NCBI GenBank assembly: GCA_964017185.1
Contig: OZ024878.1
Coordinates: 3,286,151-3,350,150 of the forward strand
Source: Rugalucina vietnamica
Taxonomy: Eukaryota; Mollusca; Bivalvia; Lucinida; Lucinidae
DNA: 64,000 nt
Direction of reading: 5' to 3'
Positions 1 through 64,000 of the stretch are shown here, in pieces. The notes beneath the pieces were generated by a model. The model worked only from the letters and a program-made list of their open reading frames with translations. It was not told where the DNA came from and made no database searches. Every line of letters begins with the position of its first letter. Position 1 is the stretch's first letter. The translations under genes were made by a program, and so were the position numbers.

Positions 1-240
1 ATGCATGAGGATAGAACCTGTGTAGGGATCTTTAACCTGCACAGGGGATGACTGTCCCTGCACAGGGGGCCTCCAGTTAACGTTCCGATCCGAAGGTCGG
101 CACACTGTATCATGTCATTCCTGCAAATGACACGAAGGGAAGCAAGTTCGGACCAACAAATTTTCCTCGCCGCCGGCGGGGATCGAACCCGGGACCTCTA
201 GCACAAGAAACACTCTGCATGATGAAACTGCCCTCTCTTT
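1..240 (-). repeat. tRNA-derived SINE, partial
   Basis: Read on the minus strand, the tract carries a Pol III B-box (GGTTCGATCC) at about 183-193, followed by a tail with TTCGGATCGGAACG and a tandem TGTGCAGG motif near the window edge. The B-box without a foldable cloverleaf points to a SINE rather than a tRNA gene. The A-box is degraded and the 3' end may lie outside the window. Confidence 0.6.
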
Positions 241-1195
241 CCTTCTTTCTATATACTGCAGCACCCTCTCGCGAGGTTTATGTTTCGTTTCATTACAGAC
301 TTGTTTCTTTCTTTTCTTTCTTCAGATCTGAGTCGATCAATTTCTGATCATCACCTCAGAATATTGAATTGCATAACATAAGACAAAACTTTCTAGCAGA
401 CAGCTAAATATTGCATTGATTCCGCTGAGTACAAGCTATTCCCATCTCATAAACTTGTGCATTGCAGTCCGATATAAAGAATGTCAATGGAATGACAGAA
501 GAACAAAAAATAAAGTATAATCTGTTAATCGCATTGTCGCCCTTGGCTCTGCGTGCGCAGATGTCAATTATAGACCGACTTCGATCGGAGGCTATAGACT
601 TTATGCTTTGATACACATCAATTTGTCTGATGTCATTTCCCTGATATCATAGTTCTTAATGGTTTCGCCGGACCATGTATGACCAGGGACTGTTAACCTG
701 GCAGTTCCCTGGTATGACCGACAGTGTTGAAAATATTTCCTGGTCCTTTATAATAATACAATAATACATTTGATTAATCGAAAAACGATGATCAGGGGGG
801 GGGGGGTGGGGGGGGGTTACTTTTTCTTGTTTCTTTGATGCATATTCTCATGTTTTTCAATCCTCTGAAATATTCTCTCTTCTTTATTTTGAAATTTAAC
901 AAATACAAGACGGTTGACCATGGGCGCCGCGATATTAGCTTCCATATATACCAACCAAACATTGTTCGACCGTCCAGGACTAGTCTATGGTCTGAAATCG
1001 AAGTCCCTCATTCTGTCAGCTAAATAATAATTTGAGGGGTTGAGAAGTTTTCCATACGCTATATTAACATTGGTAATCTTTAACCAATAGATCTAGCCCT
1101 ACTGTTCTCTTCTAGATGTTGGCTTTGGTCAATTAAAGTGGCCGCATGCAGACTTATAAGGGGGGGGGTCGTCTTCTCAAGTCAACGTAATAGTT
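241..1195. other. Non-coding AT-rich stretch with a G homopolymer
   Basis: No ORF here looks like protein. A nearly pure G tract lies at 794-817, and GGGGGGG recurs at 1161-1169. A short tract near 655-712 resembles a SINE tail. Nothing else is recognised. Confidence 0.4.
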
Positions 1196-1197
1196 GA

Positions 1198-1412
1198 TTC
1201 TAACACACCTCGCCTATATAGCCAATGGTAAAAAACGTGTTCTATTGTGCAACAATTTCACTGGGCGAATAAGCGTGACGTTACTTTGCGGCATTTGTGA
1301 CGTCAGCTATCCCACAAAGTAGCGTTAGACGGTGAAACGTCGTTTTAGCGCACAGCAAACGTAATAAGTGTGTGTAAATACCAGCATTACAGTCAAATAT
1401 TTGGCGGGATAT
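1198..1412 (-). repeat. 215-bp dispersed repeat, copy 1
   Basis: The stretch from TAACACACCTCGCC to GGCGGGATATC is repeated in the opposite orientation at about 58725-58942. The copies differ by scattered substitutions and small indels. It contains a TGACGTCA site. It abuts the end of the Penelope-like element at 1418. Confidence 0.75.
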
Positions 1413-1417
1413 CAAGG

Positions 1418-2995
1418 GTACAAGTAGGCAAAGATCAGGAAAAGGCGCAATCAGAAAAAGATTCCCACTCCAAAAACCGAGGTGGGAAAAAACCAAACTA
1501 ACAATCAGGTACTTATACCATGAAACAATCGTAAGCCGAATGGGCAGCTATTTTCCCAATAGGTGGCCACTCAGTTACCTTAACTTAACTAAAAATATGA
1601 AAACATACATAAGGCGCCAACAACACAAAAATTTTTTTAAAAACACCAAGACATAAAACAAAAAGAACCACCACAGAAGTATCGACTTGGAACGATCAGT
1701 AACACAAAGTTACTGGCGGGCTTAAACCGGTTTTACATGGCCATAACCTCACCCTCAGCTTCTGCAGTGGTTCATAACATTTAGTTAGTTATTCGGTCCT
1801 CGTGGTGAATCTCTAACTAGTCAATGAATCATCAAGAACAAACAAATAAATCATGATAAACATCCTGATGAATCAAAAACCAGGACTCACAGACTGAGTA
1901 AGCTGCCCGACGATGGAGATCCCTGGGCGCCGAATAACCTACTAACTCCGGAGCAAAAGAAAAACACCAGTTGGACCCCGGTGGGCCAAGCAACAGACAA
2001 GAAGCTCCGGCCCCAACCAACTAAAATGAATAGCTTTATGTCGGGGCCATCATAGAGTCTGACGCCCGACCCACCGGCGTGCAATTAAAGAAGGCAGCAT
2101 AGTTATCAACCATGATTGGGTTAAAAACTAAGCATGCAGACTGTCGCATAACATTCAAGTTATAACCTATACGTTTGTAACGTGTTATGATTTTTCTGAA
2201 CTGAAAAGAAAAATCATTAATTCCTTTAAGTTTCTTAAATTTGTAAACCAAGTCACCATAAAATTCAGGTTCCGAAAGGCCCTCACTTAAAAGCGTCTTT
2301 AACCCAACATTATATTTGGAAATCAATTCATAGTGTCTACGATAAAATTTAGAAAATGTTTTTCGAAGTTTATGATACCGATAGCCCTGTTGGAGAAGTT
2401 TTGCCGTTAAACATTTATTTCGAGCGTTGAAGTCTGTAACATGATTGCAGACTCTAGCAAACCTAATAAGTTGCGAAATGTATACACCATAAGAAGCACG
2501 ACGAGGAACGTCACCATCCAAAAAAGGAAAATTTACTATATCAAAATCAAAGTCATCGCGCTTATCATAAATTTTAGAAGAAACAAATCCATTTGCAACA
2601 GAAAGATGTAGATCTAAAAAGGGGGCTTCAGTATCTGAGATATTGGCTTTGTTCAACTGAAGTTCAGGTGGATAAATTTGATTGACCATACCTTCAAAAT
2701 AAGGGTTGTCAATGTTCAATAGGTCATCGAGGTACCTAGATGTGGAATTAAAAGCCTCGATAACATCAGCTTGATTATCATGGTTAAGAGAATCCATGAA
2801 ATCTCTTTCGTAGCAGTATAAAAATAAATCAGCTACGAGAGGTGCGCAATTTGTACCCATCGGAATTCCAACAATTTGTCTGTATAACTTGGTCCCAAAT
2901 CTAATATAAATATTATCAAGGAGATAGGATAAGGCGTCGCATACATTCTGACATGACCAAAGTGTATACCGACTTTGGTCAGAGGAAGTGGGTAT
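1418..2995 (-). mobile_element. Penelope-like retroelement, 5'-truncated
   Basis: The RT-bearing ORF is followed by a 3' tail running down to ACAAGTAGGCAAAGATCAGG at 1418-1440. The same tail recurs at 28052-28690, 46175-46575, 59293-59460 and beyond 63700, which defines the element's 3' half. The upstream end is cut at about 2995, where it meets a fragment of the hairpin MITE and then a SINE. Confidence 0.7.
2036..2995 (-). CDS. Penelope-like reverse transcriptase fragment
   Basis: The open frame of about 320 codons shows reverse-transcriptase hallmarks: GIPMGTNCAPLVADLFL near the palm start, then RYLDDLL, the YxDD-type catalytic motif, and a downstream PFLDLHL block. This IPMGT-CAPL-ADLFL / YLDD arrangement belongs to Penelope-like RTs common in invertebrate genomes. 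The RT N-terminus is missing and no GIY-YIG endonuclease is seen, so this is a dead 5'-truncated copy. The frame continues to 3262 only through an inserted SINE, and that part is not protein of the element. A second copy at 63 kb on the + strand is closely similar. Family placement rests on motif memory, not on a tree. Confidence 0.75.
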   Translation of the reverse strand: MPTSSDQSRYTLWSCQNVCDALSYLLDNIYIRFGTKLYRQIVGIPMGTNCAPLVADLFLYCYERDFMDSLNHDNQADVIEAFNSTSRYLDDLLNIDNPYFEGMVNQIYPPELQLNKANISDTEAPFLDLHLSVANGFVSSKIYDKRDDFDFDIVNFPFLDGDVPRRASYGVYISQLIRFARVCNHVTDFNARNKCLTAKLLQQGYRYHKLRKTFSKFYRRHYELISKYNVGLKTLLSEGLSEPEFYGDLVYKFKKLKGINDFSFQFRKIITRYKRIGYNLNVMRQSACLVFNPIMVDNYAAFFNCTPVGRASDSMMAPT

Positions 2996-3036
2996 ACAAG
3001 GGGTATACATTACACGGACATGTTTTCGTGATGGCG
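2996..3036 (+). repeat. Right-end fragment of the hairpin MITE
   Basis: GGGGTATACAT followed by CACGGACATGTTTTCGTGATG matches the right terminus of the hairpin MITE seen intact at 14744-15022 and 46974-47252. It joins the truncated Penelope-like element directly to the SINE. Confidence 0.7.
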
Positions 3037-3172
3037 TAGTGGTAGAGTGTGGAACTCTGAATAGAGAGGTCCTGGTTTCAATCCCCACATGCGTCACCTT
3101 GTTATGTCCTTGAGCAAGACACATTAACTCCCTACAGTACTGGTTAAACCCAGGAAGAGTTGGGTCCATCCT
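3030..3172 (+). repeat. tRNA-derived SINE
   Basis: A Pol III A-box (TGGCGTAGTGGTAGAG) and B-box (GGTTTCAATCC) lie about 40 bp apart. They are followed by a body with CCTTGAGCAAGACACATTAA, a motif shared with the SINE at 37.2 kb. Mismatched arms rule out a functional tRNA. Confidence 0.7.
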
Positions 3173-3611
3173 GACATGACTGAAAAATTGTACGCCTCTA
3201 TACAAAGCAACAATAAGTTTCATACGGATATATATGGAAATAACCATGAGTGTAATATTCATATTACATTGTTTTTACATACGTCATCAATTACGTCTCA
3301 TATTCCCATAAAAGTGATAATACATGTCATGTGTGTTCATAACACTTTTTATGACAGGAAATTATCCACTAGCATGTGTGAGACAAGCCAAGTTCTGCTT
3401 GCGGGTGTGCCAGGTGGTTTTTCTCGGGGGTTCTCTTGTTTCTGCCCACATATTTAGTACAGATTGGTCATAGATCTAGGGTACACGCTAGAACCGCCAA
3501 ATATAAGGAAAAATAGATATAACAGCGGTTTTATAAGCTGTAACAATTTAAAATTTCAGTTAACACCTTTTGATAAAACGAAAATCTTTGATATTTATAT
3601 TTTTGTTTTAG

Positions 3612-3894
3612 CGATGCCACTGTTGCTGAAACGGGTGCTGAAACCGCCACATCCCGATTTGTGCCGACAGTATCCGATTATGAGATCCGTCAGCTCAAAG
3701 AGAACCATAAGAACAGAAACACAAAGAAAAACACAAACTGGGCTGCAGGGGTCTTTTCCTCTTGGAGAAATGCTGCTGGACCTGAATTCGTGCCGGAAAT
3801 ACAGTTAATGACAGTGGAGCAGATGAACCATTATTTGAGCAGATTTGTGGTGGAAGCACGGAAGAAAGAAGTCGAACCCTATCGCCCATGGGAA
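3612..3894 (+). CDS. Crypton/KIAA1958-like internal exon
   Basis: A strong acceptor (polypyrimidine then TTTTAG) precedes an open frame of about 94 codons that ends at a GTATGT donor at 3895. If unspliced, the frame stops at 3912. The peptide has NTKKNTNWAAGVFSSW, then a PEIQLMT-x-EQMNHYLSRFVVEARKK block. This fits the N-terminal region of KIAA1958/ZMYM-type DUF3504 proteins, which derive from Crypton tyrosine recombinases. The catalytic domain is not nearby on this strand. It could be a Crypton copy or an exon of a domesticated gene. It lies upstream of the oxidase tail, but nothing ties the two together. Confidence 0.5.
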
Positions 3895-4261
3895 GTATGT
3901 CGAGTTCAGTAGACAAAGCTCCAAAACATACAAAGGGGGCTAAAAGGACTTGGAACTCTCTAACAAACGGATAAGACATTACAGCCTAAATGGTATGTAT
4001 CTTTTTGTTATATTTTGTCATTGAATGTCATGCCAACATGGCTCTTATTTCAGAAACTGCGTTTGTAAATTCACCCTTTTGTGGAGCACCTGAAGGAAAA
4101 TTTGTCATTCTGTCACGTTCAAAAAGTTGTCACATAAATAGAATGAAAACCTGTATTGAAATAAAAAAAAAATCCAAGAATTTCCCGTGGAGAAAATAAA
4201 TTTGAGAAAATGTTAGCAAGGGAAGTAATTATTTTGAAAAAAAGATTCTGAAAGATCGTGT

Positions 4262-4432
4262 TTGGCATGCGCGGATCCAGAAAATTTTCCCAGGGGGGGG
4301 TCCAAATTCCCAGAAGGGGTCTGACATAAATTTCAACATGGCAAAAACATATAATCTGGCAATTCCAGGTGTGTGTGTGGGGGGGGGACCCCCTGTCCCC
4401 TCCCCCCCCCCCTCTGGATCCGCCCATGTTTG
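4262..4432. repeat. Small inverted-repeat element with G/C runs
   Basis: CATGCGCGGATCCAG at the left and CTGGATCCGCCCATG at the right form near-perfect inverted ends. They surround homopolymeric G and C runs (4294-4301, 4379-4411). Confidence 0.5.
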
Positions 4433-4554
4433 GACAGTATTTCAATATTATAGAAATAATTTGTGTAAACAAGTGGAACTGATGTCTGAATTAAATTGTA
4501 CCGAAATAGTCTGATTCTTAGCATTTATACGAAAAATTGAAATTGAGATCATTG

Positions 4555-4777
4555 CAGCTCTGTAAAAATTGAAATCTCATTAGAAAAATTATGATATGTT
4601 TATTTTATGTGCTCAAAACATTAATTGTAGGCACACGTGAGAACCGCCTCGCTGAGGCGGTTTTAACGAGTACCCACAATCTATGCTTTGGATAGGCACA
4701 TCCCTGTAAACTCCTGTTTTACTGTATAAAATAGGGGTTCAAGGGGGTATTTATTTCACGGACATGTCTTCTTGATG
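4555..4777 (+). repeat. Hairpin MITE copy 1, left end lost
   Basis: The central palindrome (GAACCGCCTCG / CGAGGCGGTT) lies at 4626-4682. It is followed by the family's TATA-like tract (TGTATAAAATAGGGG) and terminus CACGGACATG. The left terminal repeat is absent. Confidence 0.75.
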
Positions 4778-5657
4778 GTGTGTTTTTTTTTTTTTGTTTT
4801 TTTTTTTTCAGATGAGAAACCAATTGCAGATCTTTTAAGAAATATTTGGTGGCGTTAAATAGAGGCGCTTTCTACCGACAACCACTAGCTGGACTCCCTA
4901 TACGCTATGGCAATCAAGTCATTGGAGTAAATAAACATAAAAAACATGATAAAAGTAATATGGGCACATGCTGAACTTCCTTGGAATTATACCAATCATA
5001 GCGGTAAAAGAACGTGTGTGACACAACTCTACATGGCAGGGGTGGATGAGCAAGAAATAATGCAAAGGACATGGACATAGATCTGAGAAAAGTGTACAGA
5101 AGTATAAGGTTGCTTCAAGTGAAATTCAGAAGCGAGTAGCTGCTGTATTAGATCCTCCAAAGGAAAATCTAGTGCCCTATGAAACCTAAGCTGGAACTAG
5201 CTGAACACAATTGCTGCACTCCGCCTGAGCAGTCTGATACAGAGTCTGGTAGGGCAGTGCTTGGTGAGAGACGGCCTTATTTCGCCAACTGTAATGTTTA
5301 TTTGAGATATTAAATATTTGCTGAAGCCCACAGTTGTTGATATAGGCGATTCTTAAGTTTATGATATTTTTGATGAAAAATCAAGGCACACAAATTTGAT
5401 TGGATATAAACAAAATGATCAATTTTGACCAAAAAATCGATGTTTGTTATCATAATTGTTGGTTGATTTTATTTTGGTGACTTTGTTTACCTTTAGACTT
5501 TAATGAGGGTGACAAGAGACTTTAATGAGGGTTACAAAATGTTGCCTATTTCTGAAACGTAGTCACACTTTTGATTGTATTGAGGGTTGATGAATAAATT
5601 GTTTAAATTCATGATTTTAATGAATACCCACAAAGTATGTTCTATTTGCCTTTTTTT
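4778..5657. other. Intergenic or intronic DNA, no gene seen
   Basis: T-rich runs at 4781-4808 are followed by AT-rich sequence. A short direct repeat (GACTTTAATGAGGGT) occurs near 5495 and 5518. No supported exon. Confidence 0.4.
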
Positions 5658-7248
5658 AGCTCACCTGAGCCGAAGGCTCACATGGTGAGCTTATAGGATA
5701 GCCATGCTCTGGCGTCCGTCCGTCACCTGTCGTCGTTCTCCGTCCACAATTTCAAAGATCTTCTCTTATGAAACCACTTGGCCAATCAAAGCCAAATTTT
5801 ACATGAAGCATCTATAGGAAGGGGGAACCAATGTGTATATAAGAAATCCAGGTCACATGACCAAGATGGCCACTACGCCCATATATGGTAAAAACCCTTT
5901 AAAAATCTTCTCCAGAACCGGTGGACCGATTTCAAAGAAACTTGGCATGAAGCATTGATGGCCTTGACCTATTTTACGGCAAGGTCAACATAGGTCGCCA
6001 ATGCATTTGAATGAGGAAAACTTTTAAAATGTCATTTAAAGTGAAAGTCTTGCAGGAAATGGGCAGTAGGACTGAATATTAATGATTCTGAAAGAAATTG
6101 GACAACAGAGGCTCATGTGCCCCACCCCGTGGCAATATACATGTATATCTCAATATTCAAACATCTCCTCTGAAACCGCTTGGCCAAACAAAGCCAAATG
6201 TTATGTGAAGCATCAACAGGAAGGGGTAACCAATGTGTATATAAATATAATCCAGGTCACATGACCAAGATGGCCGCCATGCCCATGTATGGTAAAAAAC
6301 CTTCAAAAATCTTCTTCTCCAGAACCAGTCAAACGATTTCAATGAAACCTGGCCTAAAGTATCGATGGCTCAAGTACTACAAAGTATATATGAATCATGA
6401 GCCTGGGATGACCTTGGCCTATTTTACGGCAAGGTCAACATAGGTCCCCAATGCATTTGAATGGAGAAAACTTTTAAAAAGTCATTTAAAGTGAAAGTCT
6501 TGCAGGAAATAGGCAGTAGGACTGAATATTAATGATTCTGAAAAAAATTGGACAACAGAGGCTCATGTGCCCCACCCCGTGGCAATATACATGTATATCT
6601 CAATATTCAAACATCTCCTCTGAAACCGCTTGGCCAAACAAAGCCAAATGTTATGTGAAGCATCAACAGGAAGGGGTAACCAATGTGTATATAAATATAA
6701 TCCAGGTCACATGACCAAGATGGCCGCCATGCCCATGTATGGTAAAAACCCTTCAAAAATCTTCTTCTCCAGAACCAGTTAAACGATTTCAATGAAACCT
6801 GGCCTAAAGTATCGATGGCTCAAGTACTACAAAGTATATATGAATCATGAGCCTGGGATGACCTTGGCCTATTTTACGGCAAGGTCAACATAGGTCCCCA
6901 ATGCATTTGAATGGAGAAAACTTTTAAAAAGTCATTTAAAGTGAAAGTCTTGCAGGAAATAGGCAGTAGGACTGAATATTAATGATTCTGAAAACAAAAT
7001 TGGACCCAAGGGCCTCATCTGCCCCCACCCTGGGGTATTGTATATGTATATTACCATAATATTCAGACATCTTCTCCTGTGAAACTGCATGACCAATCAA
7101 AGCCAAATTTTATGTGACGCATCTATAGAATGGGGGAATCAATGTGCATATAAATAATCTAGGTCACATTACCAAGATGGCCGCCAAGCCCATATACGGT
7201 AAAAACTCTTCAAAAATCTTCTCCAGAACTGGTGGACCGATTTCAAAG
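5658..7248 (+). mobile_element. GCTCACCTGAGC bivalve repeat, copy A
   Basis: The element starts with a small hairpin (GCTCACCTGAGCC / GGCTCACATGGTGAGC) and CGTCCGTCCGTC. About 3.3 related units of ~450 bp follow, each with TCACATGACCAAGATGG and GACCTTG-x-CCTATTTTACGGCAAGG. The unit at 6082-6531 is repeated almost exactly at 6532-6981. The right end is cut at about 7248, before the terminal CAGGTGAGC hairpin seen in copy B. Confidence 0.8.
6082..6981 (+). repeat. Recent 450-bp tandem duplication
   Basis: Two adjacent 450-bp units differ at only about three positions by eye: AAAGAAATTGG against AAAAAAATTGG, GGTAAAAAACC against GGTAAAAACCC, and CCAGTCAAACG against CCAGTTAAACG. Other units of the element are much more diverged. 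Confidence 0.85.
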
Positions 7249-7772
7249 TTTGCTTTGGTCATAGTTTGATGTCTTTTTTTTTTTCTCTTTATTTATTTCT
7301 TTTAAATTTTATGACTACCCAATATGAATGAGAATTGTTACATTACCATCTAGTTTATCACACTGTAAATGCATCATGAGCAGTACATTGTTCTTAGAAA
7401 GTATAAATGTACGAGCTGTGTTACGAGAAAATTGGTATTTGGTTGTTCTGACCAGGTCCTGGGTGTTTTGACCAGATCCGAAAGCTATTATACAACCACA
7501 GAAAATAGCTCTAGATTTGGAAATTTGGGTTAACAAACGTTATAGGGATTGAACAGCTATGCAAAAATCCAGTTTTTCAGATGACGCAGGTCAGTCAATA
7601 CCAGGGAAGCTCTCACTCACACATACATGTACTATCAGGGCCTTTGATTTGATTTAATTATGCAATGAAAAGTAATCAGGCTGATTTGTTTTTTATGTGA
7701 TTAAGCTGATCTGTGATTGTGTTTGATAGTTGGATGTTTGTATCAAATAATCAGGGTGTCAGGTGTCGTATA
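7249..7772. other. No gene seen
   Basis: AT-rich DNA with a T run at 7274-7283. ORFs are short and unlike protein. Confidence 0.35.
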
Positions 7773-8010
7773 TGAGCCTTCGCATGAGATAACCAACAAT
7801 CTGGGTTTCTTACCAGGCCTGACAAATATCTGTCTGTAGAGTCCTAGATTTAAGAAGCTTGAAAATTTCATTTAACAGGAAGAGGGATTTTACTATTCCT
7901 GTACTGAAAAGAAAGGCGCTGATCAGCTGTACAGTTACTGCACACCTGACCTGTGCCTTTGGTTTCGCATATGCAGATTGTTGGTTTTCTGATGCGGCGG
8001 CTCATATATG
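7773..8010 (-). repeat. GAGCC MITE copy 1
   Basis: Terminal inverted repeats GAGCCTTCGCATGAGATAACC and GGTTTTCTGATGCGGCGGCTC bracket a central hairpin (GGCGCTGATCAGCTG...). This is a diverged copy of the family that is best preserved at 46590-46828. Confidence 0.75.
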
Positions 8011-8215
8011 AAAATTAATTGTTCTTTAATGTTTATCACATGATTATTTTAATAAAGAATGAAACTTCCATTTTTGTTTGACTAAATCGAAAATGCAAAA
8101 GTGGGGAATGGCAGAAACTTACCAGGGAGTAATTAGTCAAATTATCCCTTGTATAGTTTAACAATAGACAGTATTTATTTTGCATTTTCTGTTGCAAAAT
8201 TCAACGATTTTAGCT

Positions 8216-10073
8216 GACATGAGATAGCTTATAGTATGGTACTCAAGTCGGCGTGCATCCGTACAGTCATATTTTCAAAAATCTTCTTCTCTGAAATCCC
8301 TTGGCCAACCAAAGCCTTTTTTTTTAGCTCACCTGAGCCGTTAGGCTCACAAGGTGAGCTTATAGTATACCCATGCTCCGTCGTCCGTCCGTCCGTCGTC
8401 CGTCCGTCGTCCACCATTTTCAAAGATCTTCTTCTCTGAAACAGCTTGGCCAATCAAAGCCAAATTTTACATGAAGCATCTATGGGAAGGGGGAACCAAT
8501 GTGTATATAAATAATCCAGGTCACATGACCAAGATGGCGGCCATGCCCATATATGGTAAAAACCCTTCAAAAATCTTCTTCTCCGGTACCACTGGACCGA
8601 TTTCAACCAAACTTGGCATGAAGCATCGATGACTCAAGTACTACAATGTGTATATAAATCATGACCTTGCGGTGACCTTGACCTATTTTACGGCAAGGTC
8701 AACATAGGTCGCCTTTGCATTTGAATGGGAAAAATTGTTAAATTGTCATTTAAAGGAAAAATCTTGCAGAAAATGAGCAGTAGGGCTGAATATTAATGAT
8801 TCTGAAAAAAATTGGGCACCAGGGGCTCATCCGCCCCCACCCCGGGGCAATATACATGTATATTATCATAATATTCAAACATCTTCTCTGAAACCGCATG
8901 GCCAATCAAAGCCAAATTTTACATGAAGCATCTATGGGAAGGGGGAACCAATGTGTATATAAATAATCCAGGTCACATGACCAAGATGGCCGCCATGCCC
9001 ATATATGGTAAAAACCCTTCAAAAACTCTCTTCTCCGGAACCACTGGACCGATTTCAATGAAACTTGGCATGAAGCATCGATGACTTAAGTACTACAACG
9101 TATATGTAAATCATGACCTTGTGATGACCTTGACCTGTTTTACGGCAAGGTCAACATAGGTCGCCAATGCATTTGAATGGGGAAAACTTTTAAAATGACA
9201 TTTAAAGTAAAAGTCTTGCAGGAAATGGGCAGTAGGACTGAATATTAATGATTCTGAAAAAAATGGACCCCAGGGGCTCATGTGCCCCCACCCCGGGGCA
9301 ATATACATGTATATCTTCACTATATTCAAACGTCTGCTCCTCTGAAACCACTTGACCAATCAAAGCCAAATTTTATGTAATGCATCAATAGGAAGGGATA
9401 ACCAATGTGAATATAAATAATCCAGGTCACATGACCAAGATGGCCGCCATGCCCAAAATGGACTAAAGGACTGACTATTAATGATTCTGACAAAAAATGG
9501 ACCACAGGGGCTCATATGCCCCCACCCAGGGGCAATATACTTGTATATCTCCATAATATTCAAACATGTGCTCCTCTGAAACCACTTGGCCAATCAAAGC
9601 CAAATTTTATGTGAAGCATCTAAAGGATGGGATAATCAATGTGTATATAAATAATCCAGGTCACATGACCAAGATGGCCGCCAGGCCCATATATGGTAAA
9701 AATCTCTCAAAAATCTTCTTCTCCGGAACCAGTGGACAGATTTCAAGGAAACTTGGCTTGAAGCATCGATGGCTCAAGTACTACAATGTATATATAAATC
9801 ATGACCCTGTGATGACCTTGACCCAGTTTATGGCAAGGTCAACATGGGTTGCCAATGCATTTGAATGGGAATAACTGTTAAAATGTCATTTGAAGGAAAA
9901 AGCCAGCAGGAAATTGGCAAATGGACAAAATATTGATTATTCTGAAAAAGAAAATGGCCCAAGGGTTTCATCTGCCCCTGCACTGGGATTAAATACCATA
10001 ATATTCAAACGTTTATTGGTATATGCTGCAGATCTCAGGTGAGCGTTTACAGGACCATTGGTCCTCTGGTTTT
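8216..10073 (+). mobile_element. GCTCACCTGAGC bivalve repeat, copy B (both ends)
   Basis: The fullest copy. The 5' hairpin GCTCACCTGAGCCGTTAGGCTC is at 8326, with a 100-bp fragment of another copy at 8216-8319. Four diverged ~450-bp units follow. The 3' end is CAGGTGAGCG plus the hairpin AGGACCATTGGTCCT at 10045-10060. CAGGTGAGC is the inverse of the 5' GCTCACCTG, so the element has inverted ends. No ORF of its own is seen. Confidence 0.8.
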
Positions 10074-10455
10074 ATCTACACAAGCTCTAAGGGAGTGGTT
10101 ATCGTTTGTACACACGGACGAACCATATTATAAGTTGCTTATTGCACTTTTAGCACCCTGCACCTTGTGCATCTCTGGGTTTCTGACGTTGAACACTTAA
10201 AGGGTGCAATATTTTTCTACATTATTATGGTAAGGTATTTCGGTATTTCAGATATCTAACACTCATGGTCATATCATATGAAACTTATTTAAGAATACTT
10301 TGGTGAGTTGTGAAATAAGTACTCGTGTAAGATCATTTATTGCATAGCATTTCTATTATTAAGTTTTCATTGTTGTGTGTTTAGGATGCACGGCAATAGG
10401 TAAAACCTATTTATTTCATATTATAATTTACTACATGTAAACGCATAACACAATA

Positions 10456-10555
10456 TAGTGCGATTTCTCTGACCGTGCTGAGTTTCCGCTGACATACCGT
10501 GTATCTACTATAGGAAGGTCAGAGGTAAACTGGCATGGTCAAGAAAATCGCACTA
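10456..10555. repeat. 100-bp foldback element
   Basis: TAGTGCGATTTCTCTGACC at the left pairs with the inverse of GGTCAAGAAAATCGCACTA at the right. Pairing continues inward to GCTGAC / GTCAGAGG. It lies in the intron just before the first recognised exon of the oxidase tail. Confidence 0.7.
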
Positions 10556-10599
10556 CACAATGACACTGGCTGACAATTCTATGTCTGTCCTGTTTACAG

Positions 10600-10723
10600 T
10601 ATAAACCCAGCAGTTGACGTAGGCCAAGTGGAAGGTGCCTTCATAATGGGTGTAGGACTGTGTACGAGCGAGGAGGTCAAATATAACCCTGCAAATGGTA
10701 GACTACTCAACAACGATACTTGG
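10600..10723 (+). CDS. Oxidase tail, exon 1 of 4
   Basis: Acceptor TGTTTACAG and donor TGG|GTAAGT; enters in phase 2 and leaves in phase 0. Encodes [14 protein letters not shown] and the following Mo-domain segment to NNDTW. Confidence 0.85.
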
Positions 10724-12135
10724 GTAAGTAACACGAATAGTTCATGTGTAATAAATGTTGTTATAACTCGTAGGATTTTAAACTGTTTGTGTCACAGATT
10801 AAAATATGTTGTGGCACCTTGCAGTCCTGTGGTCACAGGAATTTCGTCCGTGTATATTTTATGCTGTTTTTAAACAAACATTTGCAACAAGTAATCTGTA
10901 GACCGACACTGTCCATACGTAAGTTTGTATATGTGTCTTATTAATTCCAGACCTACCATCCACCAACCAATAAAGACATTCCCATTGACTTTAGGGTGAG
11001 CCTGCTCAAGAATGCACCTAACCCCTCGGGTGTCCTGCGCTCCAAAGGTAAAAATGATGATAATGTGATCCATCATTCAAATATGATACTATCTTAAGGG
11101 CATGCCTGTGCTTGAAAGGCTTCTATTTTGAATTGCGGTATAATCGTAAGTTTTTCGTTTCTGCTATTTAAAGTTTCAGTAATAAATGCACTTTAGACGA
11201 AATCGCGCAATATGACTCGCACTTTTCTTTTGAATGTTTCCATGCTTCCAAGTCAACTAAAATTATGTTATAATTTTATATTTGTGAATTTTCTCTCAAT
11301 CAATAAGGCGAATCGCTGTCCTCATTTTATCATTCTGAATTTTCATGTATTTTGTTGTTATAATTATTACAGCTTCAGGAGAGCCGCCACTATGCATGAG
11401 CATGTGTGTATTCTTTGCATTGAGAAAATGCATTGAAGAGGCGAGGAAAGAAGTAGGGAACACCAGCTACTTTAGTTTTGGTAAAGTATTCTTCTATTGT
11501 TTAATAAACTGTTTCTCCCATTAATGGCCCTGCTAAAATGACTAAAGGCGTTCGTGTTCTCAGGCATCTCCCCGTTTCTTTTCATTTGGTTACACTTTAC
11601 ACTTTGCTATCACTGCAACTGGTGCTGTGTCGTGTGGCGGCCCTAAAAAGTCTCCCCGTACATCATCCATAGTGCAGATTATATTTTCTTTTTGGTCCTT
11701 AAGTGAGGGTATTCTGAGACATAAGAAAATTATTATCTGGTTATATTCATTTTTGAACCATCTTTTAATGTATTTGGCCACATTTGGATTATACTGGCCT
11801 GTGTATCGACTCATCATCTGTTGAAAGATGCATGTGATGTTGCCAAATCTATAGGGTAACTGAAGAAGCTGATGTAGCCGAAACTACGGTAAGGCCCATC
11901 CCCTTTCTCATGAGGATCTGAGATTTATTTTCATTTGTTCATGCACGAAAACAATACCTACGAGCTACAACAAAACACCGCTTTGGATCGACTGTGTATC
12001 TTAACAGGATAAAAAAGAGAGACACATTGGTATACATGGCGTGTGTTTCTGATGATTGTTTCAGATGCCCCAGCCACAGTGGAAAAGGTGCAGACAGCCT
12101 GTCTCGTAGACACCGCACAGTTTCAACTTCAGTAG
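10600..12135 (+). CDS. Xanthine dehydrogenase/aldehyde oxidase family, C-terminal exons
   Basis: Four exons in agreeing phase encode about 132 C-terminal residues of a molybdo-flavoenzyme. Exon 1 has [17 protein letters not shown], the conserved (A/V)D-x-GQ-x-EGAF block of the molybdenum domain. Exon 3 has [10 protein letters not shown], whose Glu corresponds to the catalytic Glu of the GEPP motif in XDH. The last exon ends ...AQFQLQ and TAG at 12133. Enzymes of this family hydroxylate purines or aldehydes in the cytosol with Mo, two 2Fe-2S clusters and FAD. The preceding exons, which should encode most of the Mo domain, are not recognisable in 3900-10600 and are either left of the window or separated by long repeat-filled introns. 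A paralogue starts at 56 kb. XDH and aldehyde oxidase cannot be told apart from this tail. Confidence 0.85.
10951..11047 (+). CDS. Oxidase tail, exon 2 of 4
   Basis: Acceptor TTAATTCCAG, donor AAAG|GTAAAA, phase 0 to 1. Encodes [19 protein letters not shown] and [12 protein letters not shown], a conserved C-terminal block of the family. Confidence 0.85.
11373..11480 (+). CDS. Oxidase tail, exon 3 of 4 (GEPP)
   Basis: Acceptor AATTATTACAG, donor TTTTG|GTAAAG, phase 1 to 1. Contains [18 protein letters not shown] with the catalytic-Glu motif GEPP, then an amphipathic stretch (IEEARKEVG). Confidence 0.85.
11570..11935. repeat. Dispersed repeat shared with 47.25-47.76 kb
   Basis: CCCTAAAAAGTCTCCCCGTA, CATAGTGCAGATT and GGCCCATCCCCTTTCTCA recur at 47250-47420 and 47600-47710 in a rearranged order. 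It lies in the last intron of the oxidase tail gene. Confidence 0.6.
12065..12135 (+). CDS. Oxidase tail, terminal exon
   Basis: Acceptor GATTGTTTCAG completes a Gly/Asp-type codon. Encodes [15 protein letters not shown] and ends in TAG at 12133-12135. The 3' UTR runs into a minisatellite element at 12361. Confidence 0.8.
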
Positions 12136-12360
12136 GTGATACTTCTCAGCTGGAACGATGAGCCGCTTGTGACTGAGAACAGTTACGGGATACATTTTTG
12201 TTGTTTTTGTTCATTAATTAATGTAATAATATAATTATAGTAGTGAACAGTCCAGATTCATATTTTATTTCTATGTATACAAGAATTATTAAGTATAATT
12301 TGGAAAAGGTGCTGTGACAACGAGTTCTTAATAATACACAAGAACTCCGCGGAGGTCGAC

Positions 12361-13212
12361 ATCGCACCTGCATCGGGCAAAGTCAATAGACCGTGAAATA
12401 TAGTTCAAGGGCACCGGGTCAAGGTGCGTGCTTGAAGGGCATGTCAATGACAATTACTATATGCAAGGTTTCAGACTAGCAGCTATCTCTGATGTTGAGA
12501 AAACCAAACTTCGACGTAAAAATTTTCAAAGTCAGTGGACCGTGAAATATAGGTCAAGGGCACCAGGTTAAGGTGCGTGCTTGAAGGGTATGTCAAGGAC
12601 AATTTCTATGCAAGGTTTCAGACTTGCAACTATCTCTGATGTCGAGAAAACCAAACTTCGACGTAAAAATTATCAAAGTCAGTGGACCGTGAAATATAGG
12701 TCAAGGGCACCGGGTTAAGGTGCATGCTTGAAGGGTATATCAAGGATAATTATTATGCAAGGTTTCAGACTCGCAGCTATCTCTGATGTCGAGAAAACCA
12801 AACTTCGACGTAAAAATTTTCAAAGTCAGTGGACCATGAAATGTAGGTCAAGGGCACTGGGTTAAGGTGCGTGCTTAAAGGGTATGTCAAGGACAATTAC
12901 TATGCAAGGTTTCAGACTCGCAGCTATCTCTGATGTCCAGAAAACCAAACTTCGACGTAAATGTGGACAAAACTTCGACGTAAAAATTTTCAAAGTCAGT
13001 GGACCGTGAAATATAGGTCAAGGGCACCGGGTTAAGGTGCGTGCTTGAAGGGTATGTCAGGGACAATTACTTTGCAAGGTTTCAGACTAACAGCTATCTC
13101 TGATATCGAGAAAACTAAACTTCGACGTAAATGTTGACGGACGGACGAACGTACGTACGGACGGACGGAAATTTGAACTCCTATATCGCACCTTGCTATA
13201 AGCAGGTGCGAT
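12361..13212. repeat. Minisatellite (about 148 bp x 5) inside inverted ends
   Basis: ATCGCACCTGC at 12361 and GCAGGTGCGAT at 13202 are exact inverted ends. Between them the motif GACCGTGAAATATAGGTCAA recurs at about 12391, 12540, 12687, 12834 and 13004, giving periods of 149, 147, 147 and 170. The last period holds an extra 23-bp duplication. A CGGACGGACG tract precedes the right end, recalling the CGTCCGTCC of the GCTCACCTGAGC element. Confidence 0.85.
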
Positions 13213-13431
13213 AAAAAGGATGTGTGCCTGCGTGTGTACATGTTATATAGAATGTTTTTTTTTTAAGTCAGTTGCTAATTCAATATTTTATTTTGTTACT
13301 TTTCCTGCTCTAGATAAAATAAATCTACATGTGTTTGTTCATATCTCAGATCGTCAGCCCTACTTGTAGTTTTGCAGCAAGGACGTTTTGTTGATGACCT
13401 GAAAATGTACGTAGTTGAACTTGGTTGATCA

Positions 13432-13647
13432 AGAGCCGCCTCGTGGTAGAACCAACAATGTGGTTTCCGAACAGGTCCGACACAAACCGGGCTGTACAGT
13501 CACAGAAGCAGGCTAGAAGCTTGAAATTTCGGGTTTAAGAAGAAGAGGAAGTGTACTATCCGTGGAGCGAAAACAAAGGCGCTGATCAGCTTCGCGTCTT
13601 TGTTTTCGCAAATGCAGATTTTTGGTTTTCTCACGAGGTGGCTCAAA
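13432..13647 (-). repeat. GAGCC MITE copy 2
   Basis: GAGCCGCCTCGTGG-x-AACCAACAAT at the left and TTTTCTCACGAGGTGGCTC at the right, with a shortened central hairpin (GGCGCTGATCAGCTTCGCG). Confidence 0.8.
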
Positions 13648-13649
13648 TG

Positions 13650-14690
13650 CTTATTTATGAAAATGAAATAAACTATTCCAGTTGTTAAACACAAGAGACA
13701 GTTTGTTTTCTTTTTCGCAAGACCGATTTGTCGAATATGTTTTCATTTGGTATAAGGTTATTGTGATGACGGTGCCTAAGGTCTGTATTCGTCACTCTTG
13801 GCACAATACTAGGACACTGCTACTGCTCTCTGCTAAAATTATTTACGAGAATTAGATAGTAAGGAACGCCATAAGTGTTGTTTTTTTTGTTTGTTGTTTT
13901 TACTTAGACTTAGATACTGCACAACAAACGCAATCTATGTAATCTAACACCACATATGAACTAGAATTATTCAAAATGGTTTATAGATTGTAATCCGTGT
14001 GCATCACGGTTTCAGTCTGCAGCGATAATCAAATAAAATTATAATACACGCCGTGATGAATAAACATGTTGTTTCCAGGTTTGATTTCAAGGAGACATCT
14101 TATTTTCGGTTCTTTAATGATTAAATTTCAACATAAGTATGTGCATCATTATAAGGTGGGGTCTCTGACGTTTACATCCACACAGAGGTTTCCTCACAAT
14201 GAAAGGGTTTATATGACTATGAAAATTAATGACGTCATTCTCGGTGCAACCGCCCTATCCGACATAGTTTTACCTGTTTTAAGTAAAATAGCCACGGGCT
14301 GAATAGGACCAATTTTCTTAAACATAACATACATTTTTGAATTAAATATCTCTCAAAAATAAATAAACAGATAAATGGCGTGTGTTCAGGTGAGTTGGGT
14401 CAGTTACAAACTTGATACAGTGTTGAACGTTGCGTGAGCGTTGCTGCAAACCAATAAAGAGCTTATATTCCGGAAGTACGATCATGGAGATGACAAATGT
14501 ACCCGTCGGCCATTGTCGGCTACTCAAAAAATTTTGTTTTAAATAAATCGCATGAAATGAACATGATAGTAAGTGGGAAAAAACTGCAAGACGGTGAAAT
14601 GGGCCCAGGCTCGCGAGGTGAACTTATAGCCTGGGGCCTTTATGAGAATCGAAGCCTGTGAAGTAGGGCACGTCACATATCAGCTAAAAT
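13650..14690. other. No gene supported
   Basis: AT-rich DNA. ORFs of 60-78 codons are unlike protein. A short palindromic tract (GGCCCAGGCTCGCGAGG...AGCCTGGGGCC) lies at 14602-14640. Confidence 0.35.
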
Positions 14691-14691
14691 T

Positions 14692-15080
14692 TTTGCCACG
14701 CCCAAGACATCTTACTGGAATGATGTATACACCCGGGAGAATTCATTACGAAAACTTGCCCATGCAATAAACAGGGATTTTTTGTGCTTTAAAAATTGAA
14801 AATTTTCTGCTGAAAATGTTTGATATTTTTCTTATTTTTGCTCAAAATATAGATTGTGGGTACATGTTAGAACCGCCTCGCCGAGGCGGTTCTAACGAGT
14901 ACCCACAATCTATGTTTTGGAGCAAAAATAAGAAAAATAGGTATACCCCTGCATTCCCCAGTTTTGCTATATAAAAGTGGGGTTAAAGGGGGTATACATC
15001 ACACGGACATGTTTTCCTGATGTGGCCAATTCTCCCGGGTGTAAACATCATTCCAGTATATAGTGCAAAGTGTCTTGCCA
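14692..15080. repeat. Palindromic element split by a hairpin MITE
   Basis: ACTGGAATGATG...CACCCGGGAGAATT just left of 14744 is the inverse of AATTCTCCCGGGTG...CATCATTCCAGT just right of 15022. The match extends weakly outward (CAAGACATCTTACTGG against CAGTATATAGTGCAAAGTGTCTTG). The hairpin MITE sits at the centre of this older foldback. Confidence 0.7.
14744..15022 (+). repeat. Hairpin MITE copy 2, complete
   Basis: Imperfect inverted ends CATTACGAAAACTTGCCCATG and CACGGACATGTTTTCCTGATG. The central palindrome at 14850-14913 has arms of about 30 nt meeting at CCTCGCCGAGG. The right half carries GCTATATAAAAGTGGGG. Confidence 0.9.
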
Positions 15081-15576
15081 TTAATTATATTCAGCGGAAA
15101 GGGAAGAATAGTCGTTGTTAAAACAAAACTCTGTCATAGTTTTTATTTAAATAATTTTATCCAATAAATAGAATAAATAACAAGTAACACGGCAACGATA
15201 GAACATGATATTAAGCAGCTTTTCTTGGTAGCCGACGCATGATCTCCAAGCCTGCAAAATAACAAGGAATAAAAAAAATAAGTTCTCTGTTTTTGAAATT
15301 GCTTATGACAAAGGTCAATCTTTTTTCCGAGTTGTTAATGCATGATTCTGAGTTTGAGCGATCAGAAATTTTTGTGGTGTAGTGATCTGAAATTTGAATG
15401 TTCTTGAAAAGGTAAAAGTAGGTAATGATCAGGAAATAGCGCAATCAGTAAGAAAATCCCCGTCGCATGGATCTCCACAAAAGACAGGCTTATTTATTGT
15501 GACTACTGATTTCCTAAATTTTTCGTAATTTAAAGTTATTTAATCTAAATTTTTAAATGTATAATCATAATTTAAC

Positions 15577-15802
15577 TCATTTACACTGGCGTCCTTTTTA
15601 TGGGACAAAGGCAAACAGTATATTCCTAGATGTGAAGGCACAGAACGTGGCATCCCATCTGCAGCTATTCTGTTAACTCGAAGAACTTTCTTCGAAAAAT
15701 GAAATAAAATTTTAAAATCACCCCTAACATCCCTAAAATGAAAGTGGAATCACCAAAATGATAACAATGGAAAAGTCCAATTGTCAAAAATGGGTTCAAG
15801 AA
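15577..15802 (+). repeat. GGCGTCC/GGGAC MITE copy 1
   Basis: GGCGTCCTTTTTATGGGAC, a partly palindromic core (TAGATGTGAAGG...CCCATCTGCAGC), AAAATCACCCCTAACA and CAATTGTCAAAAATGGGTT recur at 37.5, 48.4 and 53.3 kb. Confidence 0.7.
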
Positions 15803-15841
15803 ACTCACCTGTTCAGCTTAGTTTTCAGCTTAGTTTTCAGC

Positions 15842-15939
15842 TTAACCTATGGTGATCCCACCGGTTGTGGTGGTGGTGGTTCCGGTGGTCCTGTTGGTCA
15901 GGAATAGGGGCAACAGGATGAGGAGCAGGAAGAGGGGAA
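15842..15939 (-). CDS. Possible terminal exon of the Gly/Tyr-rich secreted gene
   Basis: On the minus strand an (AAT)n-derived tract ends in ATTTTCAG, followed by an open frame. If joined in phase to a donor at 16518 it would add about 31 residues: a hydrophobic run (PLFLLLILLPLF) then a Thr-rich tail and TAA. The donor context (CTCC|GTATGT) is weak and other frames are open, so this is only a candidate. Confidence 0.2.
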
Positions 15940-15943
15940 CTGA

Positions 15944-15944
15944 A

Positions 15945-15981
<37 letters not shown>

Positions 15982-15984
15982 GAA
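15944..15984. repeat. (AAT)n microsatellite
   Basis: About 12 AAT units at 15944-15980 on the + strand. Confidence 0.95.
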
Positions 15985-16110
15985 ATAAAAAATATAAGAA
16001 AATATATAATTTTAATACAAAAATGGGTTCTAAACCAAAATAAACCCCTTTGGGCAGGTTTGCCTTTATTAGGTCATGGTGAATACGCTATCCGTACACC
16101 ACAGCGGCTG

Positions 16111-16385
16111 TACCGATATAAACCAGTCGGTGCAGCCACGGAAGAAGGCTAGAAGCTTGAAATTTCAGATTGAAGAAGAGCTGTGTAGAGAAAACAAAGA
16201 TGCTGATGATCAGCTATTCAGTAATAGACGGAATATTTCCATCGGTATTCCGATAAAGTGTAACGAGGTACCGAAGTGGAGCGGAGTGACAGCCAGCTGA
16301 TCTAATTCAGTAACTGCACAGCTGATCTGCGGCCTTTGTTTTCGCCTATGCATGTTGTTGGTTTCTTTATACAGCGGCCTATATA
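16111..16385 (-). repeat. GAGCC MITE copy 3, degraded
   Basis: AGAAGGCTAGAAGCTTGAAA, GATGATCAGCT and CCTTTGTTTTCGCCTATGCA match the family interior, but the outer ends are eroded and an extra ~60 bp interrupts the centre. Confidence 0.6.
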
Positions 16386-16395
16386 ATGCATTTTG

Positions 16396-16509
16396 TGTTT
16401 TGAACAAAAATGTTTTAAAACATCACAAATGTTCTAATGAAAACTTTCAATCTTTACGCTTTAAGAAAACGCATGTATATTGTATAGGCAAGTTTTTATA
16501 ATGATCGAA
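16396..16509 (-). repeat. Half copy of the hairpin MITE
   Basis: GAACAAAAATGTTTTAAAAC...GTATAGGCAAGTTTTTATAATG is the inverse of the family's left half, ending near the palindrome. It overlaps the stop codon region of the Gly/Tyr-rich gene. Confidence 0.6.
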
Positions 16510-16940
16510 AATACATACGGAGTCCTTCGAATCCAGAAGATTTGCCCTGGACTGGCAGAGGAATGAAAGCAGTTTTCTGTGCAATTCCATATCCGTATCC
16601 TTTTCCGACGCTTGGGTAGCTTGGGTAGTATCCCTTTCCGTAGCTTGGGTAACTTGGGTAGTATCCTTTTCCGTAGCTGGGGTAGCTAGGGTAGTAGCCC
16701 TTTCCCCATGACTGGCTTGATCCCCAGGACCCTCCGCTGATTCCACTGCTGGCAATCCCGCCGCCACCGACAATTCCTCCACCACTAACGAAACCTCCTC
16801 TGAAGCCATCATCGTTATTGAAGAATCCATCATCGTTTCCGTTAAAGCCATCATCGTTGTTGAAATTTTGTGCCACGGCCATGCCAACGAGGGCAATCAG
16901 CGCTACAGCGGAACAGGCGATCAGTTTCATGATGAGGATT
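16496..16940 (-). CDS. Secreted Gly/Tyr-rich protein, shell-matrix style
   Basis: An open frame of 144 codons starts at ATG 16928-16930. An acceptor (TTCTTTCAG) lies 10 nt upstream on the minus strand, so a 5'-UTR intron is likely. Residues 1-20 form a signal peptide ending AVAQ. An Asn/Asp-rich block follows (NNDDGF units), then a Gly-rich block, then three near-perfect KGYYPSYPSY repeats and GKGYGYG. This design, with a signal peptide and Gly/Tyr-rich repeats, is typical of molluscan shell matrix proteins such as shematrins; that assignment is by composition only. The last residues (MYFRSL) read into a MITE fragment, so the true end may be a splice donor at GTATGT (16518-16513) leading to another exon. 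Likely secreted from mantle epithelium, by inference. Confidence 0.7.
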
Positions 16941-16974
16941 CTGAAAGAAAGTGAAATAGCATATGTTATCCAAC

Positions 16975-17090
16975 TGGCATGGACCCATAATCAATGTTTT
17001 GAGCAAAAATATTTAAACATCAAAAGTTTTCTGATGAAATTTTCAGTTTTTAAGAAATATGTATTTTGAATGGGCAAGTTTTCGTAATGA
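16975..17090 (-). repeat. Half copy of the hairpin MITE
   Basis: ATAATCAATGTTTTGAGCAA...GGGCAAGTTTTCGTAATG is the inverse of the left half (palindrome edge to terminal repeat). It is in the presumed 5' intron of the Gly/Tyr-rich gene. Confidence 0.7.
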
Positions 17091-17153
17091 AATATATTTA
17101 TTTTCTCCCTCACTTCGTCCGTCCGCAAATAAATATAGTCTTTTCTCTACGGC

Positions 17154-17163
17154 CTTATATAAG
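17154..17163 (-). promoter_or_regulatory. Candidate TATA box for the Gly/Tyr-rich gene
   Basis: CTTATATAAG lies about 220 bp upstream of the coding exon. A short 5' exon with a donor near GAAGTGAGG (17117-17109 on the minus strand) would fit the acceptor at 16941. The motif is symmetric and the inference weak. Confidence 0.25.
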
Positions 17164-17243
17164 ATATTGACAAGCGAAAGTGATCGATTCAATGAGCATT
17201 CTTCAGAGAAATAAAGAACAAACAGGATATAAGTTGGAATGCC

Positions 17244-17350
17244 GTTGTTGCTTCATTTTAATGTTTTGAGCAAAAATATTAAAACATCAAAGGTTTTCTG
17301 TTGAAATTTTCAGTTTTTAACAAATATGTATTTTAAATGGGCAAATGAAC
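17244..17350 (-). repeat. Half copy of the hairpin MITE
   Basis: TTTTAATGTTTTGAGCAAAA...TTTTAAATGGGCAAATGAAC closely matches the half copy at 16975-17090. The two may be a local duplication. Confidence 0.6.
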
Positions 17351-17460
17351 TGAATATTTTAGTCTCATTCATGCCAGCTGTGAATCAGATCCCATTTCAC
17401 ATATCAGTCAATTGTGAGAATATGGTAAAAAGGGAAGAACGATCGAACGAACAAATAAAG

Positions 17461-17465
17461 GAAAA

Positions 17466-17500
<35 letters not shown>

Positions 17501-17501
17501 A
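17461..17501. repeat. (AAAT)n microsatellite
   Basis: About ten AAAT/AATA units on the + strand. Confidence 0.95.
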
Positions 17502-17659
17502 CTTACCAGCTGACGGATATATCCAAAGACTGAGTGACAATTACAACTATCTCGGCCATTTTATAGGTAAATTAATTTTTCTGTACTTCCGTGTTTGTCA
17601 GACAGACACCCGAAGGTGTTGTCTACCCGTCTATCTACTTCCACATGTTAGGTAATGCA

Positions 17660-17935
17660 TTGCGAATACATGTCAATGTAGTATATAAGGATTTTAGTTG
17701 TAAAAAATGAAAAAAAAAATGTTGAAAAAAAAAAGAAGATATTTTCAATATGATTGTTAAAAACATTAATTGTGGGTACACGTTAGAACCGCCTCGGCGA
17801 GGCGGTTCTAACGAGTACCCACAATCTATGTTTTGGATCAAAAATAAGAAAAATAGGTATATCCCTGTAAACCCCAATTTATTATAAAAATGGGGTATAA
17901 GAGGGTATTCACTTCACGGACATGTTAATCTGATG
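17660..17935 (+). repeat. Hairpin MITE copy 3
   Basis: The palindrome at 17767-17825 (CCTCGGCGAGG centre), a degraded TATA-like tract (TTATAAAAATGGGG) and the terminus CACGGACATGTTAATCTGATG. The left part is A-rich and eroded. Confidence 0.8.
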
Positions 17936-17963
17936 ACAGGTTATGAATGATGTCTTTATTAAT

Positions 17964-18152
17964 GTGGGAAAACCAACAATCTGGGTTTCTGACCAGGTCT
18001 AAGACAAACCAGCCTGTACAGTCACGGAAGTGGACTAGAAGCTTGAAATTTCGAATTTAAGATAATGAGGAATTGTACTATCCAAGTAGCGAAATCAAAG
18101 ACGCCGATCTGATCTGAGTTTTGCATATATGCAGTTTTCTTTTGCGGTGGCT
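17964..18152 (-). repeat. GAGCC MITE copy 4
   Basis: GGGAAAACCAACAATCTGGG at the left, TTCTTTTGCGGTGGCTCA at the right. The central hairpin is mostly deleted. Confidence 0.75.
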
Positions 18153-18502
18153 CATAAATTACATCGAATTGGAACACGACTTGGGAAAGCAGTGTAGTCT
18201 GTCTTTGCCCAGCAGCAGTTCATATAAATCACTCTAATTACTCTGTACATCGCGATATTCAGTATATAGACTTGTAAAAAAACTTCACCACAGAAAAAAG
18301 CAAATGCATTTCAAAAAAGGTTCAAAACTTGACTGTACATGTATCTCCGGTGGGTTTTAACCAAATCCCATCAAATAAATAGATAAGTAAATAAGGCGGG
18401 ATAATGGTAATGTACTTAGACTATCAATGGCGTAATTTTCGTGAATTGTGGATCACATTGTACAGGCATTTTAGCTCACGTGAGCCTTTCACCTGAGCCG
18501 AA

Positions 18503-19505
18503 CACAGGCGCTCGACGACTGGACTCATTTTTTTTTTATTTTATTTTTTTTTTTTTGCATTTTCACCCGTTTGGAGACCCTTACGATATGTTCATGCAAT
18601 TATTTTACCTTAAAAAGCTTTTCTATCAATCCTCAATCAACCCTCGTCTATGGGCTACTATATAGACAAGGTCGGAAACGCGGTGTCCTAGTTTAATTGG
18701 GGTCATGGGATTCCCCGCATCTCAAACTCATACTTCACCATTTACCGTTATTTCAATGCTGGCTGTCAACACATGAGTGTCTTTGTAAAAAGTCTCGTCC
18801 ATTGCCTTCATTCAAAATAAGCACAACCGCCCGTAAAAACTAACAATTAAAGCATTCTACAAAATTGGAGGACATCCCGAATGAAATCGGCAATCTAGCC
18901 GTGACATTACTAAAAATACACTGGTCACACGACGTGTTACGCCAGCGCGTGATATGTGTTACGTTGGTTTTCATAGGTTGCTTGATTTAATATCCAGTCA
19001 AAACACTTTGTGATCTAGTGTCATGGCAACAATGCAATACAATTATCCAGTAGGATTGATTCTTTCATACGATATTTACAGTGACCTTCCACTGATTTCT
19101 AGAAACGAAAGATCACCATACAAAAACATTCGGGATCCCATCCAAGTAGACAGGTGGTGGTATAAAATATACGTTTACGGGCGACTATGCTTATTTTTGA
19201 CGAAGGCAATGGGTGAGACCTTTTACAAAGTCGCTCATAAGTAGACACTCAACATTGAAATAACGGTAAAGGGTGAAGTAAGAGTTTGAGATGCGGGGAA
19301 TCCCATGACCCCAATTAAACTAGGACACCGCGTTTCCGACCTTGTCTATATAGTAGCCCATAGACGAGGGTTGATTGAGGATTGATCGAAAAGGTTTTTA
19401 AGGTAAAATAATTGCATGAACATATCGTAAGGGTCTCCAAACGGGTGAAAATGCAAAAAAAAAAAAAAAAAAAAAAAAAAATGAGTCCAGTCGTCGAGCG
19501 CCTGT
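18503..19505. mobile_element. 1-kb foldback element with about 335-bp arms
   Basis: ACAGGCGCTCGACGACTGGA at 18503 is exactly inverted at the right end (...CGAGCGCCTGT, 19505). The arms pair from 18503 to about 18840 with 19170-19505, broken by T/A homopolymer length differences (18530-18557 against 19456-19480) and scattered mismatches. The spacer has no convincing ORF. Confidence 0.9.
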
Positions 19506-20103
19506 GGATAGGCAGGCACCCGGCGTCCGTCCGTCGTCGTCCGTACGTCGTCCACCATTTTCAAAGATCTTCTTCTCTGAAACCGCTTGGCCAACCAAAG
19601 CCAAATCTTATGTGAAGCATCATCTAGGTCACATGACCAAAATGGCCGCCATGCCCATATACGGTATAAACCCTTCAAAAATCTTCTTCTCCGGAACCGG
19701 TGGACCGATTTCAAAGAAACTTGGCATGAAGTATCGATGGCTAAATGACTACAATATATCTATAAACCATGACCCTGTAATGACCTTGACCTATTTTACG
19801 GCAAGGTCAACATAGGTCGCCAATGCATTTGAATGGGGAAAACTTTTAAAATGCCATTTAAAGTAAAAGTCTTGCAGTAAATGGGCAGTAGGACTGAATA
19901 TTAATGATTCTGAAAAATAAATAGGACCCCAGGGGCTCATATGCCCCCACCCCGGGGCAATATACATGTATATTACCATAATATTCGAACATCTCCTCTG
20001 AAACCGCTTGGCCAATTAAAGCCAAATTTTATGTGAAGCTACCATAGGATGGGGGAACCAATGTGTATATTAATAGTTTAGGTCACATGACCAAGATGGC
20101 CAT

Positions 20104-22262
20104 ATAGATTCAAAGATTCAAAATTTAATCTGCATTCAATCCAAAACATACAGGATTATGACAGAAACATATAACATACATACAAGATGAAAAATGACAA
20201 CTACATGTACACTACACTTACATTTGCATTCTACGATGTACAAAACTATACTATGAATATGACTTATGTAAGTGTGACATACCATTACACTTGGCAGTGC
20301 AGCCGTAACAGTGTATAAATGTATTTTTATTATGTCCATAAAATGTCAAATAAATCTAGTTGAAAACTAATGTACCTGAATGTTGACTGGAGTCCTGATA
20401 TTGTTGCCTAATCTTTAAACAATTATCTACATACAGGACAACAATTGGTATCATGTCCAGTTCACTAACTGACATAATATATAAAAACTTATCATAAAGA
20501 CAAAAATTGTCAAAATTAGGAACTATGGATGACACATCTTTGAACAATTGTTTTCTCAAATCGTCATATGCTTTACAGATGCAAATAAAATGAAACTCGT
20601 CTTCTATGGCTTTCAAGTTGCATGTTTGTAAAAAGCCTTAACTGTTTTGCTGTTCTAGCATATCTTCCAACTTCTACCTCTAGTCTATGATTAGATATGC
20701 GAAGTTTCGTAAATTTTGCGAGTATAGATCTATCAACATTTGCCGATAAATAATTTTCAAAGCAGATTTTCTTCTTGAATTCACTGTATGTTAATAACTT
20801 ATTGTTAGTCTTGTACCTGATATGACGGAATTAAAATATGCTTCGTATCTGGCAAGTAAAATTCGCTTAATAGCATATATTAACTTATTAACAGACATTG
20901 TTCCTTTATTATGCCAAACATGGTTAAAGCCGAGATATATCAGTAGACTTATAACATATTTGATGGTTAAATGAGCCAAATGCTTCACCATCATTATACG
21001 TTAGCGATAAATATGAAAATCTTGTTGCTTTTTCAAATGGGTTTTGTAACAAATATAACCAATATTTAATTGACTGTAATAAGGCAGAGATAGCGATAGG
21101 AAAACGACCTAATTCAGCTTTAGGAGCCATGTTACAAGCATACTTGCCCACCCCTAGTATGTACTTACAGTATCGCGTGTGTATCTTTTCTGGTAGAAAG
21201 GAATCGAAAGTTTTCTCAAGAGCACACTCTTGTTTACCTGATAACTTTTTCGAAAGATTCAAATTAAATACCGACCATAGTTCGCTTCCATATAAGAGTA
21301 CAGGCTTGACACATGCATCAAACAGTTTCAATAATAATTTTGCATTCACTTCAGACGTATGAAATCTACTTCTTATCATATATACCACCTTTAAAGCTTT
21401 ATTAGATAAATGGCATATTCCACTATTAAAATTACCAGATGCTTTTATAATTACCCCTAAATATTTGTATTCTTGTACGTTTTTCAACAAATCATTGCCA
21501 AAGTAGAATAAATTATCCTTTATAAGTTGCCCCCCCTCCATTAAATGTAATTACTTGAGTTTTTTTCTGTATTTACTTTTAGTTTCCATTTCTCGGCATA
21601 TGCATATAGGGAATTCAAACAATTCTGAAGCCCTTCCCTAGAAGTAGACAACAGTATCACATCATCAGCATACATTAAACAGTTAACTTTATTTGTTCCA
21701 ATAAACACAGGGTTGTTCTCATTAGATCCTAAACATTCCGGAAGGTCATTAAGAAAAAGATTAAATAAAAGCGGACTTAAAATACATCCCTGTTTCACTC
21801 CAACATTTGATGACAGTGATTTAGTCAATCCAGTAGACAGTTTGACAGAGTATTCTACTGTAGAGTACATATTTTTGATTACTTTATGCAATTTCCCATT
21901 AATTCCATATTTCAACATCTTAGCAAACATTGCATTTCTCCAAACTGTGTCAAAAGCTTTACGCAGATCAACGAAACATGCATAAACATGTTGTTTAGAT
22001 CTAAGATACTTGTCTATAATGGATTTTAAAGTGAATATGTGGTCAGTTGTTCTGTAAGACTTCCTAAATCCGATTTGCCATTCACTTAAAATGTTATTCT
22101 CACAAACAAACTTATCCATTCTATTATATAGGATTCTAGAAAACAACTTGCTCAAACAGCTTGATATTGCTATACCTCTATAGTTACTAGGATCACATTC
22201 ATCACCTGCTTTAAATATAGGTTTTATGATGCTTTCAGTCCATTTAGCTGGGTAAATACATA
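20104..22262 (-). mobile_element. LINE (non-LTR retrotransposon), 5'-truncated
   Basis: The minus strand encodes an RT reading from 22260 downwards: NYRGIAISSCLSKLFS, FVDLRKAFDTVW, GVKQGCILSPLLFN and CLMYADDVILL in canonical order, then a thumb region with YKYLGVII. Near 20580 is EDEFHFICICKAYDDLR, the conserved C-terminal block of many LINE proteins. The 3' end has a TTTGAATCTTTGAATC repeat near 20108-20123. There is no endonuclease domain, so the copy is 5'-truncated. Confidence 0.85.
20356..22260 (-). pseudogene. LINE reverse transcriptase, broken ORF
   Basis: The catalytic YADD is intact, but the frame is interrupted at an A run near 21557, beside a G run near 21530, where the downstream frame continues (NLFYFGNDLL...). 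More interruptions separate the thumb region (20924-21541) from the C-terminal Cys/His block (20356-20640). The first segment (21541-22260) contains fingers and palm; the second carries the GVIIKASGNF-type thumb. No longer able to code for a full RT. The clade (CR1/RTE/I-like) cannot be fixed by eye. Confidence 0.8.
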
Positions 22263-22759
22263 TATGAAAAAAAAAAAACCTTTAAAAATCTTCTCTGAAA
22301 CCAATAAAGTGATTTCAACGAAACTTGGCATGAAGCACCGATGGCTAAAGTACTTAAATGTATATATTAATCATGACCCTGTGATGACCTTGACCAAGTT
22401 TATGGCAAGGTCAACATGGTTTGCCTATGCATTTGAATGGGGAAAACTGTTAAAATGTCATTTGAAGGGAAATGCCAGCAGAAAATTTGCAAATGGACAG
22501 CATATTGATTGTTCTGAAAAAAGAAAATGGCCCAAGGGCTTCATCTGCCCCTGCACTGGGGTTAAATACCATAATATTCAAACATGTTTATTGGTATATG
22601 CAGCAGATCTCAGGTGAGCGTTTACAGGACCATTGGTCCTCTGGTTCATCATTTTAAAGAAAAGCTAAACTAATGTCATTCTGGAAATTGTGAAAATAAA
22701 CAGCCATATACTCGCAGCATATGAGTGTAGCCTATATGTTGCAAAGCCAAGTTGCTGTA

Positions 22760-22980
22760 ATATTTGAGCCTGGGTTCCGACCAGGTCCGACACAAATCAG
22801 GTTGTACAGACACAGAAGATGGCTAGAGGCTGAAAATTTTGGATTTAGAAAGTACAGGAAATGTACTTTCCATGTAGCGAAAACAAAGGCGCTGATCAGC
22901 TTCGCAGTTACTGCGAAGCTGATCTGCGCCTTTGTTTTCGCCTAAGCAGATTGTTGGTTTTCCCATGCGGTGGCTCATTT
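22760..22980 (-). repeat. GAGCC MITE copy 5
   Basis: The interior hairpin GGCGCTGATCAGCTTCGCAG / CTGCGAAGCTGATCTGCGCC is well preserved at 22888-22930. The right end is TTTTCCCATGCGGTGGCTC. Confidence 0.85.
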
Positions 22981-23382
22981 GTGAAGCAATGGCATTCTTC
23001 GAAATGACCTAAGATACAATGAACCACCGACCTGATGACAAGAAGGCTCATCCTATATGATATTGTTTGCTTTTTCATTTTGCTTCTGGTTTGTTTTTGT
23101 TTTGATACTTTCGCTGGTTCGATGCATTCGTGTTATTTTTACTACAACCAATCAAAACAAAACAAAAAGGAGGGGCTCTTGGGTAAAATTTCGCAAAAAT
23201 AGGACTACACAGGATTTTTCGTTAAGGTAAGTTTATTATGAACTGTATCATTAAAAATTGCAAATTAAAGATAACTCTCGTTATGGATTTGATGCATGTC
23301 AAAATGATTTTCAGTGGCGCACTTGATATTAATCTTACAACATTAAAATATATAGTTTCGTATTGTCTGATCCAGACATTTG

Positions 23383-24541
23383 AGCCGCCACATGGGAAAA
23401 CCAACAATCTGCATGGGCGAAAACAAAGGCGCAGATCAGCTTCGCAGTAACTGCGAAGCTGATCAGCGCCTTTGTTTTCGCTACACGGATAGTTCTTTTA
23501 AGGATGTTCGCTGCCAATGAAAAAGTATTCAAACTTTTTTTCTAACCACTCTTTTTTGATTTCAAATTACAACACAAGACATTTGAAAACAAAATAAGTA
23601 TAGGGTAGTGTGCATTTTTTCGAGCTACAGGCCTGTGAATGAGACCTCTGAACACTATGTTTTAAATTTAGTAAAATTAATTTAATTTTCAATTCTTTGA
23701 AACAAAAATACACTTAGAATGCTTTCAAAAGTCATAATATTTACATAATGCATACTATTTTGGACCAAAAGCATAGAAAAATTTGCAACTTGAAGTGGAT
23801 GACAAAATTTTACGAGTCGTTTTCCAACCCTACCCCCATACTTGAAAAGTCGGAAAAATCAATATTTTGAAATGTGCCAAAACCATGTTTGTAGATTCAA
23901 ACTTTTTCTTGTATTTTCACACAAGATAGAACTTGGTAATATTGTTCGAATAAAAGAAAGAAATATATAGGGTAGTGTGCATATAAGAGAGAACCAACAA
24001 CTTGAAAATCGCCATTTTAAGCCTTTTTTCGTCTGTTTTGTTTCTTAAAGCCCATTTCATAAAACCACCCAAAATTTTAAAACGAGCACACCAAAGACAG
24101 AAAGACCGACTTAGAAGACCATATACACATATACTGCTGCTAAAACAAGCATCGAACTAATGCAATTTATTTGAAGATGTATAATATTCAAGTTTAATCT
24201 ACCCTACCCCCTAAATTTTTCTGGCAACTAAAATTTTCTGAAAAGTTGCAGAAAATGGGGTAAAAAAATGAAATTCCTTAGATTGACAATTTTCATGGCT
24301 CATTCAGTGCATATCGTCAATATGTATCCAAATATAAAATATTAGGAAAATATCTGCGACCGTTTTCGAGATATTCAACAAAAGAAAAACCGGAAGTTCC
24401 GAAATGTCAAATGTTAGCAGCGAACATCCTTAAAAACCCGAAATTTCAAGCTTCTGGCCATCTTCTGTAACTGTACAGGTCGGTTTATGTCGGACCTGTT
24501 CGGAAACCACATTGTTGGTTTCCCTACGAGGCGGCTCGAGT
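23383..24541 (+). repeat. GAGCC MITE copy 6, split by a TTAA insertion
   Basis: The left half (GAGCCGCCACATGGGAAAAC to the central hairpin and CTACACGGATAG) ends at 23507. The right half (CCCGAAATTTCAAGC to CCCTACGAGGCGGCTCGAG) resumes at about 24437. The 918 bp between is a separate element. Confidence 0.85.
23508..24433. mobile_element. piggyBac-like non-autonomous element, 918 bp
   Basis: TTAA (23508-23511) and TTAA (24430-24433) flank exact inverted ends GGATGTTCGCTGC and GCAGCGAACATCC. TTAA duplications are the signature of piggyBac-superfamily transposases. The interior is AT-rich and has no ORF, so it must have moved in trans. It interrupts a GAGCC MITE, giving a clean insertion age order. 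Confidence 0.8.
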
Positions 24542-24593
24542 GCTAGGGCAAACATGGTCCCTTTATTATGAAAAGGAAAAAGTAGCCAATGAT

Positions 24594-24862
24594 CAGGAAA
24601 CTTGCCCATGCTATATACAAAGATTTTTTTCAGCTTTAAAAATGAAAATTTCAGTAGAAAAAATTAAGGTATCTTTAAGATATTTATTCAAAACATTGAT
24701 TGTGGGTACACGTTAGAACCGCCTCGTCGATGCGGTTCTAACGAGTACCCACAATCTATGTTTTGGATCAAAAATAAGAAAAAATAGATATACCCCCATG
24801 TAAACCCCTGTTTTTCTACATAAAAGTGGGGTTAAATTGGGTATTCAATACACGGACATGTA
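24594..24862 (+). repeat. Hairpin MITE copy 4
   Basis: AAACTTGCCCATGC at the left; palindrome 24703-24762 with two arm mismatches (CCTCGTCGATGCGG); CTACATAAAAGTGGGG; CACGGACATGT at the right. Confidence 0.85.
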
Positions 24863-25414
24863 GTACGGTACATGAAACTGAAATTTGGCGATAAAATGCA
24901 CCCATAAGGGGAAAGGACAAACTTGGTCTCAAATGAAATCTTATTACCCCTGCTATTGATTCCTGGTTGTCGTAGCTTTCCAAAAGTGTAGCGTCATATT
25001 AGAAAAAGGGGAGATAACTCCCTACTATAACAAAGCAAGTTTCGACAGACAGTTGTTTCCGTTAGAAAAAAGCATAGGATTATTCACGGAACAACATAAT
25101 TTTTTATACTTCTATAATACAAACATGTATTTCGCGGCGATTGGTTGCTGTTTAGGTTCCTTGAATGTCAAGACGATGTTATTACGTAATGTTACGTAAT
25201 ATACTCATAAAGTCGTTGTAAATAAATATTTTCAATTTAATTTGCGCGATTCATATAAATGCGTTTGAAACGATTTTTCTTTAGTCTTACTGACAATTTC
25301 ATAAGCTTTTCAGCCATGTAAGCTACGTTTCTGTATAATTCGTATTAGTTGAGTTACATCCCTTTAAAGTATGGCATCCCCCTTCAAAAGCTTGCACATT
25401 TCAGTGAATTAATA

Positions 25415-26140
25415 ATGGAGGTACACAAAGAAAATGGACCATATCTCAGCTGATTCTTATCCTAGATCATAGAACTTGGTCTCATTTTAAATAGGAGACA
25501 TATCCCTGATATCGTATGATAAAGAGTGTAAGTTATCTAATTTGCATATTCATGAATTTTAATTAAATCATCAAAATTACATAATAAACAATAAAAACAA
25601 TAACTGAACTTATTTCAAAAATAAACTGTCACTGTGACACATTGTTATTGCACTAATAATACCATTTGACAAAATTGTTGATGTCATGTACCTATATGAA
25701 ATTTATATTATTAGCATTTTCATGAATATTAATGAAATTTTCAAAAATCAGGAAAAACGAGGGGAAAATATTTTGCACAATTTAGTGAATTAATAATGGG
25801 GGTACACAAAGAAAATGGACCATATCTCAGCTGTTTTTTATCCTAGATCACAGAACATGATCTCTTTTTAAAGCGGAGACATATCCCTGATATCGTATGA
25901 TAAAGAATATAAATTATTTGCATATTCATGAATTTTAATTAAATCATCAAAATGACAGAATAAACCATAAAGCACAATAACTGAGCTTATTTCAGACATA
26001 AGCTATCACTGTGACACATTGTTATTGCACCAATGATACCATTTGACAAAATAATTGATGTCATGTACCTATATGAAAATTATATTGTTAGCATTTTCAA
26101 GAATAAACTTTTAAAAGTCAGGATAAACGAGAGGAAAATA
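25415..26140 (+). repeat. Two adjacent units of about 385 bp
   Basis: GGTACACAAAGAAAATGGACC at 25420 and 25801 starts two units alike over most of their length (GGAGACATATCCCTGATATC, TGACACATTGTTATTGCAC). They are the youngest pair in the array. Confidence 0.8.
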
Positions 26141-28051
26141 TTTTGCAATTGAAGACTTCGGGGCAGGTAATATGATCTACTTTGCACTCTTGGACAAATC
26201 TTCATGGCGGCCAGATTTGTCAGAACATCAAAATGCCCAAAAATTTTGTCTTCATCACTAAACACAATTGCATTACGTAAATTTTATATTTATACAACCC
26301 AACCTTAATGTGATTGTAAAGAATGGGAGTGTATTTACACAAACATCATATTCAATCAATAGCGCTAGCATTGTCTAGAATATTTTAGTTTGTCCAATAG
26401 TAAAACACGGACATAAAACTTTTACATACATACAAATTAATAATCAAATCATTCATTTTGCACATTCATGAAATTAATAAAACATAAGAAAAGTCGGTAC
26501 AATATGGGGGAATAGTTACAAAATCTATTGTATCTGAGCTGTTAATAAACATAGAACACTGAAAGATGTATCAAAAGAATGCTATGACAATGATAAAATC
26601 ACCCTCATGTCTGATAAAAGACTCATCTGATTTTCTTTTTCATGATTTTTAATGAAAATTTGAAAATGAAGAGAAAAGACTGAATAAAATAAACGGGAAT
26701 AGCCACAAAATGACTTGTATCTCAGCAACACAAAACCCTAAAGTGCTGAAATTGGTATCAAAAGATTGCTATAGCAAAATTATGTCACTCTATTCTACTC
26801 TACAATATATGCCATTATATATTTGGTTTTAATTAAATATGTAGAAACTGGAGAAAAAGGCAGAAAATGAAGGGGGGTTACCTATATAACCACACCCATC
26901 TTGGCTACTGAAATACCTAGAGAGCTGAAATTGGAATAAATTGATTGCTAGGACACATGATTATAGCCAAATACTAAGAAATATAAATCGGCTCTCTAAC
27001 ATATTGTTCAATTGTTAATAAAACTTAAAGTTGAGAAAAATTACTGAAAAATGAAGGGGCATATCAACACAATCGCTTATATCTCAGCTAGTAAAAACCT
27101 TAGATTTTGTAAATGGCACCAAATGATTGCTACGACATTGTGCTATTACCATGTACTAAGATATGTTGATCAGCTGAAATTCTTTCTTTGATTGTATTTT
27201 AATAAGAAATATAGATATTAGAGAAACATCACAGGAAAATGAAGGGGTATACCAATAATATCGATTATATCTCAGCTACCAAACGCTATAGAGTGTTGAA
27301 AATGGTACTAAGTAATTGTTAGGAGAATGTGCTATAATCATGTAATAAGATATATAAGCTATTTGACTTTCTTAAAGCTCGAACATTAACGAAAAATGAA
27401 GTGGGTATACCAACAAAGTCACAAATATCTCAGCTACCAAATGTCATAAAGTGTTGAAAATGGTACCAACTGATCGCTAGGTCAATGCACTATATCGCTT
27501 TAATAAGATATATAAATCACCTGACTATTTATTGTTCGAATATTAATTGGAACATTAGATATTGAAGAAAAACTCACCAACAAATAAAGGGACTATACCA
27601 ACAAAGTCGCTTATACCTTAGCTAGCAAAAACCTTAGGGTTTTGTAAATGGTACCAAAGGAGTTCTAAGGCAAAGCACTATTGCCCTGCAGTCTGATATA
27701 TTAACCACTTTAGATAATGGTTTGTGAATGTTACGTAAAACTTCAAAGAATGTAAACATAACAGAAAAAAATAAGGCTGTGCTCAAACAAAATCATTTGT
27801 ACATTTGATTTTAACTAATTGGTGTTGAAAATATTGTCATATAACAATGACTAGTAGTCGTAGAAATTATTTGATGTAATTTTGAATTATTTGTGGATGT
27901 TTACAACTGATAAACAGGTGATTTTGTTGGTATTCCCCTTTAATTTTCCTTTAATTTTCACATATTTTTGTGGTTTTCATGAAAATTCATGAAGCAAACA
28001 ATCATATGATTCATTAATAAATATGTATATAGTACATTGTCGTAACTATAG

Positions 28052-28690
28052 TACAAGTAGGCAAAGATCAGGAAAAGGCGCAATCAGAAAAAGATTCCCA
28101 CTCCAAAAACCAAGGTGGGAAAAAACCAAACTAACAATCAGGTACTTATACCATGAAACATATCGTAAGCCAAATGAGCAGCTATTTTCCCAATAGGTGG
28201 CCACTCAGTTACCTTAACTTAACTAAAAATATGAAAACATACATAAGGCGCCAACAGCACAAAATTTTTTTAAACACCAAGACATAAAACAAAAAGAACC
28301 ACCACAGAAGTATCGACCTGGAACGATCAGTAACACAAAGTTACTGGCGGGCTTAAACCGGTTTTACAGGTACCTTACCTCACCCTCAGCTTCTGCAGTG
28401 GTTCATAACATTTATTTATTTCTTTGGTCCTCGTGGTGAATCTCGAACTAATCAATGAATCATCAAGAACAAACAAATAAATCATGATAAAATCCTGATA
28501 AATCAAAAACCAGGACTCACAGATTGAGTAAGCTGCCCGACGATGGAGATCCCTGGGCGCCGAATAACCTACTAACTCCGGAGCAAAAGAAAAACAGCAG
28601 TTGGACCCCGGTGGGCCAAGCAACAGACAAGAAGCTCCGGCCCCAACCAACTAAAATGAATAGCTTTAAGTCGGGGCCATCATAGAGTCT
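28052..28690 (-). mobile_element. Penelope-like element 3' tail
   Basis: Nearly the same sequence as 1418-2045: ACAAGTAGGCAAAGATCAGG through CCCCGGTGGGCCAAGCAACA to TCGGGGCCATCATAGAGTCT. It stops before any RT codon, so this copy is severely 5'-truncated. It sits inside the AT-rich inverted array. Confidence 0.85.
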
Positions 28691-29586
28691 GATGCATATA
28701 CAAAGTCTAATTCTCTAGGGCTATTAATAGCTAAAATACATGATATATATTTTATAGTGCAGGGTGTATAATATTGTCTAAGTAATATTTCTACACCAAT
28801 TTCAGCACATCAGAACTTTTGGTTGCTGAGATACGGGTCATTTTATAGGTATACCCATTTAATTGTCCAGTTTATTCTCGCCAGTTTCTTTTTTTTTCAT
28901 AAATATTCATGAAATTGAAGATCAAGTGAGGCCTATATATTCCCATAGCATGTATTTGATACGACTTTCATTGCTCTCTGTTAATGTTCAACCCAGGTAA
29001 AAGTGCCAGGTCCCTAGAAAATCATGAAAAACTTGTAAATGTCATTACAACGTTTCCAGGCTACCAAGGACATATTTGTTTTTCATTTTGGTGGTCCCTC
29101 TGAACAATTTGGTATATATGAGGATCTAGAGTTATAAGGTAGATCTTATATCTATATACCACTCCAATCTCTTTAGCGACAGACTTTCCATTGTGTAGAT
29201 GTGTAGATAAATATTAATGGATATGTAAATAAGATAATCTTATTCGGGTCCAAGTTAGCAAATGTGCCAAATGGTATCACAGGTGCAATAGAAATGTGCC
29301 ACAATAATGGTTTGGATTTGAAATATTTGGGGCTTAAAATGCATTTCTTTCATTATTGTTACTTTATTGATGTTTCATGAATATGCATTAGATAAATTGC
29401 ATTAACCAGATGTTAGAACTATATTTAAGCACTAAGCAGAGACCAGGTTAGTGGTCTGGGATTACTAGTAGTGGCGATGCTAGAATCGGCGATTACTAGT
29501 AGTGGCGATAATATTGATTTAGCATTTTTTACTCAAAACAAAAAATACCTGCAAAATATTGTATTTTTAAGTGTTATGGTATTATA

Positions 29587-29708
29587 GGGTTATTGCACTG
29601 ATATCGGTGAATATTGTCCCGAGTTGGGATATCGAAGGACGCGAGCTTGCGAGCGTACGTAGATATCCCAACGAGGGACAATATTCACCGATACCAATGC
29701 GATAACCC
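29587..29708. repeat. 122-bp palindromic element
   Basis: GGGTTATTGCACTGATATCG at the left pairs with CGATACCAATGCGATAACCC at the right. An inner stem (TTGGGATATC / GATATCCCAA) surrounds a GAGCTTGCGAGC core. Confidence 0.8.
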
Positions 29709-30113
29709 TTTTATTACATAGCTTTAAATATCTGAGTCGCATATTTGATGTTTTGTTGAGAGCAAGCATTACAAAATTGAAATATCTACAAGAAGGCCGT
29801 GATAATATCCTTGAGTGATTTCATTTTTGCACCGGTGCAATATCAGATATCATTTTTGCACTGTTACTTTTTGGAAGCAAATTTTGAAATTGTATCAATA
29901 TTACTGGCATTTTGTTTTCTTTTTTCTGCTTAAATTGCTGACAAGCTTTGGCCAACGTTTCGGCCCGGTATGACGTCATTTTCCACGTGACGTCAATCGA
30001 ATATGACGTCATTTGAGTTGACGTCCCAATTTTACAATTTTGTACGATTACCTTCAAGTCAAGAAATTGACATTGTTTCACAAAAATATTTTTTCTCTAT
30101 AGCTATGTAATAA
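29709..30113. repeat. Inverted-end element with TGACGTCA cluster
   Basis: TTTTATTACATAGC (29710) is inverted at GCTATGTAATAAAG (30099). The interior holds TGACGTCA or close variants at about 29970-30025. Confidence 0.45.
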
Positions 30114-31346
30114 AGAGTTATCTCCCCAAATAACGATATGACCGTTACACATTCCGGACACGGCAATAAATGTAACAAGAAGGAGGGACGATAATTCTTA
30201 ATTTGAAATAATTGTCAGCACTATGTTGCTTTTTTCTAGCCAAGGTGCAGTGCAAATCATTTTCGTAAGTATACTGTTTAATATTTTCCCGTCTTTTTTC
30301 TTCATTTTGATGTTTCATTAATATTCATGAAACTAAAATCGCATGATCGTATACCTGACTAGTTGTGCAAAAGTTCATTGTCTGAGCATTCATTGGAAAA
30401 CTATTTTCAAAACCCTACGTCTAACAACAACCCAGGTAAATTTTACATGTGTTTTTGTAGGTATAGTCCCTCAATGTTTCCATGATTTATCTCGGATTTT
30501 ACTAACATTCATACATATGCAAATGAGATGATTTTCCTACAGGTCCATGACATAATAGAACCTGTTAAATTGCATTACCGGTGCAATAAAAATTCGCCAC
30601 AATGGTAATTTTGGTCTTAATTGATTTACTTTTTGACTTTAAATGATTTTGAACCGTGCTTTGTTATGACATTTTAACTTATTTTATCAATAATCATGAA
30701 TATGCAAATTAGATAGCTTATTAGATAATTTGAATAACTTAGCATTTTATGAAAGGAGTATGTTTTTTGCTTTAGAATGAGACCAAGTTTAGTGATCTAG
30801 GATAAGTAACAGTGGAGAAATGGACCATTTAGCATTATGTACTCTGTAGAATATTGCATTTTATAAGATTTTATTACAGAGTTATCTCCCCATTTTACAA
30901 TATGACGCTACACTTTCCGGACACTACGACAACCGGCAAATGAAAGAAGAGATTATAAGCTTTAATTTGAGACTAATTTCAACCTTTCCCTACATAGGTG
31001 CATTTTTCGTTCGATTTAAGCGTCGTACAGGATTCATGTACCGCACTAATGTGTGCGTGAGGATGTTTCATACTGTATTAAATTTACTCTGTAATTATGA
31101 AAGAAAATATATACTTAGCACCTTGAATATTTCTATGAAATGTTCTCGCAGGAAAAAGCACAGAAAACGCAAACATGATGCCCCGCAAACAAAATTTTCC
31201 TTCTACTTTCCAAGACCAAAATAAGTATTCTGATTACAGGAAATAACAAGAACCGGACGTTCAGCTATTGGTAGGCATTGGGCCCATGTGCGTCTAGAAG
31301 GGGCTTACAATTTCATAGTCCTTTGTATCGTGAGCATCCCTGCCTT

Positions 31347-31543
31347 CATCAGGAAAACATGTCCGTGCAACTAATACCCCCTTAAACCCTACTTTTATAT
31401 AGTAAAGCTGGGGTATGCAGGGGTGTATCTATTTTTCTTAGCTTAGCTTTGATCTAAAACATAGATTGTGGTTACACGTTAGAACCGCCTCGGCCAGGCG
31501 GTTCTAACGTGTGCCCACAATCTATGTTTTGAGCAAAAATAAG

Positions 31544-31579
<36 letters not shown>

Positions 31580-31644
31580 GCAGAAAATTTTCAATTTTTA
31601 AAGCTAAAAATAGCTGTTTATTGCATGGGCAAGTTTTCGTAATG
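31347..31644 (-). repeat. Hairpin MITE copy 5, complete, minus strand
   Basis: CATCAGGAAAACATGTCCGTG at the left and CATGGGCAAGTTTTCGTAATG at the right. The palindrome lies at 31463-31523 with symmetric ACACGTT / AACGTGT arms. A poly(A) expansion is at 31543-31576. Confidence 0.9.
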
Positions 31645-32039
31645 TTGACGACGAGATTCTTTCAGAGATTTGATTATACGAAGCAATATATAGATCTGCA
31701 TTCATTCATATTAAAAGTAAATATAGAAGGCGTAGGAATTGATATAATAACTAAATTAAAAACAATTCCAACCGAGACACCTGACGGGAAAGAAAGTATG
31801 TCACATTATGTCAAAAATGTTACAACATGCATGATGAGCAAGATTATTTTAACTCTTTCCCAACAGGGTGACCCTCTGGATATCAGTCAAATACAAAGGT
31901 GATGAGTACATCAGACAGATAGATGGAAGATGCACAAAACTTCTTATATTGCTTCATGACATCCTAATCTTGGGTAAAAGTCCCATAAAATGAATGCAAC
32001 GTCCCGATATGACTATTGCTTTGACGTAAAGCGTCAGTT

Positions 32040-32060
32040 CAAAAAAAAAAAAAAAAAAAA
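32040..32060. repeat. Poly(A) tract after a dispersed repeat
   Basis: GACATCCTAATCTTGGGTAA...GTCCCGATATGAC (31958-32012) precedes A21. The same segment recurs at 36935-36995 (+) and about 45600-45660 (inverted), as expected for a retroposed repeat. Confidence 0.5.
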
Positions 32061-32373
32061 ATCTTATACCGCTCTTCCATGTTAATCTATCACCAACGAA
32101 GCTCTCACCCAAGATGAGCACATCTCAATAATTCCTTTCAGTAGTACAAGAACACTAAGAGCTAAGCAGAGAAGTATTGACAAAGATTTGGGGGACTTGC
32201 TGGTGGCCGGAGCCGGAGTAAAAGCCTTTGATAGTGTCCTTAATGCAAAGAGAGTTTGAAAATGTAAAAAACGTTGTTAAATTCCTGTCCTGTGTAACTA
32301 TTTGTCCATAGTTATGATTTCTTCAATAGTTTTCAATAGATGTGATTTCCGACAACATTTCATTATTTTCCAG

Positions 32374-32588
32374 CCCCTGTACGTACTTTCTAATGGCGAT
32401 GCTGACGGTGATGTTCGGGCTTCTGGCGGGCGTGGCTCTCTTGGACAGCGCCCTGGGTGCCCCGATTGTTTTTCTGGAGAAAAAGAGTGACACATTTATT
32501 CCGCTACCCAACGGGACCTTTCAGTTTAACAGTATGCTCACAAAGACTATCACCTACGATCCGGAAACGCGAATTATTTATTCAACAG
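32374..32588 (+). CDS. msp130-like exon 1 (signal peptide)
   Basis: Acceptor TTATTTTCCAG (ends 32373), coding from ATG 32393, donor ACAG|GTCGGT, leaves in phase 1. Contains the signal peptide, FLEKKSDTFIPLPNGTF and TITYDPETRIIYSTG. Confidence 0.8.
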
Positions 32589-35500
32589 GTCGGTACTTGT
32601 TAGAACAAGCGTCATTCATACGCATTAGAAACTCTGACACCAACATACCAATAAAACACTCCAGAGCCCCACCAAGACTGACGTGTACATGTATATAGCC
32701 AGGTCATGAAATATTTCATAATCTGACCATATACATAGCAGCTTTTGTGGGGTTCTGGTGCTTTTTGGTCAGAATGTCAAAAGCCTGTGGGTCATCGTCA
32801 CATTCAATTGGCTGATGACTTGTGAAAATAGTGACGTACCGAGTAGATTTGCAGAATTTGTGTACACGTTTTTTATTGCGTGACCCTGCATGATAAGTTT
32901 GAGGCCTATGCTTTGATTTATCGAACATTCTGATCATTAATATGGTGTGAGTCGTTTCGCGTGTTTTGTGCCTTGAATGTTCTTGCTAAAACGATAAACA
33001 TTCCATTTTTTTTTTTAAATAAATATCAGAAATTTAAATCAACTGTCTACCTTCTATGGTTGTGCAGTCTCATTTTGCTTACAGAACCAATGATCACAAT
33101 TCTCACGACACGTCCCATGCACTATTATGACTATTATGTGACATTTTGCATTGACATGTATAATGTCAGAGTGTATGTATTCCTTTCTTTTCAGGGGTTT
33201 TCTGTTAATTTTCTTCACCAATGAAATTAATTGTAATCGTTCATATACACGTAAATTTCATACCTCTATAGCTAACAGGATTGCCATGTGTTAAGAGACG
33301 CCTTACATTTTTTGTGACACAGGACTGTAACGGTCGTTGATGCTCCGTTAAAAGCATCATTCCAGGCATTAATGGGAACTCCAATGCATAACTCTTTCGA
33401 TGTAATCGTGTATCTTAATGCTGCTCTCACATATACCGAATATCCCTTGCGAATCCTAAAATTTGAAATTCGCGCTGAAATTACCGAATATGATGCGAAT
33501 GGACGGGGCGGGGCTTGCACAAAACGATGTCTTTGCGAAAGCGTTAAGAATGCTTGCGGATCCTTACAAATGTCTTAAGAATGTTGCGATTGATTGCCAT
33601 GCTCACTACCGAATTCTTGAAAATGCCGTACGAATGTTCCGAACGCTTACAAATGCCGTTACAAATAATACGAACGTCTTGCAAACACCTTACAAATGAA
33701 GCGAATGTGTAGCGAATGCTTGCCGAATTCTTTTGATTTTTTACTCATTCGCAAACATTGTAGCCAATAATATCAATGTAAAACGAATTCACCCACAATG
33801 CCATTGGGCATGGAAAAAATATGTCATTATTGGTCCAAGTCTACTCTTGAAACACACACCACTTTGTTGTTTCTCTCAAATTGCGATTTACACAATAAAA
33901 AGATAATTTTACTGGGCAAATGAAAAATTCACGGGACTTTAATTAGTCTGTCATGTACATTGATGGATAGCTTAAAGCCAAACACCATAAATAATGGTCT
34001 TTACTTGAAGGATAGGACCAGAATAAATAACCTATGCTAAAAACTGAGTCTTGAATGTGAAAATTTTGCGATTCACTAGCGATTCTTTACGGACATCAAA
34101 ACTCAATAGAATTTAATGCTACAGAATCCTTGCAAATGGCTTGCGAGTGTTACAAATGTCTTGCAATCAATCCGAATTGTTTACGAATTCTTTACGAATA
34201 TGTTAAGAATATGATTTCCTTGCGAATTTTAGGAGCATGTTCCTAATTTTCGCAACGACTCGAAATTTTCACCGAATGCTTCCGAATGCTTACAAATGCT
34301 ACCGAATGCTTCCGAATTTCTAGCGATTAATGCGAATTTGCTCAAAATTGCATTCGGAAGGGCATTCGCAAGGGAAATTCGGTATATGTGAGAGCAGTAT
34401 TAAATGAACACCCTATTGTCTGTTTCAAAGTTTCATTGCGGCAATGACTATTGCAAAATGCCCACAGGATTATATACCGTTACAGCCCTGCGACAAAAAT
34501 CGGTAATACATACGTGAATGTATCCAGAAAATATTCCTTTTCATTACGAAAACTTGCCAATGAAATATACAGATGAGCTGTAAAGAAGAAAATAATTGGA
34601 TATTTTTCTTATTTTTGCTCAAAACATTGATGGTGGATACACGTTAGAACCGCCTTGGCGAGTTTGCCAAATTTGCCAGGATTTCGTGTTGAAGCATGCA
34701 GATTCAGGTAACAAAACACTATCAAATTCGGGCTTGACAAACGCTTCAATGCAAGAAAAATGTTTCACCTCATTTTATTATTATTATTATCATCATCATT
34801 ATTATTTTTATTCAAAGTTTAATAAGGAAATAAGGACAATTCCCATTTCAATTTCATGCTATACAGAACTGTACCTACTTATTGCATAAGTATTTTGAAA
34901 ACCTATAGTTTTCAGATTTAAAGTAAGAAAAGGATGACCAGGAACTGGCATGAAAATATTTAAAATCCCAATCCAGACACCAGCCATGATAGAAATGACA
35001 ACTCCAAACATTGACAACATTCTAACATCACGCAATATGTCTAGCTCTTTCCCAGCGAGGCAGCCATCATGCTATTTGGGTTTCACAAATAGTGTCGGTC
35101 AAATTTTCAGAAGTTTCATACCAAACATATGTTAAATGTACAGATGAAAATTAACACAAAACCGAAAATAAGGGCCACAGGAACTTCAAGTAACTAACAC
35201 ACGAATGAAACACGTAACTAAAAACGATGGTTATACAAAATTGAAAAGAAACCAAAATATTAAATACCACGTGAAAAGAAATAAATACATGTACATGCAA
35301 ATCAAAATAAAATTTGAACAATAAAACCGCAAAACACCGGTTAATTCTTTTCCATGCTTAATGACAGGTAGCTTGATTTTGCGATGAAACGCTGTGGAAT
35401 CCGGAGAAATTTCGCGCGAAATTTCTCGCTGATTTGTACTTTTCTCACAATTTCATCGCGAAATCTGACGATTAGCCATTTAAATATTTCGCCGTGAACA

Positions 35501-38500
35501 CAGCAAAAGTGGCGGTTTAGCCAAAAACTCCACTGTATGTTCACTTGTGTAGAAAGTTCAAATGTTTTGTTTTAAATTAACTCCAGGTCTTACGACGATA
35601 GACGATTTCAAGTTGAACAGAGATCTCACGACCGAGCCTATCTCAGGACCAGTTGATCCAGCAGAGGATATCATATTTGACACGGTACGCCAGTTTATTG
35701 CGTTGATCCAAATGCATTTGTGACAGACAGGCTTGCCTATCATGATCAATGGAGAATAAATCCACTTCCATTTCAGGGGCATCAGAAAAGATTTTGAACA
35801 TAATTTCAATGTTCGTACGATTACCGTTATCGGGACCAGTGAATGTGAAGTACAACACCATTGAAGCAATTGATCAATTTATTCGTCTTCATGGCACACC
35901 AACTGAACCACTCTTTTGCATCAATTCAGACAAGCCTATTATATTTGATGTTCATTCGATTCACTGTTGTACAAAACGTCGCCGCCTCTGCCGGTATAAG
36001 GGCCATAGTTTTAGAATCGGTGCTGCCTCTTTTATATCAGAGCGGAGCAGGGACATAGCGCCTCTCAACACAGAGCCTTGTGTTGATAAAACAGCATGTG
36101 TCCTTTTTACTGTATACACTGTTTATAATCTATAGGCTTATTGTTCGACCTTCGGTTTGTGGCAGATTTTGCCCCATTGCTTGTTCTTATGTTGATTTCT
36201 ACATAATGGATTTCATTCTACTGTGGGATCGCCCTTCATGATAAACTCACGTTTTTTGTCAATATTTTAGTTGCATCTTAAATTAATTCAATTTCCGTTT
36301 GCAAATATGATATAGATTTGAAAAGCGTATCTGAAAATATTTTTTTCTATTTTTTATGTGAAGCCAGTTGTGCTGTGATTTGATGGATTTTTGCACAGTT
36401 TTTCATTTTCAGTATTATGATATTCCCTTATTGTACCTGAATGGGGTGTGGCTTGGTGACAATTGTAAGATTCACTGAACTGAAACTTAAAATGTATATA
36501 CTAGCATCATAAACACATATCGAACTGTTTTACCTGGTCAAATTTTACTGAAATTATGTAACCTATGCAGTGTATGTCATAGCAAAATGTCCGTAAACTT
36601 TATAATACATGTAGATTTTTCCACCATATACTAAATGAAAAAAGAAGTGAACAAACTTCGGTTAGTCTCCAGGAGGAATATTACCAGTTCTTAGAGCAGA
36701 CTTATTTCATTACTAACCGACAAGGGTCCCCGCCCATTGGGGCCTAAAAGAAATATATGGGCTGCCCGTATCTCCAAACAAAGCTTTTTAACTACTAACC
36801 AACCATCTGATTACTGGTTTACACTCAAGTCTGAGCCTGCCCAGGAAAAGTGGTTTTGTCAAACAATCCATACATATAAGCATTAATGGTTTTCTTGCGT
36901 GGTTATATTTATGAAGCACATTTTGTGTGTTATGACATCCTAATGTTGGGTAAAATTCCCATTAAATGGAGGCAACTTCCCCGACATGACCATTGCTGTT
37001 GACTGGGACCCAAATCATTAATTCAAACAAATAAACAAACTCACTGACAAAAATAACAAAGAATAAGTAGGAGATGATAAACTCAGGAATAAATATTTTC
37101 ATGTTACATTATGGAACAAATGTGCCGGACAAGAAGTGTACGAAATTTAAAGATCCACTTGAATTGGATATGTGTTTGCTTGTATCGAGGTTCTAATGTA
37201 CTAGTCAAAAACTTTTCAGGCAAATCAGGATGAACCCACTGTTGCCTAGGTATTGACCAGCATTTTGGGAGTTAATGTGTTTTGCTCAAGGACACAAAAT
37301 GGTGCCCGGAGCAGGAATCGAACACAGGACCTTTCGATTCGGAGTCTCAAATATTTTTGTTATCATTTGGATTTATATATAACTCGCAAATATGTATGTG
37401 TATACACATTTTGTGCACCGGTTCGATTGAGCCACTGCGAACGATTCAGCTGGGGAAGGATGATAAACTTTTGTCTATCTGTAACGATCAGACGCCCTAC
37501 CACTTCAATTAACTCATTTAAGCTTGGCGTCCCTTTTGTGGGACATAGACTAACAGCATAGCCCCATATCTGGGGCTATTCTGTTTGCTTGGAGGAATTT
37601 CATCGAAAAATTAGATAAAACTTAAAAATCACTCCTAACACCCCTAAAAATGAAAGTGGACTCAACCAATTGATAATGTTAGGAAAATCCATTTGTCAAA
37701 TATGGGTTTATATTAAGTGAATGTTTATTCTAAATTTTACTCACTTATATATAGATACATTGTTGAGAAATGAGCCTCCGCATGGGAAAACCAACAATCT
37801 GCATAGGCGAAAACAAAGGCGCAGATCAGCTTCGCAGTAACTACGAAGCTGATCAGCGCCTTTGTTTTCGCTACTCGGATATTTCAATTCCTCTTCTACT
37901 TAAATCCGAAATTTCAAGCTTCTAGCACTTTTCTGTGCTTGTGCAGGTCCGTTTGTGTCGTACCTGTTCGGAAACCACATTGTTGGTTTTCCCACGAGGC
38001 GGCTCAAATAATATAGATACATTGTGGAGAAATAATATTTTTCATGCCATTTCATCCGCAGATAAAGGTATGCAACGGGTTTGTTATAGTAGCAGGAGGG
38101 TTAAGAGGCAGCTTAGATGCTACAGTACAGATCTATAGACAGATAATAAGATGGAATAGAGAGATCACATACGAGTTACGAAATTCTATTCGAGGTAACA
38201 TTAAGAAAGCGTGCTCATATAATACAGATTTTTCGGTTGTAAATTGTTAATAATGATGGTTTAGAACAAAAATAAGAAAACAGTTTTTGTGATCTAAAAC
38301 CTTTTGAAAAAGATCATGTACAGTGAAGCCATTGGTACTGAACAACTTTGGGGCTTTTTCAGGGATGCTACCTACATTCCTCATAATCAGTTGAATACAC
38401 AAAAAAGTATAAAAGGTCCAGAAATTGATACAATTAAACTAATATTCCCATCCCAAGAACAGCAGGCGGGAAAAGAGGGGGCGGGCTGTAATTAATGTTG

Positions 38501-40621
38501 TAAGAACTTGTAGCCAAACCCCATTGCTTAAAATGGCAATAAAATGTGTTTAAACTAAAAGAGCACACGTCATGCGTAGGAGGATTTTCAAGAATAATGA
38601 AGAATTACAAAGTATATTTATAAAATTTATTATAATTTGATTAGCAAAGCTTACACATGTTTTCAGTTGGCAATGGTCCTTTAAGTTTGGTAGTGACGAA
38701 AGATTGTAGCCGTATCCTGGTAACGTCTGCCGGGGCAATGCCCGATAGTGCCCTACGCGAGGGTTACGTGACCATGATCAGTTGGCCATCATCACACTTC
38801 GGCCCGTATTACAGAACAACAGTGATGAACTTCAACGCATTTGAGGACATGTAAGAACATTACGAAAACATGCCCATGCAATAATATAGACAGTTTTTGG
38901 TTGTAAAAATCTAAATATTCATTAGAATTTTTTATATATTTTTCTTATTTTTGCTCAAAACAAAGATTGTGGGTACACCTTTGAACCGCCTCAGCGAGGC
39001 GGTTCTAACGAGTACCCACAATCTATGTTTTGGAGCAAAAATAAGAAAAATATGTATAACCCTGAATACCCTAGTTTTTCTATATGTAAGTGGGGTTTAA
39101 GAGATATATATTGCACGGACATGTTTTCGTGTTGTAAACATAGAATATATACTTTTTGAGGTGAATACTTAATATTTATTTCATCGTGTGTGTTGGTAAT
39201 TTCGATGTTTTGAAGAGATTTTTTTTCTATCCCAGTACTAGTACATTTCAGGTGTCTCAAAATGCCAGTCACTTCTGCATTTAGCTCAAAGAAATATGAG
39301 CCTGTGCATGGGAAAACCAACAATTTGCATAAGCGAAAACAAAGCCGCAGATCAGCTTCGCGGTAACCGCGAAGCTGATCAGCGCCTTTGTTTTCGCTAC
39401 ACGGATAGTACAGTCCCTCTATTTCTTAAATCCAAAATTTCAAGCCTCTAGCTATCTTCTGTGCTTGTACAGCCCGGTTTGTGTCGGACCTGGTCTGAAA
39501 CCCAAATTGTTGGTTTTCTCATGCACAGGCTCATATGCACTTCATGCATTTCATTTTGTTTAAAGAAAGGAAGTGACATGTGAAAGTGCCAACTGTCAGA
39601 GACTTTTAAAAATACCTTTGGAGATGTAAACTGGAAGTGATCTAACCTCCAAATAGCATGCTTATGCGATATGCAGAAAAAAAATAGCATTAAATATTGA
39701 AATTTTCATTGAAAAATAATATATTTTAATATTTTTGCTCAAAACATTGATTGTGGGTACTCGGCGAGGCGGTTCTAACGAGTACCCACAATCTATGTTT
39801 TGTGTACCCCAGTTTTACTATATAAAAGTGGGATTTAATAGAGTATACATTTCACGTTTTCCTGATGACTCATCCCAGCTTCTGGAGTGGATCAAAACAG
39901 TTAGTTAGTTGTTCGGCTGTATCATCAGGTTAAACAACTTAATTATGATAAACGCCATGATGATGCAAAAACGAGGACTCAACATAGCGAAAAACTTCTG
40001 AACTTTGTGTAAATACGCTGTTGTCTAACTGCAAGATTGGCAAGAGTTTTCATTCACTTTCAATTTTTACAGCTCAATAAACCAGAGCTTGTTTGAGCTG
40101 TAAAAATTGAAAATTTTCAGCTGATTTTTTTTTTTATATTTTTATTATTATTGCTCAAAACCTAGATTGTGGGTACACGTTAGAACCGCCTCAGCGAGGC
40201 GGTTCTAACGAGTACCCACAATTTATAATTTGGATCAAATATAAGAAAAAATGCTTACCTCTGTAAATATAAAAGTGTGGTATGAGTGGGTATAGATTTC
40301 ACGCACATGACTGTTATCCTGGTGCGGTTTTTAAATGCCAAACTAAACATAGGCATTTTCAAAATGTGTCATTGCAGAACAAATTACATGAGGCTTTACT
40401 TACTTTGATCAGTGTGTATTGTTTATGTCACGCTGCGTTTATGAAAATATATACCGCTCGTTCTACAGGAATGCGGAGCTTATCAGTCGTGGTTTAATTA
40501 GACTCAACCCCAATACAACCCTCAGCCAAGACTTACAGCCACACGACATCGTCATTGATAAGGCCGAGAGATATGCATATGTCACTCTACTGGTAAGAAA
40601 ATGATGATGATGATGATGATC

Positions 40622-40665
<44 letters not shown>

Positions 40666-40677
40666 ATAAAACTGATA

Positions 40678-40754
<77 letters not shown>

Positions 40755-40757
40755 AAA

Positions 40758-40792
<35 letters not shown>

Positions 40793-40793
40793 C

Positions 40794-40825
<32 letters not shown>

Positions 40826-40907
40826 ATAAAACTGATAATGATGATGATGATGATGATGATGAGATGATGATAATAATGATGATGATGATGATGATGATGA
40901 TGATAAA

Positions 40908-40990
<83 letters not shown>

Positions 40991-41021
40991 ATAAAACTGA
41001 TAATGATGATGATGATGATGA

Positions 41022-41091
<70 letters not shown>

Positions 41092-41576
41092 ATATGGATG
41101 AAATGTGTTCTTGGCACAATGGAACAGTTAGAAGTTTTGAATAGGATTTCCTGTAAACAAATTTCATGGAAGGGAGGTAAATATATTCGAAGTATTGTGT
41201 AATCATCATAGTATCTCTCCTAAGACCAAAACTGCATGATAATAAAAGACAATAAGTGACGTACGAGTTACTAATGGTCATAACTAAAATGTTAAATATA
41301 GCATTGTATGTGACCGGAAGACTGATGTGCCTCTGTCAAGAGCACAGCTGTAATGTTATAGGCTGTATCTGGCTGCTGTTTACATTTTGTTATTTTCTGT
41401 CCGTCTATGATCTGTATTTTGTATTGTGTATTGTAATTATTGTTTATTCTTTGTATATACTGATCAATTTTCTGTTTATATGTTTATAACGAGGGCCTCA
41501 TGGAAGATAAGCTATTGCATGTATTCTCTTCTGTATATGTATATGCTAAATGTAGTTACCCTTTTTAAATAAAGTC

Positions 41577-41609
<33 letters not shown>

Positions 41610-44600
41610 CCAGCGGGCACATGACGTCAGAATGGCGTCATATCAACGTCGATGCGACGTCATGACTTCGCATCGACGTCGATCTGACGTCATTCTGATG
41701 TCATGTGCCTGCTGGGTACTTACTTATAAACTAAAAACAATTCGAAAATATGATCTTGTCAGTGAAAAAGCTATAGCATGTATTTGCATTCTATTGTTAT
41801 AAACATACTGAGTAGGCAAAATTGAGTTTTCAGAGAAAACTAAAAATCGTGCTTTCCTACTAGACTTCAAACAGGCAACTCCATGATATACCCTATATTT
41901 TTCTTCTTTCTCTAGAATAACAACGCTATTGCAGTTGTAGACATGCGACAGAGGATCATATCAGATCTAATTCCCCTCGGCTACAAAGACCACAATATCA
42001 CAGGATCCGGTTTTGATGGGAGCTCTAGGGACGGAGGTAATTACGTAGTGGGAACATGACGTCATGATAACAGTGTGACGTCATAAACATTCTGACATTA
42101 TGACGTCACATCGGTGTTGAAATTGTATTTTTGTGTCACGTGACTGTTTGGTTTCCTTTCGGGTGAGCATGATGTCATAACACCCGGGCATAACAGCGTC
42201 AGATCACCGTCGATATGACGTCCTTGTGTTTTATGACATCATTTAGCCTAACTGCGTGGTCATCTGCTGACCACACTTCCATTGTGGCAAGTCAGTGGAA
42301 TTTAACTAGATGCTCAGTCACGTCCTGCTTTCTATGGGTTGTTTTATAAAGAAAGTTGATGACTTATATTAGGCTTTTAATGGCAATGCACTTGTTGGTT
42401 TCAGTTTTGGTAGCCATATTATAAGGTCCCATTGTTCCATAAATTGTTTTCAGGTGTTCGGATTAGGACATGGCCTGTGGTAGGTCTGTTTGAACCGAAC
42501 GGTATCTGTACAGTGACCATCGACGACAGAACCTACCTGATAACAGGGAACCAGGGAATGAACGCCAAAATGCGAGTAGATCAACTGACACTGGATCCCG
42601 TCATATTCCGTAAGTTTTCCGTGCGGGAATTGTATCTAAACCGACCTCTTTTAGCAAACATTTTATCAGTATATCCGAAGCATCATTTACTGGTCATTTA
42701 GGCTTTGTGACTGGTCATGTAAGCAATGGCTCGTATTTCCCTTGCAAGGTCGGTTTCTTTCTATGTGCCCTTTCATGTGTCCTCCGATTTCCTCCAGAGC
42801 GCGTAACCGCAACACGCATTCATCCGCGCTTTCCACAACGGGATATTAAGTTTCATATTTACTTTTATTATGCATTTTGAGTAAAATAGTGTATGTCTAA
42901 ATTTTAATTTAAACAAAGTCTTCATTCTTCTTTTCTTGTATTATCCTCCAACTGCTGGGTACACTTTGTTCATGATGAGTAAGAGTATTAATTACCACCA
43001 GACAACAATGATACTGACTCTGACCACCACCAACCAAAGCCTTAAAATATTTACTGTATTTCCATCATCATGATCATTGAGTTTATTCCCTCTTCTATAC
43101 CTTTTAAAATGATACTCCCTCTTCTATACCTTAAATGACACAAGGATATATTCTTTAAAGGACTTCTGAACAACGATGTTTGATCCTGATTTTATGTTTT
43201 CCTCTTTTTAGCCAATGCCGAAGAACTTCAAATGAGCGAAAATATAGGTATGTTTTGCTCGTAGATAATACTTACTTAAATGCGCCATGCTTTTGGATAG
43301 ACTACATTTTATATTTAGTATTATGTAAATGATTTGACCATGACCGATGACCTTTTGTAAAGTAGTCACATGATCCATCTACTATCATTTCATTATTACC
43401 TTTTTTGAAACACGCCAATGGAAATATAATCATTTTACTCATTCATATTCGAAAAATCTTAAAAAAGTGCAACGTACATTTTGAAAATGGATAAACAAAT
43501 AAAACTGTAATGCTATAAAATAATTTTGACTAGAACTCTTTTTCGATGATTGTGTTTCCCGATGCTTGTGAAAATTTGAGTAAGCAACGGGACGAAATAG
43601 TCATATCTTCTTAAAGTTCAAAAGAAAAGTTTGAAAGATGGTGTAGGGGCTGTGTCATCGAGTCAAAAACGTCTATAGTGTCTCTTATTGTACTGAAATG
43701 AGAAAACATAATTTTGTATACGCGAACACAAAGGCGCAAATCAGATTCGCAATGCGCTTATGTTTTCGCTACACGGTTCGTGCAATTCCTCTTCTTTCTG
43801 AATCTGAAATTTCGCGTTTCTAGCCATCTTCTGTACATGTGTAGCTAGTTTCAATGCTTCAAATGCATGATACATAAATAGAAATGAATTTCCGATAATT
43901 TTGAAAATAAGATGTACATGTATAGAACATTACAAAAGCATAATACTCAGTAAGCCTTGTATTGCATTTATTGAATATTCATATTCTTACAATTTAATGC
44001 CATTCAAACTATTGTAGGCAAGCTTATGGTTGAGACATTCAACGCAGACAGAGATGGGGATGGAGATATTGACGTAATACAAGCACAGGGTAATGTACAT
44101 ATCGTATAATTACATTTTTAAGAGTATGCTTCGCACATTATAGACCAATATATGTCACCGCCTACTCGGAATCAGTATATTTGATTTCTAAAATATCAAG
44201 ATTTGCCTTTTCTATCTTTGTTATCGCTGGCAGACACATGGTGTCAAACAATCTCAACAAAATCATCATCGTCATCATCATCCTCATCATCATCGTCGTC
44301 GTCGTCGTCGTTAGCAGCAGCAGCAGCAGCATTATAGATATTAACGATATTCATCAGACGTTGAACTGACGTTATTACGTAATGACTCTGGTGGTTGTAC
44401 TTCAGGGGCACGATCTATCTCTCTATGGAGCAGTGATGGGCTGGAGTTGATCGCAGACACTGGGGATGACCTTGAAAGGTAACCATATTGATTCCATACC
44501 TATGCAAAATACAGGTATTTTTTTCAGCTGAAGAAATTGAGTTATCATCTATGACCAAACTATTGAAAACAAAAATTGTGGATTTGAAACAAAAAATGCA

Positions 44601-47600
44601 TTCCTCTGCACATCAATGTTGTACCACGTGACACGATAGTTATGCTATCCTTTTGAAAAACAGGTAATTTAGAATGAACTGAGTGAATGACCAAACTGCC
44701 CACAATTTAAAACAAGAAATTGGGGAGCAATAAGTATGAGAAAATTGTGTATTTCAAACATAGCTGAACTGAAGAGCATAACCACTATTGTATATAACTA
44801 GAACAATAGTTAAATTGGTCTGTGCCCAAAGTTAAATCTATTTTTTTGCTTCAAAATAATGAATATTTAAAGTCACTGAGAAGTCTTTAATTTGAAACAA
44901 TTTTAATGATATCGTGCATTGGAGTGAATGTAAAGACGAACCTTCTATGCTTTCTTAACAGGGGATGCAGGTGTTGGTAAATCGGTATCTATTTGAGCAC
45001 TCGTTTTAATTTAAAAATGTACAAAATCCAGTGGACAAAAAGACTCTGCTGCGTCCTTGCATTAGTTCTGTCGTTTTTAATATCAGTGGTAAAACCATTT
45101 GTTCTGATTTTTCTAGAAAAAAAAATATCAGGGCACAAACCATTTATGAGCATTGTGATTTAGATATTATTTTATCTTCGGAACGTCACTTATATGTAAT
45201 GAAACAATAAAGCAAGTAAACGTATTGTCTATTATTGCTTTATTTTTAAAATTTGCAATGAGTCAGTGCATAAAAAAACCAACAATCTGCATATACGAAA
45301 CCAAAGGCGCAGATCAGCTGTGCAGTAATTGCGAAGCTGATCAGCGCCTTTGTTTTCGCTACACGGATAGTAAAATTCCTCTACTGTCTAAGTCTAAAAT
45401 TCCAAGCCTCTAACCATCTTCTGTGACTGTACAGCCCGGTTTGTTTCAGACCTGGTCGGAATCCAAATTGTTGGTTTTCTTACGCACAGGCTCAACTGTT
45501 TTTGTGTTATCGTTACAATTCGCCTGATGGGTATACTCTGAAATTGTCTTGATTTTTGTTTGTTTGAACTGATGCTTTACGTCCAGGTCAACAGCAATTG
45601 TCATGTCGGGACGTTGCCTCCATTTTATGGGACTTTTTACCCAACATTAGGATGTCATGAAACTCAAAATGTGCTTCATAAATATAACCACCCAAGCAAA
45701 CCAATAAGACTTATATGTATGGATGTACGTAACATTTAAGATTAGCCCGACAGACTATCATCATGTCCGTGTAATAAATAACCCCCTATACCCCACTTTT
45801 ATATAGGAAAACTGGGGTATGCAGGACTACACCTATTCTTCTTATTTTTGCTCCAAAACATAGATTGTGGGTACACGTTAGAACCGCCTAGGCGAAGGTA
45901 CACGTTAGAACCGCCTCGGATAGGCGGTTCTAACGTGTACCCACAATCAATTTTTTAAGCAAAAATAAGAAAAAATAGCAATTTTTTCAGCTGACAATTT
46001 TCAAAGCTCAAAAAAGTCTGCTTATTGCATGGACAAGTTTTCGTAATGATACAGTCAGAACGTGATGATGGGCCCAAACTCATGTATATCAAAAAGTAAA
46101 AAAGTACCCCCTTCCCCTGTCCGGAATATGTACTGGCAACGTTTTGTGCTTTAGAGAAAACCTAGAAAATAAATTTTACACTTGTAATACTGTATAGCAG
46201 GTCTAATACAGTATCTACATGTTATGAATCACTGCAGAAGATAAGGGTGAGGTTAGGGCCCTGTAATACCGGTTGGAGCCCCCAGTAATTTTATATTTCT
46301 GATCGTTCCAAGGCGATACTTCTGTTGTGGTTCTATTTGTTTTATGCTTTGGAGTCCGATTTTGTGCTGTTTGAATCTTATGTACGTTTCATAGTTTTGG
46401 TTAAGTTTTGGGCAACTGAGTGGCCGCCTATTGCGAAATAGCTGCTCGCTCGGCTTACGATATGTTCTCTAAGTACAAGTACCTAATTGGCAGTTCGGTC
46501 TTTCCCACCTCGGATTTTGGAGCTGGAATTTCTTTCTGATTGCGCCTTTTCCTGATCATTGCCTACTTGTACCTCCTTAAACTTGTATATAATTGAGCCG
46601 CCTCATGGGAAAACCAACAATCTGCATAGGCGAAAACAAAGGCGCAGATCAGCTTCGCGGTAACCGCGAAGCTGATCAGCGCCTTTGTTTTCGCTAAATG
46701 GATAGTACAACTCCTCTTCTACTTAAATCCGAAATTTCAAGCTTCTAGCTCTTTTCTGTGCTTGTACCGGCCGGTTTGTGTCGGACCTGTTCGGGAACCA
46801 CATTGTTGGTTTTCCCACGAGGCGGCTCAATTATAATTCAGTTTCTATCCTATTATAGGGCTACTGCCAATTTGAATTTTGCCTGGTTTAACACCAATAA
46901 CAACAGAGGCGACAGACAGATACTTTTCGAGATTGATGCACAGTCCACGAAAAGGGTAAGTTGGATGCGGTATCATTACGAAAACATGCCCATGCAATAT
47001 ATAGAGATTTTTTTCAAAAGCAAAAATTGAAAATTTCATTGGAAAAATTTTGATATTTTTCTTATTTTTGCTCAAAACATAGATTGTGGGTACACGTTAG
47101 ATCCGCCTCGGCGAGGCGGTTCTAACGAGTACACACAATCTATGTTTTGGATCAAAAATAAGAAAAATAGGTATGCCCCTGCAAACCCCAGTTTTTCTAT
47201 ATAAAAGTGGGGTTTATGGGGATATACATTTCACGGACATGTTTTCCTGATGGGCCCATCCCCTTTCTCACTAATATGCTCTCTGCTCTTATTTAAGGGT
47301 CTCAGATTTTTATCTTTATTTGCAATTACTGCAGCCTGTGTTGTGCTATGTGGTGGCCCTAAAATGTATCCCCGTATATAATCCATAGTGCAGATTTTAT
47401 TTTTCTTTTGGTCCTTTGATCTTACCAAAAACTTATTAGTGGCTTAGACTCATTTTCTAACCTACGTTTAAAGTATTTGGCTCAGTTTGGACAATACTAG
47501 TCCATGAATAAAAATATACTGTTAAAATTTGCAAAATTACAATAATTCATTTTGGTCCCCTGAAATCTGCAGTCATTGGTGAGGCTTTGTAGCCGAGACC

Positions 47601-50600
47601 GCGGCATGGTCCAACCCCTTTATCATTACTACGTTCACTGCTCTTAAAGGATCTCTGTTTAAATATATAGTTGCTATTAGTGCAGCTGATGTTGTGCCGT
47701 GTGGCGGTCCTATGGGCAAATTAATTCGTCATAAATGGGTTAAACTTTTTTATGTTCACCATTTTTCAGGGCCCCGAACCAGGCAGTGTTGTATCGATGC
47801 CAATTTGTAGGGATCGGTATGAACTGGTGTTGGTAGCCAATCAACGCCCAGGATCCATCGCAGTTTTCACGCTTAACAGACAGGCCCTTTCTTCCGGATT
47901 TACTGTAAGTTTGCTTTTGGAAAATATATCGTGAAATAAATAAAAAATTCATGTTCGGGAATATCAAATAAAGCAAAAGCAAATTGATAGAATTACATTT
48001 TATTAGCGGATCCAAAAAACAACAATTTTCATTATATCTACAAAAACATCAAAACTGTATTTGAACTATATTACTCGAAAATATCTGATTAAAAATGCAG
48101 CGCAGATAAAGCCCATCAAACCGAAGCTATATTTTAAGCTATACAGTTACGATGTAACCTCTTCGCTGGCTACAAAGGGTCTTACTAGCACGTAATATAT
48201 AACACATGATTGAAATTAACTTATCAAAATGCATAAGAATACATGACCAACGAAAAGCTGCGTTACATTTCAGAAATTAAATATATAGCCAGCCTATTAC
48301 CAAATATGGAAAGCCTCACGTAACTTATTAATTGTTATGAAAATGTCTCATAGCTACAGAATCACTAACACAGCACTTTTTTGTCGTGAAATTAAGTCAT
48401 TTAAGCCTGGCGTCCCTTTTGTGGGACATAGGCAAACAGCATAGCCCCAGATGTGACGCCGCAGAAAGCGGTGTCCCATCTGGGGCTATTCTGTTTGCTT
48501 AGAAAATTTTCATCGAAAAATGGAAAAAAAATTAAAAATCACTCCTAACACTCCTTAAAACGAAAGTGGACTCATCAAAATGATAACGATGGGAGAATCC
48601 ATTCGTCAAATATGGGTTAAGGTGTACATGGGTGTACAATTTACCTTATTTTCGAACCAAAACAAGAAGAAGACGAAGTTTAATAAAATATACTATTGGC
48701 CTAGCATGGCAAACACAATAAATATAAATAGCAAACAGTGTATACAGGAATAATTGTCATGTGCGCAAATACAATATATTACATTCGTTTAATTAAAAGT
48801 CTCAGGATAGCATGTACGTGACTGTTTTTCTACATTACCCACATGTTTTGATAGAAAAATGGCTATGTACATGCGTATATCGGCGTTATTTTGCTTCAAA
48901 ACATAAACTGTGTGGCTGCTCATTGGAACCCCATCAGCAATGTTGTGCTAGCACGAACCCACAATCTATGATTTGAATATTTAAACAACTGAAGACATCA
49001 ATTTTCAATTTTACAATGTACAGCTGTAATAAAACTGTGCATTTTTTTCATGTGCGTAATTCCGTAATACAATTGTATGTTAGCCGCTCCGCCAGAAAAC
49101 AAACAATCTGCATTGGCAAAAACAGAGGCGCAGATCAGCTGTGCAGTAACTGCACAGCTGATCAGCGCCTTTGTTTTTCCTACACAGATAGTACAAGTCC
49201 TTCTCTTCTTAATCTCGAAATTTCAAGCTTCTAGACCGCTTCTATGTCTGAACAACCCCAGGTCGGAAACCCCAGATTGTTGGTTTTCTTATAGGCTCAT
49301 GTTACCCCTGTGATTCCAGTTTCAGAGCATGTGGAGTGATCAACAATTAACGGAAGATGAAATTCTAGACGGGATTACTTGGGATGAAGCTTATGAACAG
49401 AAAAAAATCACGATGATCGACCCGAGACAGATCATGTAGGTACTCATTGAGCCTCACGTGTATAGTTTGGTTTTAACCCTTGGTGGGTCAAAGATCGGAA
49501 ACTACTCACGTAGTTCACGTAAAACCATATTCAGGATGTAACGATTCAAATATTTTTGCTTATGCATAGAGTTATCCCAGCGGGCACATGACGTCAGAAT
49601 GACGTCAGATCAACGTCGATGCGACGTCATGACGTCGCATCGACGTCGATCTGACGTCATTCTGACGTCATGTGCCTGCTGGGATTTTTTGATATGGTAT
49701 AACTCGCTTTTGACCTCAGTCCCTTCAAAAGATCGACGGGTCCATGTAGTAGTACGTGATAGGATAAATCTGTTCCAAATACCTCGAGTTTTCCGGCACA
49801 CTTCGGTTGCACGCACGGTATGCGTTTGTAATTTTATTCTGAATATCATTTCACGTGCTAGTAAGTAGACTCTTCGATCTTTTGACGCGTCTGAGGAGGT
49901 CAAAATTGAGTTATAATGTCTAATTTAATTCAAATTTACCTTTCACGTGCAACTTTATGGACCTTGGTCCGTCTAGGATCAATATCGAACCATGCGTGGC
50001 TGTGGCAGCGCAGAAATTACAAATTAGAATACAGAAACCCGGGACAATAACACATCTTATCACACATAACAAGTAATCCATTTCGCGATGACTAACGTTA
50101 CTAAACATAAACTGTTTGCCTTTGAAGTATTGGTATGGTCAGACAAATTTTGAAAAATATTCTCAAAAGGGATATCATTGGTTTTCTTCATTTTCTTTTC
50201 ATTTCTTTACTAAAACTCATTTGCATCCTCAAACAAAACTAATCTTCTCTACATGACCGATAATTTTAATCAAAACTCGGTTTGTGGCAATTGATATAAA
50301 TAAAGTGGTATAGTTAAAACACTTGACCGGTTTACCTCGCGTGAATAAATTTTATAAAAAATAGAAAATGGGTACCTACTTGCTTTAGACACTTTCCAAG
50401 TTCCATGTGAAGCACATGAGCATGTCTCATTTACCATAATGGAATCTCATTGTTGAAAACATAAACATTTGAAGCAGTCAGATCAGCTAATGCAAATCAA
50501 AGGTACACCGGCATGATCAAAGTAATTTCACTTTATATTATCTACATGAATACATACCTAAAGAACATAAATTCTGTATTTTTCTGTAATTCCTGTCAAA

Positions 50601-51263
50601 TCTCATGGTGGTTGGAAAACCGGAAATGGCGGACTCAGCATGCGCACTTAAAGCCTGCAACCTTTTACTGCATATCGTCATATTGTCCCCTTTCAGAATC
50701 GTTGAAGCTAAAGACAGTCCGAGTGGAAAGCCTTTGTTGATGGCTTCCTCCTATGACTCTGGGACAATTTCCATATTCGAAATAAACGGTAAGCATATTT
50801 AACATATTCGTTCTTATTAGCGCACATATTCCAGTAAGCGCACGCCCAGGACTTCGGTATTTGACACAAGTTTTGCCACCGCTTTATCTTAACATTAGAG
50901 CTATTTTTCAATGAAATATCCCAAAACTGCAGCGGAGATTCCCCGCATTTGATAGAAAGTTACTTCTCAGATATCGACCGTTCGAGCTGCATCCAAAAAA
51001 TGGTAACTTGACGGCTATTAACCATTTGGAAACGTTGGTCTTAAAGCACAAAATAGCTGTTATATTTCTTTATTATTCACCACTCTCTTCAGTCGCTTTA
51101 ACATCCCTCAGTTTTGTAAGAAAATATGACACAACAGTGTGAGAAAAAGGTGAAAAGCAAAAAAGATAATTAAACCAGGCCGTATCAAATGATCACTACT
51201 TAAATATGTACGTTCTTTCTCTTTACAGTGAACTGTAACGGGTTAGTAAGGTCCTGGGGTTGA
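32374..51263 (+). CDS. MSP130-like secreted protein, complete 15-exon gene
   Basis: Fifteen exons with GT-AG borders and fully agreeing phases give 553 codons. Start ATG at 32393, chosen because a hydrophobic signal peptide (residues 1 to about 23, ending ALGA) follows and an acceptor lies just upstream, so a 5'-UTR intron is likely. Exons 6-10 show the choice-of-anchor-I signature: NNNAIAVVDMRQR, IPLGYKDHN, RTWPVVGLFEPNG, YLITGNQGMNA, then DRDGDGDID (about residues 360-368, probable Ca2+ site) and ARSISLWSSDG. MSP130 proteins are mesenchyme cell-surface glycoproteins tied to skeleton and shell formation; the family is thought to have entered animals from bacteria. N-glycosylation sequons occur (NGT, NTT, NIT). 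The C-terminus (NCNGLVRSWG) has no hydrophobic GPI tail, so this copy is probably secreted. Introns carry many MITEs. Confidence 0.85.
33309..34500. mobile_element. hAT-like outer MITE split by a piggyBac-like MITE
   Basis: CAGGACTGTAACGGT (about 33323) is inverted at ACCGTTACAGCCCTG (about 34473-34488). CAGGG-type ends are usual for hAT elements, but I do not see a clean 8-bp duplication. The 33415-34403 element lies inside it. Confidence 0.45.
33415..34403. mobile_element. piggyBac-like non-autonomous element, 981 bp
   Basis: TTAA at 33415-33418 and 34400-34403 flank inverted ends TGCTCTCACATATACCGAA and its inverse, with inward similarity to CCCTTGCGAAT. The interior is packed with GAATG-type words (TTGCGAAT, CCGAATGCTT, ACAAATGCT). 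ORFs across it are products of that repetition. Confidence 0.8.
34542..34662 (+). repeat. Hairpin MITE copy 6, cut at the palindrome centre
   Basis: CATTACGAAAACTTGCC and the left arm (CACGTTAGAACCGCCTTGGCGAG) are present, then sequence unrelated to the family begins. Truncation is at the exact axis of the hairpin. Confidence 0.8.
35587..35684 (+). CDS. msp130-like exon 2
   Basis: Acceptor TTAACTCCAG, donor ACG|GTACGC, phase 1 to 0. Encodes LTTIDDFKLNRDL and DPAEDIIFDT. A tyrosine-recombinase relic begins about 65 bp downstream. Confidence 0.75.
35750..36060 (+). pseudogene. Tyrosine-recombinase relic (DIRS/Crypton-like)
   Basis: A + frame of about 100 codons includes YNTIEAIDQFIRLHG and then YKGHSFRIGAASF, the H-x-x-R block of tyrosine recombinases encoded by DIRS/Crypton-type elements. 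The catalytic Tyr region downstream is not recognisable and the frame ends at 36133. It lies in intron 2 of the msp130-like gene, close to exon 2, and is not part of it. Confidence 0.6.
36650..37030 (+). repeat. Dispersed repeat, shared with 31.96, 45.6 and 52.4 kb
   Basis: GAAAAGTGGTTTTGTCAA-type sequence, CCATACATATAAGC, GACATCCTAATGTTGGGTAA and CATGACCATTGCTGTTGAC recur in parts at the other sites. Confidence 0.6.
37210..37512 (-). repeat. tRNA-derived SINE with an insertion between its boxes
   Basis: On the minus strand an A-box-like AGTGGTAGGGCGTCTGATCG lies near 37510-37485 and the B-box TGTTCGATTCC near 37325-37313. CCTTGAGCAAAACACATTAA follows, as in the 3.0-kb SINE. The box spacing (about 170 bp) is far too large, so about 130 bp was inserted. 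Confidence 0.6.
37513..37712 (+). repeat. GGCGTCCC/GGGAC MITE copy 2
   Basis: GGCGTCCCTTTTGTGGGACA, TGGGGCTATTCTGTTTGCTT and ATTTGTCAAATATGGGTTT. About 30 bp of the core seen in the 48.4-kb copy is missing. Confidence 0.8.
37768..38007 (+). repeat. GAGCC MITE copy 7
   Basis: GAGCCTCCGCATGGGAAAAC to TTTTCCCACGAGGCGGCTC. The central hairpin GGCGCAGATCAGCTTCGCAG / CTACGAAGCTGATCAGCGCC is nearly intact. Confidence 0.9.
38062..38194 (+). CDS. msp130-like exon 3
   Basis: Acceptor TTCATCCGCAG, donor CGAG|GTAACA, phase 0 to 1. Encodes IKVCNGFVIVAGGLRGSLD and a basic stretch to ELRNSIR. Confidence 0.8.
38667..38850 (+). CDS. msp130-like exon 4
   Basis: Acceptor ACATGTTTTCAG, donor ACAT|GTAAGA, phase 1 to 2. 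Encodes GNGPLSLVVTKDCSRILVTS and EGYVTMISWP. A hairpin MITE starts 8 bp into the following intron. Confidence 0.85.
38858..39134 (+). repeat. Hairpin MITE copy 7
   Basis: CATTACGAAAACATGCCCATG to CACGGACATGTTTTCGTG. Palindrome 38966-39022 (CCTCAGCGAGG axis). Sits 8 bp from the exon 4 donor. Confidence 0.9.
39297..39532 (+). repeat. GAGCC MITE copy 8
   Basis: TGAGCCTGTGCATGGGAAAA to TTTTCTCATGCACAGGCTCA. Its ends are perfectly matched (GAGCCTGTGCATG / CATGCACAGGCTC), so it forms a subfamily distinct from the GAGCCGCC copies. Confidence 0.9.
39670..39868 (+). repeat. Hairpin MITE copy 8, left arm deleted
   Basis: GATTGTGGGTAC joins directly to TCGGCGAGGCGGTTC, so most of the left arm is gone. 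TACTATATAAAAGTGGG is intact, and the right end CACGTTTTCCTGATG lacks GGACATG. Confidence 0.8.
40085..40323 (+). repeat. Hairpin MITE copy 9
   Basis: The palindrome at 40165-40220 (CCTCAGCGAGG axis). The TATA tract is eroded (AAATATAAAAGTG) and the right end is CACGCACATGACTG. An inner inverted pair (TTTTTACAGCTCAA / TTGAGCTGTAAAAA) lies at the left. Confidence 0.8.
40469..40592 (+). CDS. msp130-like exon 5
   Basis: Acceptor CGTTCTACAG, donor CTG|GTAAGA, phase 2 to 0. Encodes NAELISRGLIRLNP to KAERYAYVTLL. The (GAT)n tract begins within 10 bp of the donor. Confidence 0.85.
40602..41092. repeat. (GAT)n microsatellite, about 490 bp
   Basis: Nearly pure GAT repeats in intron 5. ATATAAAACTGATAATGATG interrupts them at 40665, 40824 and 40988, and AGATGATGA variants also occur, so blocks were duplicated. 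ORFs reading poly-His, poly-Ile or poly-Ser here are artefacts. Confidence 0.95.
41270..41608 (+). repeat. Possible LINE 3' end
   Basis: GAGGGCCTCATGGAAGATAA, then AATAAAGTCTTTACTTACTTACTTAC: a 3'-terminal short tandem repeat after AATAAA, usual for CR1/RTE-type LINE tails. No coding part. Confidence 0.45.
41609..41716. repeat. 108-bp TGACGTCA palindrome, copy 1
   Basis: CCAGCGGGCACATGACGTCA to TGATGTCATGTGCCTGCTGG, palindromic throughout with few mismatches. Flanked by ACTTAC on both sides. In intron 5 of the msp130-like gene. Confidence 0.9.
41916..42036 (+). CDS. msp130-like exon 6
   Basis: Acceptor TTCTTTCTCTAG, donor GGAG|GTAATT, phase 0 to 1. Encodes NNNAIAVVDMRQR and LIPLGYKDHNITG, the most diagnostic family block. 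Confidence 0.9.
42050..42232. repeat. Degraded TGACGTCA-rich element
   Basis: Three exact TGACGTCA sites (about 42059, 42077, 42102) and related CGTCGATATGACGTCC. Looks like an old relative of the 108-bp palindrome, in intron 6. Confidence 0.5.
42454..42609 (+). CDS. msp130-like exon 7
   Basis: Acceptor ATTGTTTTCAG, donor TTCC|GTAAGT, phase 1 to 1. Encodes RIRTWPVVGLFEPNG and YLITGNQGMNAKM. Confidence 0.9.
43212..43247 (+). CDS. msp130-like exon 8 (36 nt)
   Basis: A 36-nt microexon: acceptor CCTCTTTTTAG, donor ATAG|GTATGT, phase 1 to 1. Encodes NAEELQMSENI. Needed to keep the frame between exons 7 and 9. Confidence 0.75.
43715..43850 (+). repeat. GAGCC MITE copy 9, partial
   Basis: CGCGAACACAAAGGCGCAAA, TTCGCAATGCGCTTATGTTTTCGCTACACGG and AAATTTCGCGTTTCTAGCCA match the interior; both ends are lost. 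Confidence 0.65.
44018..44089 (+). CDS. msp130-like exon 9 (Ca2+-site type loop)
   Basis: Acceptor CTATTGTAG, donor CAGG|GTAATG, phase 1 to 1. Encodes KLMVETFNADRDGDGDID, an Asp/Gly loop of the calcium-binding kind. Confidence 0.85.
44255..44332. repeat. Compound trinucleotide repeat
   Basis: (ATC)n, then (GTC)n at 44295-44310, then (AGC)n at 44312-44328. Confidence 0.9.
44406..44478 (+). CDS. msp130-like exon 10
   Basis: Acceptor TTGTACTTCAG, donor AAAG|GTAACC, phase 1 to 2. Encodes ARSISLWSSDGLELIADTG. Confidence 0.9.
45258..45494 (+). repeat. GAGCC MITE copy 10
   Basis: TGAGTCAGTGCATAAAAAAACC to TTTTCTTACGCACAGGCTC, with the hairpin GGCGCAGATCAGCTG...GATCAGCGCC. Confidence 0.8.
45759..46048 (-). 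repeat. Hairpin MITE copy 10, with a third arm
   Basis: CATCATGTCCGTG to CATGGACAAGTTTTCGTAATG. GTACACGTTAGAACCGCC occurs twice (45870, 45898) before the single opposite arm (GGCGGTTCTAACGTGTACCC), so one arm was duplicated. Confidence 0.85.
46175..46575 (+). mobile_element. Penelope-like element 3' tail, old copy
   Basis: GAATCACTGCAGAAG-x-TAAGGGTGAGG to CCTTTTCCTGATCATTGCC and TACTTGTACC. This is the inverse of the 1.4-2.0 kb tail with many substitutions. Confidence 0.7.
46590..46828 (+). repeat. GAGCC MITE copy 11, best preserved
   Basis: TGAGCCGCCTCATGGGAAAA to TTTTCCCACGAGGCGGCTCA. The central hairpin GGCGCAGATCAGCTTCGCGG / CCGCGAAGCTGATCAGCGCC is near perfect. CCTTTGTTTTCGC at the right pairs with GCGAAAACAAAGG at the left. 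Confidence 0.95.
46859..46955 (+). CDS. msp130-like exon 11
   Basis: Acceptor ATCCTATTATAG, donor AAGG|GTAAGT, phase 2 to 0. Encodes ATANLNFAWFNTNNNRGDR. It is squeezed between a GAGCC MITE (ends 46828) and a hairpin MITE (starts 46974). Confidence 0.85.
46974..47252 (+). repeat. Hairpin MITE copy 11, complete
   Basis: CATTACGAAAACATGCCCATG to CACGGACATGTTTTCCTGATG, 279 bp. Palindrome 47079-47142; TTCTATATAAAAGTGGGG. Same size as copy 2. Confidence 0.95.
47250..47760. repeat. Dispersed repeat shared with 11.57-11.93 kb
   Basis: GGCCCATCCCCTTTCTCA, GTGGTGGCCCTAAAATGTAT and CATAGTGCAGATTTTATTTT, with a second partial unit at 47590-47710 (GTGTGGCGGTCC). Confidence 0.6.
47770..47904 (+). CDS. 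msp130-like exon 12
   Basis: Acceptor CCATTTTTCAG, donor TACT|GTAAGT, phase 0 to 0. Encodes GPEPGSVVSMPICRDRYEL and GSIAVFTLNR. Confidence 0.85.
48403..48622 (+). repeat. GGCGTCCC/GGGAC MITE copy 3
   Basis: GGCGTCCCTTTTGTGGGACA. A core hairpin ATAGCCCCAGATGTGACG / GTGTCCCATCTGGGGCTAT and ATTCGTCAAATATGGGTTA. The best-preserved core of the family. Confidence 0.85.
48890..48980 (+). repeat. Very degraded hairpin MITE relic
   Basis: TTGCTTCAAAACATAAACTGTG...GAACCCCATCAGC...ACCCACAATCTATGATTTG aligns with the family centre, but the palindrome is destroyed. Confidence 0.45.
49082..49309 (+). repeat. GAGCC MITE copy 12
   Basis: GCCGCTCCGCCAGAAAACAAAC to TTGGTTTTCTTATAGGCTCA. The hairpin GGCGCAGATCAGCTGTGCAG / CTGCACAGCTGATCAGCGCC is perfect. 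It ends 16 bp before exon 13's acceptor. Confidence 0.85.
49326..49435 (+). CDS. msp130-like exon 13
   Basis: Acceptor TCCAGTTTCAG, donor TCAT|GTAGGT, phase 0 to 2. Encodes SMWSDQQLTEDEIL and EAYEQKKITMIDPRQ. Confidence 0.8.
49576..49683. repeat. 108-bp TGACGTCA palindrome, copy 2
   Basis: CCCAGCGGGCACATGACGTC through the axis GATGCGACGTCATGACGTCG to TGACGTCATGTGCCTGCTGG. Almost perfect palindrome with four exact TGACGTCA sites, in intron 13 of the msp130-like gene. Confidence 0.95.
49690..50690. other. Intron 13, remainder
   Basis: An inverted pair flanks 49730-49890: CCCTTCAAAAGATCGACGGG and CTTCGATCTTTTGACGCGTC, probably an older foldback around the CRE palindrome. Otherwise no feature. 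Confidence 0.4.
50697..50788 (+). CDS. msp130-like exon 14
   Basis: Acceptor GTCCCCTTTCAG, donor AACG|GTAAGC, phase 2 to 1. Encodes VEAKDSPSGKPLLMASSY and DSGTISIFEING. Confidence 0.85.
51229..51263 (+). CDS. msp130-like terminal exon
   Basis: Acceptor CTTTCTCTTTACAG, in-phase VNCNGLVRSWG then TGA at 51261-51263. Confidence 0.75.
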
Positions 51264-51439
51264 TACGCATCCTCGCGAAATCTATGGGGAGATGGAATAG
51301 GTGTTTGTCGTAATAATCATGCTGCAATGTCTAGATCTATTGATGATTGTCTACTCTTCCACAAACAACATGGCATTTTTTTCTGAAGCACATGTAGTGT
51401 TTAATTTGGTGGATTATTCTGTGAATGATCAGTGTAAAA

Positions 51440-51445
51440 AATAAA
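51440..51445 (+). terminator. Candidate poly(A) signal of the msp130-like gene
   Basis: AATAAA 177 nt after the stop codon; another AATAAA lies near 51704. Either could be used. Confidence 0.4.
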
Positions 51446-51449
51446 TGTA

Positions 51450-53329
51450 CCCATACTTTCGTCTACTGGTGTTGCTTTTTTGACCCTGTTGAATATCATT
51501 TTAGAAACGAAATGTTGCAATGCTCATTTTATTACTGACCAAATCTCAATGTGCGAGTAGATATAATAATTTTCCTGCAACCAATTATAATCTGTATCGG
51601 ACACCTCGAAAGTGCATCCGGTAAAATGTTGTCTTTTCCCTGAATGTGTCTAATATAAATATTGTATGCTTCAAAGTGAGGCTTCTCTAGAGTGAACGGT
51701 GAAATAAAGCAAATGGTACTTTTTTCTTTTCTTTTTAATGCGTGAAATACAGGAAATTCTCCTACCTATAGATAAGAAAAACATGTCTTATTATAAAACG
51801 AAGCAAACAACATAGTACTGTAAATTATTAAAGTAAAATGGCGACTAAATAACAAACATGGTGATCAATACTGCTGCTATCAACATCACTGATTATACCG
51901 ACCAACTTGACTGAAAATACTTTGTAAATATCTATAATTGGTGCTAAAACGCCGGAGAAAGCCTTCGTTTGAGCAAATTATTTAAGAAGCTCATCAGTCC
52001 AATTCTGCAAAAATGTTTACCAAGTAAGTCTGTTAATGGCTCTGATTCAAGATAAAAGTTATGACATACCAACAGAAGGTCCAGGGAAACCCACAATAAA
52101 ATTGTAAACTATCCCAAGCATCCGAAGGAGGAGGAAATTTCCTTCGACTCTATTACAAAGGGAACATCCTTGGGTAGATATAAAATATAAAAGATTGTTC
52201 CTTTGGAAGCAGTGAAAACGTTCAAGGGGATGAAGTATGGGCCATATTGTGCAATTTCGGGTACCAGCTTTCTCGTCCTGGGTCTGAGCCTGGAAGAGTG
52301 GAAATATGAGTCGCAACCCATTGAGGTCGTAAGAAATAGATTGGCTGCTTTTGTCCTCAGAAAACTAATGAACCCGATTGATCGACAACCTATTTAAACG
52401 GCATAGAAGGTCTGATCCTGCCAAAGGAAAGTGGTTAAGTCAACCATCCATACATACATATAAGCCTTTGTTGTTTACTTGGGTGGTTTTGTATTCATTA
52501 AAGCACAATAACCACTTCGCGACTTCCCAAAGTCGTTGCCTACTTGTACCTTCCCGTCAGATGGAGGCAGCGTCAAGACATGACCATAGCTGGTATAATG
52601 CAACAGGATGTAAAATCAAAAATCGTGGTAACATAAAATAATCAGATTAAACTCCATTTTCGCACGGAGACAACAACTTCTTAACTCTCTGGCCAGGCGC
52701 CCTCTTCGCGCTCAAGACGCTCTTTTTTTCCGTCATGGCTACGCAATCAAAATAACACAGCGCCTCCTACATGTATAAGCTTATAAACCAATCACATGGC
52801 AGCTGAATGACATAGCTGTTGACTTTTACTGAAATCAACAAGTTGACAGCTTTTCCAATATACGCAGATTGTTCTAGTTTAAGTGCCAAAAATGCCCTAT
52901 TTTTAAATTGCTTATGCCATATTTCAACACGACAGAATGAGGTGTTAACAAGCTGTTTACCAATGGAAAGGTAGTGCCTGATATCCAAATGCCACCCACG
53001 AACTGGAAGGTGACATCTAACAAAGACAATCGATGCAACCGTATGGTTTTGTATTGCCTTTAATAGTCTAATGCTTATGGATGGGTTATAAATTGCGTCG
53101 CCGTAAAACCAAGTTGACCGAGCGTATTTATAAGCATAGCCAACGACACGCACCCAGAGAAAATGGGGCGGCAACCAGGCCAGCCCGGGTATGATTACGG
53201 TTGATTTGTCAGCATTTGATTTTTGTATGCGACTTTGGTTTGTGAAATTATTTTGAAAGGTATATTTTAACAGATTTCATGTTCTGTAGATTTGCATTTC
53301 AACTTCCCGATGATAGTTTGAGAGGACAT
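51450..53329. other. Intergenic, no gene supported
   Basis: Between the msp130-like gene and the next repeats. 52400-52600 holds a fragment of the repeat seen at 36.65-37.0 kb. An ORF of 135 codons (52767-53174, -) has no recognisable motif. Confidence 0.35.
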
Positions 53330-53532
53330 AGGATCGTGTTTAGCTCTGAATTATGTGGAAAGGAATACAGTATAACCCCAGACGTGTCGCCGCAGAACAC
53401 GGCGTCTCGTCTGTGGCTACACTATTTGCTAAGAGAAATTTCATCGAAAAATGAAATAAGAATTAAAAAGCCCTCCTGATGATCCAAATGATCATGATGG
53501 GCAAGTCCATTCGTCTTAAATGGGTTTAGGAT
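53330..53532 (+). repeat. GGCGTCCC/GGGAC MITE copy 4, diverged
   Basis: CCCAGACGTGTCGCCGCAGAA, GGCGTCTCGTCTGTGGCTAC, TTTCATCGAAAAATGAAATA and CATTCGTCTTAAATGGGTTT follow the family order. Confidence 0.7.
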
Positions 53533-53984
53533 TCACATGCATGTACATGCAAAGGATTTCACTTTGTCTTTGTTGAAGTCTTAGAAATACTACAAAATGT
53601 TATATCCTTATATTGCTACTTGTTGAGAACAATATACTTTTATAGAATGGTCATTGAAAATTTTTTGGAAACACTTACAAATGTCTCAGTTTCACAAGTG
53701 TTCGAAAGAGCGTATAAATTGAGTACTTCACAAGACACACACACACAATGTTTATTCAAGATTGATGAATTTATTTGGCAAAGTGTCTTTGTACATACAT
53801 GTATAATAGAAGCCGGAAAGCCAGATTATTGCGACCTTTGGCCATATTTTTCTAAGTCCAATGAAAGCAATGCTCGTCTTCAAACTAGAATATGGACAAA
53901 AACCTACACTGAAAAACGAATCTAGTTATTGATTTTTCTTGATTTGTTTCTCTCCTGTTTCACAGCCAAATGAAATACATTACG

Positions 53985-54192
53985 TATGAGCCTCTGCATA
54001 ATTTAAGCCGAAAACAAAGGCGCAGAACAGCTTCGCAGTAACTGCACAGCGGATCATCACCTTTGTTTTCGCTATACGGATAGGTAAATCCGAAATTACA
54101 ATGTTCTAACCTTTTTCTGTGACTGTACAGACCGGTTTGTGTCGGACCTGGTCCGAACCAAATTTGTTGGTTTTCTCACGCACAGGCTCATA
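53985..54192 (+). repeat. GAGCC MITE copy 13
   Basis: TGAGCCTCTGCATAATTTAAGCC to TTTTCTCACGCACAGGCTCA. The interior hairpin is eroded. Confidence 0.8.
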
Positions 54193-54642
54193 TACTGTCA
54201 ATGCAAACAGAATGGTAAATAACTAACCATTAGTAGTTATGTAGAATACAGTATTTTCTTACATACCTCTATCATAAAGATAGAAAAATTCCGGTATTTT
54301 GGTGGTGGTAGATAAATCGATCTTACACTGCTGGCTTGGTTGCTCATTAAAGATAAGAAAAGCACGCGACTAAATTCGATCGTTTCTAGCACAAAGCAGC
54401 TGCTTGCAGCAATAATGTTCAACAAAACTAGACTAAATTGGTGTGAATTCATTGGGTATAATCTTGTTTCACGCTCGTTTTCAACGAAAAACAAATCAAA
54501 ACTGCATCTCTTTTGACTTTGACAACGATTTATTTACATTTGACGTCATATCCGTAATAAACACTACGTCATTAGAGTTAAAGCACGGTACCAGGTTACT
54601 TTACCGGTTAAATGAATTTAGGCCTAATCGGGGTAGGAAAAA

Positions 54643-54795
54643 GAATCCATCAGTGGTGTTCAGTGGAGAAAGGAAAATCTCAACCCTCGGGTCCATCGTT
54701 CCAGTGGGAAACACGGCGAGCCTCGTTTCCCACTGGAACGGATGGACCCTCGGGTTGAGGTTTTCCTATCTCCACTGACCATCCATGATGGATTC
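54643..54795. repeat. 153-bp long hairpin
   Basis: AATCCATCAGTGG...GTCCATCGTTCCAGTGGGAA at the left and TTCCCACTGGAACGGATGGAC...CCATGATGGATT at the right; arms of about 65 nt. Confidence 0.9.
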
Positions 54796-55067
54796 TATTT
54801 ATTTATCTATAAAACCTGCTAAAGTCAAACCGATAAAAATGTTTATGTTTATCATCGTAATCAAATTTAAATATGATCGAAGATAAAAGGGTATTAACCA
54901 TCTGATTCAGCATGTGCAAGAATAAAGCCATACACCAAGACTGCACAGCCATACTTTCTTCACCCATGGAACATGTGAAAACATTTCCCGTTGAACTTAG
55001 ACCTTTGCCGCGGTGCAAGACAAAGGTGGCGTCATGTTCCCTTTTGTGGAGACTACTGTCGTTGATA

Positions 55068-55289
55068 TGAGCCGCGCAAGGAGAAGACCAACATTTTGCA
55101 TATGCAAAAACAAATGCAATATAACTGCGAAGCTGATAAACGCCTTAGTTTTCGCTAAATGGGTAGTACAATAGTCTACTTTCAAAATCTAAGATTTTCA
55201 ACCTCTAGCCATCTTCTGTGCTTGCACAGCTCAATTCTGTCGGACCTCTTCGAAAATCACATTATTGGTTTTCTGATGACGCGGCTCAT
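55068..55289 (+). repeat. GAGCC MITE copy 14
   Basis: TGAGCCGCGCAAGGAGAAGACC to TTTTCTGATGACGCGGCTCA. The central hairpin is largely deleted. Confidence 0.8.
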
Positions 55290-55836
55290 AAAGGGTTCAG
55301 AAGCTGTGTATTCAGAACATTGTGTTTTAGCTATGCCCTGGAAAAATATTATTACATAGTATCACAGTCCAAAATGCTAGAATAGTTACTATAGAATAAA
55401 AAATGAAACAGAATCACACGGAAATAAACGGACACTTTGACAATAAGCAATTTTCTGATCAGAATTTTAGGAATATCAGTACATCATTATCGATTACCAC
55501 AAGATATCCCACAGGTTTTCTTGTGTCATAATCAATTAGTATTTTGCAACTTGACCCGTTAATATTACAACTGATAGACATTTAATAGGACAATACACTG
55601 CAGACCAGTGGTTCACATACATGTACATGGGCTTTACATAAAGAAGTGGAATAAATGGATCTCCTTGTGCAGTGCCCTGTCTGTAAGGCAACGTAAGTTT
55701 ATAATCCCGTTTGATAAGCACCCTTGTATTTTCTATAAAGGCATGCGATAATTGTTTTTAATCTAAAAGCGGTATATTTGTTGATAATCTTAACTAGTAC
55801 ATCGAATTAATTCAAATACTTGTTTACGTATTTTTG

Positions 55837-55838
<2 letters not shown>

Positions 55839-55870
<32 letters not shown>
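55839..55870. repeat. (GAT)n microsatellite
   Basis: About ten GAT units. Confidence 0.95.
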
Positions 55871-55967
55871 CAATTGATATGGAAACAATGGTTTTGTTTG
55901 ATTTAAAATCTAACCATTTTAATGCAGAGCTATAAGAAAAGTATTGAATTCAAATAACATATTCATG

Positions 55968-56212
55968 AGCCATCGCGTGAGAAAACCAACAATTTGGTTT
56001 CAGACCAGGTCCGACTCAACCCTCTCTGTACAGACATGGAAGAAAGCAAGAAAGCTAGGGGCTTGAAATTTCGGATATAAGAAGAAGAGAGATTCTACTA
56101 TCTGTGTAGTGAAAATAAAGGCGCTTATCAGCTGGGCAGTTACTGCACAGCTGATCTGCGCCTCTGTTTTCGCATATGCAAAATTGTTGGTTTTCTGATG
56201 CGGCGGCTCATA
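55968..56212 (-). repeat. GAGCC MITE copy 15
   Basis: TGAGCCATCGCGTGAGAAAACC to TTTTCTGATGCGGCGGCTCA. The hairpin GGCGCTTATCAGCTGGGCAG / CTGCACAGCTGATCTGCGCC is at 56120-56162. It ends directly upstream of the first oxidase exon. Confidence 0.9.
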
Positions 56213-56225
56213 TTGTAAATATTAA

Positions 56226-56367
56226 AGGCACATTCCAAACAACGAGCAGAGACAGAATGGTGTGTACGCCGCTAACTGTGAGAACTGTGGTCACTTCTTC
56301 AAATACCGGGCTGTACCGCCATTCAATAGTAGCATCTCATTTACCGTCAATGGGGTTTCCTATACAG
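56226..56367 (+). CDS. Oxidase 2, exon 1 (start unresolved)
   Basis: Open from 56226 after a stop, donor ACAG|GTGGGT, leaves in phase 1. Ends PFNSSISFTVNGVSYT, matching the usual first beta-strands (xSFTVNG) of the family. No ATG in frame. The true start may be in an upstream exon, or an indel broke the frame; an ATG in another frame is at 56257. Confidence 0.6.
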
Positions 56368-59300
56368 GTGGGTTTTTAATCTGTTTTATGAACGATCAAG
56401 AAAAGTGACAGAAAAAGAAATTGTCACTTTGACCTTTATTAATCTTTTATAACAGTTATGCACCATTGGCAAATCATTGCCAGGTGCTTTAGTAATATTC
56501 TTATGCCTTCTATGTAAAACACATACAGAAAATCTAACAATATATATACTGTATAGATGGTAGGTAAAATTCCAATTCATTTTCATATAATATCGGCGCT
56601 GATCAGATATTCACTGAGCTGAAAATTATGTTAGCATATAAACATCTAATAGTAGAATATGGGAGATACATTTACGGTATCAACTTTTTCCATCACCCGC
56701 ATAGCCGGTAATGAATTCAGTGCGTCAACATCACTTGCTGACTTCCTACGAGAGAGACGCGTTTCTATGGGAACAAAGATCATGTGTAAACAAGGCGGTT
56801 GTGGCATCTGTATTGTGGAAGCCAAGATGCAGCTACAGACAGGAAAGCCGAAGGTGGCTGCTAATTTGAACGCTGTAAGTTCAACCTACTTTAAACCAAC
56901 ATAATCACTTATAGTGGAAAGTATTGGGCAACATCTACCATTTTGATAGCCACATACAAGAACATGATAGCATAAATAAAGTCAATTGTTAAAACGTAGA
57001 CTGCTCTGCCAAGCCTTGTTTAATTTGTTAATGCAAAGAAAGCCGTGTTGCTCGCATGCATCTCATTTGTTAATTGGTTGCACATGTCGTTTTGAGCAAT
57101 GTCTGTCAAGCCAGGCATTATTTCTATATTTTCATGACACGATTATCGGCGAAAGTGTTTAAGTAAATTCTTAGTGAAGAGCCCCTTGTGTTAAGTCATT
57201 TCAAGTTTTTAGCTTGCTACCGTTGTTGATCATGAATGAATCTAGGCCCAGTTGTTGTTTAAAACCCTGTTAGATTAACGCTGTCGTTAAGCCCTCAATT
57301 TGTTAACTATATATCGACTTCAAAAGCAAAGGCGCTGTTATCATTTCTTTAAAAAATGTGAGAATCCTTTGCAATGCAAAGGATTCTCACATTTTTTCAA
57401 CAAAAATAACAGAGTATTTGTAATATTGCCATTTAAAATTTTAACAAATCGTGAACTAACGACTTCGTTAATTTTGAACAACTGGCCTCTGGTTTTCAAT
57501 GTTTGCAGTGTCTGTGCCCACTATTCCTATGTGATGGTTGGGAGATCACGACAGTCGAAGGTCTAGGCAGTACCAGAACAGGCATGCACAATATACAGTC
57601 CAACCTGTCCGACTTTGGAGGGACCCAGTGTGGCTACTGTAGCCCGGGGCATGTTATGAATATGTATGGGTAAGCATGCAAACGTTTTCTGATAATGACT
57701 GGGTGCGGATGCCGATTATAAAGCTTGTCTAATTCTAATTCGCTCTCTTTATTTTTGTTCGAGATCATTGCTTACTATTTTACGCGTGAGGTAGACGTCA
57801 GATTATTTTTATTCACCTACGTATGAAACATTTATATATTTTCATCAATATTATCTGGTATAGCCATGCCTATGCGTAAGTTATATTCTTCTTCAGGTTG
57901 ACCCAGAAATATCCCACCATGACGAAACAATTTGTGGAAGACCACTTTGAAGGCAATCTATGTCGATGTACTGGTAAGTCCTGCCTTTGAGTTTACAAAA
58001 TAGTCACTTTAAATACCTCAAATGCTAAAGGTAATAATCAATTAAACATTATCTTTCGTGCTGCCTGACTAATTAATTGTAGAGTAATAGCTAGTTGAGG
58101 TGTGAAAATGAATGGTGACGCATTATCTTTTTGTTTCAGGATATCGACCAATTCTTGATGCATTCAAAGCCATGGTCCCCACATCAGCTGGTGACATCGA
58201 GGTACATGCACTTTATCATTTGTACAATACATAGACAGTCAAGAGCGATTTTCATGGCTGTGTTTCAGATGTTAAACGTTTTACTTACACATTTTACTTC
58301 CTCCATCTTATCTCATTGTTCTATTATTCCTTTTCTTTTTCAACATCTTCTTAATCATGTTCTATTTCTTCTTCTTCGCCTCTTCTTCTCTTCTTCTTCT
58401 TCTTCTTCTTCTTCCAATGTTCAAATATTTTTCAAACTAGTTCTCAAAAATGTACGCCGAGTTTGTACATATCAGCTTAAATCAACGTGTGTTATGTTTA
58501 AGAAATAGATCAGCTCTAGCAGTGAATTGTTGAGTTTAATGTTAGTTGTAAAGATGATCAAATCACGAGCGCGTAGCTTCTTACAACTGACCAACAACAA
58601 ACAGTGAATTATTACTCAACAATTCACGCACTTGAGCTGATCTATTTCGATTCTAACACACAATAAACGGAATAAATGTTGCTGAAACCGTCGATATCAT
58701 TCAGCTTTCCGCCATTGCATTGCAGATATCCCGCCAAATATTTGACTGTAATGCTGGTATTTGCACACACTTATTACGTTTGTTGTGCGATAAAATGACG
58801 TTTCACCGTCTAACGCTGCTTTGTGGGATAGCTGACGTCACAAATGCCACAAAGTAACTTCACGCTTATTCGCCCAGTGAAATTGTTGCACAATATAACA
58901 CGATTTTTACCATTGGCTATATAGGCGAGGTGTGTTAGAATACGTTGTGGTGTTACGTTATGTTACGTTACGTTGCGTCATATCATGTCATGTCATGTCA
59001 TGTCCTGCTGTGTTCGTTAACAGGATTTGTCAAAGAAAATGTGTGCCAACAGCCCCAATAAGGTTTGCGACTCTAACGGCCATTGCGGTGGTAATTGCCA
59101 AACCAACAGGTCTTCAAAACCCATACGTATGGTTCTGGATTCTGTCCAGTGGGTAAAAGCCAGTAGCTACGCGGACCTTCAGATGTTGTTGCAGCAGTTC
59201 GCTGGGAAGAAGATCAGATTGATGGGAGCCAACACCGGAACGGGTGAGCCGTTATTAAAGGGATGTCAGAATAGTTAAATAAAATAAAAAATGTACAAGT

Positions 59301-61085
59301 AGGCAACGATCAGGAAAAGGCGCAATCAGAAAGAGAATCCCTCTCCAAAAACCGAGAAGGGAAAAAACTAAATTAACAATCAGGCACTTTACCATGAAAA
59401 CATATCGTACTAAGCCGAATTAGCAGCTATTTCCCAATAGGTGGTTACTCAATGATCAGGAACTGGTTCAATCAGAATCAAAGCCAAGGAATTATAATAA
59501 TTTATGATTAAAATGAGGCGCCAACAATGCGGTTTCCGAAGAGGAAACCGAGCTGTACAAGCACTGAAGATGGCGAGAGAAATTGTACTATCCGTGTAGC
59601 GAAAACAAAGGGGATGATCAGCTTCGCAGTTACTGCATATGCAGATTGATGGTTTTCACATGTGGCAGCTCAATTAAAGTTATAAATTTTATGGTTATAA
59701 ATATAACTTTACGAATAAAGTTAAACCTGGCCGATGCTGATTACCCATTTCTTGAAATTCAATGTTGCCACTATTTAGCACACTTGTTTTGATTTTAGGC
59801 GCTTTCTACATGGCAGAAAATGTTCACAATTTTGAGGTTGTCATTGACATATCAGCTATACCAGAGTTCTTTGTGAATTCATATGATGTAAGATATTTAC
59901 GTTACCACAATATAACTCATTGCATTCAACATTAAGCATACTGGTAAATAAATAGTTTCTAGAAGAACAAAGCTACAATTCCCCATCAGTCTTTAGCTCA
60001 AGCAATGAATTCTATTAATTTAAAGCCGTACCAACATTTCTTAAAATTTTGTTTTGCTTCAACTTAGCGAATGAGTGGTAAATTAAAATTTGACTATTTA
60101 AATATGGTATAATGTAATTATATTCTTTACCCTTTTGTTTGGAAAAAATATTCCTTCAACACCAGCAAATATGGTTCCTGTGAGAACTTGGTAGGTCATT
60201 ATATCAATTATAATGCGATGCCCTGGTGCCATGTGGTTTAAAATTCATATTTGATGAATATCGCCCGTTTTTCCTCTCCATATAGTCTTCAAGTCAAACC
60301 TTCACGATAGGAGCTAACGTGACCTTGAGTGACCTTATAGACCTTTTCACAAAAGAAGCTTCGAAAGCAGGTGCTAGTGCAGGATTCAACGAACTGAAGA
60401 AGTATTTGTACAGAATTGCGTCTTCGCCCATCAGAAATGTGAGTATACCTTTGCTCCTCTTTGACTTATTCGTTGTTTGAAAAGTTTACTACATATTTTA
60501 GAACTTATCAAGACATCCATTTGTCTTTGAAGACCATAGGGTAGAATCGTATACTCAAATTGCTGTGACTTGAACACAAATGATTATGGCCGATTCCTGG
60601 GACGGACAACTACCGGTTGTATATTTTCAATGACTTATTTTCAATGACGTATCTGTTCCCTTTAGTCAATCTATAAAGCCATTCTGTAAGCAGCTTTTTA
60701 TATAGTGCACTGTTATACTTACTTATCACAAAAATGGTTCTGTTAACCCTTCTTTTAAAATAGAGGGCGACATGGGCTGGTAATTTGATGTTGAAGAACC
60801 ACAATAACAGCTTCCAGTCAGATGTTTTCTGTCTTTTTGAGGCACTCAAGGCCTCCTTGTATATAGGTACGATTCTTATTGTGTTCGATGAATAATTAGA
60901 TAAATAAATAAATAGACTAAATAAATAATTTTCACTTCAAATTTTAAAATATTCAAATTTCGAAGAACATAGCCATGCGTTTTAATTTTCAAAAGCATTT
61001 TGAAAGAAGAGACTCCTTTGCTTAAGTGCAATATATTTCGTAAACCAGACTTTTTCACCGTCAATGTGTTTTACATTATTCGCTA

Positions 61086-61119
<34 letters not shown>

Positions 61120-62964
61120 TACACAGGGTCCACTCCCCAAGATGTTGTTACACCGAGCGCCTTTTTGACCACCAATATGTCAGGCAAGGTCCTAAGCAAG
61201 GCAACATTTGGAAAGCTTTCAGCCAATGATGTGGTGGCATGCTTCAAAGTTATGCCCAGGGCACAGGTTAGCTTTGTTACAAGTTCTGCACCAACATGAT
61301 AATTTTACAAATTTTACAAAATGCTATTTCCCTTTACTTTTAGTAAATCCCTATGTTTTTATATTTTAGTTGAAAGGTAAGCGAAATAAAGAAATAAAGA
61401 GGTAAAACGAGTCGTTTTGATTCGATACACTCTGTAGTAACAATAATTGTTTATCTACATATATATCAATATGGAATTATCTCGAAGTGAAACATGTTGA
61501 TTGTAAAAATTCTTCAAATACATGTATTACTTACTCGAAAGTGTTGTCACCGTATGCATCATTCATAGTAACAACCGGGTTGGGGAAAACCTTTTTGCTG
61601 CATGTAGTTTATTTTTTAGCTTTTGTTTTGTCTATGCAAAAAATATCAATATCTTGAATGATCAATTTCATCTTGTTTTCTACAGAATAGTCTGGCCTTA
61701 GTGACGGCAGCCATCAGATGTAGTGTGGATCCTTCTAATGGCTATACTGTCTCTGGACAACCTGTAATTTCCATTGGAGGCATTAGTGGCACCTTTGTGA
61801 GTTTCTTATGCTCCGCATTATCAAATTAGTTTATTTATTTATTTTCTTGAAACGGCACTGTGTTAAGCCATTCATCAAACACATTTTATCGTTGTTTATT
61901 CTTTAGACATTCTGGGTGGAATTGAATTTCAATAAAACGCCTTCAGAAATACACCTGACAAAACTTAATGACCGTGTTTTAATTTAATTTTAGTTGATTT
62001 ACGTGTTGTATTTTGCAGCACAGGGCAACGAAAACGGAAACGTTCCTTGTCGGAAAACAGCTGTCATCAGCGACTACTCTCACAGGTTATACCTCTAAGC
62101 ATTATTTTATACCTTCTATTTGTATATGACTGTATGTCAGTTTATGTTTTGTATATGTGAGTGCTTACGAATTGTCATGATCCGTAAAAGAATTCGCGGA
62201 CTAGTATCAGTGAGACATATGAGCATCTTTTCTCAGCAATTGCATTAAAGATTTTTTTTTTTCACAAGTAAAAATCACATTTCAAACTAAGCCATTGAAA
62301 TTTGGTGATGACCAAGAATGAGATGAAAATGTGCCACTTTATACATAATACGTAAATCTTGACCACTTTTATCAACTAGGTGCGATGAGTGTCCTTCAGA
62401 CAGAACTTGTTCCCAGTAATGACATCACCCTGCCCAGCTCCGCTTACAGGAAAATGGTGGCATGCTCCCTTGTGTATAAGGTATATCAACATAGCATTTT
62501 ACGTATTTTTATAAACAAGAGGACGTGCATCGTACGGCACACATCCGATCATATAAATGACCATGCAGTGAACTTTGTCCATGTAGGTTAGTTTTCCAGA
62601 TTAGTGACTACTATCACATAAGATATGAATAACTTGCTTGAATTTCATGTAGATAGTTATAACTGCTTTAACGGTAGAAATCAAATTAAATCAAGACAAA
62701 ACCGAGTCGTAATGCACTCATGCATGGACAGCCAGCATTACTACCGGTGCAATGAATTTTTAGAAACCCATTGTCAGCATTTGTAATTGTATTTCTCAGT
62801 TTTTCCTGCGTTGCCTTGGTAACGATGCTGGTGACCGGTACAGAAGTGGAAGTACCGTCCTGCACGATATCAGACCGCTGTCATCCGGGACACAGTCATA
62901 TGACACCAAGAAGGTTGACTGGCCAGTTGATGAACCACTGAAGAAACTGGAAGCAGATATTCAG
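56226..62964 (+). CDS. Xanthine dehydrogenase/aldehyde oxidase family, N-terminal half
   Basis: Fourteen exons with agreeing phases encode about 585 N-terminal residues, in the family's order. The first 2Fe-2S domain carries CKQGGCGICIV (C-x4-C-G-x-C), with its fourth Cys in NAC at an exon border. The second 2Fe-2S domain carries QCGYCSPGHV and LCRCTGYRPILDA. A Cys-rich linker precedes the FAD domain (KIRLMGANTGTGAFYM, RATWAGNLMLKN). The CO_deh_flav_C domain has KVMPRAQNSLALVTAAIRC. These enzymes oxidise purines or aldehydes using FAD, Fe-S and Mo. The Mo domain (about 750 residues) should lie right of the window. No start codon is found in the first exon frame. A Penelope-like insertion sits in the intron after the last visible exon. 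Confidence 0.85.
56705..56874 (+). CDS. Oxidase 2, exon 2 (first 2Fe-2S)
   Basis: Acceptor CACCCGCATAG, donor CGCT|GTAAGT, phase 1 to 0. Encodes STSLADFLRERRVSMGTK and CKQGGCGICIVEA. Confidence 0.9.
57351..57397. repeat. Perfect 47-nt hairpin
   Basis: Arms of 23 nt without mismatch (AAAAAATGTGAGAATCCTTT GCA and its inverse) around one A, in intron 2 of oxidase 2. GGCGCTG just upstream does not extend the pairing. Confidence 0.95.
57509..57669 (+). CDS. Oxidase 2, exon 3 (second 2Fe-2S start)
   Basis: Acceptor CAATGTTTGCAG, donor TATGG|GTAAGC, phase 0 to 2. Encodes CLCPLFLCDGWEITTVEGLG and QCGYCSPGHVMNMYG. Confidence 0.95.
57897..57973 (+). CDS. Oxidase 2, exon 4
   Basis: Acceptor TTCTTCTTCAG, donor ACTG|GTAAGT, phase 2 to 1. 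Encodes LTQKYPTMTKQFVED and FEGNLCRCTG. Confidence 0.95.
58140..58201 (+). CDS. Oxidase 2, exon 5
   Basis: Acceptor TTTTTGTTTCAG, donor CGAG|GTACAT, phase 1 to 0. Encodes YRPILDAFKAMVPTSAGDIE, the end of the Fe-S region. Confidence 0.95.
58365..58412. repeat. (CTT)n microsatellite
   Basis: CTTCTT tract with small interruptions, in intron 5 of oxidase 2. Confidence 0.9.
58503..58647. repeat. 145-bp foldback element
   Basis: AAATAGATCAGCTC at the left and GAGCTGATCTATTT at the right, with an inner pair GTGAATTGTTGAGT / ACTCAACAATTCAC. Confidence 0.85.
58725..58942 (+). repeat. 215-bp dispersed repeat, copy 2
   Basis: The inverse of 1198-1412: GATATCCCGCCAAATATTTG to CTATATAGGCGAGGTGTGTTA. 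It ends with a simple TGTTACGTTA / TGTCATGTCA tract up to 59005, just before exon 6. Confidence 0.8.
59024..59243 (+). CDS. Oxidase 2, exon 6 (linker and FAD domain start)
   Basis: Acceptor TTCGTTAACAG, donor ACGG|GTGAGC, phase 0 to 1. A Cys-rich linker (CANSPNKVCDSNGHCGGNC), then VLDSVQWVKASSYADLQ and KIRLMGANTGTG. Confidence 0.9.
59293..59460 (-). mobile_element. Penelope-like element tail fragment
   Basis: ACAAGTAGGCAACGATCAGG and CCCAATAGGTGGTTACTCA match the 1418-1570 end. Only the extreme end remains. Confidence 0.75.
59517..59675 (-). repeat. GAGCC MITE copy 16, degraded
   Basis: GGCGCCAACAATGCGGTTTCC, TACTATCCGTGTAGCGAAAAC and TTTTCACATGTGGCAGCTCA. About 70 bp is missing from the interior. 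Confidence 0.7.
59799..59887 (+). CDS. Oxidase 2, exon 7
   Basis: Acceptor TTGATTTTAG, donor TGAT|GTAAGA, phase 1 to 0. Encodes AFYMAENVHNFEVVIDIS and IPEFFVNSYD. Confidence 0.9.
60286..60438 (+). CDS. Oxidase 2, exon 8
   Basis: Acceptor CTCTCCATATAG, donor AAAT|GTGAGT, phase 0 to 0. Encodes FTIGANVTLSDLIDLF and ELKKYLYRIASSPIRN of the FAD domain. Confidence 0.9.
60764..60866 (+). CDS. Oxidase 2, exon 9
   Basis: Acceptor TTCTTTTAAAATAG, donor ATAG|GTACGA, phase 0 to 1. Encodes RATWAGNLMLKNHNNSFQSD, the conserved (S/T)WAGNL FAD motif. Confidence 0.9.
61087..61120. repeat. (TTA)n microsatellite at a splice acceptor
   Basis: About eleven TTA units end 6 bp before the AG of exon 10, so the repeat supplies the pyrimidine-rich tract. 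Confidence 0.95.
61127..61266 (+). CDS. Oxidase 2, exon 10
   Basis: Acceptor TTACACAG directly after an (ATT)n microsatellite, donor ACAG|GTTAGC, phase 1 to 0. Encodes TPSAFLTTNMSGKVLSKATF and CFKVMPRAQ. Confidence 0.9.
61686..61796 (+). CDS. Oxidase 2, exon 11
   Basis: Acceptor GTTTTCTACAG, donor CTTT|GTGAGT, phase 0 to 0. Encodes NSLALVTAAIRCSVDP and VISIGGISGTF, the CO_deh_flav_C core. Confidence 0.9.
62019..62085 (+). CDS. Oxidase 2, exon 12
   Basis: Acceptor TATTTTGCAG, donor ACAG|GTTATA, phase 0 to 1. Encodes HRATKTETFLVGKQLSSATT. Confidence 0.9.
62380..62480 (+). CDS. Oxidase 2, exon 13
   Basis: Acceptor TTATCAACTAG, donor TAAG|GTATAT, phase 1 to 0. Encodes LVPSNDITLPSSAYRKMVA and CSLVYK, the YR-x-x-x-A block before the Mo domain. 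Confidence 0.9.
62800..62964 (+). CDS. Oxidase 2, exon 14 (last in window)
   Basis: Acceptor TGTATTTCTCAG, donor TCAG|GTATAC, phase 0 to 0. Encodes FFLRCLGNDAGDRYRSGSTV and ends KKLEADIQ, the linker to the Mo domain. Confidence 0.9.
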
Positions 62965-63019
62965 GTATACTTCTACCTCTGTACACCGCGCTTTGTCATA
63001 ACGCGCGCTGGATACAGCA

Positions 63020-64000
63020 AAGAACATTGACAACCCTTATTTTGAAGGTATGGTTAATTTATCCATCTGAACTACAGTTGAACAAAGCCAATATCTCGGA
63101 TACCGAAGCCCCCTTTTTAGATCTACATCTTTCTGTTGCAAATGGATTTGTTTCTTCTAAAATTTATGATAAGCACGATGACTTTGATTCTGATATAGTA
63201 AATTTTCCGTTTTTGGATGGTGACGTTCCTCGTCGTGCTTCTTATGGTGTATACATTTCGCAACTTATTAGGATTGCTAGAGTCTGCAATCATGTTACAG
63301 ACTTCAACGCTCGAAATAAATGTTTAACGGCCAAACTTCTCGAACAGGGCTATCGGTATCATAAGTTCCGAAAAACATTTTCTAAATTTCATCGTAGACA
63401 CTATGAATTGATTTCGAAATACAATGTTGGGTTAAACACGCTTTTAAATGAGGGTCTTTCGGAACCAGAATTTTATGGTGACTTGGTTTATAAATTTAAG
63501 AAACTTGTAGGAAGTAATGATTTTTCATTTCAGTTTAGAAAAATCATAACACTTTACAGACGTATAGGTTATAACTTGAATGTTATGCGACAGTCTGCAT
63601 GCTTAGTTTTTAACCCAATCATGGTTGATAACTATGCTGCCTTCTTTAATTGCACGCCGGTGGGTCGGGCGTCAGACTCTATGGTGACCCCGACTTAAAG
63701 CTATTCATTTAACACTGTAGTTGGTTGGGGCCGGAGCTTTTTGTCTGTTGCTTGGCCCACCGGGGTCCAACTGATGTTTTTCTTTTGCTCCGGAGTTAGT
63801 GAGTTATTCGGCGCCCAGGGATCTCCATCGTCGGGCAGCTTACTGAATATGTGAGTCCTGGTTTTTGATTCATCAGGATGTTTATCATGAATTATTTGTT
63901 TGTTCTTGATGATTCATTGACTAGTTAGAGATTCACCACGAGGACCGAAGAACTAACTAAATGTTATGAACCACTGCAGAGGCTGAGGGTGAGGTTTTGG
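63020..64000 (+). mobile_element. Penelope-like retroelement, 5'-truncated, runs off window
   Basis: It begins within the RT at AACATTGACAACCCTTATTT (NIDNPYFEGM) and continues through the shared 3' tail to at least 64000. Insertion is in the intron after oxidase exon 14. It is close in sequence to the copy at 1.4-3.0 kb, which has the opposite strand. Confidence 0.85.
63063..63698 (+). pseudogene. Penelope-like RT C-terminal part
   Basis: The frame contains NKANISDTEAPFLDLHLSV and VGRASDSM and aligns residue for residue with the 2.0-2.7 kb copy (for example ...RDDFDFDIVNFP against HDDFDSDIVNFP). The YLDD catalytic motif is lost by truncation, and a missing CAA codon plus a frame slip occurs at about 63055 (GMVN / IYPSEL). 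Stop TAA at about 63696. Confidence 0.8.

Follow-up and report, generated by a model that had tools for sequence, protein, structure and literature searches.

Most conserved acidic positions are lost in a divergent msp130 gene of the bivalve Rugalucina vietnamica and in its intronless putative retrogene

Some members of the choice-of-anchor I family are atypical alkaline phosphatases, and MSP130 belongs to this same family. One paper (PMC2909932) describes a sea urchin entry that closely resembles an MSP130-related protein and bears the name alkaline phosphatase-like, although its similarity to such enzymes is only limited. A 2018 paper (PMC6368272) describes what msp130 does as unclear. Among the literature matches listed, which were compared by title and abstract opening, no title brings msp130 together with a retrogene, with a pseudoenzyme or with a structure. 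At least one paper among those matches contains both "msp130" and "propeller", taken here as a co-occurrence of words, and parts of the present findings may already be in print.

In this study, we examine a stretch of 64,000 nucleotides from the lucinid Rugalucina vietnamica (GCA_964017185.1, contig OZ024878.1, positions 3,286,151 to 3,350,150), hereafter the window, in which there appears to be a complete gene belonging to a divergent branch of msp130 (choice-of-anchor I). The main interest of the locus appears to lie in two features missed by the original prediction for this DNA: a second copy on another contig, intact and without introns, and a seemingly selective loss of acidic residues in both copies.

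The choice-of-anchor I model was searched against the whole genome, which comprises 47 contigs and 1.09 Gb, and gave an uninterrupted match on contig C8, a separate contig of 63.7 Mb, and broken matches on contig C9. The C8 match sits in an open frame of 598 codons; the protein read from its ATG is intact, has 558 residues and is encoded without introns. When this protein was compared with the window, 15 exon-sized matches were obtained, in order and on the plus strand. For each of the 14 gaps between them, candidate donors (GT or GC) and acceptors (AG) close to the ends of the matches were considered wherever the frame stayed open, and the joined protein was scored against the C8 protein. GT-AG joins scored highest at each of the 14 junctions, with consistent phases. 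The gene so modelled under the guidance of the C8 protein has 15 coding exons between 32393 and 51263 on the plus strand, separated by 14 GT-AG introns. Agreement with the C8 protein is partly circular, because that protein guided both the finding of exons and the ranking of joins; it is only partly so, since seamless GT-AG borders at 14 of 14 junctions were not built in by the guide and the counts of the original prediction were made without it. That prediction had given the same number of exons, 553 codons, a microexon of 36 nt and an end at 51263, all of which were reproduced, as were its GT-AG borders at every exon and its 14 agreeing junction phases. The spliced frame comprises 1668 bases, or 555 codons plus TGA. 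The figure of 553 codons fits a count from the second, in-frame ATG at 32399, whereas the first ATG gives 555, and the C8 copy also has an ATG that matches this first start site.

Coding exon 1 (32393-32588) contains the start codon, encodes a hydrophobic, signal-like N-terminus and ends in phase 1. Exons 4 (38667-38850), 10 (44406-44478), 11 (46859-46955) and 14 (50697-50788) were placed by the C8-guided match and splice joins, and exons 4 and 11 also enter the intron comparison with the C9 genes given below. The sequence blocks named in the original prediction, NNNAIAVVD, PLGYKDH and DRDGDGDID, were located at 41916 and 41973, both within exon 6 (41916-42036), and at 44047, within exon 9 (44018-44089). 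Exon 15 (51229-51263) ends in the TGA stop and encodes no hydrophobic tail, and the first AATAAA past the stop (51440-51445, plus strand) is a candidate poly(A) signal by pattern match alone. Intron 5 also holds a 490-base ATG trinucleotide repeat, at 40601-41090.

Upstream of the start codon, window positions 31190-31326 (plus strand, edges approximate) are similar to the C8 stretch just before the C8 ATG and align to it up to 18 bases before that ATG. The local alignment score is 86, against at most 53 for 31 other window stretches compared with the same C8 sequence, and the block also has an E of 1.9e-12 in the DNA comparison of the window with the C8 copy. This block is a probable 5' non-coding exon, and 32374-32392 (plus strand), which lies about 1 kb further on and directly after an AG acceptor at 32372-32373, is probably the remainder of the 5' UTR. 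The latter segment places 19 bases before the ATG of the window gene, compared to 18 in the C8 copy. Joining the block at 31317 lifts the score from 86 to 89 only, which leaves the donor position ambiguous, and an upstream non-coding exon spliced to 32374 is plausible. The start at 32374 that had been proposed is the first base after the AG, and is backed by both the C8-like block and the spacing of 19 versus 18 bases.

The N-terminus, for which a signal peptide had been proposed, is hydrophobic and signal-like by hydropathy, with a mean of 1.85 over residues 1-22 and a best 12-mer of 2.59. At the other end, the last 25 residues have a mean hydropathy of 0.04 and the best 12-mer in the last 30 reaches 1.01; the lipid (GPI-type) anchor of sea urchin MSP130 is not seen in the window protein. 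The original prediction was correct that a GPI-type hydrophobic C-terminus is absent, but not in treating this as special to the copy, as the C9 models also have no clear hydrophobic C-terminal tail (1.68 and 1.71).

The window and C8 proteins are identical at 453 of 555 aligned residues. The alignment has a single gap, an indel of three codons within exon 3 (38062-38194), and none at the 14 junctions. Colinear DNA similarity between the two loci covers the exons, about 70 bases past the stop and the 5' block that lies approximately 1 kb further upstream in the window, while most of the remaining matches are dispersed repeats. This restriction to the parts of a spliced mRNA is what would be expected had the C8 copy arisen from one, and the copy acts as a natural cDNA that supports both the 15-exon model and the upstream non-coding exon. 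Over 555 codons the pair has a dS of 0.62, a dN of 0.10 and a dN/dS of 0.17 (0.13-0.23 in 500 bootstraps). With no introns, an intact frame, a location on another contig and the signature of purifying selection, the C8 copy has the features of a functional retrogene, and a retrogene of the window-gene lineage under purifying selection would be the simplest account of it. Within 700 bases past the C8 stop, eight or more A occur in a row once only, as ten A at L006:5730 in the C8 locus; this run lies inside a dispersed repeat, so that no poly(A) relic is shown. It may be argued that the copy is a processed pseudogene that stays open by chance and is uninformative on function, but its 558 open codons persist at the above dS and dN/dS, and free decay of one copy should move the pairwise ratio toward 0.5 or more. 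We consider that explanation very improbable and, on the ratio of 0.17, reject a decayed pseudogene.

The C8 copy has short repeats on either side (L006 3233-3577 and 5653-5935), many of them with matches on both strands, and such repeats also lie in introns 1, 4, 10 and 11 of the window gene, near 34.6, 38.9, 40.1, 45.9 and 47.0 kb. Elsewhere in the window, an open frame at 16496-16990 (minus strand) has a hydrophobic start and Gly/Tyr/Ser-rich repeats (GKGYYPSYPSY), with an acceptor-like site before its ATG, GTATGT after it and no Pfam hit; to us it is reminiscent of shell-matrix or silk proteins. Rfam SECIS_1 matches at 1994-2061 and 28624-28691 (both minus strand; 37.4 and 39.0 bits) fall in copies of a single repeat that share 98% identity across 166 bases and stand where an open frame ends; this frame has no Pfam hit and looks to us like a Penelope-type element. 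A reverse transcriptase frame (Pfam RVT_1, E 1.7e-36) is found at 21544-22281 (minus strand), and tandem arrays at 5957-7222 (units of about 450 bases) and 12378-13138 (units of about 147 bases). A tRNA scan found none.

Contig C9 carries two tandem msp130 genes, C9A and C9B, which are about 35% identical to the window protein and were modelled from their matches with one another and with the window gene, from splice signals and from open frames. The C9B model has 10 exons and the C9A model 9, the first C9A exon not having been found; the C9 stretch includes 5000 N. One C9A donor is GC, with GT at the same place in C9B. An extra first-exon-like match is present between the two genes, at C9:48546161-48546295 (minus strand), with 71% over C9B residues 1-45.

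All nine C9B introns have a counterpart in the window gene, eight of them at an identical column and phase of the common alignment; the ninth, which borders the microexon on its 5' side, agrees in phase, and its offset is ambiguous owing to gap placement. Relative to C9B, five introns are private to the window gene, including the one that follows exon 2 (35587-35684) after codon 98 in phase 0, which is missing from the C9 models. The microexon itself, exon 8 (43212-43247), measures 36 nt in the window gene against 48 nt in each of the C9 models, and is in phase 1 on both sides in all three. An exon common to the window and C9 genes is older than their split. The microexon had been called unusual, a description that these homologous exons contradict, and in view of the 48-nt counterparts in C9A and C9B we reject it as a peculiarity of the window gene. 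Since nine introns match, the shared positions and phases indicate that the window and C9 genes descend from one intron-bearing ancestor.

To place these proteins in their family, profile scans took in the window protein, the C8 copy and C9B. The absence of a choice-of-anchor I hit had been named beforehand as a refuting outcome, and a clear hit was found: on Pfam PF22494 (choice_anch_I, cut-off 32 bits) the window protein scored 154.6 bits (E 5.2e-45, with its best stretch at residues 193-451), and the C8 copy and C9B reached 140.7 and 219.9. The original family call was thus broadly right. The stricter NCBIfam model NF038117, with a cut-off of 300 bits, shows homology over window-protein residues 53-531 and gave scores below the cut-off for the window protein (226.6) and the C8 copy (221.5), whereas C9B passes at 370.2, as do two bacterial proteins, at 614.2 and 610.8. 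The window branch is a choice-of-anchor I homologue that falls short of the stricter NCBIfam definition, which C9B meets.

A scan of bacterial and archaeal genomes identified 268 relatives. The best 80 of the 268 by similarity to C9A were kept, which makes the sample a biased one, and 79 bacterial rows were analysed after one was dropped for its short aligned span. Identity to the bacterial relatives is 29-35% in the 12 best fetched loci and 23-35% among 15 listed plasmid records. Six peptide patterns compared against viral contigs found no relative there. The four animal proteins fall together on one side of a branch, with support of 98 in a quick tree of 83 rows, where long branches meet, and of 99/99 in a careful tree of 36 rows, where the bootstrap had not settled; neither tree has an outgroup. 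The window branch is long, at 2.3 to 2.6 changes per column. When either animal pair was removed (quick method, 34 rows each), the remaining pair joined the bacteria at supports of 46 to 86 and at differing places. Because these joining places are weak and differ, and an outgroup is lacking, no bacterial donor can be named and nesting cannot be judged; the choice-of-anchor I family is common in bacteria, from which the animal genes may originate.

The same evidence bears on whether the window-type and C9-type genes might represent two separate transfers from bacteria. The two types are about 35% identical and each sits on a long branch, and according to PMC4237138, Ettensohn 2014 proposed that transfers took place independently into several animal lineages. 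Nine introns that match in site and phase, together with the 99/99 grouping of the four animal proteins, nevertheless argue against two bacterial transfers, a history that we reject as extremely improbable.

What appears to be new here is that most acidic residues kept by bacterial relatives and by the C9 proteins are lost from both the window protein and the C8 copy. The acidic set, defined here and not a published criterion, takes in the 16 columns where 95% or more of the 79 bacterial rows carry a conserved Asp or Glu. The window protein keeps 3 of the 16 and the C8 copy likewise 3, in contrast to 14 of 16 in both C9A and C9B, which themselves lack two. Other columns conserved at the same level are kept at 32 of 44 in the window protein and 33 of 44 in the C8 copy. 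The contrast between acidic and other columns gives a Fisher p of 2.7e-4 from a test chosen after the pattern had been seen and on columns that depend on one another. The window protein shows a weaker contrast at the 90% level, with 5 of 19 acidic versus 40 of 62 other columns kept (p 0.007). The changes include ones in well-aligned motifs: EPE to QPH in exon 5 (40469-40592), QENN to LNNN across the junction of exons 5 and 6, PDAI to PNGI and NEGD to NQGM in exon 7 (42454-42609), and ER to QR in exon 12 (47770-47904). A conserved PE is also replaced by PR in exon 13 (49320-49435). Among the 13 lost columns, the window protein and the C8 copy agree at nine, one being a shared gap and one a change found also in the C9 proteins, and differ at four. 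Agreement at 9 of 13 implies that most losses are probably older than the retroposition, and the four differing columns would be behaving as expected of released sites.

The genome holds further variation at these positions. A C9B query over the genome returned a more distant msp130-like pair at C8:35714208-35714396 and C8:35744332-35744520. In the 10 kb around the member at C8:35.71 Mb, partial exons keep QEN and EPE and read DEGH for NEGD, so that some conserved acids of this paralogue are kept and others changed. At least six msp130 members or partial members are present in the genome.

The acidic changes could in principle reflect fast general divergence in an ordinary msp130 gene, which would encode a secreted biomineralisation protein with the usual, though unclear, activity of the family. 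Such a reading accommodates a Pfam domain far over its cut-off, the introns in common with the C9 models, the length of the whole window branch and the weaker acidic contrast at the 90% level. We regard it as unlikely, as acidic columns seem to have been lost selectively (3 of 16 kept, compared with 32 of 44 among the other conserved columns) and the score of the window protein lies under the NCBIfam cut-off cleared by C9B.

A profile built from 54 bacterial sequences matched the surface-layer protein 1l0q, which we take to be a beta-propeller, in the PDB with an E of 7.4e-14, besides five weaker matches; a PDB search with a single sequence gave nothing convincing. The conserved acids of the family may form a metal centre or catalyse. 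The account that we consider reasonably probable is that the window carries a complete msp130 gene of a divergent branch, with a C8 retrogene under purifying selection, and that the product is a secreted, propeller-like protein whose conserved carboxylates have been lost and whose role is one of non-catalytic binding or matrix. The window-branch protein would be secreted and fold as a beta-propeller-like domain, and its conserved carboxylates would have been lost mostly before retroposition. A spliced mRNA of the window gene, or of its direct ancestor, would then have been reverse transcribed and inserted on C8, where it would have gone on coding under purifying selection. The branch would thereby keep its scaffold, would probably no longer hold the ancestral metal centre or chemistry, and may work outside the cell alongside the C9 proteins, in a binding or matrix role that is non-catalytic. 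A more specific proposal, which we offer tentatively and with some doubt, is that of a pseudoenzyme branch: the family would have split into an acid-keeping C9 form and a secreted, acid-less branch with a kept fold, later doubled by retroposition, which would serve as a non-catalytic matrix or decoy propeller beside an enzyme-like form in the shell or extracellular matrix.

The coexistence in one genome of two msp130 forms, with and without the conserved acids, makes the role of these acids, and the need for them in mineral, testable. The C8 gene, being free of introns, can be cloned directly from genomic DNA. The shared introns provide a clean argument for a single ancestor of divergent msp130 types within one animal.

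When compared to described systems, the C8 copy resembles functional retrogenes in its lack of introns, intact frame, position on another contig and purifying selection, and differs in having no demonstrated poly(A) relic or target-site duplication. With MSP130 and MSP130-related proteins of sea urchins, molluscs and brachiopods, the window protein has in common the choice-of-anchor I domain and, by hydropathy, a secreted-type N-terminus. It lacks a hydrophobic tail, whereas urchin MSP130 is reported to be lipid-anchored in a passage of PMC2909932. It also differs from animal MSP130 in that most of its bacterially conserved acids are replaced, in a comparison made with bacterial rows and the C9 proteins. 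Bacterial choice-of-anchor I proteins (NF038117, PF22494) are homologous to the window protein over residues 53-531, yet two of them score more than 600 bits on NF038117 against 226.6 for the window protein with its lost acidic columns. The C9A and C9B genes differ from the window gene in their roughly 35% identity, in the 14 of 16 conserved acids that their proteins keep and in the NCBIfam cut-off passed by C9B, but are joined to it by all nine C9B introns and by a microexon with the same phases.
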